This document shows positions 1-64,000 of a stretch of DNA of 64,000 nt, piece after piece. This stretch comes from Macrocystis pyrifera (taxonomy: Eukaryota > Sar > Phaeophyceae > Laminariales > Laminariaceae): the NCBI GenBank assembly GCA_031763025.1, contig JASSKH010000014.1, positions 13,632,022 through 13,696,021 of the forward strand, written 5' to 3'. Under the pieces are notes generated by a model, which was not told the DNA's origin, did not search any database, and was given only the letters and a program-made list of their open reading frames with translations. The translations under genes were made by a program, and so were the position numbers. Position 1 is the first letter of the stretch. Each line of letters starts with the position of its first letter.

Positions 1-1736
1 CTGCATCACGGAACATTCCTAAAATAACGATACTCTCGACTAACGGAATATCCGCCGGGTTAATCCATTCTTTGGATTATTCTCGTATTCGTGGAACTAC
101 AAGACTGCAACGTATTATCTATATCTATAGCCCATGAATACTCTACTCATATCACATTAGCCCACCCTGAATAGTCGTATATGCAGACCACAAGATGGTC
201 GGAGGGTGATGACAAAGTTCATCCCGAACGGCCAGAAAAAGGTGGTCGAAGATGCGGCTATTCGAAACAAAAGAAATGAGGCTATAGATCCCCCCACACC
301 TCGTAATAAACCCCAAACACTACGAAGAGGGGGTGTTCGCTGCGAACAACCACGGAAAGGGAGACTGAAGGAGAGAGAGACACCGAACTCATAGCAGAGG
401 CGAAAGGAAAAATCACCCAAAATGAAAACAAAGAGAGACGAACGCAAAATGAGGCAGAAACCGAAAGCGAAGGCCGAAAAAGAAAACGAAGACCCAAATG
501 AAGGCAAAAGAAGGACGCACAAGCGTTTCACTGGAGCCATTGTCTGGGGCCCAAGGAAGTACGAAAGGGTTGTTCGCTGAACCGGGTTGGCGAACGAGGA
601 AACTCGAAAAAGGAGACAGCGATCACAATTCAAAAACATATATATATATATATATCCGCTAGGCCCCATGCCTTGTCTTGTGGCGAAGGTCCTAACATGG
701 TAGTCATCATGCGAGACAGAAGGGACACAGCTAGAGTGCTATGAGGGCTGCGTGTACTAGGGACTACTAAAACCGAGAGACGCAACAAGCAACGTGACGT
801 CTCGGAGACCTGTCCGTGGTGTGAACAAAACCAGCAAACGTAGCAAGGTAGCCAACTCAACAAAAACAAACTCAAAGACGGTGGCGGCAAGAAAATCGCA
901 AGAAAATCCGCAAGAAAATCGGCCTAATGCGTGCAGTTTGAAGTTGTAGATAGCGCGGGGCCCAAAAACTAGCGTGTGCAACTCGGTCAACCGGGGCGAC
1001 ATTAAACGTGGTGTCGTTTGCCAGAGGACAGAGGGGGTGTGCGGGATACCGGACAAGAAAGAAAGAAGAAGAAAAGGGAAAGAGAAAACGAAATACCATC
1101 GGGACCAGAAAACAGACAAAAAGCTGGACACAGGTCAGGAGAGATCGATCGTGTCCGAACCGCATATGTATGGCCGATAACTCAGCGGCCTTCCGGGGCG
1201 GCAATGCTATCGGGACCCTACTTGTCAAACATGGAAGAAACACGGGTGAGCTGGAAGCTCGATATAGTCTTAGCTCGAGGACCGTCTGAAACACGGGTCG
1301 GCGGAAGTCGACTAAGGTCAGAGCACAGCTCAGGCTACAACACGATTTTACCTCGGCGTGATATCGCCGAGAATTGGCTGTAGGCTAGTGGAGTACAAAC
1401 ACAAATGCAAATGAAGGTATCGCTACGTGTCAGTGGCCTGAACGTAAGGAGGTTACACGGAGCCGTAGGCGATAAGAAGAAAAACAAACGGGGGGGGTGG
1501 GGGGGGGACGATGATACTCCCAAACACACCCAAAAAAAGAAACATACACGGCCTCGGATCGGTAGCCAACACGGGGTCGGTCAAGCGATACCGGTGGCGG
1601 TAGATGGAAACAAACACTCCCAAGAAGATGACTGCTGATGACTGTTGAAGACTAACCCTGAAGAAGTACTCTTAAGATATTGTAGACTAACCAGAACCAA
1701 ATACCCAGAACTAACAAAAGACTAAACTAAGGCTAA
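1..1736. other. Left-edge region without a recognisable gene
   Basis: No reading frame here resembles a known protein family. The stretch at about 350-520 is strongly purine-rich on the plus strand, so its long minus-strand frames (Phe/Ser/Leu-rich) look like composition artefacts. A short (AT)n run lies at about 639-655. Runs of G at 1491-1507 and 1739-1748 border the 3' end of the gypsy element. If that element has a 3' LTR it should lie here, but I could not match this region to anything right of 9352. Confidence 0.5.
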
Positions 1737-1834
1737 CCAGGGGGGGGAGTGGAAACGGTGGGGGTTCCGCGGGACACATCAGAGTTCCGCAGCACCCCAC
1801 GCGCTAGGCTCCCATTCCCATGGCGTTGAAGACA

Positions 1835-2795
1835 TCACGATCCGTATACGGCGTTCCGTGCTGTAGTGTAGCGGGGGCGGGGTTGGAGGTCGATCTTGAT
1901 CGGGCCGGGGTCGTCCAGGAACCGGACGATGTAGGAGCTTCCCGGTGAAGACTCCGGCGGAGTTCCCGAAGAGGCGTCAGGGGGTGAGCTGTGGGCGACC
2001 TTGCCCAGCCACCAAAGGCCGTCGCGCGCCTTGTACCATATGTGTGCTCCGGAGGGTAGGATGGTGGTGCTGAAGTTGTGGAGCCAAAGGCTGCGGGAGA
2101 CCAAGGCGTAGCCTGGGGCGAGGAAGATTTGTCCTTGAGATCGGGCCAGTTCGCGGTGAGCGGCGCCGATGCGCATCTGGTGGTAGAGGCGGTTCGTCTG
2201 GCGGTGCTGGGTTGGTGATCGTGACCAGTAAAGTAGGATGTGGCGCCGGAAGTGTCGAAGGTCCAGCTCGCGTTCCCACGAGGGGCTGAGAAGTCCAGTC
2301 CAGTGAGTCTCGTACAGAACGGCGATGACCCCGCCGCGGCCGCGTACGAGTTGATGGCCAGTGATCTGCTCGACCTCGAGGCGTTCCGGTGGAGGAGTGA
2401 CGTCGTCGACGGTGACGTGGTAAGGGGGGGACTCGGCGGCAGAAGCTGTGAGCACGTATGTAGTAAGGTCCGCGGGCAGATGCTTGGGGATGTCGCTGGT
2501 GTCGTCGGGGTTCCGGCAAGGTTTGCATCGTTGGACGGAGACGCGTGGTTTGGAGTCCCGTCCCGGGAGGTCGGATGGAAGGTCGAGGAAAAATAGCTTG
2601 TCGTGAAGGGGGCGATTGTCGGGGGTGTTTGAGGCGGGCGTCGGCCCTACGGCGAGGACCTTGAAGGGGCCATTCCAGTTCAGGGAAAGCTTCGTCTTGA
2701 GGACGGTTGCGTCGGTGCCCTTTTTGACGCCTTGGCGGATGGTTGAGGCGGAGTTGTAGACCCAAACCCAGCCGCCTACGGTGAAGGGGGGGGGA
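1835..2795 (-). pseudogene. Integrase C-terminus, chromodomain and WW-rich terminal domain (gypsy)
   Basis: From about 2790 the frame holds the integrase C-terminal barrel (VLKTKLSLNWNGPFKVLAVGP). A chromodomain-like segment follows at about 2380-2225: LEVEQITGHQ, then VLYETHWTGL and SWERELDL. From about 2050 lies a second small domain with HIWYKARDGLWWLGK and YIVRFLDDPGPIK, resembling Tudor/agenet barrels. The chromodomain would direct integration to marked chromatin. The TGA at 1835-1837 follows YGS, and 33 more codons are open to about 1737, so the stop may be a mutated TGG. Confidence 0.7.
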
Positions 2796-2797
2796 TG

Positions 2798-3283
2798 CTA
2801 GGAGGGCGGCCATGATGGGCGCATTGCGGCGCTGAGGACGCGAGACGGTGAGTCGGTGTAGTTCGCGGACGAGGGAATAGGCGCGTCGTTGTCGGTCGGT
2901 GGCGAGGTTGATGTAAACCAGGTGATCGCGGTCCAGGCTTTGGTGACCGCCGATATTGTCGGGTTCGAAGACTGAGAGCGGGAGGCGAGGAAGGCGGCCC
3001 ATGTGGATTTCGTTAGGTGCAAGCCCTGTGGCGGCGTTCACGGAATTGTTGTAGGCCGACGACACGTGTGGGAGCAGCACGTCCCAGTCGGTCTGCTGTT
3101 CGTTGCCAACCATAGAGAGCATTTGGGCCAGTACGTGGTTGACGCGCTCGATGCCGCCGTTGGTGCAGGGGTGGTAGGAGCTGGTGTTGACCTTGTGGAT
3201 GCCAAGGCGTTCGTAGACGATGTTCGCAAGCTTGGAGGTGAAGTGTAGTCCGTTGTCGGAGAGAAGTTTATCCGGGCACCCCC
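2798..3283 (-). pseudogene. Integrase core, second half (gypsy)
   Basis: The frame continues the core with the second catalytic Asp (DNGLHFTSKL) and the third-residue region (HPCTNGGIERVNH, the Glu before RVNH). DWDVLLPHVSSAYNNSVNAATGLAPNEIHMGRLP then follows, which is diagnostic of Ty3/gypsy integrases. No ATG is needed because this is internal polyprotein sequence. It ends at a G homopolymer (2787-2793), where the frame moves to that of the C-terminal segment. Confidence 0.75.
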
Positions 3284-4017
3284 CAGAGAGGGATGTACTC
3301 GTTCAGGAAGATGTCGGCAGTGCCGGCGGCCGTGAACTGCGCCGCTGAAACGGCATACATATCGGCGCGGCGGCTGAAGCGGACTGTGAAGAGGAGGATG
3401 TGGACGTTCCCGCGCGGCGTGAGCGGCAGGGGCCCGAAGCAGTCGACGCTGACGGTGATGCCAGGCCCGTTGGGCAAAGGAAGAGAAAGGATGGGCCAAC
3501 GAATGGTGTGCCGGGAGGTCTTCCGCGCCTGGCATTGAAGGCAACGGCGGATCCACCAGCGGACGGAAGCGTCCATGCCAATCCACCAAAAGAAACGTGC
3601 CAACATGCTGACCGTTCGGGTGACTCCCAGGTGTAGAGAGGTGGTGGCGTGGCATGTGTTCAGCACCCAAAGGCGCATTAACATTGGCACGTAGACGCGT
3701 GGGGTAGAGGGGGCGGGTGGTGGTAGGCTGTTCCCGGATGAGGTTGTGGGTGGTCGTTGGACCAGGAGGGTGGTTTCGTCGTCGGTACGGTGTAGCTTGC
3801 TTTTGGAGGACGTCCGAAAGTTGTGGGCGCCGGGCCGGGGGGATGAAGTCCAGGAGGTCGTGCGGCGTGGGGCTGGGGGAGTCCAACGACAGGAAGCGGA
3901 TGGTGGCGCAGCACAGGGGCTCCGCGCGTTTTTCTCGCGCCCAGTTTTTTTTTTAGGTGTAGTGCTCGACGCAGGCGAGGAGGTAGGGGTCGTCATCGGG
4001 TTCGACGACGGGCTCAA
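3268..4017 (-). pseudogene. Integrase N-terminal zinc domain and first part of core (gypsy)
   Basis: After a Pro/Ser-rich start the frame gives the H2C2 zinc domain (HLGVTRTVSMLARFFWW then CLQCQARK) at about residues 130-165. The start of the catalytic core follows, with the first Asp in ITVSVDCFGPLPLTPRGN, continuing to FLNEYIPLWGVPG. The frame is broken at the C run near 3285-3293, where the expected reading moves to the frame of the next segment. Integrase would insert the element's cDNA into the genome. Confidence 0.75.
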
Positions 4018-4828
4018 GATGGGGCACTACCGGTGGTGTTGGTGCCGGCGGAGAGGGCATTGTTGAGGGTGTCGTTCTTTGCGTAGTGGGCGCCAATGGC
4101 TTGGGTGGCGGTCGGCGTCCTAACCGGTAGTCGGCTGTAGGCCGAGGGAGTCCCGCGGCAGCGGCGACGCGATGGCGGGTCCGAGAAGATATCAGACCTG
4201 GAAGGGCTGGTGTCGTGGCGCCAATGGTGGGCGGCGGAGAGACGACGGACGGCATGGAAGCCGAGCCTGGAGGAGCTCCGGTGTTCACGGCGGCATTCTC
4301 GGTGCCGGCAAGCTGTCCGGTGGTGGAGTCGCGGGTCGCAATAGGCCTGAGGAAGGTGTGGGTTGCGGGGGAAAGGGTGGGGTGCTCCATACGTGGTCCG
4401 AGTAGGCGAAAGTCGCGGAAGTCGTCGTCGGTGAAGGGGAGCGGCTGGACGGTTGGGATGGGTCCGGAAGGGGGGGACACGAGCCCACCCAAGCCGATAC
4501 CCGGGGTGGAAGGGTCGTTCGGCGCGAAGCCGCAGGGGCGGATGAGGTAGATGCCGACGGTGTCGGGGGGCCAGTGCGGCGGTTGCGTCCGGTGCGGTCG
4601 GCGTCGGTGGCTGGTTGGGGAAACAAGGAGAGAAAGTCGGCGTTGCCGTTGGCCGTGCCCTTCCGGTACTCCAGCGTGTAGGTGTACGCTGAAAGGAGCT
4701 TGAGCCGTTGGGCTGTCCGGGGGTACGGTGATCTTGAACGGCATGAGCGGGCACGAGCCGAACTCAGTCTTGGTGGTGGAGAAGACGTCCTGGAATTCGC
4801 AGAGGACGTTTCCCAGGTTGTTGATCAC
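3953..4828 (-). pseudogene. RT remnant fused to RNase H tail and post-RNase H spacer (gypsy)
   Basis: The segment opens with NNLGNVLCEFQDVFS and MPFKITVPPDSP, which is the entry into the RT domain. Near 4697-4705 the sequence jumps, one base out of frame, to YTLEYRKGTANGNADFLS, the last residues of a Ty3/gypsy RNase H. All RT motifs (including the YxDD box) and most of RNase H are therefore missing. A second frame change at the G run near 4563-4568 leads into GIYLIRPCGF and PLPFTDDDFRDFRLLGPRM, the spacer before integrase. This copy cannot make functional RT. Confidence 0.75.
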
Positions 4829-4837
4829 CGACGGGGT

Positions 4838-5242
4838 TCATCTAGAACCGTGCAGGTCGAAGTTGACGTCGCGTAGGTGTAACGGCAGACGTTCCCAGAG
4901 GTCGAGGAAGCTTTCCCGTTGGTCGGCGTTGAGGCGTGCAAGGAGTTGTGGGTACGGGGCTTTTGGTGCGGTAGGAGGGTCATCTGTCGATGGGCTCTGG
5001 TGGGCCACGGGAATGTTGTCGTGGAGGGCATGTACATCCGGAATTTGAGGGGGGTGGGGAGGGGCCAAGGAAGGGTGTCCAAGGGTGGAAAGTGGTACCT
5101 GTACCAGTGGGGAGCAGGAGGTTCCGAGGAGGTCGCCCGGCTCGAGATCGGTAGATCCAGATAGTGGGACCGTTAGGTATTCGTCGGAGACGAAAATGGC
5201 CGGGTCGGACAGGGGGTTCTCGCGGGGGAGCATGTTCACCAT
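4838..5242 (-). pseudogene. Protease-RT connector (gypsy polyprotein)
   Basis: About 134 codons in the same frame as the protease. The Pro-rich N-terminal part is followed by the motif LLARLNADQRESFLDLWERLP, the helical segment that precedes RT in Ty3/gypsy polyproteins of this type. The frame ends at a TGA (4838-4840) directly after GSR, but reading resumes in the same frame (TPSVINNLG), so the stop looks like a point mutation of a TGG tryptophan codon rather than a real terminus. Confidence 0.55.
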
Positions 5243-5425
5243 GTAGTTCCCGGTAAATGCTGGAGCGCCTGACTGACGCGCCAGGTTGACCTTGACGAGC
5301 TTCGGGGTGGAGGAAAGCGAAATAGCTTTAAGCCGGCGAATCGGAGGGGGTAGACGTCGTCAGTGGAACGATCGTTGGAAATGAATGCAGAGGCTCCGTT
5401 GGGGTCATGGTGGTTCAAGGAGAGC

Positions 5426-6226
5426 TCACCGCGGGTTCGCCGGGTAGGTTGGTGGGGGGGGGGTGGGCTGTTGCTGGAGCGTGGTATACGAGCGTTGCTC
5501 GAAGCGCATCCAGCTGTCTCGTCCCAGAAGGATGGGGTGCTGCATGGTTCCTGCAGGAACTACGCAGGCCCATACTGCCAGGGCAGGGGTGGGGGACTGG
5601 AGGCGCCTAAACTGGATGCTTAAGCGGATGGAGACGGAGGTGGAAAGGGGGGCTGAAGTGCCGAAACCTCCCCATGAACGGGGGGAACTGTGCCGTTCGC
5701 ACGCATCGGTGGCTGCCTGGGAAGCCTTCAGTTGTTCCACCGCGGTTGCGGTGATAAACGACTGGGGCGAGCCGGTATCGAGCAGTGCCACGAGTTCGCG
5801 GCGCGTAGTGGCGGTGGGGCCGCTGTGCACGAGTACTTTCGTCGTGAACGACGCGTCGTCGACGGTAATGATGCCGCTTGTAAGGTATGGTCCGTGTTCC
5901 GGTATCGGCGGGCGGCGGGTAGGGAGGTGGCTGTGACTTGCGGTGTTGATGGTGGACACTTGGGCAAAGTGGCTGCTGGGGTAGGCGTCGGGGGTAGACG
6001 GCGGTAGGAGTGGCCCAAGTGGAGAGGTAGGCGGTTGCCATGGAGGGGTCCGGCTTGTTTCGTGGATGCCGTCGGTTGTGGGGAGACCCGGGTGGAGTCG
6101 GTGGGGGCGGGTGTTCGCTCGGGGTCGTGAAGATGGGGAGGAAATGGAGGCTGGGCGGAGCAATTGGCGCCGAGGCTTTCTCGAACGTCCATTAGTATCC
6201 TGCCCAGCAGATTCCGACCACGCCAA
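5426..6226 (-). CDS. Retroviral-type aspartic protease segment (gypsy element)
   Basis: The catalytic motif LVALLDTGSPQSFIT lies at about residues 146-159 (D150, nucleotides near 5779). The flap-side motif ILLGRDSWMRF follows about 85 residues later, as expected for a pepsin-like retropepsin monomer. The first 100 residues are Pro-rich linker, so the ATG at 6226 is not a true start; the segment continues from the NADAR part after a frame change. The enzyme would cut the Gag-Pol polyprotein inside particles. A G homopolymer at 5455-5464 lies at its 3' side, near where the frame is lost. Confidence 0.8.
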   Translation of the reverse strand: MAWSESAGQDTNGRSRKPRRQLLRPASISSPSSRPRANTRPHRLHPGLPTTDGIHETSRTPPWQPPTSPLGPLLPPSTPDAYPSSHFAQVSTINTASHSHLPTRRPPIPEHGPYLTSGIITVDDASFTTKVLVHSGPTATTRRELVALLDTGSPQSFITATAVEQLKASQAATDACERHSSPRSWGGFGTSAPLSTSVSIRLSIQFRRLQSPTPALAVWACVVPAGTMQHPILLGRDSWMRFEQRSYTTLQQQPTPPPPTYPANPR

Positions 6227-6912
6227 CGCGTCGGGTCGCAGGCGTCCGGATGGTCGGCCTTGAAGACTATGCCCCAGATGAGGTCGTGTGGGCTGTCCTC
6301 AGCGATGTGCTTGTCGCCGGTTGCTATTAGCTCCTCCCGTAGCTCCGGGTGTTGGCGGAACTTGGAGAAGTTAATGTAGAGGGCGATGGTGTAGCGGTGT
6401 CGCTCCCAGACCATTTCGTCGAAGTCGGAAACGGTTCGCCCAAGTGCTTTTTGGCGGGCTGGGTCGCGGGTCGCTTTGATGCGGCGCTCAGTTGTGATGT
6501 CCCCGAAGAGCGCGGCCTTCTGCGCCATCATCATCTGCTCAGCGCAGTTGTATGTGACGCCATCGTGTTCGATGTCGCACAGGTACCACTGCGAAAAGAC
6601 CGAAGAGGAGTCCCAGAAGAAGTGGAAAGATGAAGCGGCCTCGGCGGTGACGTGTGCAGTTGATGGCATCTTTTGTGTCGGGGGTGGGGGGCGACGATAA
6701 TCTTTCCTATCGCCGCCTGGCGTCGACGGAGGTAGAGTCAGCAACGATCGAGCGGTGCTGGCCGGAACCCTCGTGTTCGCGGGGGAATTGCTCGGCAAAG
6801 CCGAGGTACCGGGGCGGTCCTCGCCGGGGCTTATAAGCCGGGCGGGACGACCCTCAAGCGCCCTATCGTCCAACTTTTGGAGAACAGGGGCATACTCGCT
6901 AGGGGATGCCAC
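5728..6912 (-). CDS. NADAR (YbiA/DUF1768-like) domain segment of gypsy polyprotein
   Basis: Residues about 96-247 (nucleotides about 6627-6172) match the NADAR fold: an aromatic start (FHFFWDSSSVFSQWY), the helix with the family Glu (NCAEQMMMAQKA, E125), DPARQKALGR, the KF.QHPELREELIATG segment, SPHDLIWG with D210 and W213, and the C-terminal RNLLGRILMDVRESL. From family knowledge, NADAR proteins are N-glycosidase-type enzymes acting on riboflavin intermediates (YbiA) or removing ADP-ribose from guanine. All motifs I can recall are present and the roughly 150 codons contain no stop, although the element around them is broken. Residues 1-95 are Pro/Ser-rich linker. Past about 6130 the frame is a shadow of the protease frame. 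A role in the element's life cycle is inference. Confidence 0.8.
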   Translation of the reverse strand: MASPSEYAPVLQKLDDRALEGRPARLISPGEDRPGTSALPSNSPANTRVPASTARSLLTLPPSTPGGDRKDYRRPPPPTQKMPSTAHVTAEAASSFHFFWDSSSVFSQWYLCDIEHDGVTYNCAEQMMMAQKAALFGDITTERRIKATRDPARQKALGRTVSDFDEMVWERHRYTIALYINFSKFRQHPELREELIATGDKHIAEDSPHDLIWGIVFKADHPDACDPTRWRGRNLLGRILMDVRESLGANCSAQPPFPPHLHDPERTPAPTDSTRVSPQPTASTKQAGPLHGNRLPLHLGHSYRRLPPTPTPAATLPKCPPSTPQVTATSLPAARRYRNTDHTLQAASLPSTTRRSRRKYSCTAAPPPLRAANSWHCSIPARPSRLSPQPRWNN

Positions 6913-6970
6913 ACCTGGGGTCCGTGTCCACGCTTTGCGCGAAGCAGGCGAGGAGGACGGGTCAGGGGGC

Positions 6971-7477
6971 TCAGGGCAGACCCTGGTCGACGTTGGTCGC
7001 GAGTCTTCCGTATTTAAAACGGGACTGTCCCTCGAGGCTCAGGGACAGCGGTGGTGTCAACACCGTGGCAGCTGGAGGAAGCCCGTCGTTCGCGGGTTCA
7101 ACGCTGTCACAAGAAATACGCGCATATTGGAACAAGCGCGTATGGAGCGGCCAATATGAGGCAGGCTCAGGGGGCGGTGGCCCGGTAGACGAAACAGTAG
7201 TTTCGTGTGAACCGGAACCGCTGGCAGCCGTAATCGTCGAGACGTTTCCCAGGGTAGCAATGTCTGGGGTCTCGGCAATAGTCGGCAAGCAGCGTTGCTC
7301 ACCGCCAGAAGACGTCGAGTGGAGCATCCCGGTGGGGCTCGGCGTCTTGGCCTCCTCCCGCCCACACCTCAAGGCAATCACTTGGGCAAGATGATCAGTG
7401 CTTGAACAAGTGGCTGTGAAATGGGCTGGGGTAGGGGGGGGGCATTGGGGGGCAGGGGTCGGGTAGGCGTGGTGCAC
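6971..7477 (-). pseudogene. Gag-to-NADAR linker segment (gypsy element)
   Basis: 168 codons in the same frame as the gag start and the protease. The sequence is rich in Pro, Ser and Thr with no recognised domain, and probably formed the spacer of the polyprotein between the basic gag tail and the NADAR domain. It begins just after the homopolymer frameshift near 7440 and ends at a stop at 6971, after which the coding frame shifts again toward the NADAR segment. I assign no function. Confidence 0.35.
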
Positions 7478-8741
7478 GTGATTTACTCGTGCGTCCTGGG
7501 AGCCTCGGGTGCTCGCAGTAGATGCTGTTGGTGGAGATGCGACAGTTGCTCCACCATCGGCTTGTCCGTTGGTGCGGAAGGTGCCCGGCTGCCGTTGGTT
7601 CGGGTGGGTACTTCGAGTTGGTGCTGCCCATCCGCATGTTCGCGGGGGCGGCAGGTGCGGAAGTATTGGTCGCGGGGCTATGCACCGTCAATGCTGAAGA
7701 CGAGGGGGCAGGCTCGGTGCGTTGTCGATGTAACTGTTGCCCTGGCGACTGTCGGTTGCCGTTGTCGTATGACCGGCCGTTGTTGTGGCGCCAGTTGTCG
7801 GAGCGCCCGTTGTTGCCGCGGTAGTTGCGGGAGTGGTTCTGGTTGGAGCGGTTGCTGTTGTAGTTTCCGCTGCGGTTGTTGTTGTTGTTGTTGCCTCGAC
7901 GGTTGCTGTTGTCGTAGCGGTTGGAGTTTCGCTCCAGGTTGTGTTCGTAGTGTCCACGGCGATATAAGAGGATCCTCTGCTGCCATTGGCGGTAGGCGTG
8001 TCCGGCTACCGGGCTGAGGATGCCGAACGTGTTGCGAAGCGCAGGGGGCAGGTCTTCATACTATGTCCGTGCCATTGCAGTTGGGGCAGTGGTCACCGTG
8101 AGCTCGTAGGGCTTGGGCGTGGGATACCACGACGTTCCGCCTCCGTCGTGGGCTCCGTGTTGGCTCTCGTCATCAGGCTGCTGTGCTCCGTGTTGGCTCT
8201 CGTCATCAGACTGCGCGCTCGTGAGGAGCGGGGCGCTGTCGTCGTAGGGGGCGGCGCTGTTGAGGTGGGAAGGGGCGGTGTCGCCGGCGATGGCATGTCC
8301 GTCGTGGGGCGGGTGGTTGAGGGTGTCGGGGGAGCGGGTCGAGACGGTTGGGTTCCACACGTAGCCGCGGCCGGCGTTCGAGTGAAAATACCGTGGCTCG
8401 AGTAAACGGGTATGGGCGGCCCCGATGAACTCGGAAGAAACACCCTCGGTGGCGGCGCGGGCCAGAACGAAAGTGATCGACGGGTTACAGTCGGGTGTGA
8501 AGAGCTGCCATACACGGTGTACCTCTAGCGAGACATCCGAGACCGTCGCGTCGCGTGTACTCTGCATCCAGCGGAGCTTAGCGTCGAGGAAGACCCAGTC
8601 ATTGGGCTCAAAGCCGAACGTCTGCGGGTGCCGGTGCCCAGTGGGTATGGGGGCTGGCAAGGGTTGGGCCGGTAGTGGTGCCTGGGACATTATGGTCCCA
8701 GTTTGGTTTTTGGGAGGCTGGGAGGTGGTGGTCCTAGACAT
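7395..8741 (-). pseudogene. Gag central and C-terminal part, interrupted by one TAG
   Basis: One minus-strand frame stays open from 8741 to 7395 except for a single TAG at 8061-8063. The first 226 codons are globular (tryptophans and aromatic residues near residues 30-110), then Ser/Asp/His-rich. After the TAG the frame continues with YEDLPPALRNTF and then a long Asn/Arg/Ser-rich basic tail (about 7960-7740), typical of an RNA-binding gag C-terminus without zinc knuckles. The frame is lost at the G/C homopolymer at 7434-7442. The function, capsid and nucleocapsid, is inferred from position and composition. Confidence 0.5.
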
Positions 8742-9244
8742 CGCGGCGGACGTATAGGGTGCCCATGGTGAGGAGCGAACGGCTGCGATTGGGCCGTGGT
8801 GGCCGCGGTCGCAGCTGTAGTCCCATAGGTGGAGTCGAAAGGGTTCGAGTAAGGGGTGGGGGACGGCGGTAACACGAGTAGGAGGTCAGCGCCCTCTTTC
8901 GCGAGAAGGAGGAGCTGCTCGTGGTGGGCTTTGAGGGCCGCACGGCGCTCACGGAGGGCCGTGGGATCGCCTTGGTAACGCCCCGGATTGAGAGCCAGGG
9001 TGGAGGTTTCCTGTGCAGAGACCTCCGGGTTGATGGTAGGCCCGGCACTGGTCGTGCCTGCTCCCATTGGAGAAGATCCCGGTGTGGTGGGGTGTAGCGT
9101 GAAGTCGCTCAGAATGGTTTCGAAGCCAGGGGTGTCGTCGTCGGTAGCGCGAAAGGCCCTTGCGGCATACCTCGCCTCGCGGGGGTTGGTGGCGTCGGGG
9201 GAGTGGGCGCCGGGAATGTTGGTGGAGGAAGCTTTCTCGGCCAT
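8690..9244 (-). pseudogene. Gag N-terminal part (gypsy element)
   Basis: The frame opens with ATG at 9244 and gives about 160 plausible residues before a frameshift near 8750-8790. Its middle (about residues 90-120) is a charged, probably helical stretch (LRERRAALKAHHEQLLLLA) followed by Pro-rich sequence. There is no recognised domain. I call it gag from its position upstream of protease and because it shares its frame with protease and with the RT remnant. The first ATG after the leader is the natural start. Sequence after about residue 160 in this frame is out of register. Confidence 0.5.
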
Positions 9245-9337
9245 GTTTAGGCGGGTGGAACGCTTGCACTGGGGCGGGAAAAGGTTTGGTGGAAGATGGA
9301 GAGGGCGGGTGGATCCAGGCTTGGATCAGGGTAGGCG

Positions 9338-9349
9338 GCTACAATACCA
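9338..9349 (-). promoter_or_regulatory. Possible primer binding site of the gypsy element
   Basis: On the minus strand the bases TGGTATTGTAGC lie about 95 bases upstream of the putative gag start. They resemble the common initiator-tRNA-Met primer site TGGTATCAGAGC at 9 of 12 positions. The expected LTR end in CA is not seen immediately upstream, so this is weak. Confidence 0.25.
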
Positions 9350-9352
9350 ACA

Positions 9353-10437
9353 AACCGATCTAGGAGAGAGAAAGGAGTGACGGTAAGGACGTACGATAGG
9401 GGGTGTTGAGGTTGTGCGTGCCACGATTTTAGTGCCCGTCGAAGGATATTTTTATAGTTGAGGGCATCTAACTAGCGCCAGGCGCCTCGCGTTTGATTGA
9501 CGGTAGTCGCGCCGGGGTCACTCAAGTGATATCAGTTGAACAGAATTGAACATAACTCCGTCTGAAATGCCCAAAGTTCGTAATGATAACAGGGCGTGAC
9601 GCTTACTGAGCGTGGGCAGTGCAAGACCTTTCGTTGGGATACAAATAAGAGTACCCGTAAAGAAAATGTGAAGGTCGAGTCGGGGAAAAAAAAATGCAGC
9701 ATGCCGGCACTATTTAGTAGCTGCACAGAATATCGGGCGATTCCCTAAACGGTGGGCAGCTTGTCGTTCCGTGGCAAAACAGACAGCAACCGGTGCATTT
9801 TCGGGGCGTCGCGAGGTCCGATACGATGTGAGATACGTAGGGCATCGTAGAAGTAGCACTAGTGGGAAACAAAAATAAATAACTAGACCCCGGTACGTAA
9901 AAATGTGGAAAAGGGTATCATTCGGCTCCTGCGGGGAGGTCCAATACTCTAATCCGCCGCGAAAAATTGTATATTATTTTGATTAATTTGGCCAGCATTT
10001 AGTTAATCTCTTTGGAACTGGTCACTGCCCGGGCCACAGTTATTATGTTCCATATATGAGCAGCAGGCAGCTGCTGTTTTTGTGAGAAGCTGGACAAACA
10101 AGGGATAGACATATGATATGTTACTCGTTGGTGTAGCCTTTGTACTGTTACAGTTCTAGGCAGCCTGTACCCTGCATATTTGTAAGAGCGGGTGGGGATG
10201 GGATACGCTGGAAAATAACACTTGTTACAAACTCGAACAGTGTCTACCCTGCTTTGGCTTAAAAGTCGGGAAAAAAAAGAAAAAAAGGAAAAAACAAAAG
10301 ACGAAAGCGAAACGGGAAAGGGAGAGAAAACAAACACGCTCTACTCATATCACATTCAGCACAAATGTTGTGCATGATGCATCGCAGATATGACTACTGC
10401 AGGTATTGCTGAGGTCGCGCCTCATTACCACCAACTA
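9353..10437. other. Non-coding stretch; possible site of the gypsy 5' LTR
   Basis: I see no protein-coding signal. A 5' LTR of the minus-strand gypsy element would be expected here, but no direct repeat with the 1-1.7 kb region was recognised. The exception is an exact 18-base match, CTCTACTCATATCACATT, at 139-156 and about 10338-10355. An A/G-rich run lies at 10270-10330. Confidence 0.4.
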
Positions 10438-11285
10438 CTAGTAGTTGTAGTCGTAGTATTAATATTAATAGTAGCCCATGTGTACCGAGTGCATGCCGCC
10501 TCTACAAATGCCCATCCAACAGCAGTAGTGGTACCTGTACTATAAGTAGTAGCAATAGTCGTAGTCGTTGTGGTGTCCGCTATTGTGTATGCTGCTTCTA
10601 CCTGGCCAATACGTAGCAGTAGTAGAGACCCTCAAGCGGATTCGTAGGCGGCACATTTACAAAATCTGAATAGTAATAGTAGTAGTCGTAGCAGTATAGT
10701 ATTTTGTAACGTGCATGCTGCTTCTACCTCTAATACAGTGCATCTATCTGCGTAGTAGTGGTAGTGGTGTATGTTAAGAGTAACATCAGTATATATAATA
10801 GTCATGCTTCCAACCCATGGTACCGCTTGCATTCTACGTTGCCGTTGTATGAAAGTTATTACTATAGTAGCAGTAGTAGTACTCGTAGTAGGTAGTAGTG
10901 TAGTATTTATTCATGCTGCTTCTACCTGTACTGCATCTACGTATTACTGGCAGCGGTGTAAAGCGTAACAGTATAGTAGTCACGCCCCAACCCTTGGTGC
11001 CACGTGGTTATTTGACCGCTCTATTTACCACGAGGTTGTCTGTAGTGTATGAGGGATTGGTCATGCTCTAGCAGTAGTACTTAGTAGTAGTATAGTTGGT
11101 AGTCGTAGTAGTATAGTGTACCGGGTAGTATTTCGTAGAGAACATGCTCCTTCTACCTGTACTGCATCTGCGTAGTAGTGGTAGTGGTGTATTGTAACGG
11201 TAAGGTAGTCAGCCATGGTACCGCGTGCATGTAGTAGTGTGGTATCCACCACAGAAAGAGTAGTACTCAGGTCCTGCTGACTACC
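10438..11285. repeat. Degenerate TAG-rich long tandem repeat
   Basis: A motif close to CATGCTGCTTCTACCT recurs near 10492, 10591, 10714, 10913 and 11138. It is followed in the better copies by a GTAGTAGTGGTAGTGGTGTA-like stretch, a conserved CCATGGTACCG or similar, and then TAGTAG microsatellite filler. The last units are about 200-225 bases apart. The frames across it are short and no gene is evident. Confidence 0.65.
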
Positions 11286-12640
11286 ATAATTATTTTTTTC
11301 TTCGAGCAATACGCTAACCCGTGGCTCACGTTTCTGCCATGAACAGTTATACGCGTGTTAACTGTGAATCCTTTGCGCCTTGCGACGCCCCCGGGATTTC
11401 ACGTTACCTACATTCCGAACGAGAGCCTTGTATTTATGTAGAATATGAAGATTTGATTTTGCACGTCATTTGTTGCCCCGTATGTGTTTCCCTCAAGTTT
11501 TGATGGAAACTACTCGCAACTGCTGGATGTTCCGCCCTTGGGTTGTTCGGGCTGCTGACTTGGGAGACTTGTACAAGTGTTCATACCTGTTTCTGGGGCT
11601 GTGACAAGTGGTCATCGCGGGGTAGTAGACTCGGTCAAAGGGGGTTAAGATGATGGTCACGCGGGGGGGGTACTACATAGATTAGTAGAGTTGCAGGGGA
11701 ACACCCCCACAATATGTGGTCAAAAGGGCGATTTCGTTAGACCCCTCCTGCGCGGCGGTGCCGTCAGCCCCAACAACGTGCCAACCCCCCCCCCCCAAAA
11801 GGCGGGCGTGCTCAGCATGGGCAGCGGGCACCTTGCCAGCGCGGCAGAACTGACTTCGGAGCCGGTTGGGGCACGTGGGAACGCCTCCCATGGGCGCGGT
11901 TTACTTATGCCCCCATATGGCTAAAAGGACGAGGGGTATACCCCCTTATGACCATTTCCCCTTAAGTAATCAAAAGCGAACTACACTCCAGTCTGTTGAA
12001 CGACAAAGGAATATCAGACGTGTGCCGCAGTCTAAAACGGCGAATTTGTTCATTCCGCAACAAGAATGGGAGTGAACAAAGAAACATAGTTTCGATACTG
12101 CCAGCGTAAAGCTGTAACAAGACATACTGTTATCAGAGAGACACCCCCTTCGTGTATGCTATTCTCTCGTTTAGGCTCATCCAGGTGGCGGGCTCTTCTG
12201 CCATATATCCTGAAGTTCTGGTGATGACGAAGCCGAATTTGCTCTTCAACTACCTAATCGAAACTACTAATTCGACTTGGTTACAGTGCACCCTTACTTC
12301 GTACTGACTGCGATATATCGCAATCTTGCACAACACCGCCCATTACTGCACTGCTGTAGGGGAGGTAGAGGGGATACGCTACCGATGAACGCAAGAACAA
12401 AACTCCAGTGATCAGTTCGTTGACCAAGGAATTGCATTTCTATCCGCCCCGTACAAATAGAACATGCGACATCTTACAGCTTCGGCAAGGGAGATAATGC
12501 AGTTCACGCTTCCAGTGGCTTGACCTTGTTAGTTTAGACGCCCGTGATCGTCCGATTCGTTTAGTCCGCCATCCTTCGCTTAGGATATGAGGTTCAACTT
12601 ATGTTAAAGTTGGAGAGGTAGGTATTTTCCTTTCCCTCAA
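11286..12640. other. Stretch without recognised features
   Basis: Only short frames without family resemblance are present. A C run at about 11785-11797 and two unrelated stretches of mixed composition are the only notable points. I cannot assign any gene or element here. Confidence 0.45.
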
Positions 12641-12878
12641 ACTGATGGTCTCAGCTCCGCCTCCACTGCCAATTAAGCAGTCAGTGTCTGCTTCTTGGTG
12701 TCGATTTCAATGGACTCTTCGTCCAGTAAAAAGAGAAAGTCTGAAGTTGGCTTGCTGGTTTACACGAAGGCCGAAGTCGCCAGGGGCTCTTGGTCGTCCT
12801 GTGTCGATGCCGCAGATCTTGGTTTGCCCTGGTTGTCCTTCCGCTATCGTGAGCGTGTGGACCTCCTTCAGCTGACGG

Positions 12879-13313
12879 TTGGTCTCTGTGTTCTGTGTCT
12901 TGGGTTTGGCTCGTGTGGAGGCGCGAATCAGACACAGCTCCCGAGCAGCTGACACGACCCCTGGTGAAGCAGGTGGTGATGTCTCAGCTGATGCTCCGAT
13001 GAGGCCAGATGATGATCCAGCAGTTGATCTGGTGATCCCAGATGATGTTGATCCAGTGATCCCACACGTTGATGCTTCAATGATCCCAGACGCTGATGCT
13101 CCGATGATCCCAGATGCTGATGCTCCGATGATCCCAGATGCTGATGCTCTGATTTTCCCAGATGCTGATGCTCCGAGGATGCCAGATGTTGATGGCCCGA
13201 TGGTCGCGGGTGATGCTGCTCCGGAGAATGAATGGCATCGTAGTGTTTTGTTGGGGATTTGGATCACCCAGTTTTCCTCCTCCGAGATCAGAAATGGGTC
13301 TCCATTGATGTAG
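12879..13313 (+). CDS. Hypothetical Asp/Pro-rich repeat frame, 144 aa, doubtful
   Basis: The frame runs 144 codons from ATG at 12879. Residues about 35-110 consist of an imperfect eight-residue repeat of the type IPDADAPM, encoded by a 24-bp minisatellite. The opposite strand is also open through the repeat (SGIIGASA units), as expected when a repeat length is a multiple of three, so openness is not evidence of coding. No family is recognised. A similar acidic, Ser/Pro-rich frame follows at 13398-13658. It could be a spacer relic from a retrotransposon polyprotein or simply a minisatellite. Confidence 0.25.
   Translation: MVSVFCVLGLARVEARIRHSSRAADTTPGEAGGDVSADAPMRPDDDPAVDLVIPDDVDPVIPHVDASMIPDADAPMIPDADAPMIPDADALIFPDADAPRMPDVDGPMVAGDAAPENEWHRSVLLGIWITQFSSSEIRNGSPLM
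13011..13205. repeat. 24-bp minisatellite
   Basis: About eight imperfect units related to ATGATCCCAGATGCTGATGC occur in tandem. The central units, 13078-13160, are nearly identical and the outer ones have diverged. The unit length keeps one frame open on each strand. Confidence 0.75.
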
Positions 13314-13734
13314 GCGTAATCAACACGTGGCCGGGGGGTTTACCTCCAATGTCCTCTTGGCGTGCGTGCTGTCCAAAGTCTCCTCGATGATTAGATTGTG
13401 TGCCGTACTGGAGGTCTCGTGATACGGTGCATCCAGTGTGACTCCAGCCCAAGTGGAAGATTCGACCCCCCGGGTGAAGCAGCAGATGCGTCCCCGGATG
13501 AAATAGAAGATGTAGCTCCTGATAACGATGACGACACTCCAGCTTGGTGCGGTAGTGCTCCAGTCTCAATGGAGGACGTTCCGGTTCCTAATCGCGATAG
13601 CCCCACCACCCGCGCCCCCTGTCCCTTCTCTCGGGAAACGGAAGCGTCAAGTAGGTGAGAGCTGAGCACAAAATTGATTCAGCGCAAAATAAGTTCTCAG
13701 ATGCTTCGCGGCATGTGATAACTAGGGAATTAGC

Positions 13735-13763
13735 GGCCCTCCCGCCCTCACGGCGGGAGGGCC
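13735..13763. repeat. Perfect 12-bp inverted repeat (hairpin)
   Basis: GGCCCTCCCGCC and its exact reverse complement are separated by CTCAC. This very GC-rich stem sits between AT-rich sequences. It lacks a following T run, so I do not call it a terminator. Confidence 0.7.
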
Positions 13764-14239
13764 ACACGAGGCAAGTTGAGGCATTGCATATAACCGTATA
13801 TCATGGTATGTGGAGGACAGGGTACGTATATACCGTCAATCTCCGATCACAAATGCCAACCATGAACATGCGTTAACCAACGTCCGGTCTATGAGATCCG
13901 CCATCACTGAAGGACCTTCACAATGGTTGACGTTCGGGCCATAAAGTCTGAACGCGCCAGGGAGAAAAGGGTTCTTCGGAGAAGGACCCGTACTCTCACA
14001 CTTTCTATAAGTTCTCTCCTTGCGAGACGCGAGGGAGACTTGTGGAGGCACCTCCTTGCCACATATCAGGAAAGAAAAGTGCACGTCAAGGCATCGGCTA
14101 AGGCCGTCCAAGACGAAGACAAGGCTGACACCACCAACGGAGGCACCCTCCATAGGCATGCCTTATGGTATTTATTCAGGAAATGGGGCGTTTGATTTCG
14201 TGTAGTGAAATATATTCTTAGAAAATACCCGGTAGAGTC

Positions 14240-14740
14240 GTGAAGTTAATATGTTAACGTAGTTGTTTGTAGTAAATATAATATAGAGTAACACGTGTGC
14301 CCGAAGAACGAACATATCGACCAATTTTAAACCTCACACCAATTCTGCGAACAACAGATCATTGCACAATTTTTTTTGATTGCACTGATCAAATGAATAG
14401 GTACCTGGTGTCGATCAATACTTCTCTGAACATATTAGAAATCAGTCGGTATCGATAGACAATTCAACATACCTATCCTAAAAACAACAGCTTGTTGTAC
14501 CTATTGCTCTGGGCCTATTGGCCAAATGTTTAGGTATCTACAGACAAATCCATATACCTATCCTAAGAGAAACAGCCGTTTGTATACAATGCTCTGAACA
14601 GATTGATCAATAGGATAGCTATCGATAGACGCTTTCACCTCCCTATTACCGGGGACAATAGATATCGACATGCAACACCCCAACCTATTGACAGACCAAT
14701 AGGCATATTAAATAGGCTCTTATCCAATGTGTGTTTGCCA
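14240..14740. repeat. Degenerate CAATAGG/ATCGATAG-type repeats
   Basis: Motifs such as CTATCGATAG, ACCTATCCTA and CAATAGG recur every 60-70 bases in this AT-rich stretch. They resemble, more weakly, the 43-bp satellite at 28-31 kb, so this may be an old outlier of that family. Confidence 0.4.
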
Positions 14741-15104
14741 TTACAGCAGCGGTCCTTGTACCCGTGGTACCACCGATGGTGAATGTCGGCCGGTGAGAGT
14801 ACATCACACCTGGCATGTCATCATGGTACAGCTACGGGGTGTATTATAGTGAATGTTCGGACACAGACGACTGACTGTATCTTGGCGAGAGAATTGACAC
14901 TTAGTTTGTCTGCGATGAGGTGGTGGTCCAGAGCAGCAACGCATCAAACTATAAACGGCACAGAAACAGCCTTTACTGCAAGAGCTCGCTAAGGAAGGGA
15001 ACCTCGAACAAGCCACAAGATGAATCTATGTGGGAAACCGTTCGAGCCAGAGGCAAGCCCATCTCTGCGACGCGTGCTACCGGTCCTACGAGAACATCCT
15101 TTCG

Positions 15105-15541
15105 TCAATTACAGAGCAGTATACGACCAATGAGCGGCTGACCCGCCGGGTGATGTTTGGGACGATGGCTGGTGGGGAGAATCCAGGACCAGGCCGACCG
15201 GAAAGACCTGGGCCCAATGTCTAGCAGACGACCTCAGGGTTTTCCAAGCCACCGAGGGGTCCACGGAAAGCTCCCCTCTGCTGTTTGGAGTAGAAACGGT
15301 GTTATGGCCGAGGGCGGCTAAGAAGAGCGGGAAGTGGTACCGGGGGGTCGTCGACGCGGCGGACTGTTTCATGGCGAGGTGGCACAGGGACGAGGCACAG
15401 AGGAGCCGGCTACGCCACGCAGCTGAGGACGCCAAGAACGGCGACAACGAGAGGGGGGGAGGGGGGAAGGGCAACCGTACTGATACAGCTGTCGACGAAA
15501 ACGAAATGATAGGTCGGGTGGCTAGGTATCGGTGCGACTAG
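15105..15541 (+). pseudogene. LINE ORF2 C-terminal fragment, 5' truncated
   Basis: Starting abruptly near 15105, the frames give ERLTRRVMFGTMAGGENPG and then, after a frameshift near 15205, a run ending GKWYRGVVDAADCFMARWH and ARYRCD with a stop at 15539-15541. The LTRRVM...G...PG pattern is the C-terminal domain downstream of RT in jockey-type LINEs. The same domain occurs on the minus strand at 49248-49955. The abrupt 5' end is typical of target-primed retrotransposition. The following 300 bases are T-rich and may be the LINE 3' UTR. Confidence 0.65.
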
Positions 15542-16191
15542 CTCTTATAGACTGTTGCCTGTAGCTCCCTCTCTTTCGTGTCGCTTCATCCGCGCAGCAG
15601 ATGTCTGTCCTTCCTGAGTACGTATGTTGTCCGTCTGGCAGCCTTTTCTGAAGTCCTTTGTCATTTGTATTCTGTTCTTGATTTCAATATATTTCGTTTT
15701 GTTTTTGTTTCATTGTCTTTTTACTCTTATTTTTTGGTCCTGCTTGTGTTGTTGTTTCTCGTACCAGGTACGCTGACATTTTCACTTGCTTGACAGTTGA
15801 ATTTGCGATTATTTTTTATTTTTGGTCTTCCTCTGTCTCACAGTCTGCGACCACGGAATCAGTATCTCTCTAGGATAAGGAATCAGGACGGATACAGGGT
15901 GTATTGATGAAGTTGGGTACAAAGGACGATTTAATGTGAAGACAACAACAACAACATACGTACATCTGCACTCCCAATACCACACCCAGGGTACCGGACC
16001 GGAATGTGTTATTGGGAGTTGCTTTAAGTGCTGTGATTGGTGACTGATAGAGCAGAAACATGGATTCCCTCTGCGAAACGATAGTTGCGAGTTTATGATG
16101 GTCGCGACGGGAAGGTATCATCCATGTATTTCATGTGTCAACAAAATCTTACTCCCCATATTGCCAATACCACATGAATAATATAGAGGTC

Positions 16192-16447
16192 TGTTCGTTT
16201 GGATCGTTCCAGCAGCGACGGTTACAAGTTGTAGAGGGTTGCGTATATCTTCGCAGGCGTTATTATGAATTTTGCCGATTGTTCACGAGGAGAGATTGTT
16301 CACTCCGTTCTCTGCTCCGTTCTCTGCTCCGAGCTACGAGCTAGGCTCCGCTCTCTCTCCCCTCCTCTGTCCTCAAATACAACGACTATAAAGAAACTCC
16401 TCAGAGCACGTGGTGGTCAGGGCATCCCGGCTTGGACTCTACGAACA
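16192..16447 (+). repeat. 5' LTR of copia element A
   Basis: 256 bp, ends TGTTCG...CGAACA. It contains a tandem TTCTCTGCTCCG duplication, then a CTCC/TCTC-rich stretch, and a TATAAAG-like site near 16386. It differs from the 3' LTR at several scattered positions. Confidence 0.9.
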
Positions 16448-16465
16448 CACTAGCGTCTTGAACGT

Positions 16466-17803
16466 TTGAGGTCTGGTACAAAAAGCCCACGATGCCCTCG
16501 AAGGGATCGGCTCAAGAAGAGCACGATTCTCCGAGTGACGTTAAAAAACGCTGCGACGCGAGATCAAGCTGGCGTGGAGCAGAGGCAAGCATCGATGATG
16601 GATGCCGTGAGGAGCATGATGGCCGAGCTCATGAGGAACAACGGTCGAACGGAGCCAGGCAGCGCTGAAGGCAGCGTTGCTGTAGGAGAGAGTCCAGCAG
16701 AGGTAGGAACCACTGCTGTAGGGGAAAGCCCAAGAGGGGCAGTACCCACTGCTGAAGTACGAGAGACTACTGCTGCTGTTGAAGCAGGCATTGGTCGATC
16801 GGAGTCCGGCAGCGCTGAGGGTAGTGCTGCTGTAGGGGAGAGCCCACAAGGGGCAGTACCCAATGCTGTGAGAGAGATCCCTGCTGCTGTAGGCATGGCA
16901 AGGGATATTGCAGCAGAACAAGAGACAAATTTGAGTGAGGGCGCCTCGCCAGATTTGGGAACAACTGGACGCGGAAGAACTGTGTTGCCTGTCGAGGTTG
17001 GCACACCGAGGGGTCAGCCAGACCAGCATGGGACGACAGGAGGATGGGGTGCGGTGAGTTGGGTGGTGGATTTGATCTGCCTCTATCGCGCCATTTGGCC
17101 TTCAAACACACTCCTGTGCCATCGTGTAGTGAGCTAAAATCTGAGTTCAACCCCTGGACAAGAGACGCTCGGTATTACGCCAAAAGAGTTGGTTTCTTGT
17201 CTGCTTTCGTATCGGATCCACCGCAGTACATTCCCGTAGGGGAATTAGACACCGAAAACTCGATGCTTGTCGCAAGGGGGTTTAACCGCGAAAGTGTGCA
17301 CAGACATACACTGGGCGTGGAAGTTCCTGTCGACGGCCCTCAAGAGCAAGAGCGATAAAAGTATTTTACACCGGTGTACCTCGCCGAGGCAAGCGTGGGA
17401 CGCTCTCCTTGCGTAGTGCGGCCCTCAGACGACGGGGGCCAAATCAGACCTCTCCCGACGCCTTAACAGTTTTAAGATGGCGCCGGGGAGCAACCCGCTC
17501 GAGGAGATGGGCAGGATCGAGGATCTTGCCGCGGAAATTCGAACAGCAGGAATGTCAGTAGACGACCACATGCTGTACACCATCTTTATTGACGCTCTGC
17601 CTGCCGAATACGAAGTGGAGGCTCGGAACCTGGCATCACGTGACAGCATCGGCCGTGATGACATCATCAAGGCTGTTCGAGAACGGCATCAACGACTTTC
17701 TGGAAACAAGAAGAAGGGGTCCAACGCTGGCCACGCAGACCATGCTATGTACGCTGGCAGCGGCGGCGGGTGGCGGTGGTCGCGAGAAAGGTGGAGGAAG
17801 TAG
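16466..17803 (+). pseudogene. Copia A gag (capsid region), frameshifted
   Basis: The N-terminal portion (16466-17137) includes a Ser/Gly/Ala-rich repeat region with AVGESPQGAVPTA-like units. The capsid portion follows in other frames: FNPWTRDARYYAK...GFLSAFVSDPPQYIPVG near 17148-17250, and MGRIEDLAAEIRTAGMSVDDHMLYTIFIDALPAEYE from about 17507. This is the copia-type UBN2 gag fold (the 'lhdqlLyttfI..LP.eye' region). Element B shows the same protein read more continuously from an ATG at 50246, so the matching start here is probably the ATG near 16490. At least two frameshifts separate the pieces. Confidence 0.75.
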
Positions 17804-18338
17804 CAAAGAAAAAGGTGGACGACGGGGTCTCGGACGAGGCCGTAGAGGCACCAACGAGGACGGTGGTGGCTCGGCCGCGGCTGCTGGTGGCAATGGCAGC
17901 AACGTCAAAGCCGCCAGCGGAAGTACTCCAGTGGGCAAGTGTCATAGGTGTGGCAAGAAGGGCCATTGGAGGAGCGAGTGCACGGCGAAGCTATGCAGTC
18001 GATGCCAGGGACCCGGGCACTCTGCCGATGCCTGTCCCACGTCCACGGATCGATGCAGTCGATGCAACGGGCTGGGGCACGCTGCTGATGTCTGCCCCTC
18101 ATCGAAAGAAGAAGCTGTCATGGCGGTGACGAGCAAGGATGGGGCAAGGGACGACGACCAAGAAAAAGGTACGGTCCAGGCCTCAGCTTTCAAGGCCGAA
18201 GAGACAGGCAAGTGGAGCGATGGTTCGGGGGAAGGGGAGTCTGCTTGGCAGGTAGGAGACGAGGCTTGGACATGTGATAGTGGTGCGTCTACTCACATGA
18301 TGCCCTCCCCTGATTGCATCATCAACTATAGAGAATGA
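17589..18338 (+). pseudogene. Copia A nucleocapsid (three zinc knuckles) and start of protease
   Basis: After out-of-frame gag sequence, this frame gives a Gly-rich linker and three consecutive CCHC knuckles at about 17940-18105: CHRCGKKGHWRSEC, CSRCQGPGHSADAC and CSRCNGLGHAADVC. Three knuckles are more than the usual one or two in copia elements. The aspartic protease motif WTCDSGASTHMM lies near 18269-18304. The frame ends in TGA at 18336-18338 after NYRE and continues in frame with NLTLRIADGS, so the stop replaces a residue expected to be Trp. Confidence 0.8.
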
Positions 18339-18341
18339 AAC

Positions 18342-18890
18342 TTGACTCTCCGAATCGCTGACGGATCCACCCGAGCGATTGAAGGTTACGGTGACGTGAG
18401 CGTTGTCTTTCGGTCCGGAAACGGTCCCGTGCAAGTGCTGCTTACGAACGTTGCCCACGTGCCGGATCTCCGCTACCACTTATTTTCCCTGCCCACTCTC
18501 GTCAAAAACGGCCATACTTTCGAAGGGCACCCCACGGGGGTTGCAGTCAGGCTCAAGTCAGAGCGTTCGATCGTGTTTCCGTTGAGTGGGACCCTCTATA
18601 GCCTGTACGGCTACCAGGTCGACTGCAGTTGTGGGGGAAATGCCTGTGCTGTACTCGCCCCGGGGCAACTGCTCAACAAGTCTGCGATAAACATCAACGA
18701 TTTCCATTGCGCTGCTGGACACTCCCACAAGGTGCTACTTCGCAAGACCGCGGAGCAGCAAGGGATTGTCCTTGAGGGAGAGCTGCTGGAGTGCAAAGGG
18801 TGCTCCATGGCAAAGGGTCTCCGCAAAGGTATCAAGCAGTCCACACACACACGAGCAGATAGGAAGCTCGGGAGGGTTTTGTGGATTTGA
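18342..18890 (+). pseudogene. Copia A protease remainder and GAG_pre-integrase domain
   Basis: LTLRIADGSTRAIEGYGDV and VLLTNVAHVPDLRYHLFSLPTL are the standard second half of a copia protease domain. The pre-integrase zinc domain follows, with FHCAAGHSH and CKGCSMAKGLRK. The frame slips by one base near 18875, just before the integrase core (VDLSGP). Together with the preceding and following segments it would be a single Pol polyprotein. Confidence 0.8.
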
Positions 18891-19654
18891 GTGGACCAAA
18901 GGTGGTAGAGTCTCTCGGGCGGAAGCGGTATACTCTCATCGTGCGCGACGATTTTTCACGATATACGTGGGTGTACTTTATGCGCCACAGGTCGGACGCC
19001 GCGGAAATGTTCGAACAGTTCCTTGCGGATTCTCGTGCAGACGGTGTCCCTTCTACGGTGGTAATTGTCCGATCTGATGGGGGTGATGAATTCCGCGGGA
19101 GAAAGTTTGGCGACCTGTGTAGATCACGAGGGATCAAGCAGGAATTCACGACGGCCGACAGTCCCCAATTCAATGAAGTAGCAGAGCGCGCGCTAGGTTT
19201 GATAGAGACGGCCGCAATGGCGGGCCGAATCCAGGCTCAAGGACGTTTTCCTGGCGCGAAACTCCCGGCCACGACGTCGTTGTGGGCGGAAGCGTCCCAC
19301 TGGGCGTGTGACGCCTTGAACCGCACAGAAACAACAGCTAACCCGCAGAGCAAGTCGCCGCATGAGATGTGGCATGGTAGCCCCCCCCCGGTAGTACTAC
19401 TGCCCTTCCTCAAGCCTGGCTACTGCAAGGTGAAGAGGGAAAACAAGTCACAGGTCAAAGCGCAAGAGTGCTTTTACCTTGGCCCTGCAACAAACAACCC
19501 CCGAGACTCAGTACGAGTGCTGACAAAGAAACGCACTGTGCTAATAACGCGCAATGTCACCTGGCAACGCGTGTGTCGCCTACACCACCTGTACCTGCCG
19601 AGGCGAATCACTCCCTGTCTACGGAAAAGGGGGGGTCAGAGGCAGACGACGTGA
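18881..19654 (+). pseudogene. Copia A integrase core
   Basis: The three catalytic residues are visible: Asp in VDLSGP (18884), Asp in VRSDGGDEF (19076) and Glu in NEVAERA (19184). The last two are 36 residues apart, giving the DX35E signature. SPHEMWHG and CFYLGPA are typical copia integrase C-terminal motifs. The first codon of the frame is GTG and is not a translation start, since this is internal polyprotein. After about 19580 the coding frame shifts to that of the spacer. Confidence 0.85.
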
Positions 19655-20574
19655 GCACGTCGGATCGAGGTGGTGGGGGGGTAGTGGATGAGCTGGACGA
19701 CGGCCTGGCTCACTTGAACGACCTCGACGTGACGTGGGGTTTTGACCTGGACACGTTTATGCTGGAGCGCGCACAGCAGGCACCTGCCGCCGGCGAGGCC
19801 GGCGGCGAAACACCCGAGACGATGGGTTCATCTCAAGGGGGTGCCGTGGACGCCTCCTCGGTTCCGGCAGGGAGGGCCGAAACACCCGAGACGATGGGTT
19901 CGCCTCAAGGGGGTGGTGTGGACGCCTCCTCGGTCCCGGCAGGGAGGGACGAAACACCCGAGACGATGGGTTCGTCTCAAGGGGGCGCCGTGGACGCCTC
20001 CTCGGTCCCGGCAGGGAGGTCTGAAACACCCGAGACGATGGGTTCGTCTCAAGGGGGCGCCGTAGACGCCTCCTCCTCGGTCCCGGCAGGGAGGGCCGAA
20101 ACAGCCGCGACGATGGATTCGTCTCAAGGGGGCGCCGTGGACGCCTCCTCGGTCCCGGCAGGGAGGGCCGGAAGCCACCCGGACACAGCATCAGCCTCCG
20201 ACACCGTCCAAGGGAACGGTGAGGATCTCCCCGCGGTCCTGTCGGGAAGGACAGCACACGAGCTCAGCAGCTGGGGCTGGCTCCCCCCGATACTACGGGG
20301 CCGGACCCGGGGTCAGAGCCAACGCCTGGAGGGTGAACCTGCCGTGCACCAGGGAAGGATGGATGAAGGAGCCGCTGACGCGCTGCTTGCGGCAGCGTAC
20401 GAGTCGTGGACGAAGGCTGGGAGTATGCTGAATCGTACGTCCTGGACGATGAAGAACGCAGTGGCTTTGATGACCGGAGGACCTGCTGTGGAGAACAAAG
20501 GGAAGTTGAGCGTGTGCATGCCGAGTGGTTTCCCGGAAGACGTAGAACCGCCCCCACAGTCCGTAGCAGTGTAG
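19468..20574 (+). pseudogene. Copia A integrase-RT spacer with 24-residue repeats
   Basis: From about 19570 this frame carries the acidic spacer between integrase and RT. Residues about 113-235 are five tandem copies of a 24-residue unit containing ETPETMGSSQGGAVDASS followed by VPAGRA. Downstream, EAADALLAAAYESW and SVCMPSGFPEDVEPP look like the beginning of the segment before RT. The coding sequence then stops at 20572-20574, close to the RT deletion. The repeats are low-complexity linker without an assigned function. Confidence 0.65.
19803..20172 (+). repeat. 72-bp tandem repeat inside copia A pol
   Basis: Five units beginning near GAAACACCCGAGACGATGGG are arranged head to tail. Most differ by only a few bases, and one carries an extra TCC codon. 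The length divisible by three preserves the frame. Confidence 0.85.
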
Positions 20575-20587
20575 GTCTGACCCGTGT

Positions 20588-21591
20588 GTGCTTCGCATGG
20601 TTGTGGACGGCAAGGTAGAACTGATCATTGCCGTTCATGTAGATGACATCATGATCGCAGGATCGGATGACACATGCAGAGATTTCCATGCCGCGCTAGC
20701 TATGAAATTTCCCACGAATAACCTCGGCGAACTGACTTGGTACATTGTTTGTGTTTCAAACGCGACTGGGGACTGGGGACATTGAAGATTACGCAGAAGG
20801 CGTTCATTGAGAGCATGCTGAATCGTTTTGGTGTTAACGCATCCTCTGATATCCCCGCAACCCCCGGTGTGGAACTAGGTACAAGAGAGGAGGGCGAACT
20901 TGGAGGAGACTGGCCGTACAGGGAGGCTATGGGCAGCTTGATGTGGCTGTCGACCATGACGAGGCCGGACATCTCGAACGCTGTGCGTGCTGTGGCGCGC
21001 CGCTCCCACAACCCAACGGAGAGGCACTGGAAGGCAGTTTTGAAGACTATGGTTTACCTCCACGGGACCAGGTTTATGGGATTGACTTTTGTACGGGGCT
21101 CAGGTGTGGATTTGACTGCGTATAGTGATGCTGATTATGCTGATAAGTCGAACGATAGGCGCTCGGTATCGGGGACGGTAATTACCCTAGGGGGTGCGGC
21201 CGTCAGTTGGGTAAGTAGCACGCAGAGGTGTGATACGTTGTCGACAGCAGAAGCAGAGTATGTCGCCCTGGGTGAAGGGGTGAATGCAGCTTTGTTTACG
21301 GCCGCGGTGTTGTCGTTTATCTGTCCTGAGCTAAGCGGATCATGTGTCCGGGTTTTCGAGGATAACCAGGGGGCCATAGCGTTCGCTGAAAACCCTCTTA
21401 GTTCTGCTCGGAGTAAGCATATCGACGTGCGGTTTCATTTTGTCAGAGAGCTACTTCGTGCTAAGAAGATCGACATTCAGTTCGTAGTTTCGGAAGAGCA
21501 GCACGCGGACATTTTGACGAGATCCCTTGCTGCGACCCCTTTTAAGTCTCACCGTAGGTTCTTGTTGAATCTGCCTTTGGAGGGTGAGTAA
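20588..21591 (+). pseudogene. Copia A RT C-terminal part and RNase H
   Basis: The segment starts inside RT at LRMVVDGKVELIIAVHVDDIMIAG, where HVDD is the catalytic box (usually YVDD). It continues KFPTNNLGELTWY, then shifts frame near 20745 to LTMTRPDISNAVRAVAR. A complete copia RNase H follows: YSDADYADKSNDRRSVSG, STAEAEYVALGEGV, VFEDNQGAIA and SKHIDVRFHFVRE. The stop at 21589-21591 after LPLEGE is probably the true end of Pol. The RT sequence upstream of HVDD, including the first catalytic Asp, is absent. Confidence 0.85.
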
Positions 21592-21906
21592 GGGGGTATG
21601 AGCATTATTCGATGAGTACCATTTTTGAGTGATGCGAGGAATAATTTGTCAGGTCGCCAACCCTGCGCTACTTTGAGGGGCATGGGGGAGTAGGGCACCG
21701 CTTGGCTTTTTATTTTCTGGCCATGGTCATCGTTTGGAATGCGGCCGTTGTTTCAATTGCAATGGTTTGGAGTATATGTGTTATACAGGGGATTTTGACC
21801 CGGTGGCCGGGTTTCCTCCTGCGGGACTGTCGTTGGCTGTTCTTAGGTCCTAGCAAGTCTTGAATGTCTTTTCGGTCTAATCACTACTGTGAAGAGCCAG
21901 GGAGGG

Positions 21907-22162
21907 TGTTCGTTTAGATCGTTCCAGCAGCGACGGTTACAAGTTGTAGAGGGTTGCGTATATCTTCGCAGGCGTTCTTATGAATTATGCCGTGTGTTCA
22001 CGAGGATAGTTTGAGCACTCCGTTCTCTGCTCCGTTCTCTGCTCCGAGCTACGAGCTAGGCTCCGCTCTCTCTCCCCTCCTCTGTCTTCTAATACAACGA
22101 CTATAACGAAACTCCTCAGAGCACGTGGTGGTCAGGGCATCCCGGCTTGGACTCTACGAACA
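21907..22162 (+). repeat. 3' LTR of copia element A
   Basis: 256 bp with the same termini as the 5' copy. It is preceded by the purine-rich tract GAGCCAGGGAGGG (about 21894-21906), which fits the plus-strand primer for reverse transcription. Confidence 0.9.
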
Positions 22163-23335
22163 AGGCCGACAACCGCGTGAGTGGTACACGGCAAAGAGTA
22201 CATGCATAAACTCACCTCCGACCAATAGCTGTGCGGAAGTATTGAGCTGTCCTGGGCGGAATGAGCAGGTAAGACACCCCATAAGGTAGGGATAGAGTCG
22301 TTGGAAGTACGTAAGTGCGGGGGTGCCCTGTTCTGGCAGGTGACGGGGAAGATATCGGAATAGTCGCAAGTACTGCTGTAGTGTTGCAACCTGGACCCCT
22401 CCCGGTGCCCGCATCTCATTCGGATGATGTCAGGAATCGCGTTTAACTGCAGAATCAGAGGGTACAAGCCTGGGAGAGTTTGCTGTGCGACGAGCTTGCC
22501 GCAGGGAATAACTCAGGTAGAGTTCAGCATATATGTCGTGGTGCCTGACACTGGGGGGGATGGACCTGACGGCGTAAGTGCACTTTTTCGTAGCCATAAC
22601 CAGCGCAAGTTTTGTTAGGTTGTCCTGAAAACCGAAAGGCGGGCAAGAAATAAAAATAAGGCTGTAATTGAAATGTATTGTGTAACGTCTTGACATTATT
22701 TGAATTCATATTGATGGCCCTGTATATACTCTCAGTACGGAAAACAACGTTGACGACATATACATAAAAAAAGAGAGGGATTGATTTGTGTGAAAGTTAT
22801 TAGAAAGTCAAGCGGTGCACATTACCAAGTAACACATCAGGTGCGATGCAACGTTACTTGGTAAAAGGCAGCGGTAACAACACCAGAGGCACGACAAGCA
22901 TGGAAGTTTGATAGTGTTGTATGATGAAAAATACAGGCATACGCACAATACTGAGAATGATGGGTGTGAAAGCAAATTTACAAATAGAAGGAGAGAGCAA
23001 AACATACGCAAAATCGTGTAATACACATAAGTAAGAAGTGCATACTTTACTGCTGTAGTAGCGGTTCCAGGCTTGGTCGACGGCTTGACATGGATACAAC
23101 AAAGGAATCAAGAAGAGATGTACCAGGTAGGTATTAGGGGCAGGGACTAAATCAGAAGGAAAATGTATTATGTCGAACTGGGTCGTAAACACGTCGAAGT
23201 ATTTCAGTATGAATAGACATCAAAAGAGAATGACGTCGTGTCAGACCGCGATGTATTGTGATCGGTCTCGCGCAGAAATGAACAGTAAAACGTATCGTGT
23301 TTGCTCATGAGTTTGGCATTATTAATGTTGAGTGC
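22163..23335. other. Non-coding AT-rich stretch
   Basis: No frame resembles a known family. The region between 22640 and 23300 is AT-rich with simple-sequence patches. I see no repeat shared with other parts of the window. Confidence 0.45.
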
Positions 23336-24815
23336 TGTATCTCACCGAACTCCACCTAGCATGTATGAACACACCCGATGTAACCGCCACTTCCAAACTT
23401 CAAGAAACCCTGCCTCAACCACTACTCATGGGCTTGATGGCCCTTTCCCCACGCCCTCTCCACTCCGGCCTACGATTCAGTAGCTCTCCACAAGCCCCAC
23501 ATTTCCCTCGTTGAATTGCACATTTAATTTTATTTACATTGGGCAAATTTTCGTTCGAAGCAAGAAAATGGAAAAATCGATCGGGAGGAGGCGACGATGA
23601 TGCTAGTGGTACCTAGTATCAAAACACTCAAAACAACTGCACCCTACACAGACAAGGCTTTGTGGCCACAAAGTACGCTGGTATCAAATGTACGATAGCC
23701 CAAACTGGAGTGATGTCTGAAGTTCTTATTGTGAAGGAGGATCGAAGGATTGATGGCCAAGAGTAAAGCCACGTAACATACCAGGAACCTGGTTGTGTTT
23801 TCTCGTTTAGGGTTTCAGACCCTTGGTGGTAGGTGGTTGGTAGTGATCGAGATACGGGCGCATGGAATGTATCAAGGCAATTGTTATCGAACTATGCAGC
23901 AACGAGCGCATTTTTCGCGAAACGTGTGCTATACGAAAGGTGTGTACACCCCACTATTGGAAGGATATCCGTTCGGGTAATGAGGACGTTATGACAAAGA
24001 GTCGAGAAAATCGAGTCAATTTTGTTGTTTTTCCTGAGCCCATAATCCACGTGCCGGGTCAAAATGAGTCGCAAAGCGTGTTTTTTTTGTTGTGGGGATC
24101 TAGAATTATGATTAATGAGAGCTGGATCTCATCCACACGCTACTTAGGATATGAAAAGAAGCCCCATGTAGACTGCAACTTTATAACGTCAAGAAACCCT
24201 ACCTCGACCAACTGCACTCTCATGGGCTTGATAACCCTGTTTCGCATCCCCTCTTGAATTCCGCCCACCATCCAACAAAATCTTGACAAACCCCGATTTC
24301 CTTCGTTAAACTTTAAATCTACCGCCTTCAATTTAAGCACAAGAGGCAAAGTTCGACCTCAGCGACATATATTCTCGTTTGAAGCAGGAAAACTGAAAAA
24401 GCGTTCGGGATGAGGCGACGATGAAAAGTATACCCTGGTACCCACCCAGTATTAAAACATTTAAAACGACAGCACCGTAAAGATACAAAAGGCATCAGGC
24501 ATTGTGGCCACAATTTATGGCTAGATCCCATCCACACTCCACCTACTGTAGCATATATAAACACACCCCACGTAGACTGCCACTTTATGACGTCAAGAAA
24601 CCCTATATCAACCAACTGCACTCCCCATCCCCTCTTCAACCCGGCCTTTACACGATTCAGTACCTCTCCACAAACCCCAGATTTTCTTTTGTTCAATTTT
24701 CAACTTTTAATTTCGTTTACGGCCGGCAAAGTTCGACCATAGCCATTACTGTTTCGTTCGAAGCAGGAAAATGGAAAAAAAGCGAGCGGGATGAGGCGAC
24801 GATGAAACCTAATAG
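23336..24815. repeat. Three-unit degenerate repeat of about 300-400 bp
   Basis: Units near 23340-23640, 24115-24480 and 24515-24815 share an ordered series of motifs: CACTCCACCTA or similar, a GTAGACTGCCACTT-like stretch, GTCAAGAAACCCT, CCAACTGCACTC, CTCTCCACAAACCCC, CGTTCGAAGCAGGAAAA and GGGATGAGGCGACGATGA. The last two are adjacent; the first is separated by about 470 bases. No coding content is evident. It may be a satellite or multiplied copies of one element end. Confidence 0.7.
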
Positions 24816-25039
24816 GTAAATCATGAATGGTGCTGTCGGCCCAGTTGACGGGGCTCTCGGAATAAAGGCAGGCGGCCAAGACCGGCCGGTTCGTTCATGC
24901 ATATTATTGTGCATATTGAAGGGAGTATCAAGAGCAAGAGGGAGAGGAAGATGGAGAGGAAGATTGAAGGGGCACGGCGCGTGCCCACACCAACACGAAG
25001 AGAGGGTGTCCAGAAGTCAAAGCCAATTCCCACACGTAT

Positions 25040-25155
25040 TCTCCTATGCAATGTCCCGCCATATCTCCGTACCAAACCCAGATCTCCGTACCAAATCTCC
25101 GAATAACTATTACTGCTGTCACAAGGAGAGTGATGACATGAGTACATCTTTCACT
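25040..25155 (+). repeat. Dispersed repeat, copy 1 (TCTCCGTACCAAATCTCCGAATA)
   Basis: The stretch ATCTCCGTACCAAATCTCCG through TATTACTGCTGTCACAAGG recurs at 31932-31977. The continuation CTGTCACAAGGAGAGTGATGACATGAGTACATC recurs, with two differences, at about 46323-46360. All three copies have the same orientation. This suggests a dispersed element whose ends I cannot define. Confidence 0.6.
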
Positions 25156-26084
25156 CCCCCTGCTCGTGCCATCACTTTCCTCTATCTCAATGCAATAACA
25201 TGGAAAAAACCCATAATATATCCTCCGTACTATGCTCCAGATAAAATCATGCCTTCTCAAAACTATAGTCAACATGCTAGACACACCACAAAGTACAATA
25301 GTCCGAAGACTAGATAATTGTAAAATCGAACTAAAGCCTCAGGTAGATCCCCAATCACTTTTTAATACGATTTCAAACTTCTCAACACAATCCGTCTCTA
25401 TAATATCGGTCATCCTAAAATCACAAACAACTCAATTCAAATTCGATATAGTGTCGCCAAATAACGGGTGATCAATCCATCATCGTTTCCATCAGTCTCA
25501 ATTTTAAACACAAATCGTTCAACCATCAAACACACCCACAAAGTAACGCTAAGTTATCACACAGAGAAAGTGTCCTGTCCAACACTCCCCTGTATGTCTT
25601 TCCTTCTTTTTGCTCCCTTAATTCCTCCCCATAAAATCCTCTACTACCGCTGTTGAGTTCTCCACACTACTGTATACCTTTGTCATCAACTTCAAATATC
25701 AAATGCTACAGCCGTTTGTATTATCCTGGCGTCCCAAGTCAACACAAAAATTCCTCCTCAAGAATATCATCACATAAAAATAGAACACAAGAAATCCCCA
25801 AGACTCTGAGAACCAAACACATTAGATACGGTGGCAAATGCCGCACCAGCAATAATCAAATCATCACACAATTAAGTCGGAATCCAAAACGATATGGCAC
25901 TACTTGCCATTAGATACCACATTTTCAAGACTCTTTATGATCCAAAACATATCACCACAAAAACACGTTCAATCAGAGTCTTCAACACATACAGTCCAAA
26001 ACAAAACCGACACATAAAACACTATCATCCCTCACTCCAAATATTCATGGCAATGCCCCTGTGGAATTCAAACGCCTCCCTGGT
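25156..26084. other. AT-rich stretch without recognised gene
   Basis: Only short frames rich in Thr, Asn, Lys and Ser are seen, as expected from AC/AT-rich composition. No motif, repeat family or RNA structure was recognised. Confidence 0.4.
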
Positions 26085-26950
26085 TATTGCCTTTGTGAGA
26101 GAAAATCGGCATGTTGATACGCCGACGGCACATGAATCACCTTGATCTCGTCCCTCTCCATCAACTCCCTAAGAAAGTGGTGAAGCACATCAATATGGTT
26201 CGAGTTCGAGTTGGTGATAGGGTTGCTAGCAAGAGAACTAGCCCCCACATTATCCTCAAAACCGGAATTAACGGCATGCCAGCATCCGGCAGAAAGAAAC
26301 GCCAAACCTGCCTGAGGAACAACGCTTCCTTCACTACATCGCCCAACGCGACATATTCTGCCGTTGTGGTTGAGGTCGTCACACACTTTTGAGTCCTGAA
26401 CAACCAAGCAACAGGTCCACCGCAAAACATCACAACACCTCCGCTCACACTGCGGCGATCCGCGGCCTTGCTCGCAACGTCAGCATCCGCAAACGACTGC
26501 ATACTCAACCCCATTGCACTCCCCTTCTCGAACGAAATCCCCAACGAACTCGTTCTCCTCACACATCCGAAAACATATCGCGCTGCTTCCCAATGCCTAA
26601 GCTTCGGGTGGGCACAGTACCTCGCTATCGCACGCACTGCATTTGCTATGTCTGGCCTCGTCATCGTCGCCAGCCACACATCAGCGATCCAATCAGTTCA
26701 CGAAAAAGCTCACACACATCCTCCTCATCAGCATCAAACTCTCCAAGTCTCACTCCAACTCCAATACCAAGCGGGACACTCTTTCCCCACTCAACATTAT
26801 ACTCCTCCGCTAGCTCCAACGCGGAGTTCTCCTGGGAAATAGTCAAACGTCCCGACTCCCAATCTCTCTCATAAAAACAACCCGAATACCAGCTGAGCGG
26901 GCCCAAGTCTTCAACAGGCACCATCTCCCCCAGATCCCTGCAAAACTGTT
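26085..26950 (-). pseudogene. Ty1/copia RT C-terminus and RNase H fragment, third family
   Basis: Read on the minus strand, 26924-26661 gives LGPLSWYSGCFYERD and an RT thumb-like part. 26679-26161 gives MWLATMTRPDIANAVRAIARYCAH, FADADVASKAADRRSVSG and TSTTTAEYVALGDVVKEALFLRQ, and 26425-26084 gives HIDVLHHFLRELMERDEIK and HVPSAYQHADFLSQ. These are consecutive copia RT and RNase H motifs in three frames, so at least two frameshifts are present. Sequence and base composition (AT-rich) differ from elements A, B and D, so this is a separate, older family. No LTRs were found beside it. Confidence 0.8.
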
Positions 26951-27820
26951 CATATCTCTCCTTCTATTTCATGAGAAATCAATGCAAATCATAGAAAATA
27001 TCACAGAAGTAGCCATACTCATCAAAAATAAAGATTAAGCCATGAAATTAAAAGCCAGAGTTCGCAAGGAATCCCGTTCCTCCGGACAAGAGTCTCCCCT
27101 TGTCCCCTCCTCCCGCCATAGATACACAGATCGCGACGGTAATGCCAGATAGCATACATTCCTTTTCACTGAAATTTTAATTGACGTTGAAACTACTCGA
27201 AAACAATAACCCTCGCGGAATCCAAATCGACCAGAAAAACAATTCAAAAACACAAACAATGAAAATATTCATCCAGATTCACAGTCAACCACATTTCAAT
27301 AAGAATCACCCCAATGCCCCGAACACTGCTGCTGCGCCTCCGCCGCGGCTGCCTCTCCGTCCGGTCTCATGGCATCACCGCAGCTCGGGTCTTCCAGCTT
27401 ATCGTCCTGGGTGAAATCAAACGTCGCCTCCGCAGCATTGACCCGGCACACACAAGGGATGGGACGTGCATTCGGGCGATTAGGTCTGCATTGGGCGTTT
27501 TGTTCTTTTCACGCATTCACAGCTTGCAAACTACTCTTTATCACTATAGTTCAACTTCTCAAATGCTACTGCAAACGACAGTTACCCGCCGACGGGAATA
27601 CCTTGCCCCACATTAAACCCATGTATTCCGCGACCACTGTATACTGCGGTACGTACTTGATGAACATATACAGCAATGCCAAGCAAACTGTTTTCGACTC
27701 AGCTCATACCCATAACTCTACCGTCATCAGCAGTCGTACCGGGGCAACATACGCTGGACGAGGGGGTGTTCTACTCTGTCTGCTGTCTAGTCAGTATTTT
27801 ACTCAAGTCTGTGTCATGTA
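26951..27820. other. Stretch without recognised gene
   Basis: Frames of 60-150 codons exist (for example 27369-27821 plus) but none shows family motifs. Nothing else stands out. Confidence 0.4.
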
Positions 27821-28165
27821 GCCGGCGTCCCCGGTGGCTTGGTAGGTGTGCCGCGTGCCTATCAAGATCAATTTGGTTGGTTCAAGTCTCACCGAGTGCA
27901 TGCTCGTAGGGACTTTTTCTTGCATAAAAAATTGAATAGCGGAAAGCGCGAGAGTGTGAGTTAGCTACATTCGATGAAAATGGACGAGCAGTGGGAATGC
28001 TGGACCCTATGCGCGACCAAAAATAAAGGCACATACCGGGGGGGAGAAGGGACTACACCTGTGACCACGGCTGGTCCAGAAGATCGCTGATGGTGGAACC
28101 TCCTACGAATTAGGCTGCAAAGTAAAAGTGACGATTAAAAAAATAAAATTAATAATAAAAATATA
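27821..28165 (+). mobile_element. tRNA-derived SINE, copy 1
   Basis: The 5' head starts GCCGGCGTCCCCGGTGGCTT. It contains an A-box-like TGGCTTGGTAGGTG and a good RNA polymerase III B box GGTTCAAGTCT at 27879-27889 followed by CACC. A unique body of about 240 bases follows, then an A-rich tail (28134-28165, AAAAAAATAAAATTAATAATAAAAA). A second copy of the whole unit lies inverted at 48029-48363. A tRNA-like head, a non-tRNA body and an A-rich tail in two dispersed copies define a SINE. It would depend on a LINE for mobility. Confidence 0.8.
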
Positions 28166-28249
28166 ATACTCTGATGTTTCGCTCTCAGCACCTACATCAC
28201 ACCCTGGACAACAGACAATGGCCCCTGCAGTAGCAATATAATTTGGTGC

Positions 28250-28690
28250 AATAGACGGGTCTATTGTCGTCGGCAAAGGCTATCGATTGGCACGTTCCTC
28301 GATCCATTGTCGTCGGTAATGCCTATCGATAGGTTACGTCCCCAACACATTGTTCAGGCAGCAGTGTGCTGAAGTACCTGGGTTGAAAGCTATTGTCACC
28401 GACAATGGCTATCGACGGATAGCTTGCAGAATCTACTGCGGTCCACAGTGGCTATCGATGAACACATTTCTTGATCTACTGTGGCCGGCAATGGCTATCG
28501 ATAGATGCATTTCTTGATCTATTGTGACCGGTAATGGCTATCGATATATATGTTTCTGAATCTATTGTGACCAGCAATGGCTATCGATAGATACGTTTCT
28601 AATCTATTGTGGCCGGCAATTGCTATCGATGGACACCGTTGAGAATCGATTGTGGTGGACAATGTCTATCGATGGACATCATCACCAGCC
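28250..28690 (+). repeat. 43-bp satellite, block 1 (plus orientation)
   Basis: About nine to ten units of the form TCTATTGTGGCCGGCAATGG followed by CTATCGATAGA and about 12 variable bases. Well-kept units near 28517-28602 are exactly 42-43 bases. The unit contains the palindrome CTATCGATAG and the pair CAATAG/CTATTG, so single strands could fold. Confidence 0.8.
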
Positions 28691-28888
28691 TGTTTCCACA
28701 CCTACAATGCACTCTGGTTTACTAAGCAACGCAGCATTTTGTTCCGCAGCAATGTCATGTTTTCATCTTGTGATCACCACCAGTATGGAATGAGTGCATG
28801 GTGTATCGTGATGAGCAGCAATGTCGGTGCATGGCATAGCGTGAAGGAGGGCTGCAACGTTGTGTGTCTCAACAAGGCAGTGGGCATC

Positions 28889-29179
28889 ATGAGGGTTAAG
28901 TGTGTTGCATTGTCGGCTGTGTTGTTGTGGTTAGTACTCTGTGTTAATACTAGTGATTCCAAATCGGTTACACTCTGTACGGATAAGATAGATGAGGTAA
29001 GATGTGCATATACCCTGGACAATAGAAAGGAAATAGAACATTGCCGCTACGGTAGCCCCGAAAATGCGTGTGTCAATGGATATTGTTACGTAACGACAAC
29101 AGACTGGCAACGCTGGCTAACGATAGATATTGTTAATCACAATAGACCGGCAACACGCTCTATCGATAGACACTGCTAA
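28889..29179 (+). CDS. Hypothetical small secreted Cys-rich protein, 96 aa, doubtful
   Basis: From ATG at 28889 the frame gives a typical signal peptide (MRVKCVALSAVLLWLVLCVNTSDS: basic start, hydrophobic core, small residues), then a short Cys-rich part with CTDKIDEVRC, HCRYG and ENACVNGYCYV. The last 19 residues are translated 43-bp satellite, so the terminus is not under normal constraint. The frame is open upstream to 28652. It lies between two oppositely oriented satellite blocks. It could be a real small gene invaded by satellite, or chance. No family is recognised. Confidence 0.25.
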   Translation: MRVKCVALSAVLLWLVLCVNTSDSKSVTLCTDKIDEVRCAYTLDNRKEIEHCRYGSPENACVNGYCYVTTTDWQRWLTIDIVNHNRPATRSIDRHC

Positions 29180-29665
29180 CCACAATGGACTGGCAACGCT
29201 GTCTATCGATAGATGTTGTTAATGACAATAGACTGGCAACGCTGTCTATCGATAGATATTGTCAGGGAACAGTACATTTTCGGCAATGGAGACAATATAC
29301 CTTTGCCCTAACAATGGAGTCACAAGGTTGTCCATAGATGGCCATTGTCCTGAACAATAGATGTTGGGGAAGCAACCGTGATATATATTGTTCGAACAAT
29401 AGACCAAAACGTTTGCCTATCGATGGCTATTGCCGCCAACAATATACACGCAATTGTATCCATCAATAGCCATCGTCACCCACAATAGACTGTCGGGCGT
29501 GTTTTCGTAGTAGACTACTACCTAAACCTATTGTATACCGTGGAATGATGTATGTCGATGGCGACGACCGCCGAAGCTTATATTGCCGCCAACAATAGGT
29601 ACGCGATTGTGTCCAACAATAGCCATCGCCACCCACAACAGATTGTTGGCCGGGCACCGACAAAT
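29085..29665 (-). repeat. 43-bp satellite, block 2 (inverted orientation)
   Basis: Units such as CTATCGATAGATGTTGTTAA then TGACAATAGACTGGCAACGCTGT repeat every 43 bases at 29115-29275. They match the reverse complement of the block 1 unit (CTATCGATAG followed by CACAATAGA). Beyond 29280 the repeats are more diverged but keep CAATAG motifs to about 29665. Confidence 0.75.
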
Positions 29666-30110
29666 ATGAATCTGACTTTACTTCATTTCAGTACGAGACA
29701 AAAATCTCGAGTTAAGAAACGGAAAAATGATAATTTTCTTGTCAAGGTGGTTTTGTTTTTAGTATCCAGATTATTTTTGATAGTGCAGTTAATCGAGGAC
29801 AATGTAATGTAAGGGTAACAAATCGAATTTATTTCCGAACTAAAAAATAATTTAAAATAAAGATGACCAGCATCCGAAAAAATAACTCTTACTTTATTGG
29901 TTTCAGTATGGGACAAACAAACTCGAGATGAGAAACGGAAATATTAGAATTTTCAGCGTAAGATGGTTTGAGTTTAATGATCCACGTTTTATTCAAAGTG
30001 GAGCTAATATACTGTAGGACAAACCAAGGGTATAGTAAATCGAGTCAAGGAAACTAAGAGCGCACACAAGTTGATGACAGTTACCAATATCTTGGTGCGC
30101 GAGTTTCTAT
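29666..30110. repeat. Degenerate direct duplication, period about 215 bp
   Basis: ACTTTACTTCATTTCAGTACGAGACAAAAA...CTCGAG...AAGAAACGGAAA near 29678-29725 recurs as ACTTTATTGGTTTCAGTATGGGACAAACAAACTCGAG...GAAACGGAAA near 29891-29942. The later motifs, AGTTAATCGAGGACA and GGAGCTAATATACTGTAGGACA, are also shared. No coding signal is seen. Confidence 0.6.
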
Positions 30111-30269
30111 ATAATGGCGACATCTATATATAATGTATTCTTCAAATGAGGGTGAGAGCGTATGGTGTCCACAACATGACGACGTCGGTTCAAATTACCA
30201 CATACATACGTACAGAACAATACATACCTCGTATATCGTGGGATGAGTGCAAAATATCCTCCGAGATGG

Positions 30270-30735
30270 TTATCGATGGATAGCTTGTACAATCTACTAT
30301 GGCCGGCAATGGCCATCGATAGACATCTCGTACAATCTATTGTGGCCGGCAACGACCATCGATAGACATATCACACAATCTATTGTAGTCGACAATGGCC
30401 GTCGATAGACCTCTTGCACAATCTATTGTGGCCCGCAATGACCATCGATAGACCTCTCGCACAATCTATTGTGGTCACCAATGGCTATCGATAGACATCT
30501 CGCACAATCTATCGTGGCTGGCAATGGCCACATCGATCGACATCTCGCACATTCTATTGTGGCCTGCAGTGGCCATCGATGGACGAAGTTCACCATCTAT
30601 TGTGTTGGACAATGTCTATCGATAGACAAAATCACCAGTCTATTGTCGCCGACAATATCTATCGATAGATAAATTCCACAATCTATTGTCGCAGACAATA
30701 TGTATACATCGATAGATTACCCCCCTCGTCTATTG
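30270..30735 (+). repeat. 43-bp satellite, block 3 (plus orientation)
   Basis: About ten units close to CAATCTATTGTGGCCGGCAA then TGGCCATCGATAGACATCTCGCA. Successive CAATCTATTG starts at about 30327, 30370 and 30413 are exactly 43 bases apart. Orientation is the same as block 1 and opposite to block 2. Confidence 0.85.
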
Positions 30736-31000
30736 TCGAAGCAATAGACTATTGTTGTGTCCGTTGTCCAGAGTGTGGTGCCGTGCTGCGATCGGCGGCG
30801 GAATGAACGGCTGTCTGTCTTCAAGTCATCATCCAATCAGCGTACGAATTTTGTCACAATTTGGTTGGTTTTAGTGTGTGTGATCGGTAAAAAATGGAAT
30901 ATAGACGAGGCGTATTACGCAGCTTGCAAAGTTGAGTATCAACTATTTAATCAGTCGAACTCACAGCTGACGTATTTCAAAAATTATTAAAAAAAGAAAA

Positions 31001-31133
31001 AGGTATACCTGGCCACTTTCGTGCCAAAACCAGTTACATACTGAAATCAAGTAGAAAACACACACCAGGAGCCCTGCTATTGGTCAAGCTGACATTGTAG
31101 CTGATTTTGGCACGAAAAGGCCAAGGTACACCT
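31001..31133. mobile_element. MITE-like element with 31-bp imperfect terminal inverted repeats
   Basis: The left end AGGTATACCTGGCCACTTTC GTGCCAAAACC and the reverse complement of the right end (AGGTGTACCTTGGCCTTTTC GTGCCAAAATC) agree at 26 of 31 positions. The element is about 133 bp and has no coding capacity. Related ends, GGTATACCTGATTTTGGCA, occur twice at 31817-31866. Confidence 0.65.
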
Positions 31134-32017
31134 GATTTTTTTTCTATTCTGTCTAGCTTTCAACTGATTTTGGCCAACTTTGAACCAATCAGAGAGACTA
31201 TACGTACACTATACTGTGTTTTCTCTCCGCATGCGTCTGCCCTCCCTCGGTTGAAATTCTTCTGTATTGACGTATAAACTCTGTACTCGTACGTCGTACG
31301 TAAAAATACGTATATTATACATGCACACATGCGTACGCTGGTTTCACTTTTTCTCTTTTGGGGTGTGCGATGTGCAGTTAGTTGTTGTGTGTACTCTGAG
31401 TTTGTTTTCTATGTCCAGCAGTCTTTACAGCACCATGGACACTCGGCGTTTTGTCTGCACCACCCCGTGGTCTCAGGTTTGGTACGGCAAGATCATTTCG
31501 TGCCGAGCAGGCGGTTCCGCGAGGACGGTCTGGAAGCTTTAAAGCTCTCAACGGTGGGGGGATGCCAGAGTAAGTACTCTTGGCGCTCCCGCCGTGGCGA
31601 AACAAACGAAGCATATTAATAGTGACTCTTTGCAGGTCCAAGTGGAGCCCGTGGTACCTACACCCTGAAGAAAACAAAACAATTCAGATTCAGGATTGTG
31701 GAGGCCATGTGGCACGCTCAATGCTTTATTTTAGGCGCATTCTTTTTTTTTTTTTTTTCCGGATTGTCATGGACATCACACCGCTCGTGGCGCGCGTTTT
31801 TTACTTGGTTTTAGAATGTATACCTGATTTTGGCACAAACGGATCAGGTATACCTGATTTTGGCATTTGCCCTACCAAAGAAAAAGGTTCCAGGCCCCAA
31901 CACTGCGAAATTATTCCCGCAATGTCCCGCCAGATCTCCGTACCAAATCTCCGAATAACTATTACTGCTGTCACAGGCGAATATTTCCAAGGCTTATATC
32001 ACAGCGACTGAGAATCG

Positions 32018-32345
32018 TGACGGGACGGGACGGGACAGATTTGAGTCGTTTGGCGGGAAAACAAAAGGAAAACGGGACGGGACGGACGGTAAAATGAGGA
32101 CATAAAAAGTTGGCGGGACGAGACGGGACGGGACAGCGGGTGCCGAATTTCTCGACGGGACGGGACGGTAAATATTTTTCCCCTCGGCGGGACGGGACGG
32201 TAAATATTTTTTTCCTCGGCGGGACGGGACGGTAAATATTTTTTTCCTCGGCGGGACGGGACGGTAAATATTTTTTCACACGGCGGGACGGGACGGTAAT
32301 TTTCTTTTTCTTCGGCGGGCGGGACGATAATTATACTTTTAAATT
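32018..32345 (+). repeat. 32-bp G-rich minisatellite (left array)
   Basis: Units of CTCGGCGGGACGGGACGGTA then AATATTTTTTTC start at about 32183, 32215 and 32247, a 32-base period, with looser units on either side. One strand is G-rich with GGG runs. Confidence 0.85.
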
Positions 32346-33008
32346 TCCCGCCGCAGGGTCAGCACGGTTGTACGTGAAAAATTTCCCGCACACTGCTGGT
32401 TCCGCGAAGGGAGCCGTCCCGACGCAGACGTTTTCTTCTCGACCCGCGCAGCCCAAGCCCCGAGAAGTGCTGCCACTACACGGGCGACGTCTTCTGATTT
32501 CTTCCACCCCTGCCCCATGCGCTGTTGTTGCGTTGCCAGCTCATGGTGGCTGTTCTGATGGTTGTGCTTGCGCTGTGTTACTGGTGGTTGTGCAGATCTG
32601 ATGTAGGTGGTGGCGGCGGCGGTGGTGATTCTCGTGCCGCTGCTGGTCGATCGACCCCGCCCGTGAGATAGGCACCCATGGCATCCGTGCCGGTCACACC
32701 AAAGATGTTAGGAGACAGCACTTTCACCCCCTTGACAGACAGCAACTTGGCATTGACATTGACAATGTGTAACACTCGACCCTACATCCTTGACAGCGCA
32801 AGGTTTGCGTCCTGCTTGATGGCGTGTCTCCTAAAATCTTTTTGGGCCACACCAGTAGTACTGGTGTGATCGTGGTCTGTGTGCTCTTTGTGTGTGGTGG
32901 CGAGCCTGTGGCAGGTGTTGTGATATGAGACTTGGCTTTCAGTTGCGAGTGGAAATGAAGAATGAAGATATGAAAAGAAAAAAAAACACCAGGTATACAC
33001 TTATACTA
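32346..33008. other. Sequence between the two G-rich arrays, no gene recognised
   Basis: GC-rich to 32680, then mixed. A 63-codon plus frame from ATG 32678 has no family resemblance. A stretch of GGC/GGT repeats lies at 32601-32630. I see no transposase motif. Confidence 0.4.
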
Positions 33009-33113
33009 TTACAGGGGTCCATAGTTAACAGGACCTATGGCGTAGATAAAAATCTATATATTTAGGTATTTTTACTAACAATATTTGGTCCTGTTAACTA
33101 TGGACCCCTGTAA
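33009..33113. mobile_element. 105-bp TA-flanked MITE, copy 1 (intact)
   Basis: Perfect 27-bp inverted termini TTACAGGGGTCCATAGTTAA CAGGACC enclose about 50 bases containing TTTAGGTATTTTTACTAACA. TA dinucleotides lie on both sides (33007-33008 and 33114-33115), as for Tc1/mariner-type insertions. Two further copies are in this window. Confidence 0.9.
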
Positions 33114-33604
33114 TACTTGGTAGTAATTTTCATTCTTTTTCGCTAATATTTGTACTTACCTTCATTTGAAAGTATATAAAAACAGATCATCAACCAGCTG
33201 CTGATCAACACCACCAGCACAGCTTTTTCTAGCAGAAGTGAATGTGGTGCCCAGCAATTTCATACCAACCACTAACCAGGTACCAGGTATTATATAAGCA
33301 AGACGATGAAAATACGTCATCTGTGAGTTCGACTGATTAATAGTTGAATAGTTGATACCCAATTTGGCAAGCTGGGTAATACGCCTACTACTATTCTATA
33401 CGTATTTCATTTATAGATGGGAGTTGTGCACAATGTACGATAACACATGCATGTATTTATATAGGAGTTACTATTGGATTTTAGTACAACTCGAAATTTC
33501 TTGATTATTTCGTAATTCGTGGTGGAAATGGATGGGAACAGACCACCACGAATGTTTCTTGTACGGGAAGAGGCAAGTTATGTTATGTCCGCCGGCGGCC
33601 GTGC

Positions 33605-33915
33605 CACGACGGGACGGAACGATAATTTTCTACGGGAGAGATTTTATCGGCGGGACGGGACGGTTTTTTTTGCGGTGTCACGGCGGGACGGGACGGTAAT
33701 TTGTCGGTGTCACGGCGGGACGGGACGGTAATTTTTCTGTTTTCACGGCGGGACGGGACGGTAATTTCCAACGGGAGAGATTTTCTAGGCGGGACGGGAC
33801 GGTAAGTGACGACGGTCAGGGATTTTGTCGGCGGGACGGGACGGGACGGCGGGACCATTTTGACGGCGGTTTTACCGTCCCGTCCCACCGTTACCGCCGT
33901 TACCGTCCCGCCGAA
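33605..33915 (+). repeat. G-rich minisatellite (right array)
   Basis: At least six units centred on CGGCGGGACGGGACGGTAAT with spacers of 15-25 bases. After about 33875 the same motif appears inverted (TTACCGTCCCGTCCCACCG), forming a potential hairpin of long stem beside the terminal repeat. Confidence 0.8.
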
Positions 33916-33944
33916 ATTACCGTGATAAGCCTTGAATATTTCGT

Positions 33945-36900
33945 GTACCGGGTACCGGGCCAGCTTTTAATTAATTTAATTCCGGGGGCGAATCCCCCGA
34001 AAATTCTTGGAAACCCTGTGCTGTACGTAACTGGGACAGTACGCAGTAAACGAGAATAGACAGGGCTCTGCGGTGCGAGGATACATCCGCTCTGCGCTTC
34101 GATATTACGTTCGTTGCCGACTGCGACTGTAGAGTGTTCTCACTGTTGCCGGTAGCCGTCGCTGTCTGTGCACTTAGCACTCTGCTGCTCAAATGGGGTA
34201 TTCTGGCGATAACTTTACTGTTGGTATTTGGAAGAGCGATATATCTACGTACATCAGTACTGTAGTACTCGACAACGAATTTCATCGCGAGAGCAGGTAG
34301 TACGACGGCAACAAGTTGTAAGGAGATTGCGCTCTGGCGCACTCGTCAATTTGCGAAGGATACCATCTATTTCCATCGGGAAGGAGCCTACTGGCTGTAT
34401 GTACGTACATCGCATACAGCAGTAGTATTAATAGTAGTGTACATGTACCTGGCACAATAATACGTAAGCGCGGCTACTCTCTACCTTACCTGGAGCGAAG
34501 ACAGCACCGTGCAGGTTCATAAATAAATGCAGAAGTGCAGATTGAGAAGACAGATACAGTGGTCATACGAGTATATAGTCTGGCACCGGTAGCTTTGTTT
34601 TTCTTTGTAAGGCGTATACTTGAAGTTTACAGTAGTAGTATGTATAATTTAGCTACCTGATATTATTTTGTCAATGTTATATCACATCGATCATGACGCA
34701 CGAGCCTTGCGCTACCGTAATTATTGCCGGTGGTGAATGCAACGCGCATATATGCATATGCAAGCTTTATACCGGTTCTATGGCAGCCTGGATGATCTGA
34801 CTCTCTAGGTTCCCCAGTTGCCACAAAAAGGCAAACTACTTCTTGGCCTGCTTTACAGCCTTAAGCATGTATCAACCAAAACGACGCGACACCGATGCCG
34901 AAGAGATGGACTGCGATTTCGCAAAAGGGTTCTGCAGTAGATCCACTGTCGATTATCAATAGGCCGCGAATGGAATCGGCATTCCGTTTCCTCTTTGGTA
35001 ACGACGCCCCGCCAATAATTTCTCCTCTCACACAAATACTGCCAACATCATCGCCTTCCCCGCCCGCCATATCACCCCCCCCCTCCCCCCCTAGCATCAA
35101 CATCCCATATAATGCTCGCTAGCCTCCTCCGCCCCTGCGCTGTGTCTGACGCGAATAAAGACATACAGCAATGGACCAGCTTGAGCAACTTCTGAAGCGG
35201 GGACTCTCGGGAATAAGGTGCCTTCACTGAAAGCCAACCCGAAACTAGCCGGTCAGCCATCATCATTCGCTTAGGTTCCGCGTGCTCTGCCGTCTCGGCT
35301 GGGCAAGTGATCAACTTTGGACTTCTCCGTTGGCTGGACGGTTGTGAAGTGACGGATTCCTGTCTGGCTGCCTGCAAACGGCGCGAACGAATCCGATCAC
35401 AGTGAGGACGCAAGGGGTGATGATACCAGGCTTTAGTAATCGCTCAGAACTCAACACGATCGCTGCGAAAGAAAATGGCACAGATGTAGAGTACATGCAG
35501 GCACGCAGTTTTTAGAGAGTCGCAAAACTGGTGCAGAAGTAGCGTCAGTAATCCATACCCAGTAAATTAATGGTGTTCCGTGCCTGTCGCACAGACACGA
35601 ACGAACGTAGCACATTATCGAGAAGTTGGTGCTCGACCGTCCACAGTTCCTATATTCGGCGCTCCCGCCTCTTCACAATCTACTGCGTCAGTGTACTCGT
35701 CCCTGCCACCTCAAACTTACGATAGAGTACACGTTTTACAGTATCCAACCTCATACTAGTCTAGCTGACATTCCGCGCGGTAACTAACCATGCCAAAAAC
35801 GCGGTACATATCTGGGTTATCCTTGAAACTCACCGTGTAAAGATGGGGTGGAACCACCCGGGTGTAGCTTCCTGCACATGGTCTATTGGTCATTGTGCGT
35901 CGAACCCTATTAAGAGCAACTTCGGGCCTATGTCCCTGCGCTTTCCCAGAAAAATCATGGGAAAATCAGGATCGACCACGACCCTTGCGAGGACTCGCTC
36001 GAACAAGAGCTTACTACCTGCTGGGGGCGCATAGCGAACGTCTGCAAATGACGTACGAGTGAAAGCGACCTATACGACGATGGTGCTGCGTACTTGGCTA
36101 TATTGCAACGCTTACCTGTGTCTAGTATCTCCCCCCTTTCGACAATAGCAGTACGGGTTACAAGACGTTATGACAAAACACCCAAGAAACCGTGTACACA
36201 AAACATTTTGACGATGGTAAATGCGCGGAGGGGTGTAATTCATTGGTGATCTTCAGGAAACGAAACCTATATATCCAAGTCGTGTTTCTATATTTGACGT
36301 AAGCTTTCACTAAGTGATGCTTCCGTACTACGGTCGTGAGAGAGATAACTGTTTATAGCCGCCTTGGTCGAGCCTTGTGTGGTGCCGTACACACACACAT
36401 TACCGCTAACTGCGAAATAATCGAGCCATCATGTCTATGATATTTCCTCGTGCTGGCTATCGATAGCTCAATAGTCCCCCTCCACTGGCAAGAGTCTCTG
36501 GAAGCGGCTACACTTGAAATTAAATTAATTCATTGAAGCTGTCATCCATATGCAAGTCCACGTCACAAGTGGTTCTTAGTAGGATGTAGCTCCCCTTCAT
36601 GCGACTCACCGAACACCTCACGGCGCTTCGCGCTTGGTGCAAGCAATGTCTGCCTGGTCGGTGAAAACCCGACATTCTCCGTCCCGGCATTGTAGGGATG
36701 CGAGGGTCTATGGTCATATGACTACGGCCATGCATGAGATCGAGTGCATCTCTCCTATCCAGTACACCCCCCCCCCCACTGGCAAGATTGCGTCCAGCCT
36801 CACCTTGATAGTATAACATTCAAGGTCGGGCACAGCTGGCCAGGGCCTTCCGGATCCAGCTTGACCTCGTCCTTGGCTCCAACTGAGGCATATCGCCATG

Positions 36901-37797
36901 GGTGCTGGCAATAGAGACGGTAGACAAAATTAACGGGGTAGGGGATAAGCAGCAAGGCGATTTTGTCGACAACCGGCAGAGTGTAGAAGGTCGCCAATCG
37001 TCTGTATCCCAATACACAGGCAAGAAACAGAAATATGGGCTCGGTCTCAAAGTAAAAAGCGCGCCTGAGGCACGACCTGATTGCACTCGCACACGGTGTG
37101 CACTCCATGGAAATCTTGTCGCCTCTATTTCTAGTAGGCTCTTTCATCTTGTGGAACTCATCCTCGGTACGATGTGCCACACGCTGGAGAGAACGCTCTT
37201 GCCTGAAGTCATGCTAGTACAACCCAACGGATCGCCGTGCTTGCGAAGATAGCACGCTTGCACTACTTCTCGATCTCCATCGGCCCAACGGATGCCTACT
37301 CTTTGGCTCACTTTCTCGCCATACATACCCTCAAAAGTAGAAATTCATTAAGTGGCCAGGGTGGTCTGCTTATCTATGACCTTGTACGCTGGGGACGATT
37401 ACGGGCCCAACGATAGAAAATGACGTACCAGGTACGTACTAGCTAGACGATCATCACATGGGCAGGGCGCATGGAATTTTTCATGTACCACTTACCGCAA
37501 CGCTCTCCCGTGGAAAGGATAAGAGATGACCTTCGCCAATGTTGTCCGCCACGAACTTGACCCCCGCGATGCGCACGTGAGCCTGCTCTATGTGCGTAGC
37601 AATATTTCTGTCTACTGCACAGCACCGTGTGGTAGTGGCAAGGAACAACGGCAGCAGATGGCACGAAAGCGGGATTGTGGGTGTCATTGCGCCAACTTGT
37701 AGCTACGGGCGAAGGGTCAAGGACATACGACGTGGGATAGAGAATTTCAAGAGCTACCCTACTAGCCTAATTTGACACGCATCGCATCTGTTCCGGA
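33945..37797. other. Long stretch without recognised gene or element
   Basis: Frames reach 126 codons (37180-36800 minus) but show no family motifs, and both strands are similarly open. C runs occur at 35078-35092 and 36768-36778. Two copies of a CCCC...CCACTGGCAAGA motif lie at 36476 and 36765. I could not find promoters or RNAs I would defend. Confidence 0.4.
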
Positions 37798-38284
37798 TGT
37801 TATGGAATGTTAGCACATGGCCATGTATGAGTCAATGTTCAAGTAGCACCGCTCTTGTGTCGTAGATCATAGTCTATGTACCGTTTCGGCTTGTAACGTA
37901 TATTATGCGGAGGAATAGCAGCCGTATCGTCCCTGCTCGTAGGACTGAGTATCGCAGCCGTATCGTCTCTGCTCGTAGGACCGAGTATCTCACTCTCTTT
38001 GGATGCTCTCTGATGTGACCTTTATCCGGATCGTGATGGTATCCTAGCTGCCTATCCATCTCTGGAAGCTGCCGTCGTCTGGACTCTTGCATTCTCTGTG
38101 GAGTACATCTGTGTGTGTTGGCCATCTAAGCGCCAGTGTTTACGTGTTATCACGTCTTCTTCTCTCTACAGCACGGGAGTATCTTACTCCCCGGGCCATC
38201 GCTAGCCCGGTGTCATATCTCGGGTAACACCGAGGACACAGCCTCTGTCTACATTGCCAGGGTACAACGCAATTATCCATATTT
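37798..38284 (+). repeat. 5' LTR of copia element D
   Basis: Matches 44288-44774 except for single-base changes near 37877, 37968 and 38013 and the last few bases. It contains a direct repeat of the form GTATCGCAGCCGTATCGTC and a palindromic GGGCCATCGCTAGCCCGG near its 3' part. Confidence 0.9.
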
Positions 38285-39163
38285 GGTTAATGAGCCTCGC
38301 GTTGTGCGTGTAGTGAACACACACCTCTTCTCTGCGGAGGTTTCTTCTGCTGGAGGGAGCTTTCTGCTGGAGGTCTACATTGAGTCAACCCGTCTGCTGT
38401 TGGATCCGGACTGATCACCTTCTCGGCTGCACATTCGGTACGCTACTGCTGTGTGTAAAGCATTCGGGGGTACAACTTCTAGGCGTTGATTCAGGTCGGC
38501 GAATAGAGTTGTGCAGGGTTGTTGGTTCGCATGTGCAGAGTACCGTTCAGGTATTCTGGGTCTGTGTAATTGACTTCTCGAAATCACCTGCGCGTGTCGT
38601 ATCGCGAGGTGTAGTCTGTCCAAGATACCTTCTAGCTGCTGGGTGCCGACTCAGTAGCGTGTGTAAGGGTGAGGATCTGGCTTGGCTGGGTGCATCCGTT
38701 GTGGCAGCCTCATCAAATAAATATAACGTGCTCCACGTTTCCTGCGCGTGCGTCGTCACGCGAGGTAGGGTTTACATCCAAGACTACCTTCTCGTACCGG
38801 TTTTTGGTGCGTGCGTAAGGTTGCGGATTCGACCTGTCTGAGCAGTGCATCTGACCCGTGTGACTGCAGGACATGGCCGGAGTTGACACCTCCGACGCCA
38901 TACACCGCAGCCTAGTCATCTGTGGTAGGTTATTTCTGTGTCTCCCGGAGCATAGGAGTCTGGGCGGATACTGGTGAGTGTCCGGCGGACAAGGGTTGTG
39001 AGCTCCAGGGCTGCAATCCTGAAAAGCCTACATCCGTGTAGCAACAAGATCTTGCACCGTCCCTTGCGCGTCGAGATACTCAGGTACTCGGGGCGTTACG
39101 CGTGTGAGGAAAGCCTACGCGCCTTGAGCGTAGCCCCGTTCCCTGGAAAATGATCGGGAGGCG
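38285..39163 (+). other. Long leader of copia element D with an internal duplication
   Basis: About 880 bases separate the 5' LTR from the gag ATG. CCTGCGCGTGTCGTATCGCGAGGT...CCAAGATACCTTCT (38589-38632) recurs as CCTGCGCGTGCGTCGTCACGCGAGGT...CCAAGACTACCTTCT (38740-38790), so the leader carries an old duplication of about 150 bp. TGGTTAATGAGCC at the LTR boundary may be the primer site. Short frames here are not credible genes. Confidence 0.6.
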
Positions 39164-41248
39164 ATGACAGAATCGCCTTACACTGCGTTGAAAAAGACGC
39201 TCGGAACCGTTGGTCAATGCAAAGATCAACGGAACTACCGCGAATGGGCGGAAAAGTTTCGAATGGCGGTGGGTCTTCATTCGCAGGACCTGCTGAAGAT
39301 TCTTGACGGAGAATCGTGCCCCAGTGGCACTGGGATGGACGCTGCTACAGCAGCTTCAAACTGGAAAAGTCGGAACAACCAGTTGTTCTCCCTCATTTAC
39401 TTCTCCACAGTTGAATCCGCTAACATTACCACGAAGCCTTTTCAAGGGAAGACTAGGGGTGAAATGGGAAATGGAGCTGCGGCTTGGGCGGCCCTGAAGG
39501 AACGCTTCGCCGGAAACACAAAAGAATCCCGGCGAGTCCTCAGGGAGCAACTCCACTCTGCCAAGCTCCGACACGGTCAGAACGTCATCGACTTCCTGGC
39601 AACCATGGACGACTTAAAACTTCGGCTTGAAGATATGGGTGAGACCACGCCGGAGGAGACGTTCGAGGACTTAGTGTTAAACGCTCTCGTTCACTCGTCG
39701 GACTACAGCTTCATGCGGGACATGCATTACCGGCAACAGTTTCCTAATGTCAAGGAAATAAAGCGAACCGCTGTGAATTACTCTATCGACGCACAATCGA
39801 GGAAGTCGTCGGGGCCCGCAGTCTCCGGCCGTGGTGCGGCAATGGCCGCGACCAGCAAAGACCGGTGCCACAACTGCAACGAGTACGGACACTTCCAGCG
39901 AGATTGCCCTAAGCCAGCCAAGAAGAGCCGGTCGAAGTCGGGAAAGTCGCGGTGGAAGGACAAGGGCAAGAAGGCCGGCGACCCCTCTCCAAAGTGGTGC
40001 AGCTATCACAAGACTACCAGCCACAGCGACAACGAGTGCAAGGCTCAGCGAGAGATCCAGTCGCTGGCTGCACGCCTGGCGATGCTGCAGTCTCCGGGGC
40101 AAGGCAGTTTCGCTCATGTCGGGAGCGTACATCCGGCCGCTTTTCCACCACAACCGTCGGGTGCCGCTGGTTTCGCTCATGTCGGGAGCGCTCACCCCGC
40201 CGCTCTTCCTCAACCACAGTCGGGGGCTGTTGGTTTCGCTCATGTCGGGAGCGCACCCGTGGCTCCGCCTCCTCCGCAGACACAAAACGGTTTTGGCTAC
40301 TCGTTCACCGCGATGGGAGTGCCCCTGCCAGCGGCGGCCACGCTTTCTCATGGGGCTCCCACCGCGGAATCCGGGGCTGAATCGGGGGAACTTGCGTCTG
40401 CTCAGGCGGCATCACAACCGACCTACCGTCTACCCGATGGGGTTTTTCGAGCGCTCATGGCGAGCACTCCTGACCTGTCAGGTGAAGGTGGGTTTCGTAC
40501 CGACGGCACCTACATTGAGCTATTGATGGACAGCGGGGCATCATTCAACTTCGTCGATCCGGAGCTGACCCCGGGACTGCTAGCCTCAATGCGGGACTAT
40601 GAACCTCTTCAGGTTCCCCACCAGATCGTCGCAGCTGGAAAACACATCCTGTACGGGGTAGCTGCAGGCACCGTCAACGGCATCATTACCGATGATGGTG
40701 GGAACAACCAGGATTTATCCTTTCGTGCAATCATCGTCCCTGGGCTGGGAACGAACCTGTTTTCCGTCTCCATGGCCATGGTGGAGGGGATGGCTGCACT
40801 GTTCTACCCGGAGAAACCGAGGTTCGAAAAGGGCGACCTCGTTGTGCCGATGAAGACTCTAGGCGTCGACGCAACGACCGGACAAATCATGTGCTCCATC
40901 GCTGTCGCGATCGAAAACCGTGCTGGTACCTCCGTGAAGCCTAGCGGTGCTGCCTTAAAGGTGGTTTCTGCTGACGTGTGGCACCGTCGCATGGGGCATG
41001 CCAACCGCAACAGCATGGAAGTTCTTCGGAAGACGCCGCACAGCGATGTTGAGTACAACGGTGACCTGACGCCGTGCGACGTCTGCTCATTCGGCAAGAG
41101 TGAGCAGCAACCCCACCCGAAACAAGCGTCGTATGACGTCCAGCGGCCGTTTGAACATGTCTCTGTTGACACCATGGGACCGATCAACCCTCCGGCACTG
41201 GGCGGCTACACCTACGTCACCAAGTTTGTTGATCAGCTGACGAAGTAG
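39164..41248 (+). CDS. Copia D Gag-protease-integrase N-terminal part, ends at premature TAG
   Basis: The ATG at 39164 gives a copia-type gag (YREWAEKFRMAVGLH, then AAWAALKERFAG and FLATMDDLKLRLEDMGE, residues about 26-170). A CCHC knuckle CHNCNEYGHFQRDC lies at residue 235, followed by a second Cys/His cluster (CSYHKTTSHSDNEC). Three FAHVGSAHPAA repeats follow, then the protease motif LLMDSGASFNF (Asp at residue 456). The pre-integrase domain (WHRRMGH at 606, CDVCSFGK) and the first integrase Asp (VDTMGP, residue 669) come next. The TAG at 41246-41248 falls after DQLTK, where family members carry Trp, and the frame continues open. Confidence 0.9.
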   Translation: MTESPYTALKKTLGTVGQCKDQRNYREWAEKFRMAVGLHSQDLLKILDGESCPSGTGMDAATAASNWKSRNNQLFSLIYFSTVESANITTKPFQGKTRGEMGNGAAAWAALKERFAGNTKESRRVLREQLHSAKLRHGQNVIDFLATMDDLKLRLEDMGETTPEETFEDLVLNALVHSSDYSFMRDMHYRQQFPNVKEIKRTAVNYSIDAQSRKSSGPAVSGRGAAMAATSKDRCHNCNEYGHFQRDCPKPAKKSRSKSGKSRWKDKGKKAGDPSPKWCSYHKTTSHSDNECKAQREIQSLAARLAMLQSPGQGSFAHVGSVHPAAFPPQPSGAAGFAHVGSAHPAALPQPQSGAVGFAHVGSAPVAPPPPQTQNGFGYSFTAMGVPLPAAATLSHGAPTAESGAESGELASAQAASQPTYRLPDGVFRALMASTPDLSGEGGFRTDGTYIELLMDSGASFNFVDPELTPGLLASMRDYEPLQVPHQIVAAGKHILYGVAAGTVNGIITDDGGNNQDLSFRAIIVPGLGTNLFSVSMAMVEGMAALFYPEKPRFEKGDLVVPMKTLGVDATTGQIMCSIAVAIENRAGTSVKPSGAALKVVSADVWHRRMGHANRNSMEVLRKTPHSDVEYNGDLTPCDVCSFGKSEQQPHPKQASYDVQRPFEHVSVDTMGPINPPALGGYTYVTKFVDQLTK

Positions 41249-43732
41249 AAGGAGATTTACCTCATCAAGAGCAAGGCACACACCATCGACTCCCTCGTGC
41301 TGTTCAACAAGGCCGTCGTGATTCCGTCCGGAGAGCGTTTAGTCCGCCTGAGAGGGGACAAAGGTACGGAGTTTACGAGTGAGGAGTTCCGCCAGTACTG
41401 TCTAAACATCGGCGTCAAGTTGGAGTTTGCTTCTACCAATACCCCTCAGCAGATCGGCGCAAACGAGCGGGCAGGTCGAACGCTTGCTGGTATCGTGCGC
41501 TGTTTGCTTGCTGATTCGGGTCTCCCGAGTTTTCTCTGGGGGGAGTTGATGCTGACTGCAGTCTACCTGAGCAACCGGGTCCCACATGCGGCGTTGAGCA
41601 ACGGTACGCCCTACAAGGCACTCTACGGCAACGATGCTTACCTCGGGAACATTCGAGTTATCGGGGCTAGGTCGTTTGTACACGTAGAGACCCACACCAA
41701 GAAATTGGAGCCGCGTGCTTGGGAAGGACGCCTGGTTGGATATAGCACAGACAGCAAGTCTTACCGGGTCTACAATCCAGCGACGAAACGTGTCAGAGAG
41801 AGTCGAAATGTTGTCTTCATTGAGACGCCCTCTGCACTGCCTCGCGTGGAGGTCGGTGGTTTCGACAACAGCAAGTTCACGTACGACGAAAGTGACGACT
41901 TGGTAAGGGATGTGCGTGAATACACGTCTAATCAAGATATCGGTTCGCCTTCTCCTAACCTGGACGCTGCAGAGCCGTTAGTGACCGACTTTTTGGAACA
42001 AATCCGTGATGTCACCGATCGCGATATTGGCGTTAGCCCTGTTGTTCCTACCCCGCCTGCTTCGCCTGGGGGAGTGAGCCCTTCCGCTTCGCCATCGGGA
42101 TCTACGCCGTCTGGTGCTACGCCTGGTGGTTCTGCGCGTGGTGGTTCTTCGCGTGGTGGTTCTTCGCGTGGAGGTTCTTCGCGTGGAGGTTCTTCGCGTG
42201 GTGGTTCTTCACGTGGTGGTTCTGCGTCGCGCGGAGGTCGCGCCATTACACCGGCCGTGACCAGATCTGCCTCAAGCCAACCTAACGCCAGAACACTTAG
42301 CGAACTGAGACGGCTCGGCTTTGCGTACATCACGAAGGGGGAGTGCCAGGACGTAGCTCACAAGAACGGCATGTCTAGATTCGTGAAGTACGCGTATGCT
42401 GTACAGACCATGCAGCCGGGAGTCCCCAAGTCATATGCTGAAGCCATGAAGCTTCCAGACGCTAAGTTTTGGGGAGCTGCCGCGGACAAAGAAATGGCCA
42501 GTCTGAACGAACTAGGAGTGTACAAGCTGGTACCGCGATCATCTGTTCCTCCGGGACAGAAAGTCATCAACTCCAGGTGGGTTCTGAAGCGTAAAGCTGA
42601 TAACTCATACAAAGCGCGGGTATTGGCTCAAGGCTGGAACCAGGTTCCGGGCCTGGACTGCGGCAGTACGTTTGCTCCGGTTTGCCGTCTGCAAAGCATC
42701 CGAATGGTGCTAGCAATTGCAGCGGAGCTGGATCTGGAGGTATTTCAGCTGGACGTGAAAACTGCTTTTCTGTATGCCGACATTCAAGAGGAAGTATTTG
42801 TAGCTCAGCCACCTGGCTACCAGACCAAGGACAAGGATGGAGGCCCTCTGGTCATGAGGCTGGAGAAAAGCCTCTATGGGCTAGCTCAGAGCCCCGGGAA
42901 CTGGTTCCATACCATTGACCCCGTCCTCAAGGTCATCGGTTTCATCCCGCTGAAGTCCGACACTTGTGTCTACATATACCAGCATGGGGGTGTCACCGTC
43001 ATCCTCACCTTGTACGTGGACGATCTACTCGTGATTGGTGGCAACATCGAAGTAATCGAGAAGATCAAGACGCAGCTCATGGACAGGTTCAAGATGACTG
43101 ACATGGGAGATGTGTCGCGTGTACTTGGGCTGCAGGTCACCCGCAACCGTGCCGAAAGGACGCTTACAATCGACCAGGAGCACTACACCAAGTCCGCGCT
43201 GGAGCGATTCGGTTTCGCCAACTGCAAGCCAACACTGACTCCCGGATACCGATCTGCACTCTCCACAAAGCAGCCGGAGGAGACCCTACTGAACGCCGAC
43301 GAGAAGCAGAGGTACCAAGCGATCGCAGGCACGGTCATGTACCTGGCTTCTGTACTCAGGTATGACATAATGTACAGCTCGGGTCAGATTTCTCGTGCTA
43401 TGTCAAATCCGTCGAAAGTGCACATGGTGGCGGCCAAGCACATTTTGCGGTACCTGGCAGGGTCCACTGACTTCAAAATTGTGTACAAGACGGGAGGCTT
43501 TAAGCTCACGGCCTTCTCGGACTCAAACTGGGCTAATAACCCGGACAACGGCAAGTCGACGTCGTGTTACATCATGATGTTGGCCAGGGCTCCAATCAGC
43601 ACTCGCGATGAAGGAAGCCGTGTTCTGCATGAACATGCTGACGGAGCTAGGGTTTGGGGAGCAGTTCGTTCAAGTGCCGCTTCACTGCGACAACACTGCA
43701 ACTCTGCATGCGCTTGGAAACCGTTCATATAG
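41249..43732 (+). pseudogene. Copia D integrase C-terminal part and reverse transcriptase
   Basis: This is the same frame as the preceding segment. The integrase Asp is in RGDKGTEF (41357) and the Glu in GANERAG (41465), spaced DX35E. PYKALYG and GRLVGYSTDSKSYRVYNP follow. A (RGGSS)n tract lies at 42133-42230. The RT has VINSRWVLKRKADNSYKARV, the first Asp in FQLDVKTAFLYADI, SLYGLAQSPGNW and the YVDD box (43013-43024). The thumb runs to YLASVLRYDIMYSSGQ. RNase H starts at FSDSNWANNPDNGKSTS; the frame is then lost near 43590 and the last 45 codons to 43732 are out of register. Confidence 0.88.
42133..42230 (+). repeat. 15-bp tandem repeat encoding RGGSS in copia D
   Basis: About six to seven units of CGTGGTGGTTCTTCG lie in the linker between integrase and RT and encode an Arg/Gly/Ser-rich stretch, like RGG RNA-binding tails. 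Confidence 0.85.
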
Positions 43733-43904
43733 ATCTCGAACCAAGCACATTGCACTCCGTTACTTCTACATTCGCGAGCTGGTATCCGAGGGGAAGATTT
43801 CGACTCACTACATCTCCACAAAGGACAACCCCGCCGATAGCGGGACCAAGCATTTTGCTGAGCCGCGTTTCCAACAGCTACTGGACATCATCAGCAGCTT
43901 CTGA
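43608..43904 (+). pseudogene. Copia D RNase H C-terminal part
   Basis: The frame resumes RNase H with MKEAVFCMNMLTELG, HCDNTATLHALGN, RTKHIALRYFYIRELV and STKDNPADSGTKHF, and ends at a stop at 43902-43904. Between PIS of the upstream frame (about 43596) and this segment, the expected STxEAE catalytic stretch is missing. A deletion of roughly 50-65 bases that also changed frame is therefore the simplest reading. RNase H would be inactive. Confidence 0.8.
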
Positions 43905-44287
43905 CGTCAGTATCGTCGTCAACATCTTATGTTATTTGTTTGTGTCATCAACACTGTGTTTGTGTTTGTGTGTTTGTTTTGTGAACCTGTTATTTGTGGA
44001 AATCAGCTTGCTATTTCAATGGTCAACATTCGTCTCGAACCATTACTGGTTGAACGAGACATGTAGGATTGAAGGTTATGGTAAATTTGGTTTGTGCAGG
44101 AACGATAGCAGTACTTTTGCAAGCACATAAATGTATGCACGTAAGGCACAAAGCATTGTTAAAATTGTACTAGTAAACGCATCGAACTACTATATTGCAG
44201 GAAATGGTTTCTTGACTGTTTTCTATTTTATCACTGACTGAAATTGTTTTTCTTGGTTTTATCATCAAATTTCACATTGAGGGGGAG

Positions 44288-44774
44288 TGTTATGGAATGT
44301 TAGCACATGGCCATGTATGAGTCAATGTTCAAGTAGCACCGCTCTTGTGTCGTAGATCATATTCTATGTACCGTTTCGGCTTGTAACGTATATTATGCGG
44401 AGGAATAGCAGCCGTATCGTCCCTGCTCGTAGGACTGAGTATCGCAGCCGTATCGTCTCTGCTAGTAGGACCGAGTATCTCACTCTCTTTGGACGCTCTC
44501 TGATGTGACCTTTATCCGGATCGTGATGGTATCCTAGCTGCCTATCCATCTCTGGAAGCTGCCGTCGTCTGGACTCTTGCATTCTCTGTGGAGTACATCT
44601 GTGTGTGTTGGCCATCTAAGCGCCAGTGTTTACGTGTTATCACGTCTTCTTCTCTCTACAGCACGGGAGTATCTTACTCCCCGGGCCATCGCTAGCCCGG
44701 TGTCATATCTCGGGTAACACCGAGGACACAGCCTCTGTCTACATTGCCAGGGTACAACGCAATTATCCATAATA
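44288..44774 (+). repeat. 3' LTR of copia element D
   Basis: Preceded by the purine tract TTGAGGGGGAG (44277-44287), a classic copia polypurine primer. The end is set by the CCGGA target duplication at 44775-44779. Confidence 0.9.
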
Positions 44775-45619
44775 CCGGAGATACACCGCTCGAAATCCAA
44801 CGAGCCATAAACGAACCATCAGTTCACGCCATCTGCCCAACCGTCAATCAACCTCACCTTGACGTGGTGGCATTCTTTCCGATGATTTACGTTTCTCCGT
44901 AAGCGTGCGCTATTGTTGAAACCGTAGTTTTTCACAACTGAAAAGCTCCCGGCGGGCACTACGGCGTTGCAGATCCCATCCATCGCTGACCCAGGCAAAC
45001 GGCCATTGTTCAGAGCATGACGCACGAGCGGAGAGAGGAAAAGGCGTCATGTAAAGGTACTATTGTACTACCTGCTATCTTGGATGACGCCTACAAGCAG
45101 GACCTGTATATGGCGACATGATGGCTGTTGTCCGGTAATACGAACAGTAGAACACCGTTTACCGCAGCAACAGCAGCCCCAGCAGCTATCGAAACTGACA
45201 CAGCTACTACTGTGCAGCAGCAACCCCAGCTCAGCAGCAAAGCCCCAGCCATTGCTGATGCTTCGAGATAGCGTCGTCGTACTCAACACCGCGCTCTAAA
45301 AAAATGTACCGCCTATATAAGTACGGGGTGACGTGGTGTGGGAAAGCCGCGGACAGCAGTGGCGGCGGCAGCAGCGACAACAGCAGGGGCCTGAACCAAT
45401 CGATTATCAATGTACAGCAGCAACCATACAGGTAGCTGTCGCTGCTACGTACGCCTTGCTGTTGCTGTCACTCTTTCCGCTGCTGTCCTGTAGATGACGT
45501 GATCACTAACGGTACTGCTGTCCAACAAAACCTACACTAGTAGGACATCAATAGCCGCAGCCTATGCAACCAGAGCAACCAGCACACTTCCTGCTACCTT
45601 CAGCAGCATCCGCAGTTTT

Positions 45620-45658
<39 letters not shown>

Positions 45659-47570
45659 CTCATCATGGTAGCGGTGTTGTAGCCGCTCCTATCGCCGTGG
45701 CTGCAACACGACTGGTAGCTGTACTACGGTTGGTCTTGATGTTATCGTCAAAACGCGTGCTCGCAAGACACTCCCACTGCCAACACTTGATCAGAACGCG
45801 GTGAAACGAAAAGTACGAGAAAGCGACACCTATAACCCGCCAGGCAATGAAAGCACCCGTATAAGCCTCATAGCCGAACTCACGTTGTTGCAACATGCCG
45901 GCCGCCTTGCAGTCGCGTGTGTTGTAAGGAAAACGGACTTGGCCGTTCAGGTCGAGGCCAGTGTCTGTGTGTGCTTCCGCCGTCATGGTCGTCAAGGGCA
46001 CGAGGCCTTCCACACCACAACACCTGGCTCACAGGAGCCCAAGGGCTGAGCGTAGGATGGTCCCCACCTCAGAGAGTCCAGGGGTGTGTGCAGAGTGAAA
46101 TCCAAGTGTGCGAAATGCCGGGTGTGTGTGTGAGCGCGGGCCTTGCGGCGCGATGCCAAGCAAGTGCGGCGCGATGTCATAAGCAAACTGGGTCTCCTGA
46201 TTGGTCAATGCTAAAGCAAAAATGGGTTTCCACACATTGGGTGCGTTGCGATGCGAAGCAAATGGAGCGATATGATTGGAGAATGCTAAGCAGATCTGGC
46301 CCGGTATTCGAACAACTCGCCGCTGTCACAAGGAAAGTGATGTCATGAGTACATCTTTCAAATGGAGAGCGCAGTAGTACTCGTTCGGGGGGCATGTCTG
46401 ACGTCAAGGCCACCTTGCAACAACGCGGCCTCACCAATCGAAGCCATACTCCGTGTCTTGTCAAGCATCCTGCTTCGCACCACAGCTTGGTGTTCCCACA
46501 GGCAGGTGTTTGCGGTGACGGTCCCTAGGTCCTTCACGCCGTCCATCGTGTCTCCCTGGCGCCTCCTTCGCGCCTTGCGCTTGCGGACGCAGTCGGTGCG
46601 CGCTGCTGTGTCATGGCAAGGAGGTGGATCGAGCCGCACTCCATCAAGGCCACACACCTCGCGTCGTGCCTCATCGTCATTGGTCAACGTACTCCGAGAC
46701 TGTCAGACTATCTATGTTGATGATAGCTAATCTCCGAGCGATTTCTGTATCCCAACTCGTACTCGAATTGAGTGCATTTTATCTTCCTTCACAAACTCCA
46801 AGTGTTTTGAAAAAATGGGGACAAAAAATGTCCCCAAATGGTCCACAACTGCTGTAGTTCTGTATGTTTTTTTTTCAAAAAGGTGCCGACACCTCTACTC
46901 AGAACAGCACTCACGAAGGGCGCACAGGACGCGTGGCCATACGGAACCAATGCGTTGATAACAGATTTGGAACCCACAAACTAACTCCAGGCAGACGCAG
47001 TCAGCATGCATGCTTAGTTATTTACGCATCTTCGCTGTCCCGGTGTTACTCAACACTCGTATTTGCTCAACAAGACATCTATAGTAAGGAGTGGATGCAA
47101 GCTTTACGATAACAGCTGTTGTGTGCAGGTCCGATAGATCGTCAGCCTGTTCCTTGATTATTTATCATCCTCCAGATGACGCCACAAAACCATCCTTAGA
47201 ACCCGAGGCGAATGAACAGGGGGGCAACGTCACGGACAGGTCAAAACGTATCGGCCGTAGACCTTGGAACACGCATGCAAGGAAGGATAATCATGAAAGA
47301 CCCCTCACAAGCTGACCACGAAGACCTCCAGAATCGATCCGGTCAGGTAAGGTCCTTGTGACCCTTTGCGGTGCTACTCTAATCACCGTAACCCTCTTGG
47401 GTCTGGCAATTCCTTGCTAAATACGAGAAAGAACTCTGCTCGGCTCACGTCGGCCGTAAGGACGGCTACAAGGGACCCTTGCTTCGCGACCTCTCCACAG
47501 CGACTTCTACGCGACAGCATCGGCTCTCACTGCGAGCACCGGCTCCACAAAAAGACTAGGATCAATGGGA
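44775..47570. other. Stretch without recognised gene; short repeats
   Basis: A (CTG)n microsatellite lies at 45624-45657 and CAG-rich patches at 45160-45245. A degenerate duplication of about 85-100 bp lies at 46135-46300, with GCGGCGCGATG...AAGCAA and TTGGTCAATGCTAA/TTGGAGAATGCTAA. A short hairpin GGGGACA...TGTCCCC occurs near 46815-46836. A copy of the dispersed repeat lies at about 46317-46361. No frame has family motifs. Confidence 0.45.
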
Positions 47571-47936
47571 AAATAACAGGCAAACCGAAGCACAAAGCAC
47601 CCTCCAGGTAGCCGCAGCAGTTTGTTGTACGAGTAGCATAGATAGCCAGGTTCTCCCTACTTGTCCCCCTGGTACCTTGCTACCCTGTCTGTGCCGTCTC
47701 CGTCCTGCGTCAACCATGCCCCGCCCCTCGGCGTCAGAAATACGAAATAAGCAAAGCAGGCTCGTCATCCACCCACGTGGCACGCCACACGGCTCCTTTC
47801 ATAAGGGGCTAAAAATGGAGAGAAAAATAAGTGAAACTCACAGAGAAGGATCAAGGGCAAAAAACAAAAAGAAGACAAAGGAAGACCACATTCGAACCAG
47901 CTGCACCTGTATACCACCAGTTGGCGGAACGAGTAG

Positions 47937-48375
47937 TTTCGGGGGTCTACTGTTAACAAGACCTATGGCATACTTAAAAACCTATATATTTAGGTATTTT
48001 TACTAACAATATTTGGTCCTGTGTACTATTTTTTTTTTTTTTTTTTTTTCATCATCACTTTTACTTTCCAGCCCACTCGTAGGAGGTTTTACCCTCGACG
48101 ATCTTCTGGACAAACCGTGGTCACAGGTGTCGTCCCTTCTCCCCCCCGGTACGTGCCTTTATTTTTTATCGCGCATAGGGTTCAGCATTCCCACTGCTCG
48201 TCGATTTTCATCGAATGTAGAGCTAACTCACGCTCTCGCGCTTTCCGCTAATCAATTTTACGCAAGAAAAAGTCCCTATGAGCATGCACTCGGTGAGACT
48301 CGAACTCACGAAATTGATCTTGATAGGCTCGCGGACCACCTACCAAGCCACCGGGGACGCCGGTCCCCCGTATTA
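47937..48375. mobile_element. 105-bp MITE, copy 3, split by the SINE
   Basis: The left part (47937-48028) has GGGGGTCTACTGTTAACAAGACC and the shared core TATATTTAGGTATTTTTACT. The right terminus is interrupted after GGTCCTGTGTACTAT by the SINE tail. CCCCCGTATTA at 48365-48375, after the SINE head, fits the missing MITE end. Confidence 0.75.
48029..48363 (-). mobile_element. tRNA-derived SINE, copy 2
   Basis: This is the reverse complement of the unit at 27821-28165 with high similarity throughout. The T run at 48029-48049 is its A tail. The T-arm is a perfect 5-bp stem with a 7-base loop (48293-48309, GTGAG/CTCAC), holding the B box. The head ends near 48363. A pure A tail of 21 and a well-preserved B box suggest this copy is younger than copy 1. 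Confidence 0.85.
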
Positions 48376-48384
48376 GTACTCGTA

Positions 48385-48390
48385 TGTTGC

Positions 48391-48422
<32 letters not shown>

Positions 48423-48424
48423 TC
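48385..48424 (+). repeat. (GTT)n microsatellite
   Basis: About twelve GTT units, one interrupted by GCT, lie just right of the MITE/SINE compound. Confidence 0.9.
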
Positions 48425-49247
48425 TTCACATTATATATTTCTTTCTACCAGTTGACATCCAGCACAACCAGTGTCCGTGCCAATTCTCCAATCCTCGAGA
48501 GATACAAGTCATGTGGTCACAAAGCTACGCCACAGAGATACTACGTTGCCACGCATGCCATGCAATGCCGTGTTCTCATACTGCATACGACTACAGGCAC
48601 GACATACACATTCCATGACCTAGAGAAACAAAACGAAATAAAGAGAAAAAAAAAAACAAAGAAGAAAGACAATTCGAAAGAGAAAAATAAACAAGAAATA
48701 AATATAAGAAACGAACCATCGTACCCCCCCCCCGCAGGGATATGGTAGACACTTGAAAAAACGAGCTGGAAAAAAAAAAGGAAAAAAGAAGAAAAACGCC
48801 ACAAGTCAACAAAGTAAGACTAAGGACCAAGCAGAAAGGAAAAATAACAGGCAAACCAACGCACAAAGCATCCTCCAGGTAGCGGCAGCAGTTTATGGTA
48901 CGACTAGCACAGCCAGGGTCTCTCTGCTAGTCCGCCTGATACCTTGCTACCCTGTTTGCCGTCTCCGTCCAGCTTTCGTCGAATATCCCCGGCCTCTTGG
49001 CGTCAGACAAAAGGAAACAAGCAAAGCATGCTCGATATCCACCCACGCCACACGTCTCCTTCAGTAAGGCTTATCAATCGGAGGAAGGGAGAGAAATTAT
49101 TAATATGAAAATCACATAGGGTCAGCGCAATAAGAAGAAAATAATAGAAAATAAAAATAAACAAAATTAAAAGGAACACAAAGGAAGACCACGTTCGAAC
49201 CAGCGGCACCAGTCGATGGCACGAGTAGTATAGGCATGTTCTGCTTC

Positions 49248-49955
49248 CTAGTCCGCCCAGCACCTTGCCACCCTGTCTGCCATCTCCTTCCTACTTTCGT
49301 CCACTGCAGTTTCCCTTCTACTCCTGTTCCACCCCCTCTCCGCATTCTCTTGGTCGGGTTTTCTACCACTCCTCTTGTCCCCCCCCCTCTCCCTATTCCC
49401 TTGGACACCACCCATGGCGGATGCGTGGCGCTGCCTACTCAGCTCAGCCTCAGCCTTGTGCCACCTCACCATGAATCGTTCGGCTGCTTCGGGGATCCCC
49501 CGGTACCACTTCCCCACCTTTTTTGGAGCAGTGGACCACAGCGCGATCTCAACTCCAAACACCGAGGGGGCAAGTTCCGTTGACCCTTCGGTGGCTCGGA
49601 ACTCCCTAACTAAGGTCTTCGACTATGCATCTATGCCAAGTCTTAAAACTGTCCGCCAGGTCTCGGGTTCTCCCCACCAGACATCGTCTCGAACATCACC
49701 CGACTCGGTAGTCGATCCTTGCTTTGCCGTGCCACCTCCCCCGCGAAGAAAAGCCGCCGGTTGCGGATGGTCGTTTCGATGCTCTCGCAACGTGTCATCT
49801 TGAGGGCCTTCGCGTACGAGAGGGTGGTATGGTCAGTACGAGGTCGGCGCTGGAAGCCAATGGCTCGCAACAGGACTTAGTGGTGAGCCGTTCGAAGCTT
49901 GGCAAAGTGTTCCGCTCTGAGGGTCCACGTCACACACCCGTACAGCAGGGTCTCA
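49248..49955 (-). pseudogene. LINE ORF2 C-terminal domain (distal part of split LINE)
   Basis: Read leftward from 49955, the sequence encodes LLYG.V.W.LRAEHFAKLRTAHH, then IGFQRRPRTDHTTLSYAKALKM, ETTIRNRRLFFAGEVARQSK and SRVMFETMSGGENP. A second frame gives VGKWYRGIPEAAERFMVRWH and ends at 49248. This is the domain that follows RT in jockey-like LINEs. It continues directly from the segment at 53653 once the copia B insertion is removed. Two or more frameshifts make it a pseudogene. Confidence 0.75.
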
Positions 49956-50199
49956 TGTTCGTTTGGATCGTTCCAGCAGCGACGGTTACAAGTTGTAGAG
50001 GGTTGCGTATATCTTCGCAGGCGTTATTATGAATTATGCCGTGTGTTCACGAGGAGAGTTTGAGCACTCCGTTCTCTGCTCCGAGCTACGAGCTAGGCTC
50101 CGCTCTTTCTCCCCTCATCTGTCCTCTAATACAACGACTATAAAGCAACTCATCAGACCACGTGGTGGTCAGGGCATCCAGGCTTGGACTCTACGAACA
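49956..50199 (+). repeat. 5' LTR of copia element B
   Basis: 244 bp with TGTTCG and CGAACA ends. It lacks one 12-bp TTCTCTGCTCCG unit that is duplicated in element A's LTRs. It shares with the 3' remnant the variant CTCTTTCTCCCCTCATCTG and CATCAGACC. Confidence 0.9.
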
Positions 50200-50245
50200 C
50201 ACTAGTGAAACTTGAACGTTTGAGGTCTAGTACCAGAAGCCCACG

Positions 50246-51142
50246 ATGCCCTCGAAGGGATCGGCTCAAGAAGAGCGCGACTCTCCAAGTGACGTTGAAA
50301 CGCTGCGACGCGAGATCAAGCTGGCGATGGAGAACAGAGAGGCGTCGATGCTGAACGCCATGAGGGACATGATGGCCGAGTTCATGAGGAACAACGGCCG
50401 ATCGGAGTCCGGCAGCGCTGTGAGCAGCGCTGCTGTAGGGGAGAGCCCACAAGGGGCAGTACCCACTGCTGTAAGAGAGATTGCAACAGAAGAAGAGAAA
50501 AATTTGCGTGAGGGCGCCTCGCCAGATTTGGGAGCAACTGGACGCGGAGGAACTGCGTTGCCTGTCGAGGTTGGCCCACCGAGGGGTGAGCCAGACCAGC
50601 ACGGGAGGACAGGAGGATGGGGTGCATACCCCGGCGGTGAGTTGGGTGGTGGATTCGATCTGCCTCTATCGCACCATTTGGCCTTCAAACACACTCCTGT
50701 GCCATCGTTTAGTGAGCTAAAATCTGAGTTCAACCCCTGGACAAGAGACGCTCGGTATTACGCCAAAGGAGTTGGTTTCTTGTCTGCTTTCGTGTCGGAT
50801 CCACCACAGTACATTCCCGTAGGGAAATTAGACACCGAAAACTCGATGCTTGTCGCTAGGGGGTTTAGCCGCGAAAGTGTGCACAGGCATACACTGGCAT
50901 GGAATTTCCTGTCGACGGCCCTCAAGAGCAAGAGCGATAAAAGCATTTTGCACCGGTGTACCTCGCCGAGGCTAGCGTGGGACGCTCTCCTTGCGTGGTA
51001 CGGCCCTCAGACGACGGGGGCCAAATCAGACCTCTCCCGACGCCTGAACGGTTTTAAGATGGCGCCGGGGAGCAACCCGCTGAGGAGATGGGCAGGATCG
51101 AGGATCTTGCCGCGGAAATTCGAACAGCAGGAATGTCAGTAG
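50246..51142 (+). pseudogene. Copia B gag
   Basis: The ATG at 50246 gives a continuous gag: a charged helix (SDVETLRREIKLAMENREASM), a Ser/Gly/Ala linker, then the capsid part FNPWTRDARYYAKGVGFLS and FLSTALKSKSDKSILHRC to KSDLSRRLNGFKMAPGSNP. At about 51080 one base is missing relative to element A (GCTGAGG against GCTCGAGG), shifting the frame. The remainder is read at 51088-51762. This is the best copy for judging the family's gag start. Confidence 0.85.
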
Positions 51143-51762
51143 ACGACCACATGCTGTACACCATCTTTATTGACGCTCTGCCTGCCGAATACGAAGTGGA
51201 GGCTCGGAACCTGGCATCACGTGACAGCATCGGCCGTGATGACATCATCAAGGCTGTTCGAGAACGGCATCACCGACTTTCTGGAAACAGGAAGAAGGGG
51301 TCCAACGCTGGCCACGCAGGCCATGCTATGTACGCCGGCGGCGGCGGCGGTGGCGGTGGTCGCCGGAAAGGTGGAGGAAATGGCAAAGAAAAAGGTGGAC
51401 GACGGGGTCACGGACGAGGCGGTAGAGGCTCCAACGAGGACGGTGGTGGCTCGGCCGCGGCTGCTGGTGGCAATGGTAACGACGCCAAAGCCGCCAGCGG
51501 AAGCACTCCAATGGGCAAGTGCCATAGGTGTGGCAAGAAGGGCCATTGGAGGAGCGAGTGTACGGCGAAGCTATGCAGTCGATGCCAGGGACGCGGGCAC
51601 TCTGCCGATGCCTGTCCCATGTCCACGGATCGATGCAGTCGATGCAACGGGCTGGGGCACGCTGCTGATGTCTGCCCCTCATCGAAAGAAGAAGCTGTCA
51701 TGGCGGTGACGAGTAAGGATGGGGCAAGGGACGACGACCCGGAAAAACCAGGCGCTGATTAG
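51088..51762 (+). pseudogene. Copia B gag end and three-knuckle nucleocapsid
   Basis: MGRIEDLAAEIRTAGMSVDD through VRERHHRLSGNRKKGSN completes the capsid. A Gly-rich linker and three CCHC knuckles follow (CHRCGKKGHWRSEC, CSRCQGRGHSADAC, CSRCNGLGHAADVC). The frame ends 20 residues later where the sequence leaves the copia family (about 51743). Protease, integrase and RT fingers are absent. Gag is thus kept almost whole while pol is lost, the usual layout of a non-autonomous LTR element. Confidence 0.85.
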
Positions 51763-51870
51763 GGGCTTGATCAACCCCGGAAGATGCTATCGGCGGGAGG
51801 CCGTATCGAGCCCAAAGGTACTTCTTTTGTTCGTTTATAAAGGATAAACCACTGAGCTACTCAGTCAGCG
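51745..51870 (-). other. Foreign patch with tRNA-like boxes at the copia B pol deletion
   Basis: Between gag and RT, about 110-125 bases match neither element A nor other window sequence. On the minus strand they read TAGCTCAGTGGT (a good A box / D-arm) and, about 46 bases later, GGGCTCGATAC (a partial B box). No complete cloverleaf forms, so I treat it as a possible tRNA-derived SINE remnant or tRNA-like insertion. Confidence 0.4.
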
Positions 51871-51876
51871 CTAGCT

Positions 51877-52603
51877 ATGAAATTTCTCACGAATAACCTC
51901 GGCGAACTGACTTGGTACACTGGTTGTGCTTTCAAACGCGACTGGGGACTGGGGACATTGGAGATTACGCAGAAGGCGTTCATTGAGAGCATGCTGAATC
52001 GTTTTGGTGTTAACTCATCCTCTGATATCCCCGCGACCCCCGGTGTGGAACTAGGTCCAAGAGAGGAGGGCGAGCTTGGAGGAGACTGGCCGTACAGGGA
52101 GGCTGTGGGCAGCTTGATGTGGCTGTCGACCATGACGAGGCCGGACATCTCGAACGCTGTGCGTGCTGCGGCGCGCCACTCCCACAACCCAACGGAGAGG
52201 CACTGGAAGGCAGTTTTGAAGATTATGGCTTACCTCTACGGGACCAGGTTTATGGGATTGACTTTTGTACGGGGCTCGGGTTTGGATTTGACTGCGTATA
52301 GTGATGCTGATTATGCGGATAAGTCGAACGATAGGCGCTCGGTATCGGGGACGGTAATTACCCTAGGGGGTGCAGCCGTCAGTTGGGCAAGTAGTACGCA
52401 GAGGTGTGTTACGTAGTCGACAGCAGAAGCAGAGCATGTCGCCCTGGGTGAAGGGGTGAAGGAAGCTTTGTTTACGGGCGCGGTGTTGTCGTTTATCTGT
52501 CCAGAGCTAAGCGGATCATGTGTCCGGGTTTTCGAGGATAACCAGGGGGCCATAGCGTTGGCTGAAAACCCTCTTAGTTCTGCTCGGAGCAAGCATATCG
52601 AGA
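51877..52603 (+). pseudogene. Copia B RT tail and RNase H, truncated
   Basis: KFLTNNLGELTWYTGCAFKRD, TMTRPDISNAVRAAARHSH and YSDADYADKSNDRRSVSG match element A closely. A TAG at 52414-52416 replaces the Leu expected between CVT and STAEAE. The frame continues to VFEDNQGAIALAENP and SARSKHI, then leaves the copia sequence at about 52603 and enters inverted LINE DNA. The last third of RNase H is missing in this orientation. The catalytic YVDD lies in the deleted part. Confidence 0.85.
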
Positions 52604-53536
52604 CAATGCTTCTACAAATGCCAGACCAGAAAATCCTAGCACCACCACTCGTCATCGAAGCAGCAAGCCAGAGGTATAGGCAGACGGCCCAGTTCTTATA
52701 CCTAGGCGGCATTATCCACGAAAACGCTGACCTCTTGCTCGAAATCGACCGACGGATCGGTCTCATGCGAGTATGCCTCAAACGGTTCGGCCCGGGGCTG
52801 TATGATAGAACGACCCCCCCCCCCCCTAGCCTGAAAGTCAGAATGCGGGTAGAGGTGAATGAGATGTTCGTAGAGTCCAAGCCTGGATGCCCTGACCACC
52901 ACGTGGTCTGATGAGTTGCTTTATAGTCGTTGTATTAGAGGACAGATGAGGGGAGAAAGAGCGGAGCCTAGCTCGTAGCTCGGAGCAGAGAACGGAGCAG
53001 AGAACGGAGTGCTCAAACTCTCCTCGTGAACACACGGCATAATTCATAATAACGCCTGCGAAGATATACGCAACCCTCTACAACTTGTAACCGTCGCTGC
53101 TGGAACGATCCAAACGAACACCCTCCCTGGCTCTTCACAGCAGCGACGAGACCGAAAAGACATTCAAGACTTGCTAGGACCTAAGAACAGCCAACGACAG
53201 TCCTGCAGGAGGAAACCCGGCCACCGGGTCAAAACCCCCTGTATAACACATATACTCCAAACCATTGCAATTGAAACAACGGCCGCATTCCAGACGATGA
53301 CCATGGCCAGAAAATAAAATGCCAAGCGGTGCCCTACTCCCCCATGCCCCTCAAAGTAGCGCAGGGTTGGCGACCTGACAAATTATTCCTCGCATCACTC
53401 AAACATGGTACTCATCGAATAATGCTCATACCCCTCACTCACCCTCCAAAGGCAGATTCAACAAGAACCTACGATGAGACTTAAAAGGGGTCGCAGCAAG
53501 GGATTTCGTCAAAATATCCGCGTGCTGCTCTTCCGA
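52604..53536 (-). other. Inverted segment: LINE flank, complete LTR, 3' UTR and RNase H end
   Basis: Reading on the minus strand from 53536: the end of RNase H (EEQHADIL codons), the copia 3' UTR, the polypurine tract, a complete 256-bp LTR (53120-52865, TGTTCG/CGAACA), then LINE sequence from the target site (52864-52604). The LINE part and the LTR tail are present again in opposite orientation at 53537-53912. The segment is therefore an inverted duplication of the element's 3' end plus flanking DNA. Confidence 0.88.
52865..53120 (-). repeat. Complete LTR in inverted orientation
   Basis: 256 bp, reverse complement of the element A LTR type, with the duplicated 12-bp unit. It is followed on its right by the reverse complement of the polypurine tract. 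Confidence 0.9.
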
Positions 53537-53652
53537 AGCTACGAGCTAGGCTCCGCTCTTTCTCCCCTCATCTGTCCTCTAATACAACGACTATAAAGCA
53601 ACCCATCAGACCACGTGGTGGTCAGGGCATCCAGGCTTGGACTCTACGAACA
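53537..53652 (+). repeat. Truncated 3' LTR of copia element B
   Basis: 116 bp from AGCTACGAGCTAGG to CGAACA. It joins the inverted RNase H end at a short homology (CCGA and CTACGA) and is followed by the TCTCA target copy. Confidence 0.88.
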
Positions 53653-54145
53653 TCTCATTCACCTCTACCCGCATTCTGACTTTCAGGCTAAGGGGGGGGG
53701 TCGTTCTATCATACAGCCCCGGGCCGAACCGTTTGAGGCATACTCGCAGGAGACCGATCCGTCGGTCGATTTCGAGCAAGAGGTCAGCGTTTTCGTGGAT
53801 AATGCCGCCTAGGTATAAGAACTGGGCCGTCTGCCTATACCTCTGGCTTGCTGCGTCGATGACGAGTGGTGGTGCTAGGATTTTCTGGTCTGGCATTTGT
53901 AGAAGCGTTGTCTCTGTCTTCTTTTATGACACCGTAAGGCCTGCTGGTTCGAAGACAGTCACGATGTCTGTCATCATTTTCGCGAGTCCGTGAGCCGACT
54001 CCGAGACAATTCCTGTGTCATCGGCGTACAATATGCCCCATACAACCCTTCGCACGCACGCCACCGGCTCCTGCTCCTCCGTTCCGACTACTCCAGCATC
54101 ACTGAGTTGGAAAATGGAACAAATCCCTTGCGATGGCTTCGTCAT
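53653..54145 (-). pseudogene. LINE RT segment with YADD box (proximal part of split LINE)
   Basis: 54145-53924 encodes VWGILYADDTGIVSES and VTVFEPAGLTVS, where YADD (near 54018-54028) is the RT catalytic box. The next frame, 53896-53653, encodes FLYLGGIIHENADLLLEIDRRI and LKVRMRVEVNE, the RT thumb. Sequence upstream of about 54145 is missing, so the LINE is truncated at its 5' side. The frame is interrupted at 53652 by the copia B LTR. Confidence 0.8.
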
Positions 54146-54160
54146 GGCGAAAACGCACTA

Positions 54161-54265
54161 TTACGGGAGACCATAGTAAATAGGGCCAAATATTGTTAGT
54201 AAAAATAGGTAAATATATAGGTTTTTATGTAAAACATAGGTCCTATTAACTATGGATCCCCGTAA
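54161..54265. mobile_element. 105-bp TA-flanked MITE, copy 2
   Basis: Same length as copy 1 and in opposite orientation. Its termini TTACGGGAGACCATAGTAAA and GGTCCTATTAACTATGGATC are diverged but pairable. TA lies on both sides (54159-54160, 54266-54267). The core TAGTAAAAATAGGTAAATATA is shared. Confidence 0.85.
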
Positions 54266-54266
54266 T

Positions 54267-54344
54267 AATACGACGTGTAACGCAGCAGCGGAGAATACGT
54301 TGAACAATACGACGTGTAACGCAGCAGCGGAGAATACGTTGAAC
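54267..54344. repeat. 39-bp perfect direct duplication
   Basis: Two identical head-to-tail copies starting AATACGACGTGTAACGCAGC begin immediately at the right edge of MITE copy 2. Confidence 0.9.
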
Positions 54345-55112
54345 AGTAACGGTAATATATATATACCAGGTATGTTTTTTAATCATCACTTTTACTTATA
54401 TATCACACACCCTTGCCGCAGCCCCTCCCAGCGTGACATCAAAGCATTCCGAGTGCTTGCCGTCATCCGTACGTGTTGGCTTTAATTGCACCGCATGTTG
54501 AAGTTGTCATTCATTACTTCATGGCATAGCGCCTCGTGCACGAAGCACATGGGCCTTAGGACGTCATCAGTGTATAGCTGCAACGCACAGCTACCGATGG
54601 GTAAAGTTTCTGGCAGGTGTCCGTCGTGGTGGGGGCCAGCACGAGCAGTTGAATGATTTTTGCCTAGGGTTTGTTTTTTGGAAGGCAGTTTTTGGAGCAG
54701 GGGATTTACTACCCCCCCCCCCCGGAGCACCCAATCACACGATCGCACATGGCGCCCAATTGGAGACACCGCCGGCCGCGAGATTCACGGGCGACGCTTA
54801 GTTCCCCATCGTGGTGCTCGTTGGGTGAAAATTATTCGGCGGAAGCGATTGTGTGCATTTTTATCTCGAGGTCTCTCACAATCGCGGCGTGGTCGTGGCT
54901 CGAGCGATTGCGCTATCCGACGACGTCAGAAGAGCTACCAGAAACCCAACCGCGACTCTTTGACCGTCGTGTGGTGTAGTACAAGTGTCAGGCAACGCAC
55001 AGATCCCGTCCGCTTGCTTGATGAAAGACGAGCCATCGAGAAATTATCGACTCGGCCTGGCTGAAAAGTGTCTATTTTTGGTACTATTTTTGGTACTATT
55101 TCAGTTACAACG
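54345..55112. other. Stretch without recognised gene
   Basis: Includes a C run at 54711-54723 and a tandem TTTTGGTACTATT pair at 55076-55102. The 134-codon plus frame from 54660 and its overlapping neighbours have no family motifs. Confidence 0.4.
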
Positions 55113-55466
55113 ATGAGCAGAGCTGCCTGCGGTCGTGCCCTGCATGGGAAGGCTACTTCGAGTGGAGACATTGGGAGCTGTTTTGCTTGTGGGCGAGTGG
55201 GAGGACGTGATGGGATATCCGGAGGATGGAACCACGTCGGGAATAGCTCATACTGGGCGGCGTTGGGTGAATGGGCTGCGCAAGTTGGCGATGATTGGGC
55301 GTTTGACCGCGACCTGTCTGAGTGCCCGCTGCAGTAGTATGGCGAGTGCATTTGCAGCCGACGTGGCTGTGTCGACAACTTGTACCAGAGGTACAAAGCC
55401 AAGGTGGCGAAGAACGAGCAGGGTTCCCTCGACAAGATGGCGACTGGGCAGCCTTCACCGATGTGA
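55113..55466 (+). pseudogene. Unrecognised Cys-rich frame with one internal TAG
   Basis: From ATG at 55113 the frame encodes about 117 residues with a plausible globular composition: CFACGRVGG near residue 22, WAAQVGDDWAFDRDLSECPLQ before the TAG (55335), and YGECICSRRGCVDNLYQRYK after it. The clustered CxxC and CxC...C residues suggest zinc binding followed by a basic helix. If the TAG is a mutation this was a coding exon. I cannot name the family. It might be a host gene relic or part of another transposon. Confidence 0.35.
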
Positions 55467-56106
55467 CGCTACCCATCCACTAAATCTCAGGTGTGTAGAG
55501 CAACATCTGGTTGTTCACAGTCAACTGCCGCATCGCTGGTCGAGTACAGCAGCAGTATCATCCTTTCCTATCTTTAAAAGTTGTCGTCGTCCCTATCTGT
55601 TTATCTTGTTGTTAAAGTTGGTTGCGTGTGCCTGTGCTGCGAAGTCTGACCAAAACGAGCAGGACAACTGTACCTGGTGCCTGCTGGCTGTTGTTTGTGG
55701 AGGTTCAAATCCGTACTGCTGTGTACGTGCATGCTTTCAACATGATGTTCCAACCTCCGTGCAGGTTCTTGGCCTCCTCGCCAACGTGGCCATGGAGGGA
55801 CGAGTTCTTGATGCTTGCGGAGCCACAGGCGATGCGGTTGCCATGGTCATGACTGCGCAAGGCGCCCACGTTTCCACGAACATTAAATTCCAGGTGTGTG
55901 TGGATTTGGTGCGCGATAGGTGAGAGGGTGTGGATATAGGTAGGCCCGAGCCGGCCACCGCAATTAATATGTATGTACGAGTATGTACTGCTGTTGTGTA
56001 CCTGGTACTGCTGTAACGGACGACTGTGCTACGCAGCTGCCGTATATGTCATGCATGTGTTCTGCTATTCTGTTGTTGCTGTCCGTAGTCCAATTTTTCA
56101 AACAGC
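55467..56106. other. Stretch without a confident gene
   Basis: A plus frame from 55135 stays open to 55923, but in its second half it includes the only plausible part, a Cys/Val-rich stretch near 55650-55800. No family motif is visible and I do not call a gene. Confidence 0.35.
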
Positions 56107-56515
56107 AACAAAATCCGATACTAACTCCAAGTAGTGTGTCCCTAGAAAGCTGGGTGCTAAAGGAGTTCAACATTCTATACTAATTTCAAGTGATTTTTCC
56201 GGACAAAGGTGGGTGCAGTGTTGAAGGACTTTTAAATTTCATACTACTTGTGACCCAAAGCAGTATGTCCGGTTGTATCAGGCGTCCATGCTACGCAGTT
56301 TCTGCACATTGCTCGGTTGTTGCTGGTAGAAGATGCACAGCAACACGATCAGACCCACGTACGACCGTATTTGGAAATGTCAGCCCGTCAATAAAATCGA
56401 TACTAATACCAAGTAATTTCTCCAAGAAAAAGTTTGGTGCAGGCAGTGCTCTCGGAGGTCCAAACCCGACACTAATTCCAATACATTTCTACAAAAAAAC
56501 GCCGTGGTAGTGTCA
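56107..56515. repeat. Degenerate repeat built on CGATACTAATTCCAAGTA
   Basis: Related units occur at about 56114, 56176, 56396 and 56467: (C)GATACTAA.(T/A)CCAAGTA.T followed by (T)TTC.CC..AAAA and GGTGGGTGCAG-like sequence. The spacing of the close units is about 62-72 bases. It is interrupted by unique sequence at 56230-56390. Confidence 0.55.
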
Positions 56516-58382
56516 AAGGGGTCAAGTCTAACGTGCAAAAATGTGCTGTTCGCTGGTGTTCACTGCATGCATTCCTCAGTTTGAAGGCTGACTTTCACAT
56601 GGACGCAGCGTCGGACGGATTCGGAGACGCGTTCATGGAGGAGTCAATACGCCCGGACTGGATCGCGACTTCGCCGCCACATAGGAACGTACTTGCTTTT
56701 TTGAAGCAGGCTTTGCGTGTTGCACATTTTGGGGTGGCATTCAAGCTTAGCTAATAGGCTTAGTTTTCTTGAGCCCACAAAATCCCGGGGTACCTGGTTG
56801 CATGAAAACCCTCCTCACGCTCTGGTGGTGCTTCCACGTGCTACGTATCGTGGTAGGGTGTGTCGCGCGACGGAAGCGTGGTTTGTTCGGTATTGTGTGC
56901 CGGATGGGTGTGTGCAACGTGTGCAGGCTATTTCTATTGTGTTGTAGTTAATTAACGTTTCCGTTCCCTCCTCACGAGTGGAGTCGAATACGTGCTGACT
57001 GACTACTGCCCTTAAAATCCCAATGGCAGCTACGGCATTATACTCAAATAGTACATAAACCGGTAGAGCCGTCGCCGACAGAGCCACTCCTATGTCGCGA
57101 AGGCGAAACCCCGAACCTCTTCAAACCTGAATTTGCAACACGCGCGGAGGGCGTCGAGCCTTGGAACGGTGTTATAGTTTACGACGCGTTGGACACTTTG
57201 AAGAGCATTGGAGCGTTGTTAGTTTGCGACTCGCTGGAGAATTTGAAGCTACCGTGTGTGCAATCACAGATCAACTCCACACACAAACTACTCGCGGATG
57301 AGCTTATTATGTTATTTCATTGAAAACTAAAAAAAAAAAACACTTACTGGAACCGGTACACTATTTTGAGAGCGCACAGCAGCAGCAGCAGACGAACAAT
57401 CGAGTTTTACTTTAAAATTTTTGTACAGGATCCAGTAGGCGGGTACACGTTGTGCGGTCAACCCTTGTCATCTTGAAAAAATTAACCCAAGATACCGGCC
57501 CTGGCATGTACATCATACCTCATGACTGGGATGCACAAGACGGGAAAAATGCATCATGGACTGTCAAGCGGCAAGCATGAGTCCTACACAACGCCCTCGC
57601 CCGCACACGCAGCACGCTCTGATACTTCTATCATCACGTGACCTGACTGATGTGACATGCGGCGGAGAATTATGCGCACTGCTGCTGTGACAAACGTGTG
57701 AGATGCTGCAGCAGCAAGAAGAGCAGCAGTCGATACTGGTACTTGCTCGTACTCGTAGCCACTGCTGCTGCTGCGCGACACCAGCGGTCGACTCCCTCGT
57801 CTCGTGGCATATTGTGCCGAGTACTGACACTGGGACATCACGGCTATCAATGGCAACACCAAACACGCACAAGCTCGGGGCCACACACGGAGTTGGCTCT
57901 CCTCTGATGTGTAGCCGTTTTGGGTACCTACCTTACCTGTACATTTTGCTTTCAATCCTGGTGTGGACAAATTTATTTTGCGACTGTAAGTACCAGGCTG
58001 CATGTAAACACCCAAAAACCCAGGCCTACTCGTACTCACCGCATTCCTTGCAGCAAAGAAGTCCGGGCTCTTGAAGAAGCACTATGGGTGGAGATCTCGG
58101 CGACGACTTGGAGCCTCCCTTTCACGAGGGTGGCTTCCCATGGGTTTGTAGTGGCCTGCTGTGGCTTTCCTACTTGAAAATGTAACTTCCCGTAGGGAGG
58201 TGGAGTTTGTGGAGGCGTTTTGGAATTCGAAGAAGTTGGGCAAAATCGTGAGACGAGGCGAGATCAGACCTTCAGTTGAAAGCGTCTAGCCACCAGAGCT
58301 GCTTGGTATTAGACGGCCGCTGCGGCAACGAGAATTCGTAGCAGTAGTGGGCCCAGACAATTGATCGACTTTCTCCTCCGTC
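56516..58382. other. Stretch upstream of the DIRS element, possibly including its 5' end
   Basis: No protein family is recognised in 56516-58382. The part closest to the DIRS gag ATG (about 58190-58382) is probably the element's leader. DIRS-type elements carry inverted or split terminal repeats rather than LTRs. I could not define one because the right end lies outside the window. Confidence 0.4.
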
Positions 58383-60038
58383 ATGGCAGATCAGCCTTCC
58401 CTTCCAGCAGGAGATGAGGATCACCCGCTTGATGTGGTGGGAGGCGCGGACGCACCGCTCCACGTGGGTGGTGGGCAAGGGGAAGGAGCTGGCCTGCCTG
58501 GGCCCGGAGCACTTGCTGGAGGCATCGGCCAAGGCGGAGCCGTGGGCATTGGCCCGGGCCTCCCCGCAGCAGTAGCCGGCCAAGGCGGAGCCGCGGGCAT
58601 TGGCCCGGGCCTCCCCGCAGCAGTAGCCGATCCCGCCATGATGGCGGCGCTACAACAGTTGTTGGCGAGAAACCACGCGATCGCGGCTCGGCTGACATGC
58701 CTAGAAAACAGCCAGGCTCACCCGCAGCAGCAACAGCAGCAGCAGCAGCAGCAGCCACAAGAAATTCAACCACTACAGCAGGTGGCCCAACCCCCTGGGG
58801 GCGCTATCGCCGGCGGCCTGTTGGCCCCGTGGGCCGGCGGGGCCATGAGAGGTCAGCCGCTGCCAGCTTCGCATGACGCAAACCAGCAAGCTGCGATCTC
58901 CGCGGGCGTCAAAGCGACCGCAAAGCAGGCGGCCGACCTATGGCACGCACCGGAAGGTCCAAATATTTTCATCGCGAGGGGAGGCTTCAACATGCAGGAG
59001 GTGGTAACCCGTCCACTCCTCCTCATGGCGCTCAACGAGGTGGCCTTTGTCTCCGACGCCGTTACACAGCAACTTCGATCCCTCTCGGAATTTGCGGTGG
59101 AGGCGTTTTACCCTCCTCTGCCAGCCGGACAGGAGCCGGTGGACATGCCGGCCGAAGTACACTTCGCCACGTTCGTGGCAGCTTTCATGGCGACCCTCGA
59201 GTACGGGATGGAGGGGGCGCAGGCCGTTTGCAGGAACAGGGTGCGGACAGTGCGGGAAGAACTAGAGCAGCTGCAGAAGTCGGTGGAGGTTTACCTGCGG
59301 AGGCACTATAAAACACTCCTGGACCACAAGGATAAGGTCCGCGAGGTGCTTATCGCAGCCATGAACGTCGGTCTGCAGGTGGGGATGATCGACCTCGCGA
59401 AGAAGGGTGGCGTCCTGCACCGGAAGCATCGATACGCAGCTCCCCCGGCCGGCACAGGCGTCCCCATGGCCCCTCTGGCGTTCACGCGCCTTAGAGAGCT
59501 TGTAGAGGAAGGCGCTGGCTCCAGTCTCACGGAGCGTCCGAGCTTCTGGACGCAGGCGCCGAAAAATCAGGCTCCAAGAGAAAGGGAGCCCCCAACGCGG
59601 GAGGGCAGCGGAGTGCCCAAACGCAGGCCCGGGCCGGCGCCAGAGGAGGAGGCGGGTCCACGTTCAAGGCTCGCATGCTGGAGCGGGGGACTCCGCCCGG
59701 CGTGTGCGATTTTGCATGGCGCGGCGATCCGTGCCCGCGCGCAAACTGCACCTTCTCCCACCTCCTGCCCGCCGGAAAAGGTCCGTTGGTCGCCGAGCCT
59801 CAACCGCAGCTCCACGCACTGCAGCCGCCGCCGCCACCGCCACCGCCACCCCCGGCGCTGCTGCATCAGCCGGCGCAGTATCAGGCGGCCGCGGCGGCCG
59901 GTGGGGGAACGGCAGCAGGAGGGGGGGAGGGTGGCACGTCAGCCGAGCGTCGCACGTTTCAGCAGAAACTACGTGGTCGGCGGCCGGGGAGGTGCGTCCG
60001 CCGGGGGTGGAGCGGGCCGAGGGAACGGCAGCACCTGA
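58383..60038 (+). pseudogene. DIRS element gag-like protein
   Basis: The ATG at 58383 follows a leader ending TCCTCCGTC. Residues 1-85 are Gly/Ala/Pro-rich and include a repeated QGGA.GIGPGLPAAVA unit. A polyglutamine tract (CAG codons, about 58722-58755) follows. The globular part, about residues 175-380, is rich in helices (MQEVVTRPLLLMALNEVAFVS, VREELEQLQKSVEVYLRRHY). Near codon 420 the frame changes, and the last 130 residues here (Arg/His/Ser-rich) are out of register with the segment at 59675. It would form the element's nucleoprotein particle; this is inferred from position. Confidence 0.65.
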
Positions 60039-60187
60039 CAATACGGGCTCTGCCATTCGGCAGGGCCGACCGAAGGGGGGGCAGGGGCGGCCGGAGAATG
60101 GATAGTTTTCGGAGACGCCAGGAGCGCCATGGGAATTCTCCATGCACCCACTCCCGGGTCGGTATCGCCGGCCCTGTTTCACGGTGA
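59675..60187 (+). pseudogene. DIRS gag C-terminus with CCCH zinc finger
   Basis: This frame continues the gag-like protein with GVCDFAWRGDPCPRANCTFSH, a C-x8-C-x4-C-x3-H zinc finger of the CCCH type known for RNA binding. Pro/Gln/Ala- and Gly-rich linkers follow. The frame shift near 59640 separates it from the upstream part. A CCCH finger in place of the CCHC knuckle of LTR elements is a notable design. Confidence 0.65.
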
Positions 60188-61763
60188 GAGTCAGGTACCG
60201 AGAAACAGAATCAGTGACGCAAGCAGCAGATCATTTGAGACAGCGCCTCGACAAGAGACCGTAAGGCAAGAAGAAAAAATGATCCACGCAGGAGCTCAGG
60301 GTCGCAGCAAGCCAGCCCACTCGTCCCATCCACCCTCGCATGACCCACACACGCACCCTATCACCCCCAGCCGCAATGCGCACGCACCCCTATCGCCAGC
60401 CAAGTCGTTCCACCCAGCTTTGCAAAAACCACACGCCTCACCCCCCGCAAAAACACACCGAGACATATCAGACGCGCGTGCATCAGCGAATAACCAGAAG
60501 AAGGCAGTACTTGATAAAAGGGACATTCAGCCTGAACAAAGGGCCAGATTACCCCACTTCGTTGCGAATCGGGACAGTACCGAGGTTGCGGAAGGTTCAG
60601 TACAGCAGGCGTGGTGTGGGCAGAGGGCCAGATTACCCCCTTCCGACTACGCGGAAGGCTCACACCACAGCACAGAACAGTTTGAGCAGAGGGCCAGATT
60701 ACCCCACTTTCACGCGAATCGACACAGGGTCGATCCCGCAGAAGGCTCAAATCAGAAGGGCCGTCCACCCGTTCAGTACAGAGAAATCCCCACACCAGCA
60801 CAGTCGTCACACATAGCCTGGCAGAGAGAGCAAGGGCAAGCCTAGCCACCCTTGCAGCAGTTAGCTGAATCAGCGAATAACCAGAAGAAGGGAGTACTTG
60901 ACAAAAGGCACATTCAGCCTGAACAGAGGGCCAGATTACCCCACTTCTTTGCGAATCGGGACAGTACCGAGGTTGCGGAAGGTTCAGTACAGCAGGCTTG
61001 GTGTGGGCAGAGGGCCAGATTACCCCCTTCCGACGGAAACCGAGACAGTATCGGCTACACGGAAGACTCACACCACAGCACAGAACAGCTTGAGCAGAGG
61101 GCCAGATTACCCCACTTTCACGCGAATCGATACAGTGTTGATCCCGCAGAAGGCTCAAATCAGAAGGGCCGTCCACCCGTTCAGTACAGAGAAATCCACA
61201 CACCAGCACAGTCGTCACACATAGCCTGGCAGAGAGAGCAAGGGCAAGCCCAGCCACCCTTGCAGCAGTTAGTTGAATCAGCGCTCGTTGCGGTCGACGC
61301 GCGGGAGAGTAGCGGGTCAGCACGCTCACGGCTTCCTAATGGGGAGTCGCTCAGTCGAAAACGATCAGAATGCATGACACAACAATGGCACGCAGAAAAA
61401 GAAAAACTCGGAAAGGATGATCTTGACGCACGAAAAAGAGAAGAACTGCTTTATACGCTCGCTAACATTTGCACAACCATGATGCGCGATAAGCAAGGAG
61501 TCGTGGGGGACGTAGCTCGAGCATTAGGAGGATCCCTGGTCGCACCGCCGATAAACCCCACACACATAAAACGATACTTCGGAGACCTGAAAGGTTTCGG
61601 GGCGGTGGACGAGCTCGTCGCGATCGTCACGGGGGGGGGTACCGGTGAACGCAGCAGCGACGGGTGTAGATCTAGAGCGCGCATTACAATACGGAAACCA
61701 CCCCAGTGTCAACGAGCATTTGCCAGCCGTCTGGAAAAAAATCGGCGAAGACGTAAGACGTGA
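60129..61763 (+). pseudogene. DIRS pre-RT region containing a tandem duplication
   Basis: One frame is open from 60129 to 61763 apart from a TAG at 60843. It includes two copies of a unit with repeated EQRARLPHF and GQRARLPPS motifs, six in all. These are followed by a non-repeated part (HAEKEKLGKDDLDARKREELLY, NPTHIKRYFGDLKGFGAVDELV) that leads toward RT. The frame is lost at the G run 61631-61639. The repeated part is low-complexity with no known domain; the last part may be the N-terminal extension of RT. Confidence 0.55.
60482..61283 (+). repeat. Tandem duplication of about 390-415 bp inside the DIRS element
   Basis: ATCAGCGAATAACCAGAAGA begins both copies (60482 and 60869). They are nearly identical, except that the second has an extra stretch near 61034-61060 and has CAG (about 61249) where the first has TAG (60843). 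The first bases of the unit reappear at 61275. Confidence 0.9.
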
Positions 61764-62851
61764 AAAATGCTTAGTCATCCAAAAGTCATCTGCGCACGAA
61801 ATCCCTAATCTGCGAGTGTCCCCGTTGGCGGCAGTAGTGACACACAAGGTTAGGATCAAAAATGATTTATCGTTCGATGTACAGAGTCGAGGGGAGAGGT
61901 GGACTCAACGGCGACACCGACCCTGACACTGTCCCCCAATGCCTCTGCGCACACGCGCTGCCCAAATTCTTGGACGAACTCGTGACGCTGAGAAAAAAGT
62001 TCCCAGTTGAGAGGATACTGATGAGTAAGGCCGACGTGTCGGATGCCTTTAGGAACGTGCGGGTGGATCCGGACCAAGCACACAATTTTTGCTACACCGT
62101 AGGAGATCTGGTGGTGATTGATTTTCGTTTAACGTTCGGATGGTCGGGATCGCCGGGTTTCTGGGGTGTCATATCGGCCGCGGCCGAACCCGCGCACTGC
62201 AACACCACACTCAAGTCGAGCCAGCTACTAGAGGAAGGAAAAAACAAGATGGCCCACGTTAAGGTGGTAGATCGATGGGAAGAAGGCACACCCACGCCGA
62301 TTCCCCCAGACGCCAAAATTAGAGCACACAGCGGGGGAGAGATCTCTGACCCATTTTTCACAACCGTGTACGTAGACGACTACCTCCTAATCAGGGTTCA
62401 ACATTCAGACGACGACAAGTCCGCCCTGATCGCATCAGCCTCGCTTGCCTCGGATCACGTGCGCTTGTTTGGTCCCGGGGAGGAGGGAGTTACGCCCATC
62501 TTAGCCCCGATAAAGAGTACGGACTGGGACTCCAAGATTGACGCGTTAGGATTCACTATCAACTCGCACACAATGAGAATCTCTTTCCCGCGCGAAAAAG
62601 CTGACGCTATAAAAAGGTTGCTGCTGGAGCAGTGGCCCTTGAACGGAAAGCGTGCGACCGCAAGGGACGTTCTCAGCATGGCCGGGAAGCTGTGGAACCT
62701 CATGTACGTGGTACGAGCGGGCAGGTATTTCGTATGGAGGCTGTTGCGTCTGACCGGACTACACGATGCGAGCGCAAGGAAAAACCAAAAGCGCATGGTA
62801 GAGCTTGGCAGAGAGTTTCACGCTGACCTCTTGTTTGGAAATGGGCGATAG
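61645..62851 (+). pseudogene. DIRS reverse transcriptase
   Basis: The first frame (from 61645) has NHPSVNEHLPAVWKKIGEDV and LRVSPLAAVVTHKVRIKNDLSF, the RT entry. After a frame change near 61890 the second frame (61862-62851) has SKADVSDAFRNVRVDPDQA with the first catalytic Asp and FRLTFGWSGSPGFWGV. The YVDD box follows at 62369-62380 (TTVYVDDYLLI), then IDALGFTINSHTMRISFP and VLSMAGKLWNL of the thumb. The stop at 62849-62851 follows a one-base slip near 62835. The enzyme copies the element RNA into circular DNA in related elements. Confidence 0.85.
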
Positions 62852-63525
62852 ATCACGAGCTTGTAGTAGAAGGAGAGACGCTTAGTGCGCCCTGTTACAC
62901 GGCAATAACACGACCCGCCAAAAGGCACTACCTGTCGGACGCGAGTTTCGAGGCTGTGGGAGGTTTCTGTGCTGAGAAGAAGTTTTTTTGGAGATACGAC
63001 TTGCCGATAGAGCTGACTGCCGAACTTAAAAGGAAAGCCGATCTACAGGAGACCTGTACCATCACCATCAACCTGTTAGAATTACTGGGAATGGTGGTGA
63101 CTGCGTGGGTCATGCTAGAATTGGTGGGAGACCGCCCGGATGCGGCAGGGGACCCGATCTTGATGCGAGGGGACAACATGGCCGCCGTATCATGGGTATG
63201 TCGAAGCGGTGGGGCGACAGACAAAAGGGCGTGCTTACTCATGAGAATGTTGGGGCGCCTTGAACTCGCGGGAGGTTGGAACCACACTGCTAAACATATT
63301 CCGGGCGCGCAGAACGTTTTAGCTGATGGAATTTCACGGTGGCCTAGACAGATACTGGCAGACAAGGTCAGGGAGCTGACCCACTCCAGCGAGTGGTACG
63401 AACAACCCATTGGTCGGCGGGGTTCGGGGATTTTCGATGTTGTGCTCCAGACAAAGAACATCCTCACTAAACACGACGACATTCTATGGAACCTCATGAT
63501 GAACGACGCAGAAGAACTCGGTTGA
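62844..63525 (+). pseudogene. DIRS RNase H
   Basis: From about 62844 the frame reads HELVVEGETLSAPCYT, then the RNase H residues Asp in YLSDASFEAVGGFC, Glu in INLLELLGMVV, Asp in LMRGDNMAAVSWV and Asp in NVLADGISRW. All four acidic positions of the RNase H active site are present. A stop follows at 63523-63525 after EELG. The separate frame from the recombinase may be natural in this family, where the recombinase often overlaps RT/RNase H. Confidence 0.8.
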
Positions 63526-64000
63526 CTCGCACGTTTTGTATAATGCATGTCTCGCTCAACACATGGTATGCATACCACACGCCCACATGCCTAACAGGAA
63601 CAGGGAACGACAACGGAGGAAAGAAGGAAGAGGTGGCGAGGTTGGTCGAAACGCTCGCGCTTGGTTCAGTCGCGAAGAGTACTTAGAAAAACTACTTAGC
63701 GAAGTGGAACACCTGGGTTAGAGAGAGACAAGCCCAGGGGAAAGGGCCGTGGTTGCAGACAGTTGACGATCACGATGCAACGCTGACGGAACTGCTCGAA
63801 TTCATGACGTCCCGCTGTTTCGTGCATAACAACCAGCAATCGACCGTCAGAGGGTACTTAGCGGCCATTATTTTTTCCACAAGATGTTCGCAGGCCGGGA
63901 GCTACCCTTGTCTCATTGCATGATAGTCGCAGTGGGAAAAGGGATAGACAGGGCGCACGGTATGTCTAAAAAAAAAAAACAAGTGAGATTGCCCCTGACG
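63486..64000 (+). pseudogene. DIRS tyrosine recombinase, N-terminal part
   Basis: The frame starting in the RNase H end reads EEVARLVETLALGSVAKST, then a TAG at 63684-63686, then KNYLAKWNTWVRERQAQGKG, LTELLEFMTSRC and QQSTVRGYLAAI. This is the SAM-like core-binding domain of tyrosine recombinases. After a slip in the T run near 63891 it continues HKMFAGRELPLSHCMIVAVGKGID. The catalytic domain (Arg, His-x-x-Arg, Tyr) lies beyond the window. It would integrate the circular DNA. Confidence 0.75.

Follow-up and report, generated by a model that had tools for sequence, protein, structure and literature searches.

What could a retrotransposon gain by removing ADP-ribose? The question is raised by a locus in a 64,000-nucleotide stretch of DNA from the brown alga Macrocystis pyrifera (contig JASSKH010000014.1 of assembly GCA_031763025.1; the whole stretch is referred to as the window). 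In the window a domain of the NADAR type lies directly upstream of the protease (PR) of a Ty3/gypsy element, and in relatives of the element it forms one predicted protein with PR. The sequence-only reading of the window knew of no described gypsy lineage with this architecture. However, a NADAR-bearing Gypsy lineage of the brown alga Ectocarpus (Gypsy-12_Ec32 and its kin) is already in print, according to the passages used here of PMC12477816 (Genome Biology, 29 September 2025). What our analysis adds is a domain that is constrained, catalytically complete and, as judged from the protein alignments, passed on with the protease in diverse relatives.

The domain and the element around it

Read on the minus strand from 6627 to 6172, the DNA encodes 152 residues without a stop (FHFFW...RESL). 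Frame 1 of the plus strand over the same positions is not open and contains stops. The boundaries originally given for the domain were exact to the base, the strand had been left unstated, and the motifs NCAEQ, SPHDLIWG and RNLLG are all found within the translation, as had been claimed. The profile PF08719 matched residues 140-289 of the surrounding frame with 160.1 bits (cut-off 35.1, E 7.1e-47) and was covered nearly end to end, at profile positions 1-162 of 163; this bears out the identification as NADAR. The NCBIfam profile TIGR02464 scored 143.7 bits against a cut-off of 73.7. A phmmer comparison with the solved structures returned two relatives at E ≤ 0.001, 8bau (E 8.8e-17) and 2b3w, which is YbiA (E 1.2e-8). 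By sequence similarity the domain is a member of the NADAR superfamily, far beyond chance, and its match to 8bau and 2b3w suggests a YbiA-type fold. The structure 8bau, whose database title reads only 'NADAR domain-containing protein', is presumably the Phytophthora nicotianae NADAR of PMC11543638.

Table 1. Features of the NADAR-bearing element in the window
Feature	Positions	Strand	Basis or remark
Gag part, broken frames, Asn/Arg-rich stretch	7395..9325	minus	position and composition only
436-codon stop-to-stop frame: Pro-rich upstream linker and NADAR	5728..7038	minus	protease in another frame
NADAR domain, YbiA type	6172..6627	minus	PF08719/TIGR02464 profiles, phmmer; catalytic residues present
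Retroviral-type aspartic protease (LLDTGSPQSFI ... LLGRDSWMRFE)	5465..5908	minus	other frame than NADAR
Conserved post-protease region	4838..5359	minus	EPGD[LI][LF]G...PL, common to P0131, P0132 and P0163; by eye
Presumed reverse transcriptase N-terminal remnant, core missing	4700..4837	minus	motif
Presumed RNase H C-terminal remnant (YTLEYRKGTANGNADFLS)	4612..4686	minus	motif
Integrase H2C2 zinc finger, PF17921	3514..3690	minus	E 2e-16, 60.3 bits
Presumed integrase core, second half (SDNGLHF ... YHPCTNGGIERVN)	3117..3302	minus	motif
Possible C-terminal chromodomain	2222..2377	minus	PF00385 12.3 bits, E 0.17, cut-off 25.1

We took the roles of the individual residues from the work on the P. 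nicotianae NADAR (PMC11543638). The numbering of the 8bau chain equals that of the paper plus 2, an offset that we inferred and with which every named residue falls on the right letter. The window domain is identical to the P. nicotianae NADAR at E43, K50, K75, R79, W89, R93, E125, D130 and W133, whereas Y84 is replaced by Phe and D86 by Glu. In its translation the catalytic residue set is complete, including the catalytic Glu that the sequence-only reading had named. The E125 position distinguishes the YbiA subfamily, in which it is occupied by Glu instead of Asp or His (PMC11125620, PMC11543638); the window domain has Glu there and is assigned to this subfamily by sequence.

The minus-strand order of PR (5.5-5.9 kb), the RT and RNase H remnants (4.6-4.8 kb) and the H2C2 finger (3.5-3.7 kb) makes the element a Ty3/gypsy element by its PR-RT-RNaseH-IN arrangement, in which we take the RT, RNase H and integrase core segments to be such from their motifs. 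Pfam scans gave no match for the RT remnant or for the integrase core. The DTGS motif of the protease lies at 5768-5779; Asp_protease_2 scored 15.3 bits, under its cut-off of 24.3, and the window protease aligns well with the proteases of P0001 and P0002. For gag, the three upstream ORFs scanned had no Pfam match at E ≤ 0.1. The proposed placement of NADAR between gag and protease was confirmed, with gag assigned by position and composition. No LTRs flanking the element were found by a direct-repeat search; the best local match between the flanks scored 38 compared to a maximum of 33 in 30 shuffles. A tRNA scan of the window found none. Since the RT core is gone and the frames are broken, the window copy is very probably dead.

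The sequence-only reading had also pointed out that the domain has no stop although the copy around it is decayed. In neutral simulations of 4000 runs each, no stop arose in 73% of the runs at 2% nucleotide divergence and in 62% at 3%, with a mean protein difference of 4.6% and 6.8%, respectively. Because most neutral runs at these divergences are equally free of stops, the open frame says little and we reject it as a sign of selection.

Several other features were observed in the window. Upstream of the element's 5' side, at 10400-11200, there are dense imperfect repeats of the TAG/GTA trinucleotide type, and this stretch includes four CTTCTACCT blocks (10595, 10721, 10919 and 11150). A young copia element on the plus strand spans 37795-44771, with LTR-like direct repeats at 37795-38281 and 44284-44771 that are 99.2% identical. 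Its gag, zinc knuckle and RVT_2 match Pfam within 39134-43732, its integrase core is weakly matched (17.1 bits, below the cut-off) and its reading frame is broken by a single in-frame TAG at 41246-41248. Two related copia-like elements, recognised by eye, occupy 16192-22162 and 49956-53914; their common pieces are 87-98% identical, some of them inverted, and the former is flanked by repeats at 16192-16447 and 21907-22162 that are 95.3% identical. Two overlapping plus-strand frames at 61841-63525, with no Pfam match, look by eye like a reverse transcriptase and RNase H of the DIRS/Ngaro type. At 60479-61283, inside long open frames, a segment of about 400 bases is duplicated in tandem with 91% identity.

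Linkage to the protease and constraint in relatives

When the window ORF was used as a protein query and scored on residues 130-300, five proteins were found. Two of them, P0001 and P0002, begin within NADAR and continue through the linker and the protease in one frame. For a second search the query consisted of linker and protease (residues 140-368 of P0001), with NADAR excluded. It returned 79 proteins including the query P0001 and P0002, and in all of them the match takes in the protease, wholly or in part. With a NADAR profile made from alignment A1 the domain was detected in 24 of the 79, and the remaining 55 mostly start too near the protease to be informative. Of the proteins with 110 or more residues ahead of the protease, 21 of 21 carry NADAR in the same predicted protein, so the domain is a standing part of the architecture, as had been expected. 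P0132, P0161 and P0187 hold the whole NADAR and the protease in a single predicted protein. The distance from the end of NADAR to the start of the protease was 56-75 residues in 23 of the 24 NADAR-bearing proteins, the exception being P0199, where NADAR and a protease piece are oddly arranged. No NADAR was found in P0154, which has 108 residues upstream of the protease, and at most a trace in P0139 with 97 residues. Among nine NADAR-negative upstream stretches inspected by eye, those of P0166, P0160 and P0188 resemble the end of NADAR and six do not clearly do so. The Pfam NADAR profile matched 13 of 13 proteins scanned, a count that gives weak support because the 13 were chosen from the 24 that were already positive.

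In P0001, P0002, P0131, P0167 and P0172, and likewise in P0178, P0180, P0195, P0197 and P0199, the predicted protein begins at one common point within NADAR, at M[M]..K (profile position 32 or 33). This shared internal start may be an effect of the gene caller or of an upstream frame change.

The divergence of the individual parts was compared in the 17 relatives that each cover 85 or more residues of NADAR and 90 or more of the protease (136 pairs). Mean identity was highest for the protease (0.54), followed by NADAR (0.49) and the linker (0.35). Pair by pair, NADAR was more similar than the linker in 129 of 135 cases, and the protease more similar than NADAR in 108 of 136. The identities of NADAR and protease correlate with 0.65, a value that none of 2000 permutations reached. 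A one-off capture is ruled out by this co-divergence together with the linkage in 21 of 21 proteins. Judging by these alignments, NADAR and the protease have been inherited jointly throughout a diverse family of elements.

We then contrasted the column conservation of 21 element NADARs with that of 108 other NADARs, which were assumed to be stand-alone. The Spearman correlation was 0.79 over 121 columns, and 0.73 over 120 columns for the 13 rows found via the protease only, with near-copies thinned. In 31 of the 32 columns that are conserved to at least 90% in the other NADARs the majority residue is the same. Six non-element matches (P0118-P0120 and P0122-P0124) were left out of the comparisons, and the 21-row set excludes the fragments P0004, P0010, P0014, P0117, P0121, P0125, P0135, P0147, P0159, P0169, P0175, P0179 and P0199, which enter the wider residue counts only.

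At the active site we observed the following counts for the 21 rows: Lys at K50 in all 17 rows that cover the position, Glu at E43 in 7 of 7 and at E125 in 20 of 21, Asp at D130 in 18 of 21 and Trp at W133 in all 21. Arg occupies the R93 position in 14 of the 21 element rows compared to 58 of the 108 other NADARs, and D86 is variable in both. With fragments and frame-shifted pieces included, the residue was kept in 12/13 (E43), 24/24 (K50), 24/26 (E125), 21/25 (D130), 25/27 (W133), 23/25 (R79) and 20/24 (W89); copies that lost a key residue number 1 of 13 at E43, 2 of 26 at E125, 4 of 25 at D130, 2 of 25 at R79 and 4 of 24 at W89. Because of the linkage, the conserved catalytic residues, the NADAR-like conservation and the co-divergence with the protease, the element NADAR appears to be kept as an enzyme. 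We are highly confident of the domain's identity, its active-site residues, its linkage to the protease and its enzyme-like constraint at the protein level.

Origin of the domain and known counterparts

Beyond the element-like proteins the nearest relatives show about 50% identity and, among the best 120 of 123, the named ones are mostly bacterial, one being a Stenotrophomonas phage protein. The best match in a prokaryote genome was from Allokutzneria, with 55% identity to P0001. NADAR matches outside Ectocarpus are likewise described as almost only bacterial in the passages used of PMC12477816. In a quick tree of 87 rows, 66 of them from the 108 other NADARs, the element NADARs are split into one group of 7 rows and another of 14. 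A tree that keeps them in a single clade scores 29 log units higher than the two-group tree and is not rejected (AU p 0.776), and we set two separate captures aside. The sequences are most simply read as one ancient capture, probably from a source of the bacterial type.

We also searched collections of viral and prokaryotic sequences, which may omit records near the window's own genome. A search of IMG/VR with the window ORF found no relative. With alignment A2 as the query, the best 80 of 241 IMG/VR relatives were all confined to query residues 1-144, a stretch that covers NADAR and the beginning of the linker, and none extends into the protease; a viral origin of the element is rejected on this ground. 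The loci from bacterial and archaeal genomes (36 of 36) likewise stay within residues 1-130, and none reaches into the protease.

Compared by its published description, the brown-algal NADAR lineage of PMC12477816 is most likely the one to which the window element belongs. In the passages used, NADAR occupies the N-terminal region of Pol in the Ectocarpus elements, as it does here. Gypsy-12_Ec32 is cited there as an example with a C-terminal chromodomain, for which the window has a possible counterpart that scores below the cut-off. The window copy differs from the Ectocarpus lineage in being decayed and without most of RT. Titles and beginnings of abstracts in the open-licence literature gave, among the matches listed, no second report of NADAR in a Gypsy polyprotein.

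Other NADARs resemble the window domain in part. The P. nicotianae NADAR (8bau) and E. coli YbiA (2b3w) are kin in sequence and have the catalytic Glu/Lys/Glu set in common with it but, unlike it, stand outside any retrotransposon. According to the part of PMC9503650 used here, positive-strand RNA viruses of animals also embed NADAR in the replication polyprotein of an RNA-based replicator; they differ from the window element in having no reverse transcription or integration, and theirs would be an independent capture. The Tx1 LINEs of Crassostrea gigas are likewise retrotransposons with a NADAR, but they are non-LTR elements that carry it in a different protein, ORF1, and the passages used of PMC12477816 call it divergent. 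With the DarT1-NADAR toxin-antitoxin system (PMC11543638) the likely common ground is the chemistry, guanine de-ADP-ribosylation. That NADAR belongs to the BC4488 subfamily, in which Asp takes the place of E125, whereas the window has Glu, and no toxin partner of this kind was seen in the window.

Possible functions

NADARs strip ADP-ribose from guanine in DNA (PMC11543638) and, according to the part of PMC11833690 used here, from guanosine in RNA, though not from phosphate ends. The counter-defence or repair role put forward by the sequence-only reading, a hypothetical one, fits this known guanine de-ADP-ribosylation (PMC11543638, PMC11833690). RNA processing is the role suggested by the authors of PMC12477816 in the passages used.

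Our main reading, to which we give a probability of roughly 0.4, is that of a dead Ty3/gypsy copy whose packaged YbiA-type NADAR would free the guanines in the RNA or cDNA of the element from ADP-ribose. The hydrolase domain would probably have been captured once, between gag and protease, and would enter the particle as part of Gag-Pol together with protease, RT and integrase. Situated between loose Pro-rich linkers, it would probably be released by the protease. Within the particle it would act on guanines of the element RNA or the nascent cDNA, and ADP-ribosylated guanines in the template or cDNA could block reverse transcription. A host defence ADP-ribosyltransferase might be the source of the ADP-ribose, or it might result from damage of another kind.

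Other readings have to be weighed against this. The domain might act on small molecules of the host, either signals derived from ADP-ribose or intermediates of the riboflavin type, and so disarm signalling instead of repairing nucleic acid. TIGR02464, the best NCBIfam match and the top one in 6 of 6 proteins, is indeed named for an N-glycosidase of riboflavin biosynthesis intermediates, and the part of PMC9503650 used here suggests that phage NADARs target mainly soluble ADP-ribose derivatives. Yet the enzyme is located inside Gag-Pol and a metabolic gain for the element would be hard to see, and we consider this reading unlikely. The domain could also be kept for binding rather than catalysis, holding ADP-ribose on host chromatin or proteins and aiding targeting or assembly. 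The largely conserved ADP-ribose contacts agree with this, as does the C-terminal chromodomain of Gypsy-12_Ec32 in the passages used of PMC12477816, to which the 12.3-bit match in the window, below the cut-off, might correspond. A pure binder should, however, tend to lose the catalytic Glu, whereas in the element rows the catalytic K50 and E125 are conserved as much as the pure contacts; a binding role is in our view rather improbable.

The remaining possibility is a neutrally drifting passenger, noticed because the window copy is still without a stop. The rest of that copy is dead, and the window domain, which shows 5 differences over 120 aligned residues from P0001, its closest relative, is off-consensus at three columns that are 92-96% conserved in other NADARs. 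Two of the three residues are found in no other of the 21 element rows; the third, Ala for Val, recurs in two of them. Against drift stand the presence of NADAR in every informative protease relative, the congruent divergence and the enzyme-like conservation at a mean identity of 49%. Such a conservation pattern is predicted by a working enzyme seen partly through decayed copies and not by a passenger, and we consider the neutral reading largely refuted and very improbable.

A stronger claim than our main reading, that the element's guanine de-ADP-ribosylase undoes the action of a host ADP-ribosyltransferase (ART) on its RNA or cDNA and hence is an anti-defence enzyme, is doubtful at present. 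We know of no host ART acting on the element, and the sole literature match for ADP-ribosyltransferase and Ectocarpus concerns PARPs, as far as the part of that record used here goes. The anti-defence reading has parallels in the NADARs of RNA virus polyproteins and oyster Tx1 LINEs. If true, it would mean that these hosts defend themselves against retroelements by a form of ADP-ribosylation not yet described. Should a host defence ADP-ribosylate the RNA or cDNA of retroelements, a conflict of the bacterial style would extend to eukaryotic transposons.
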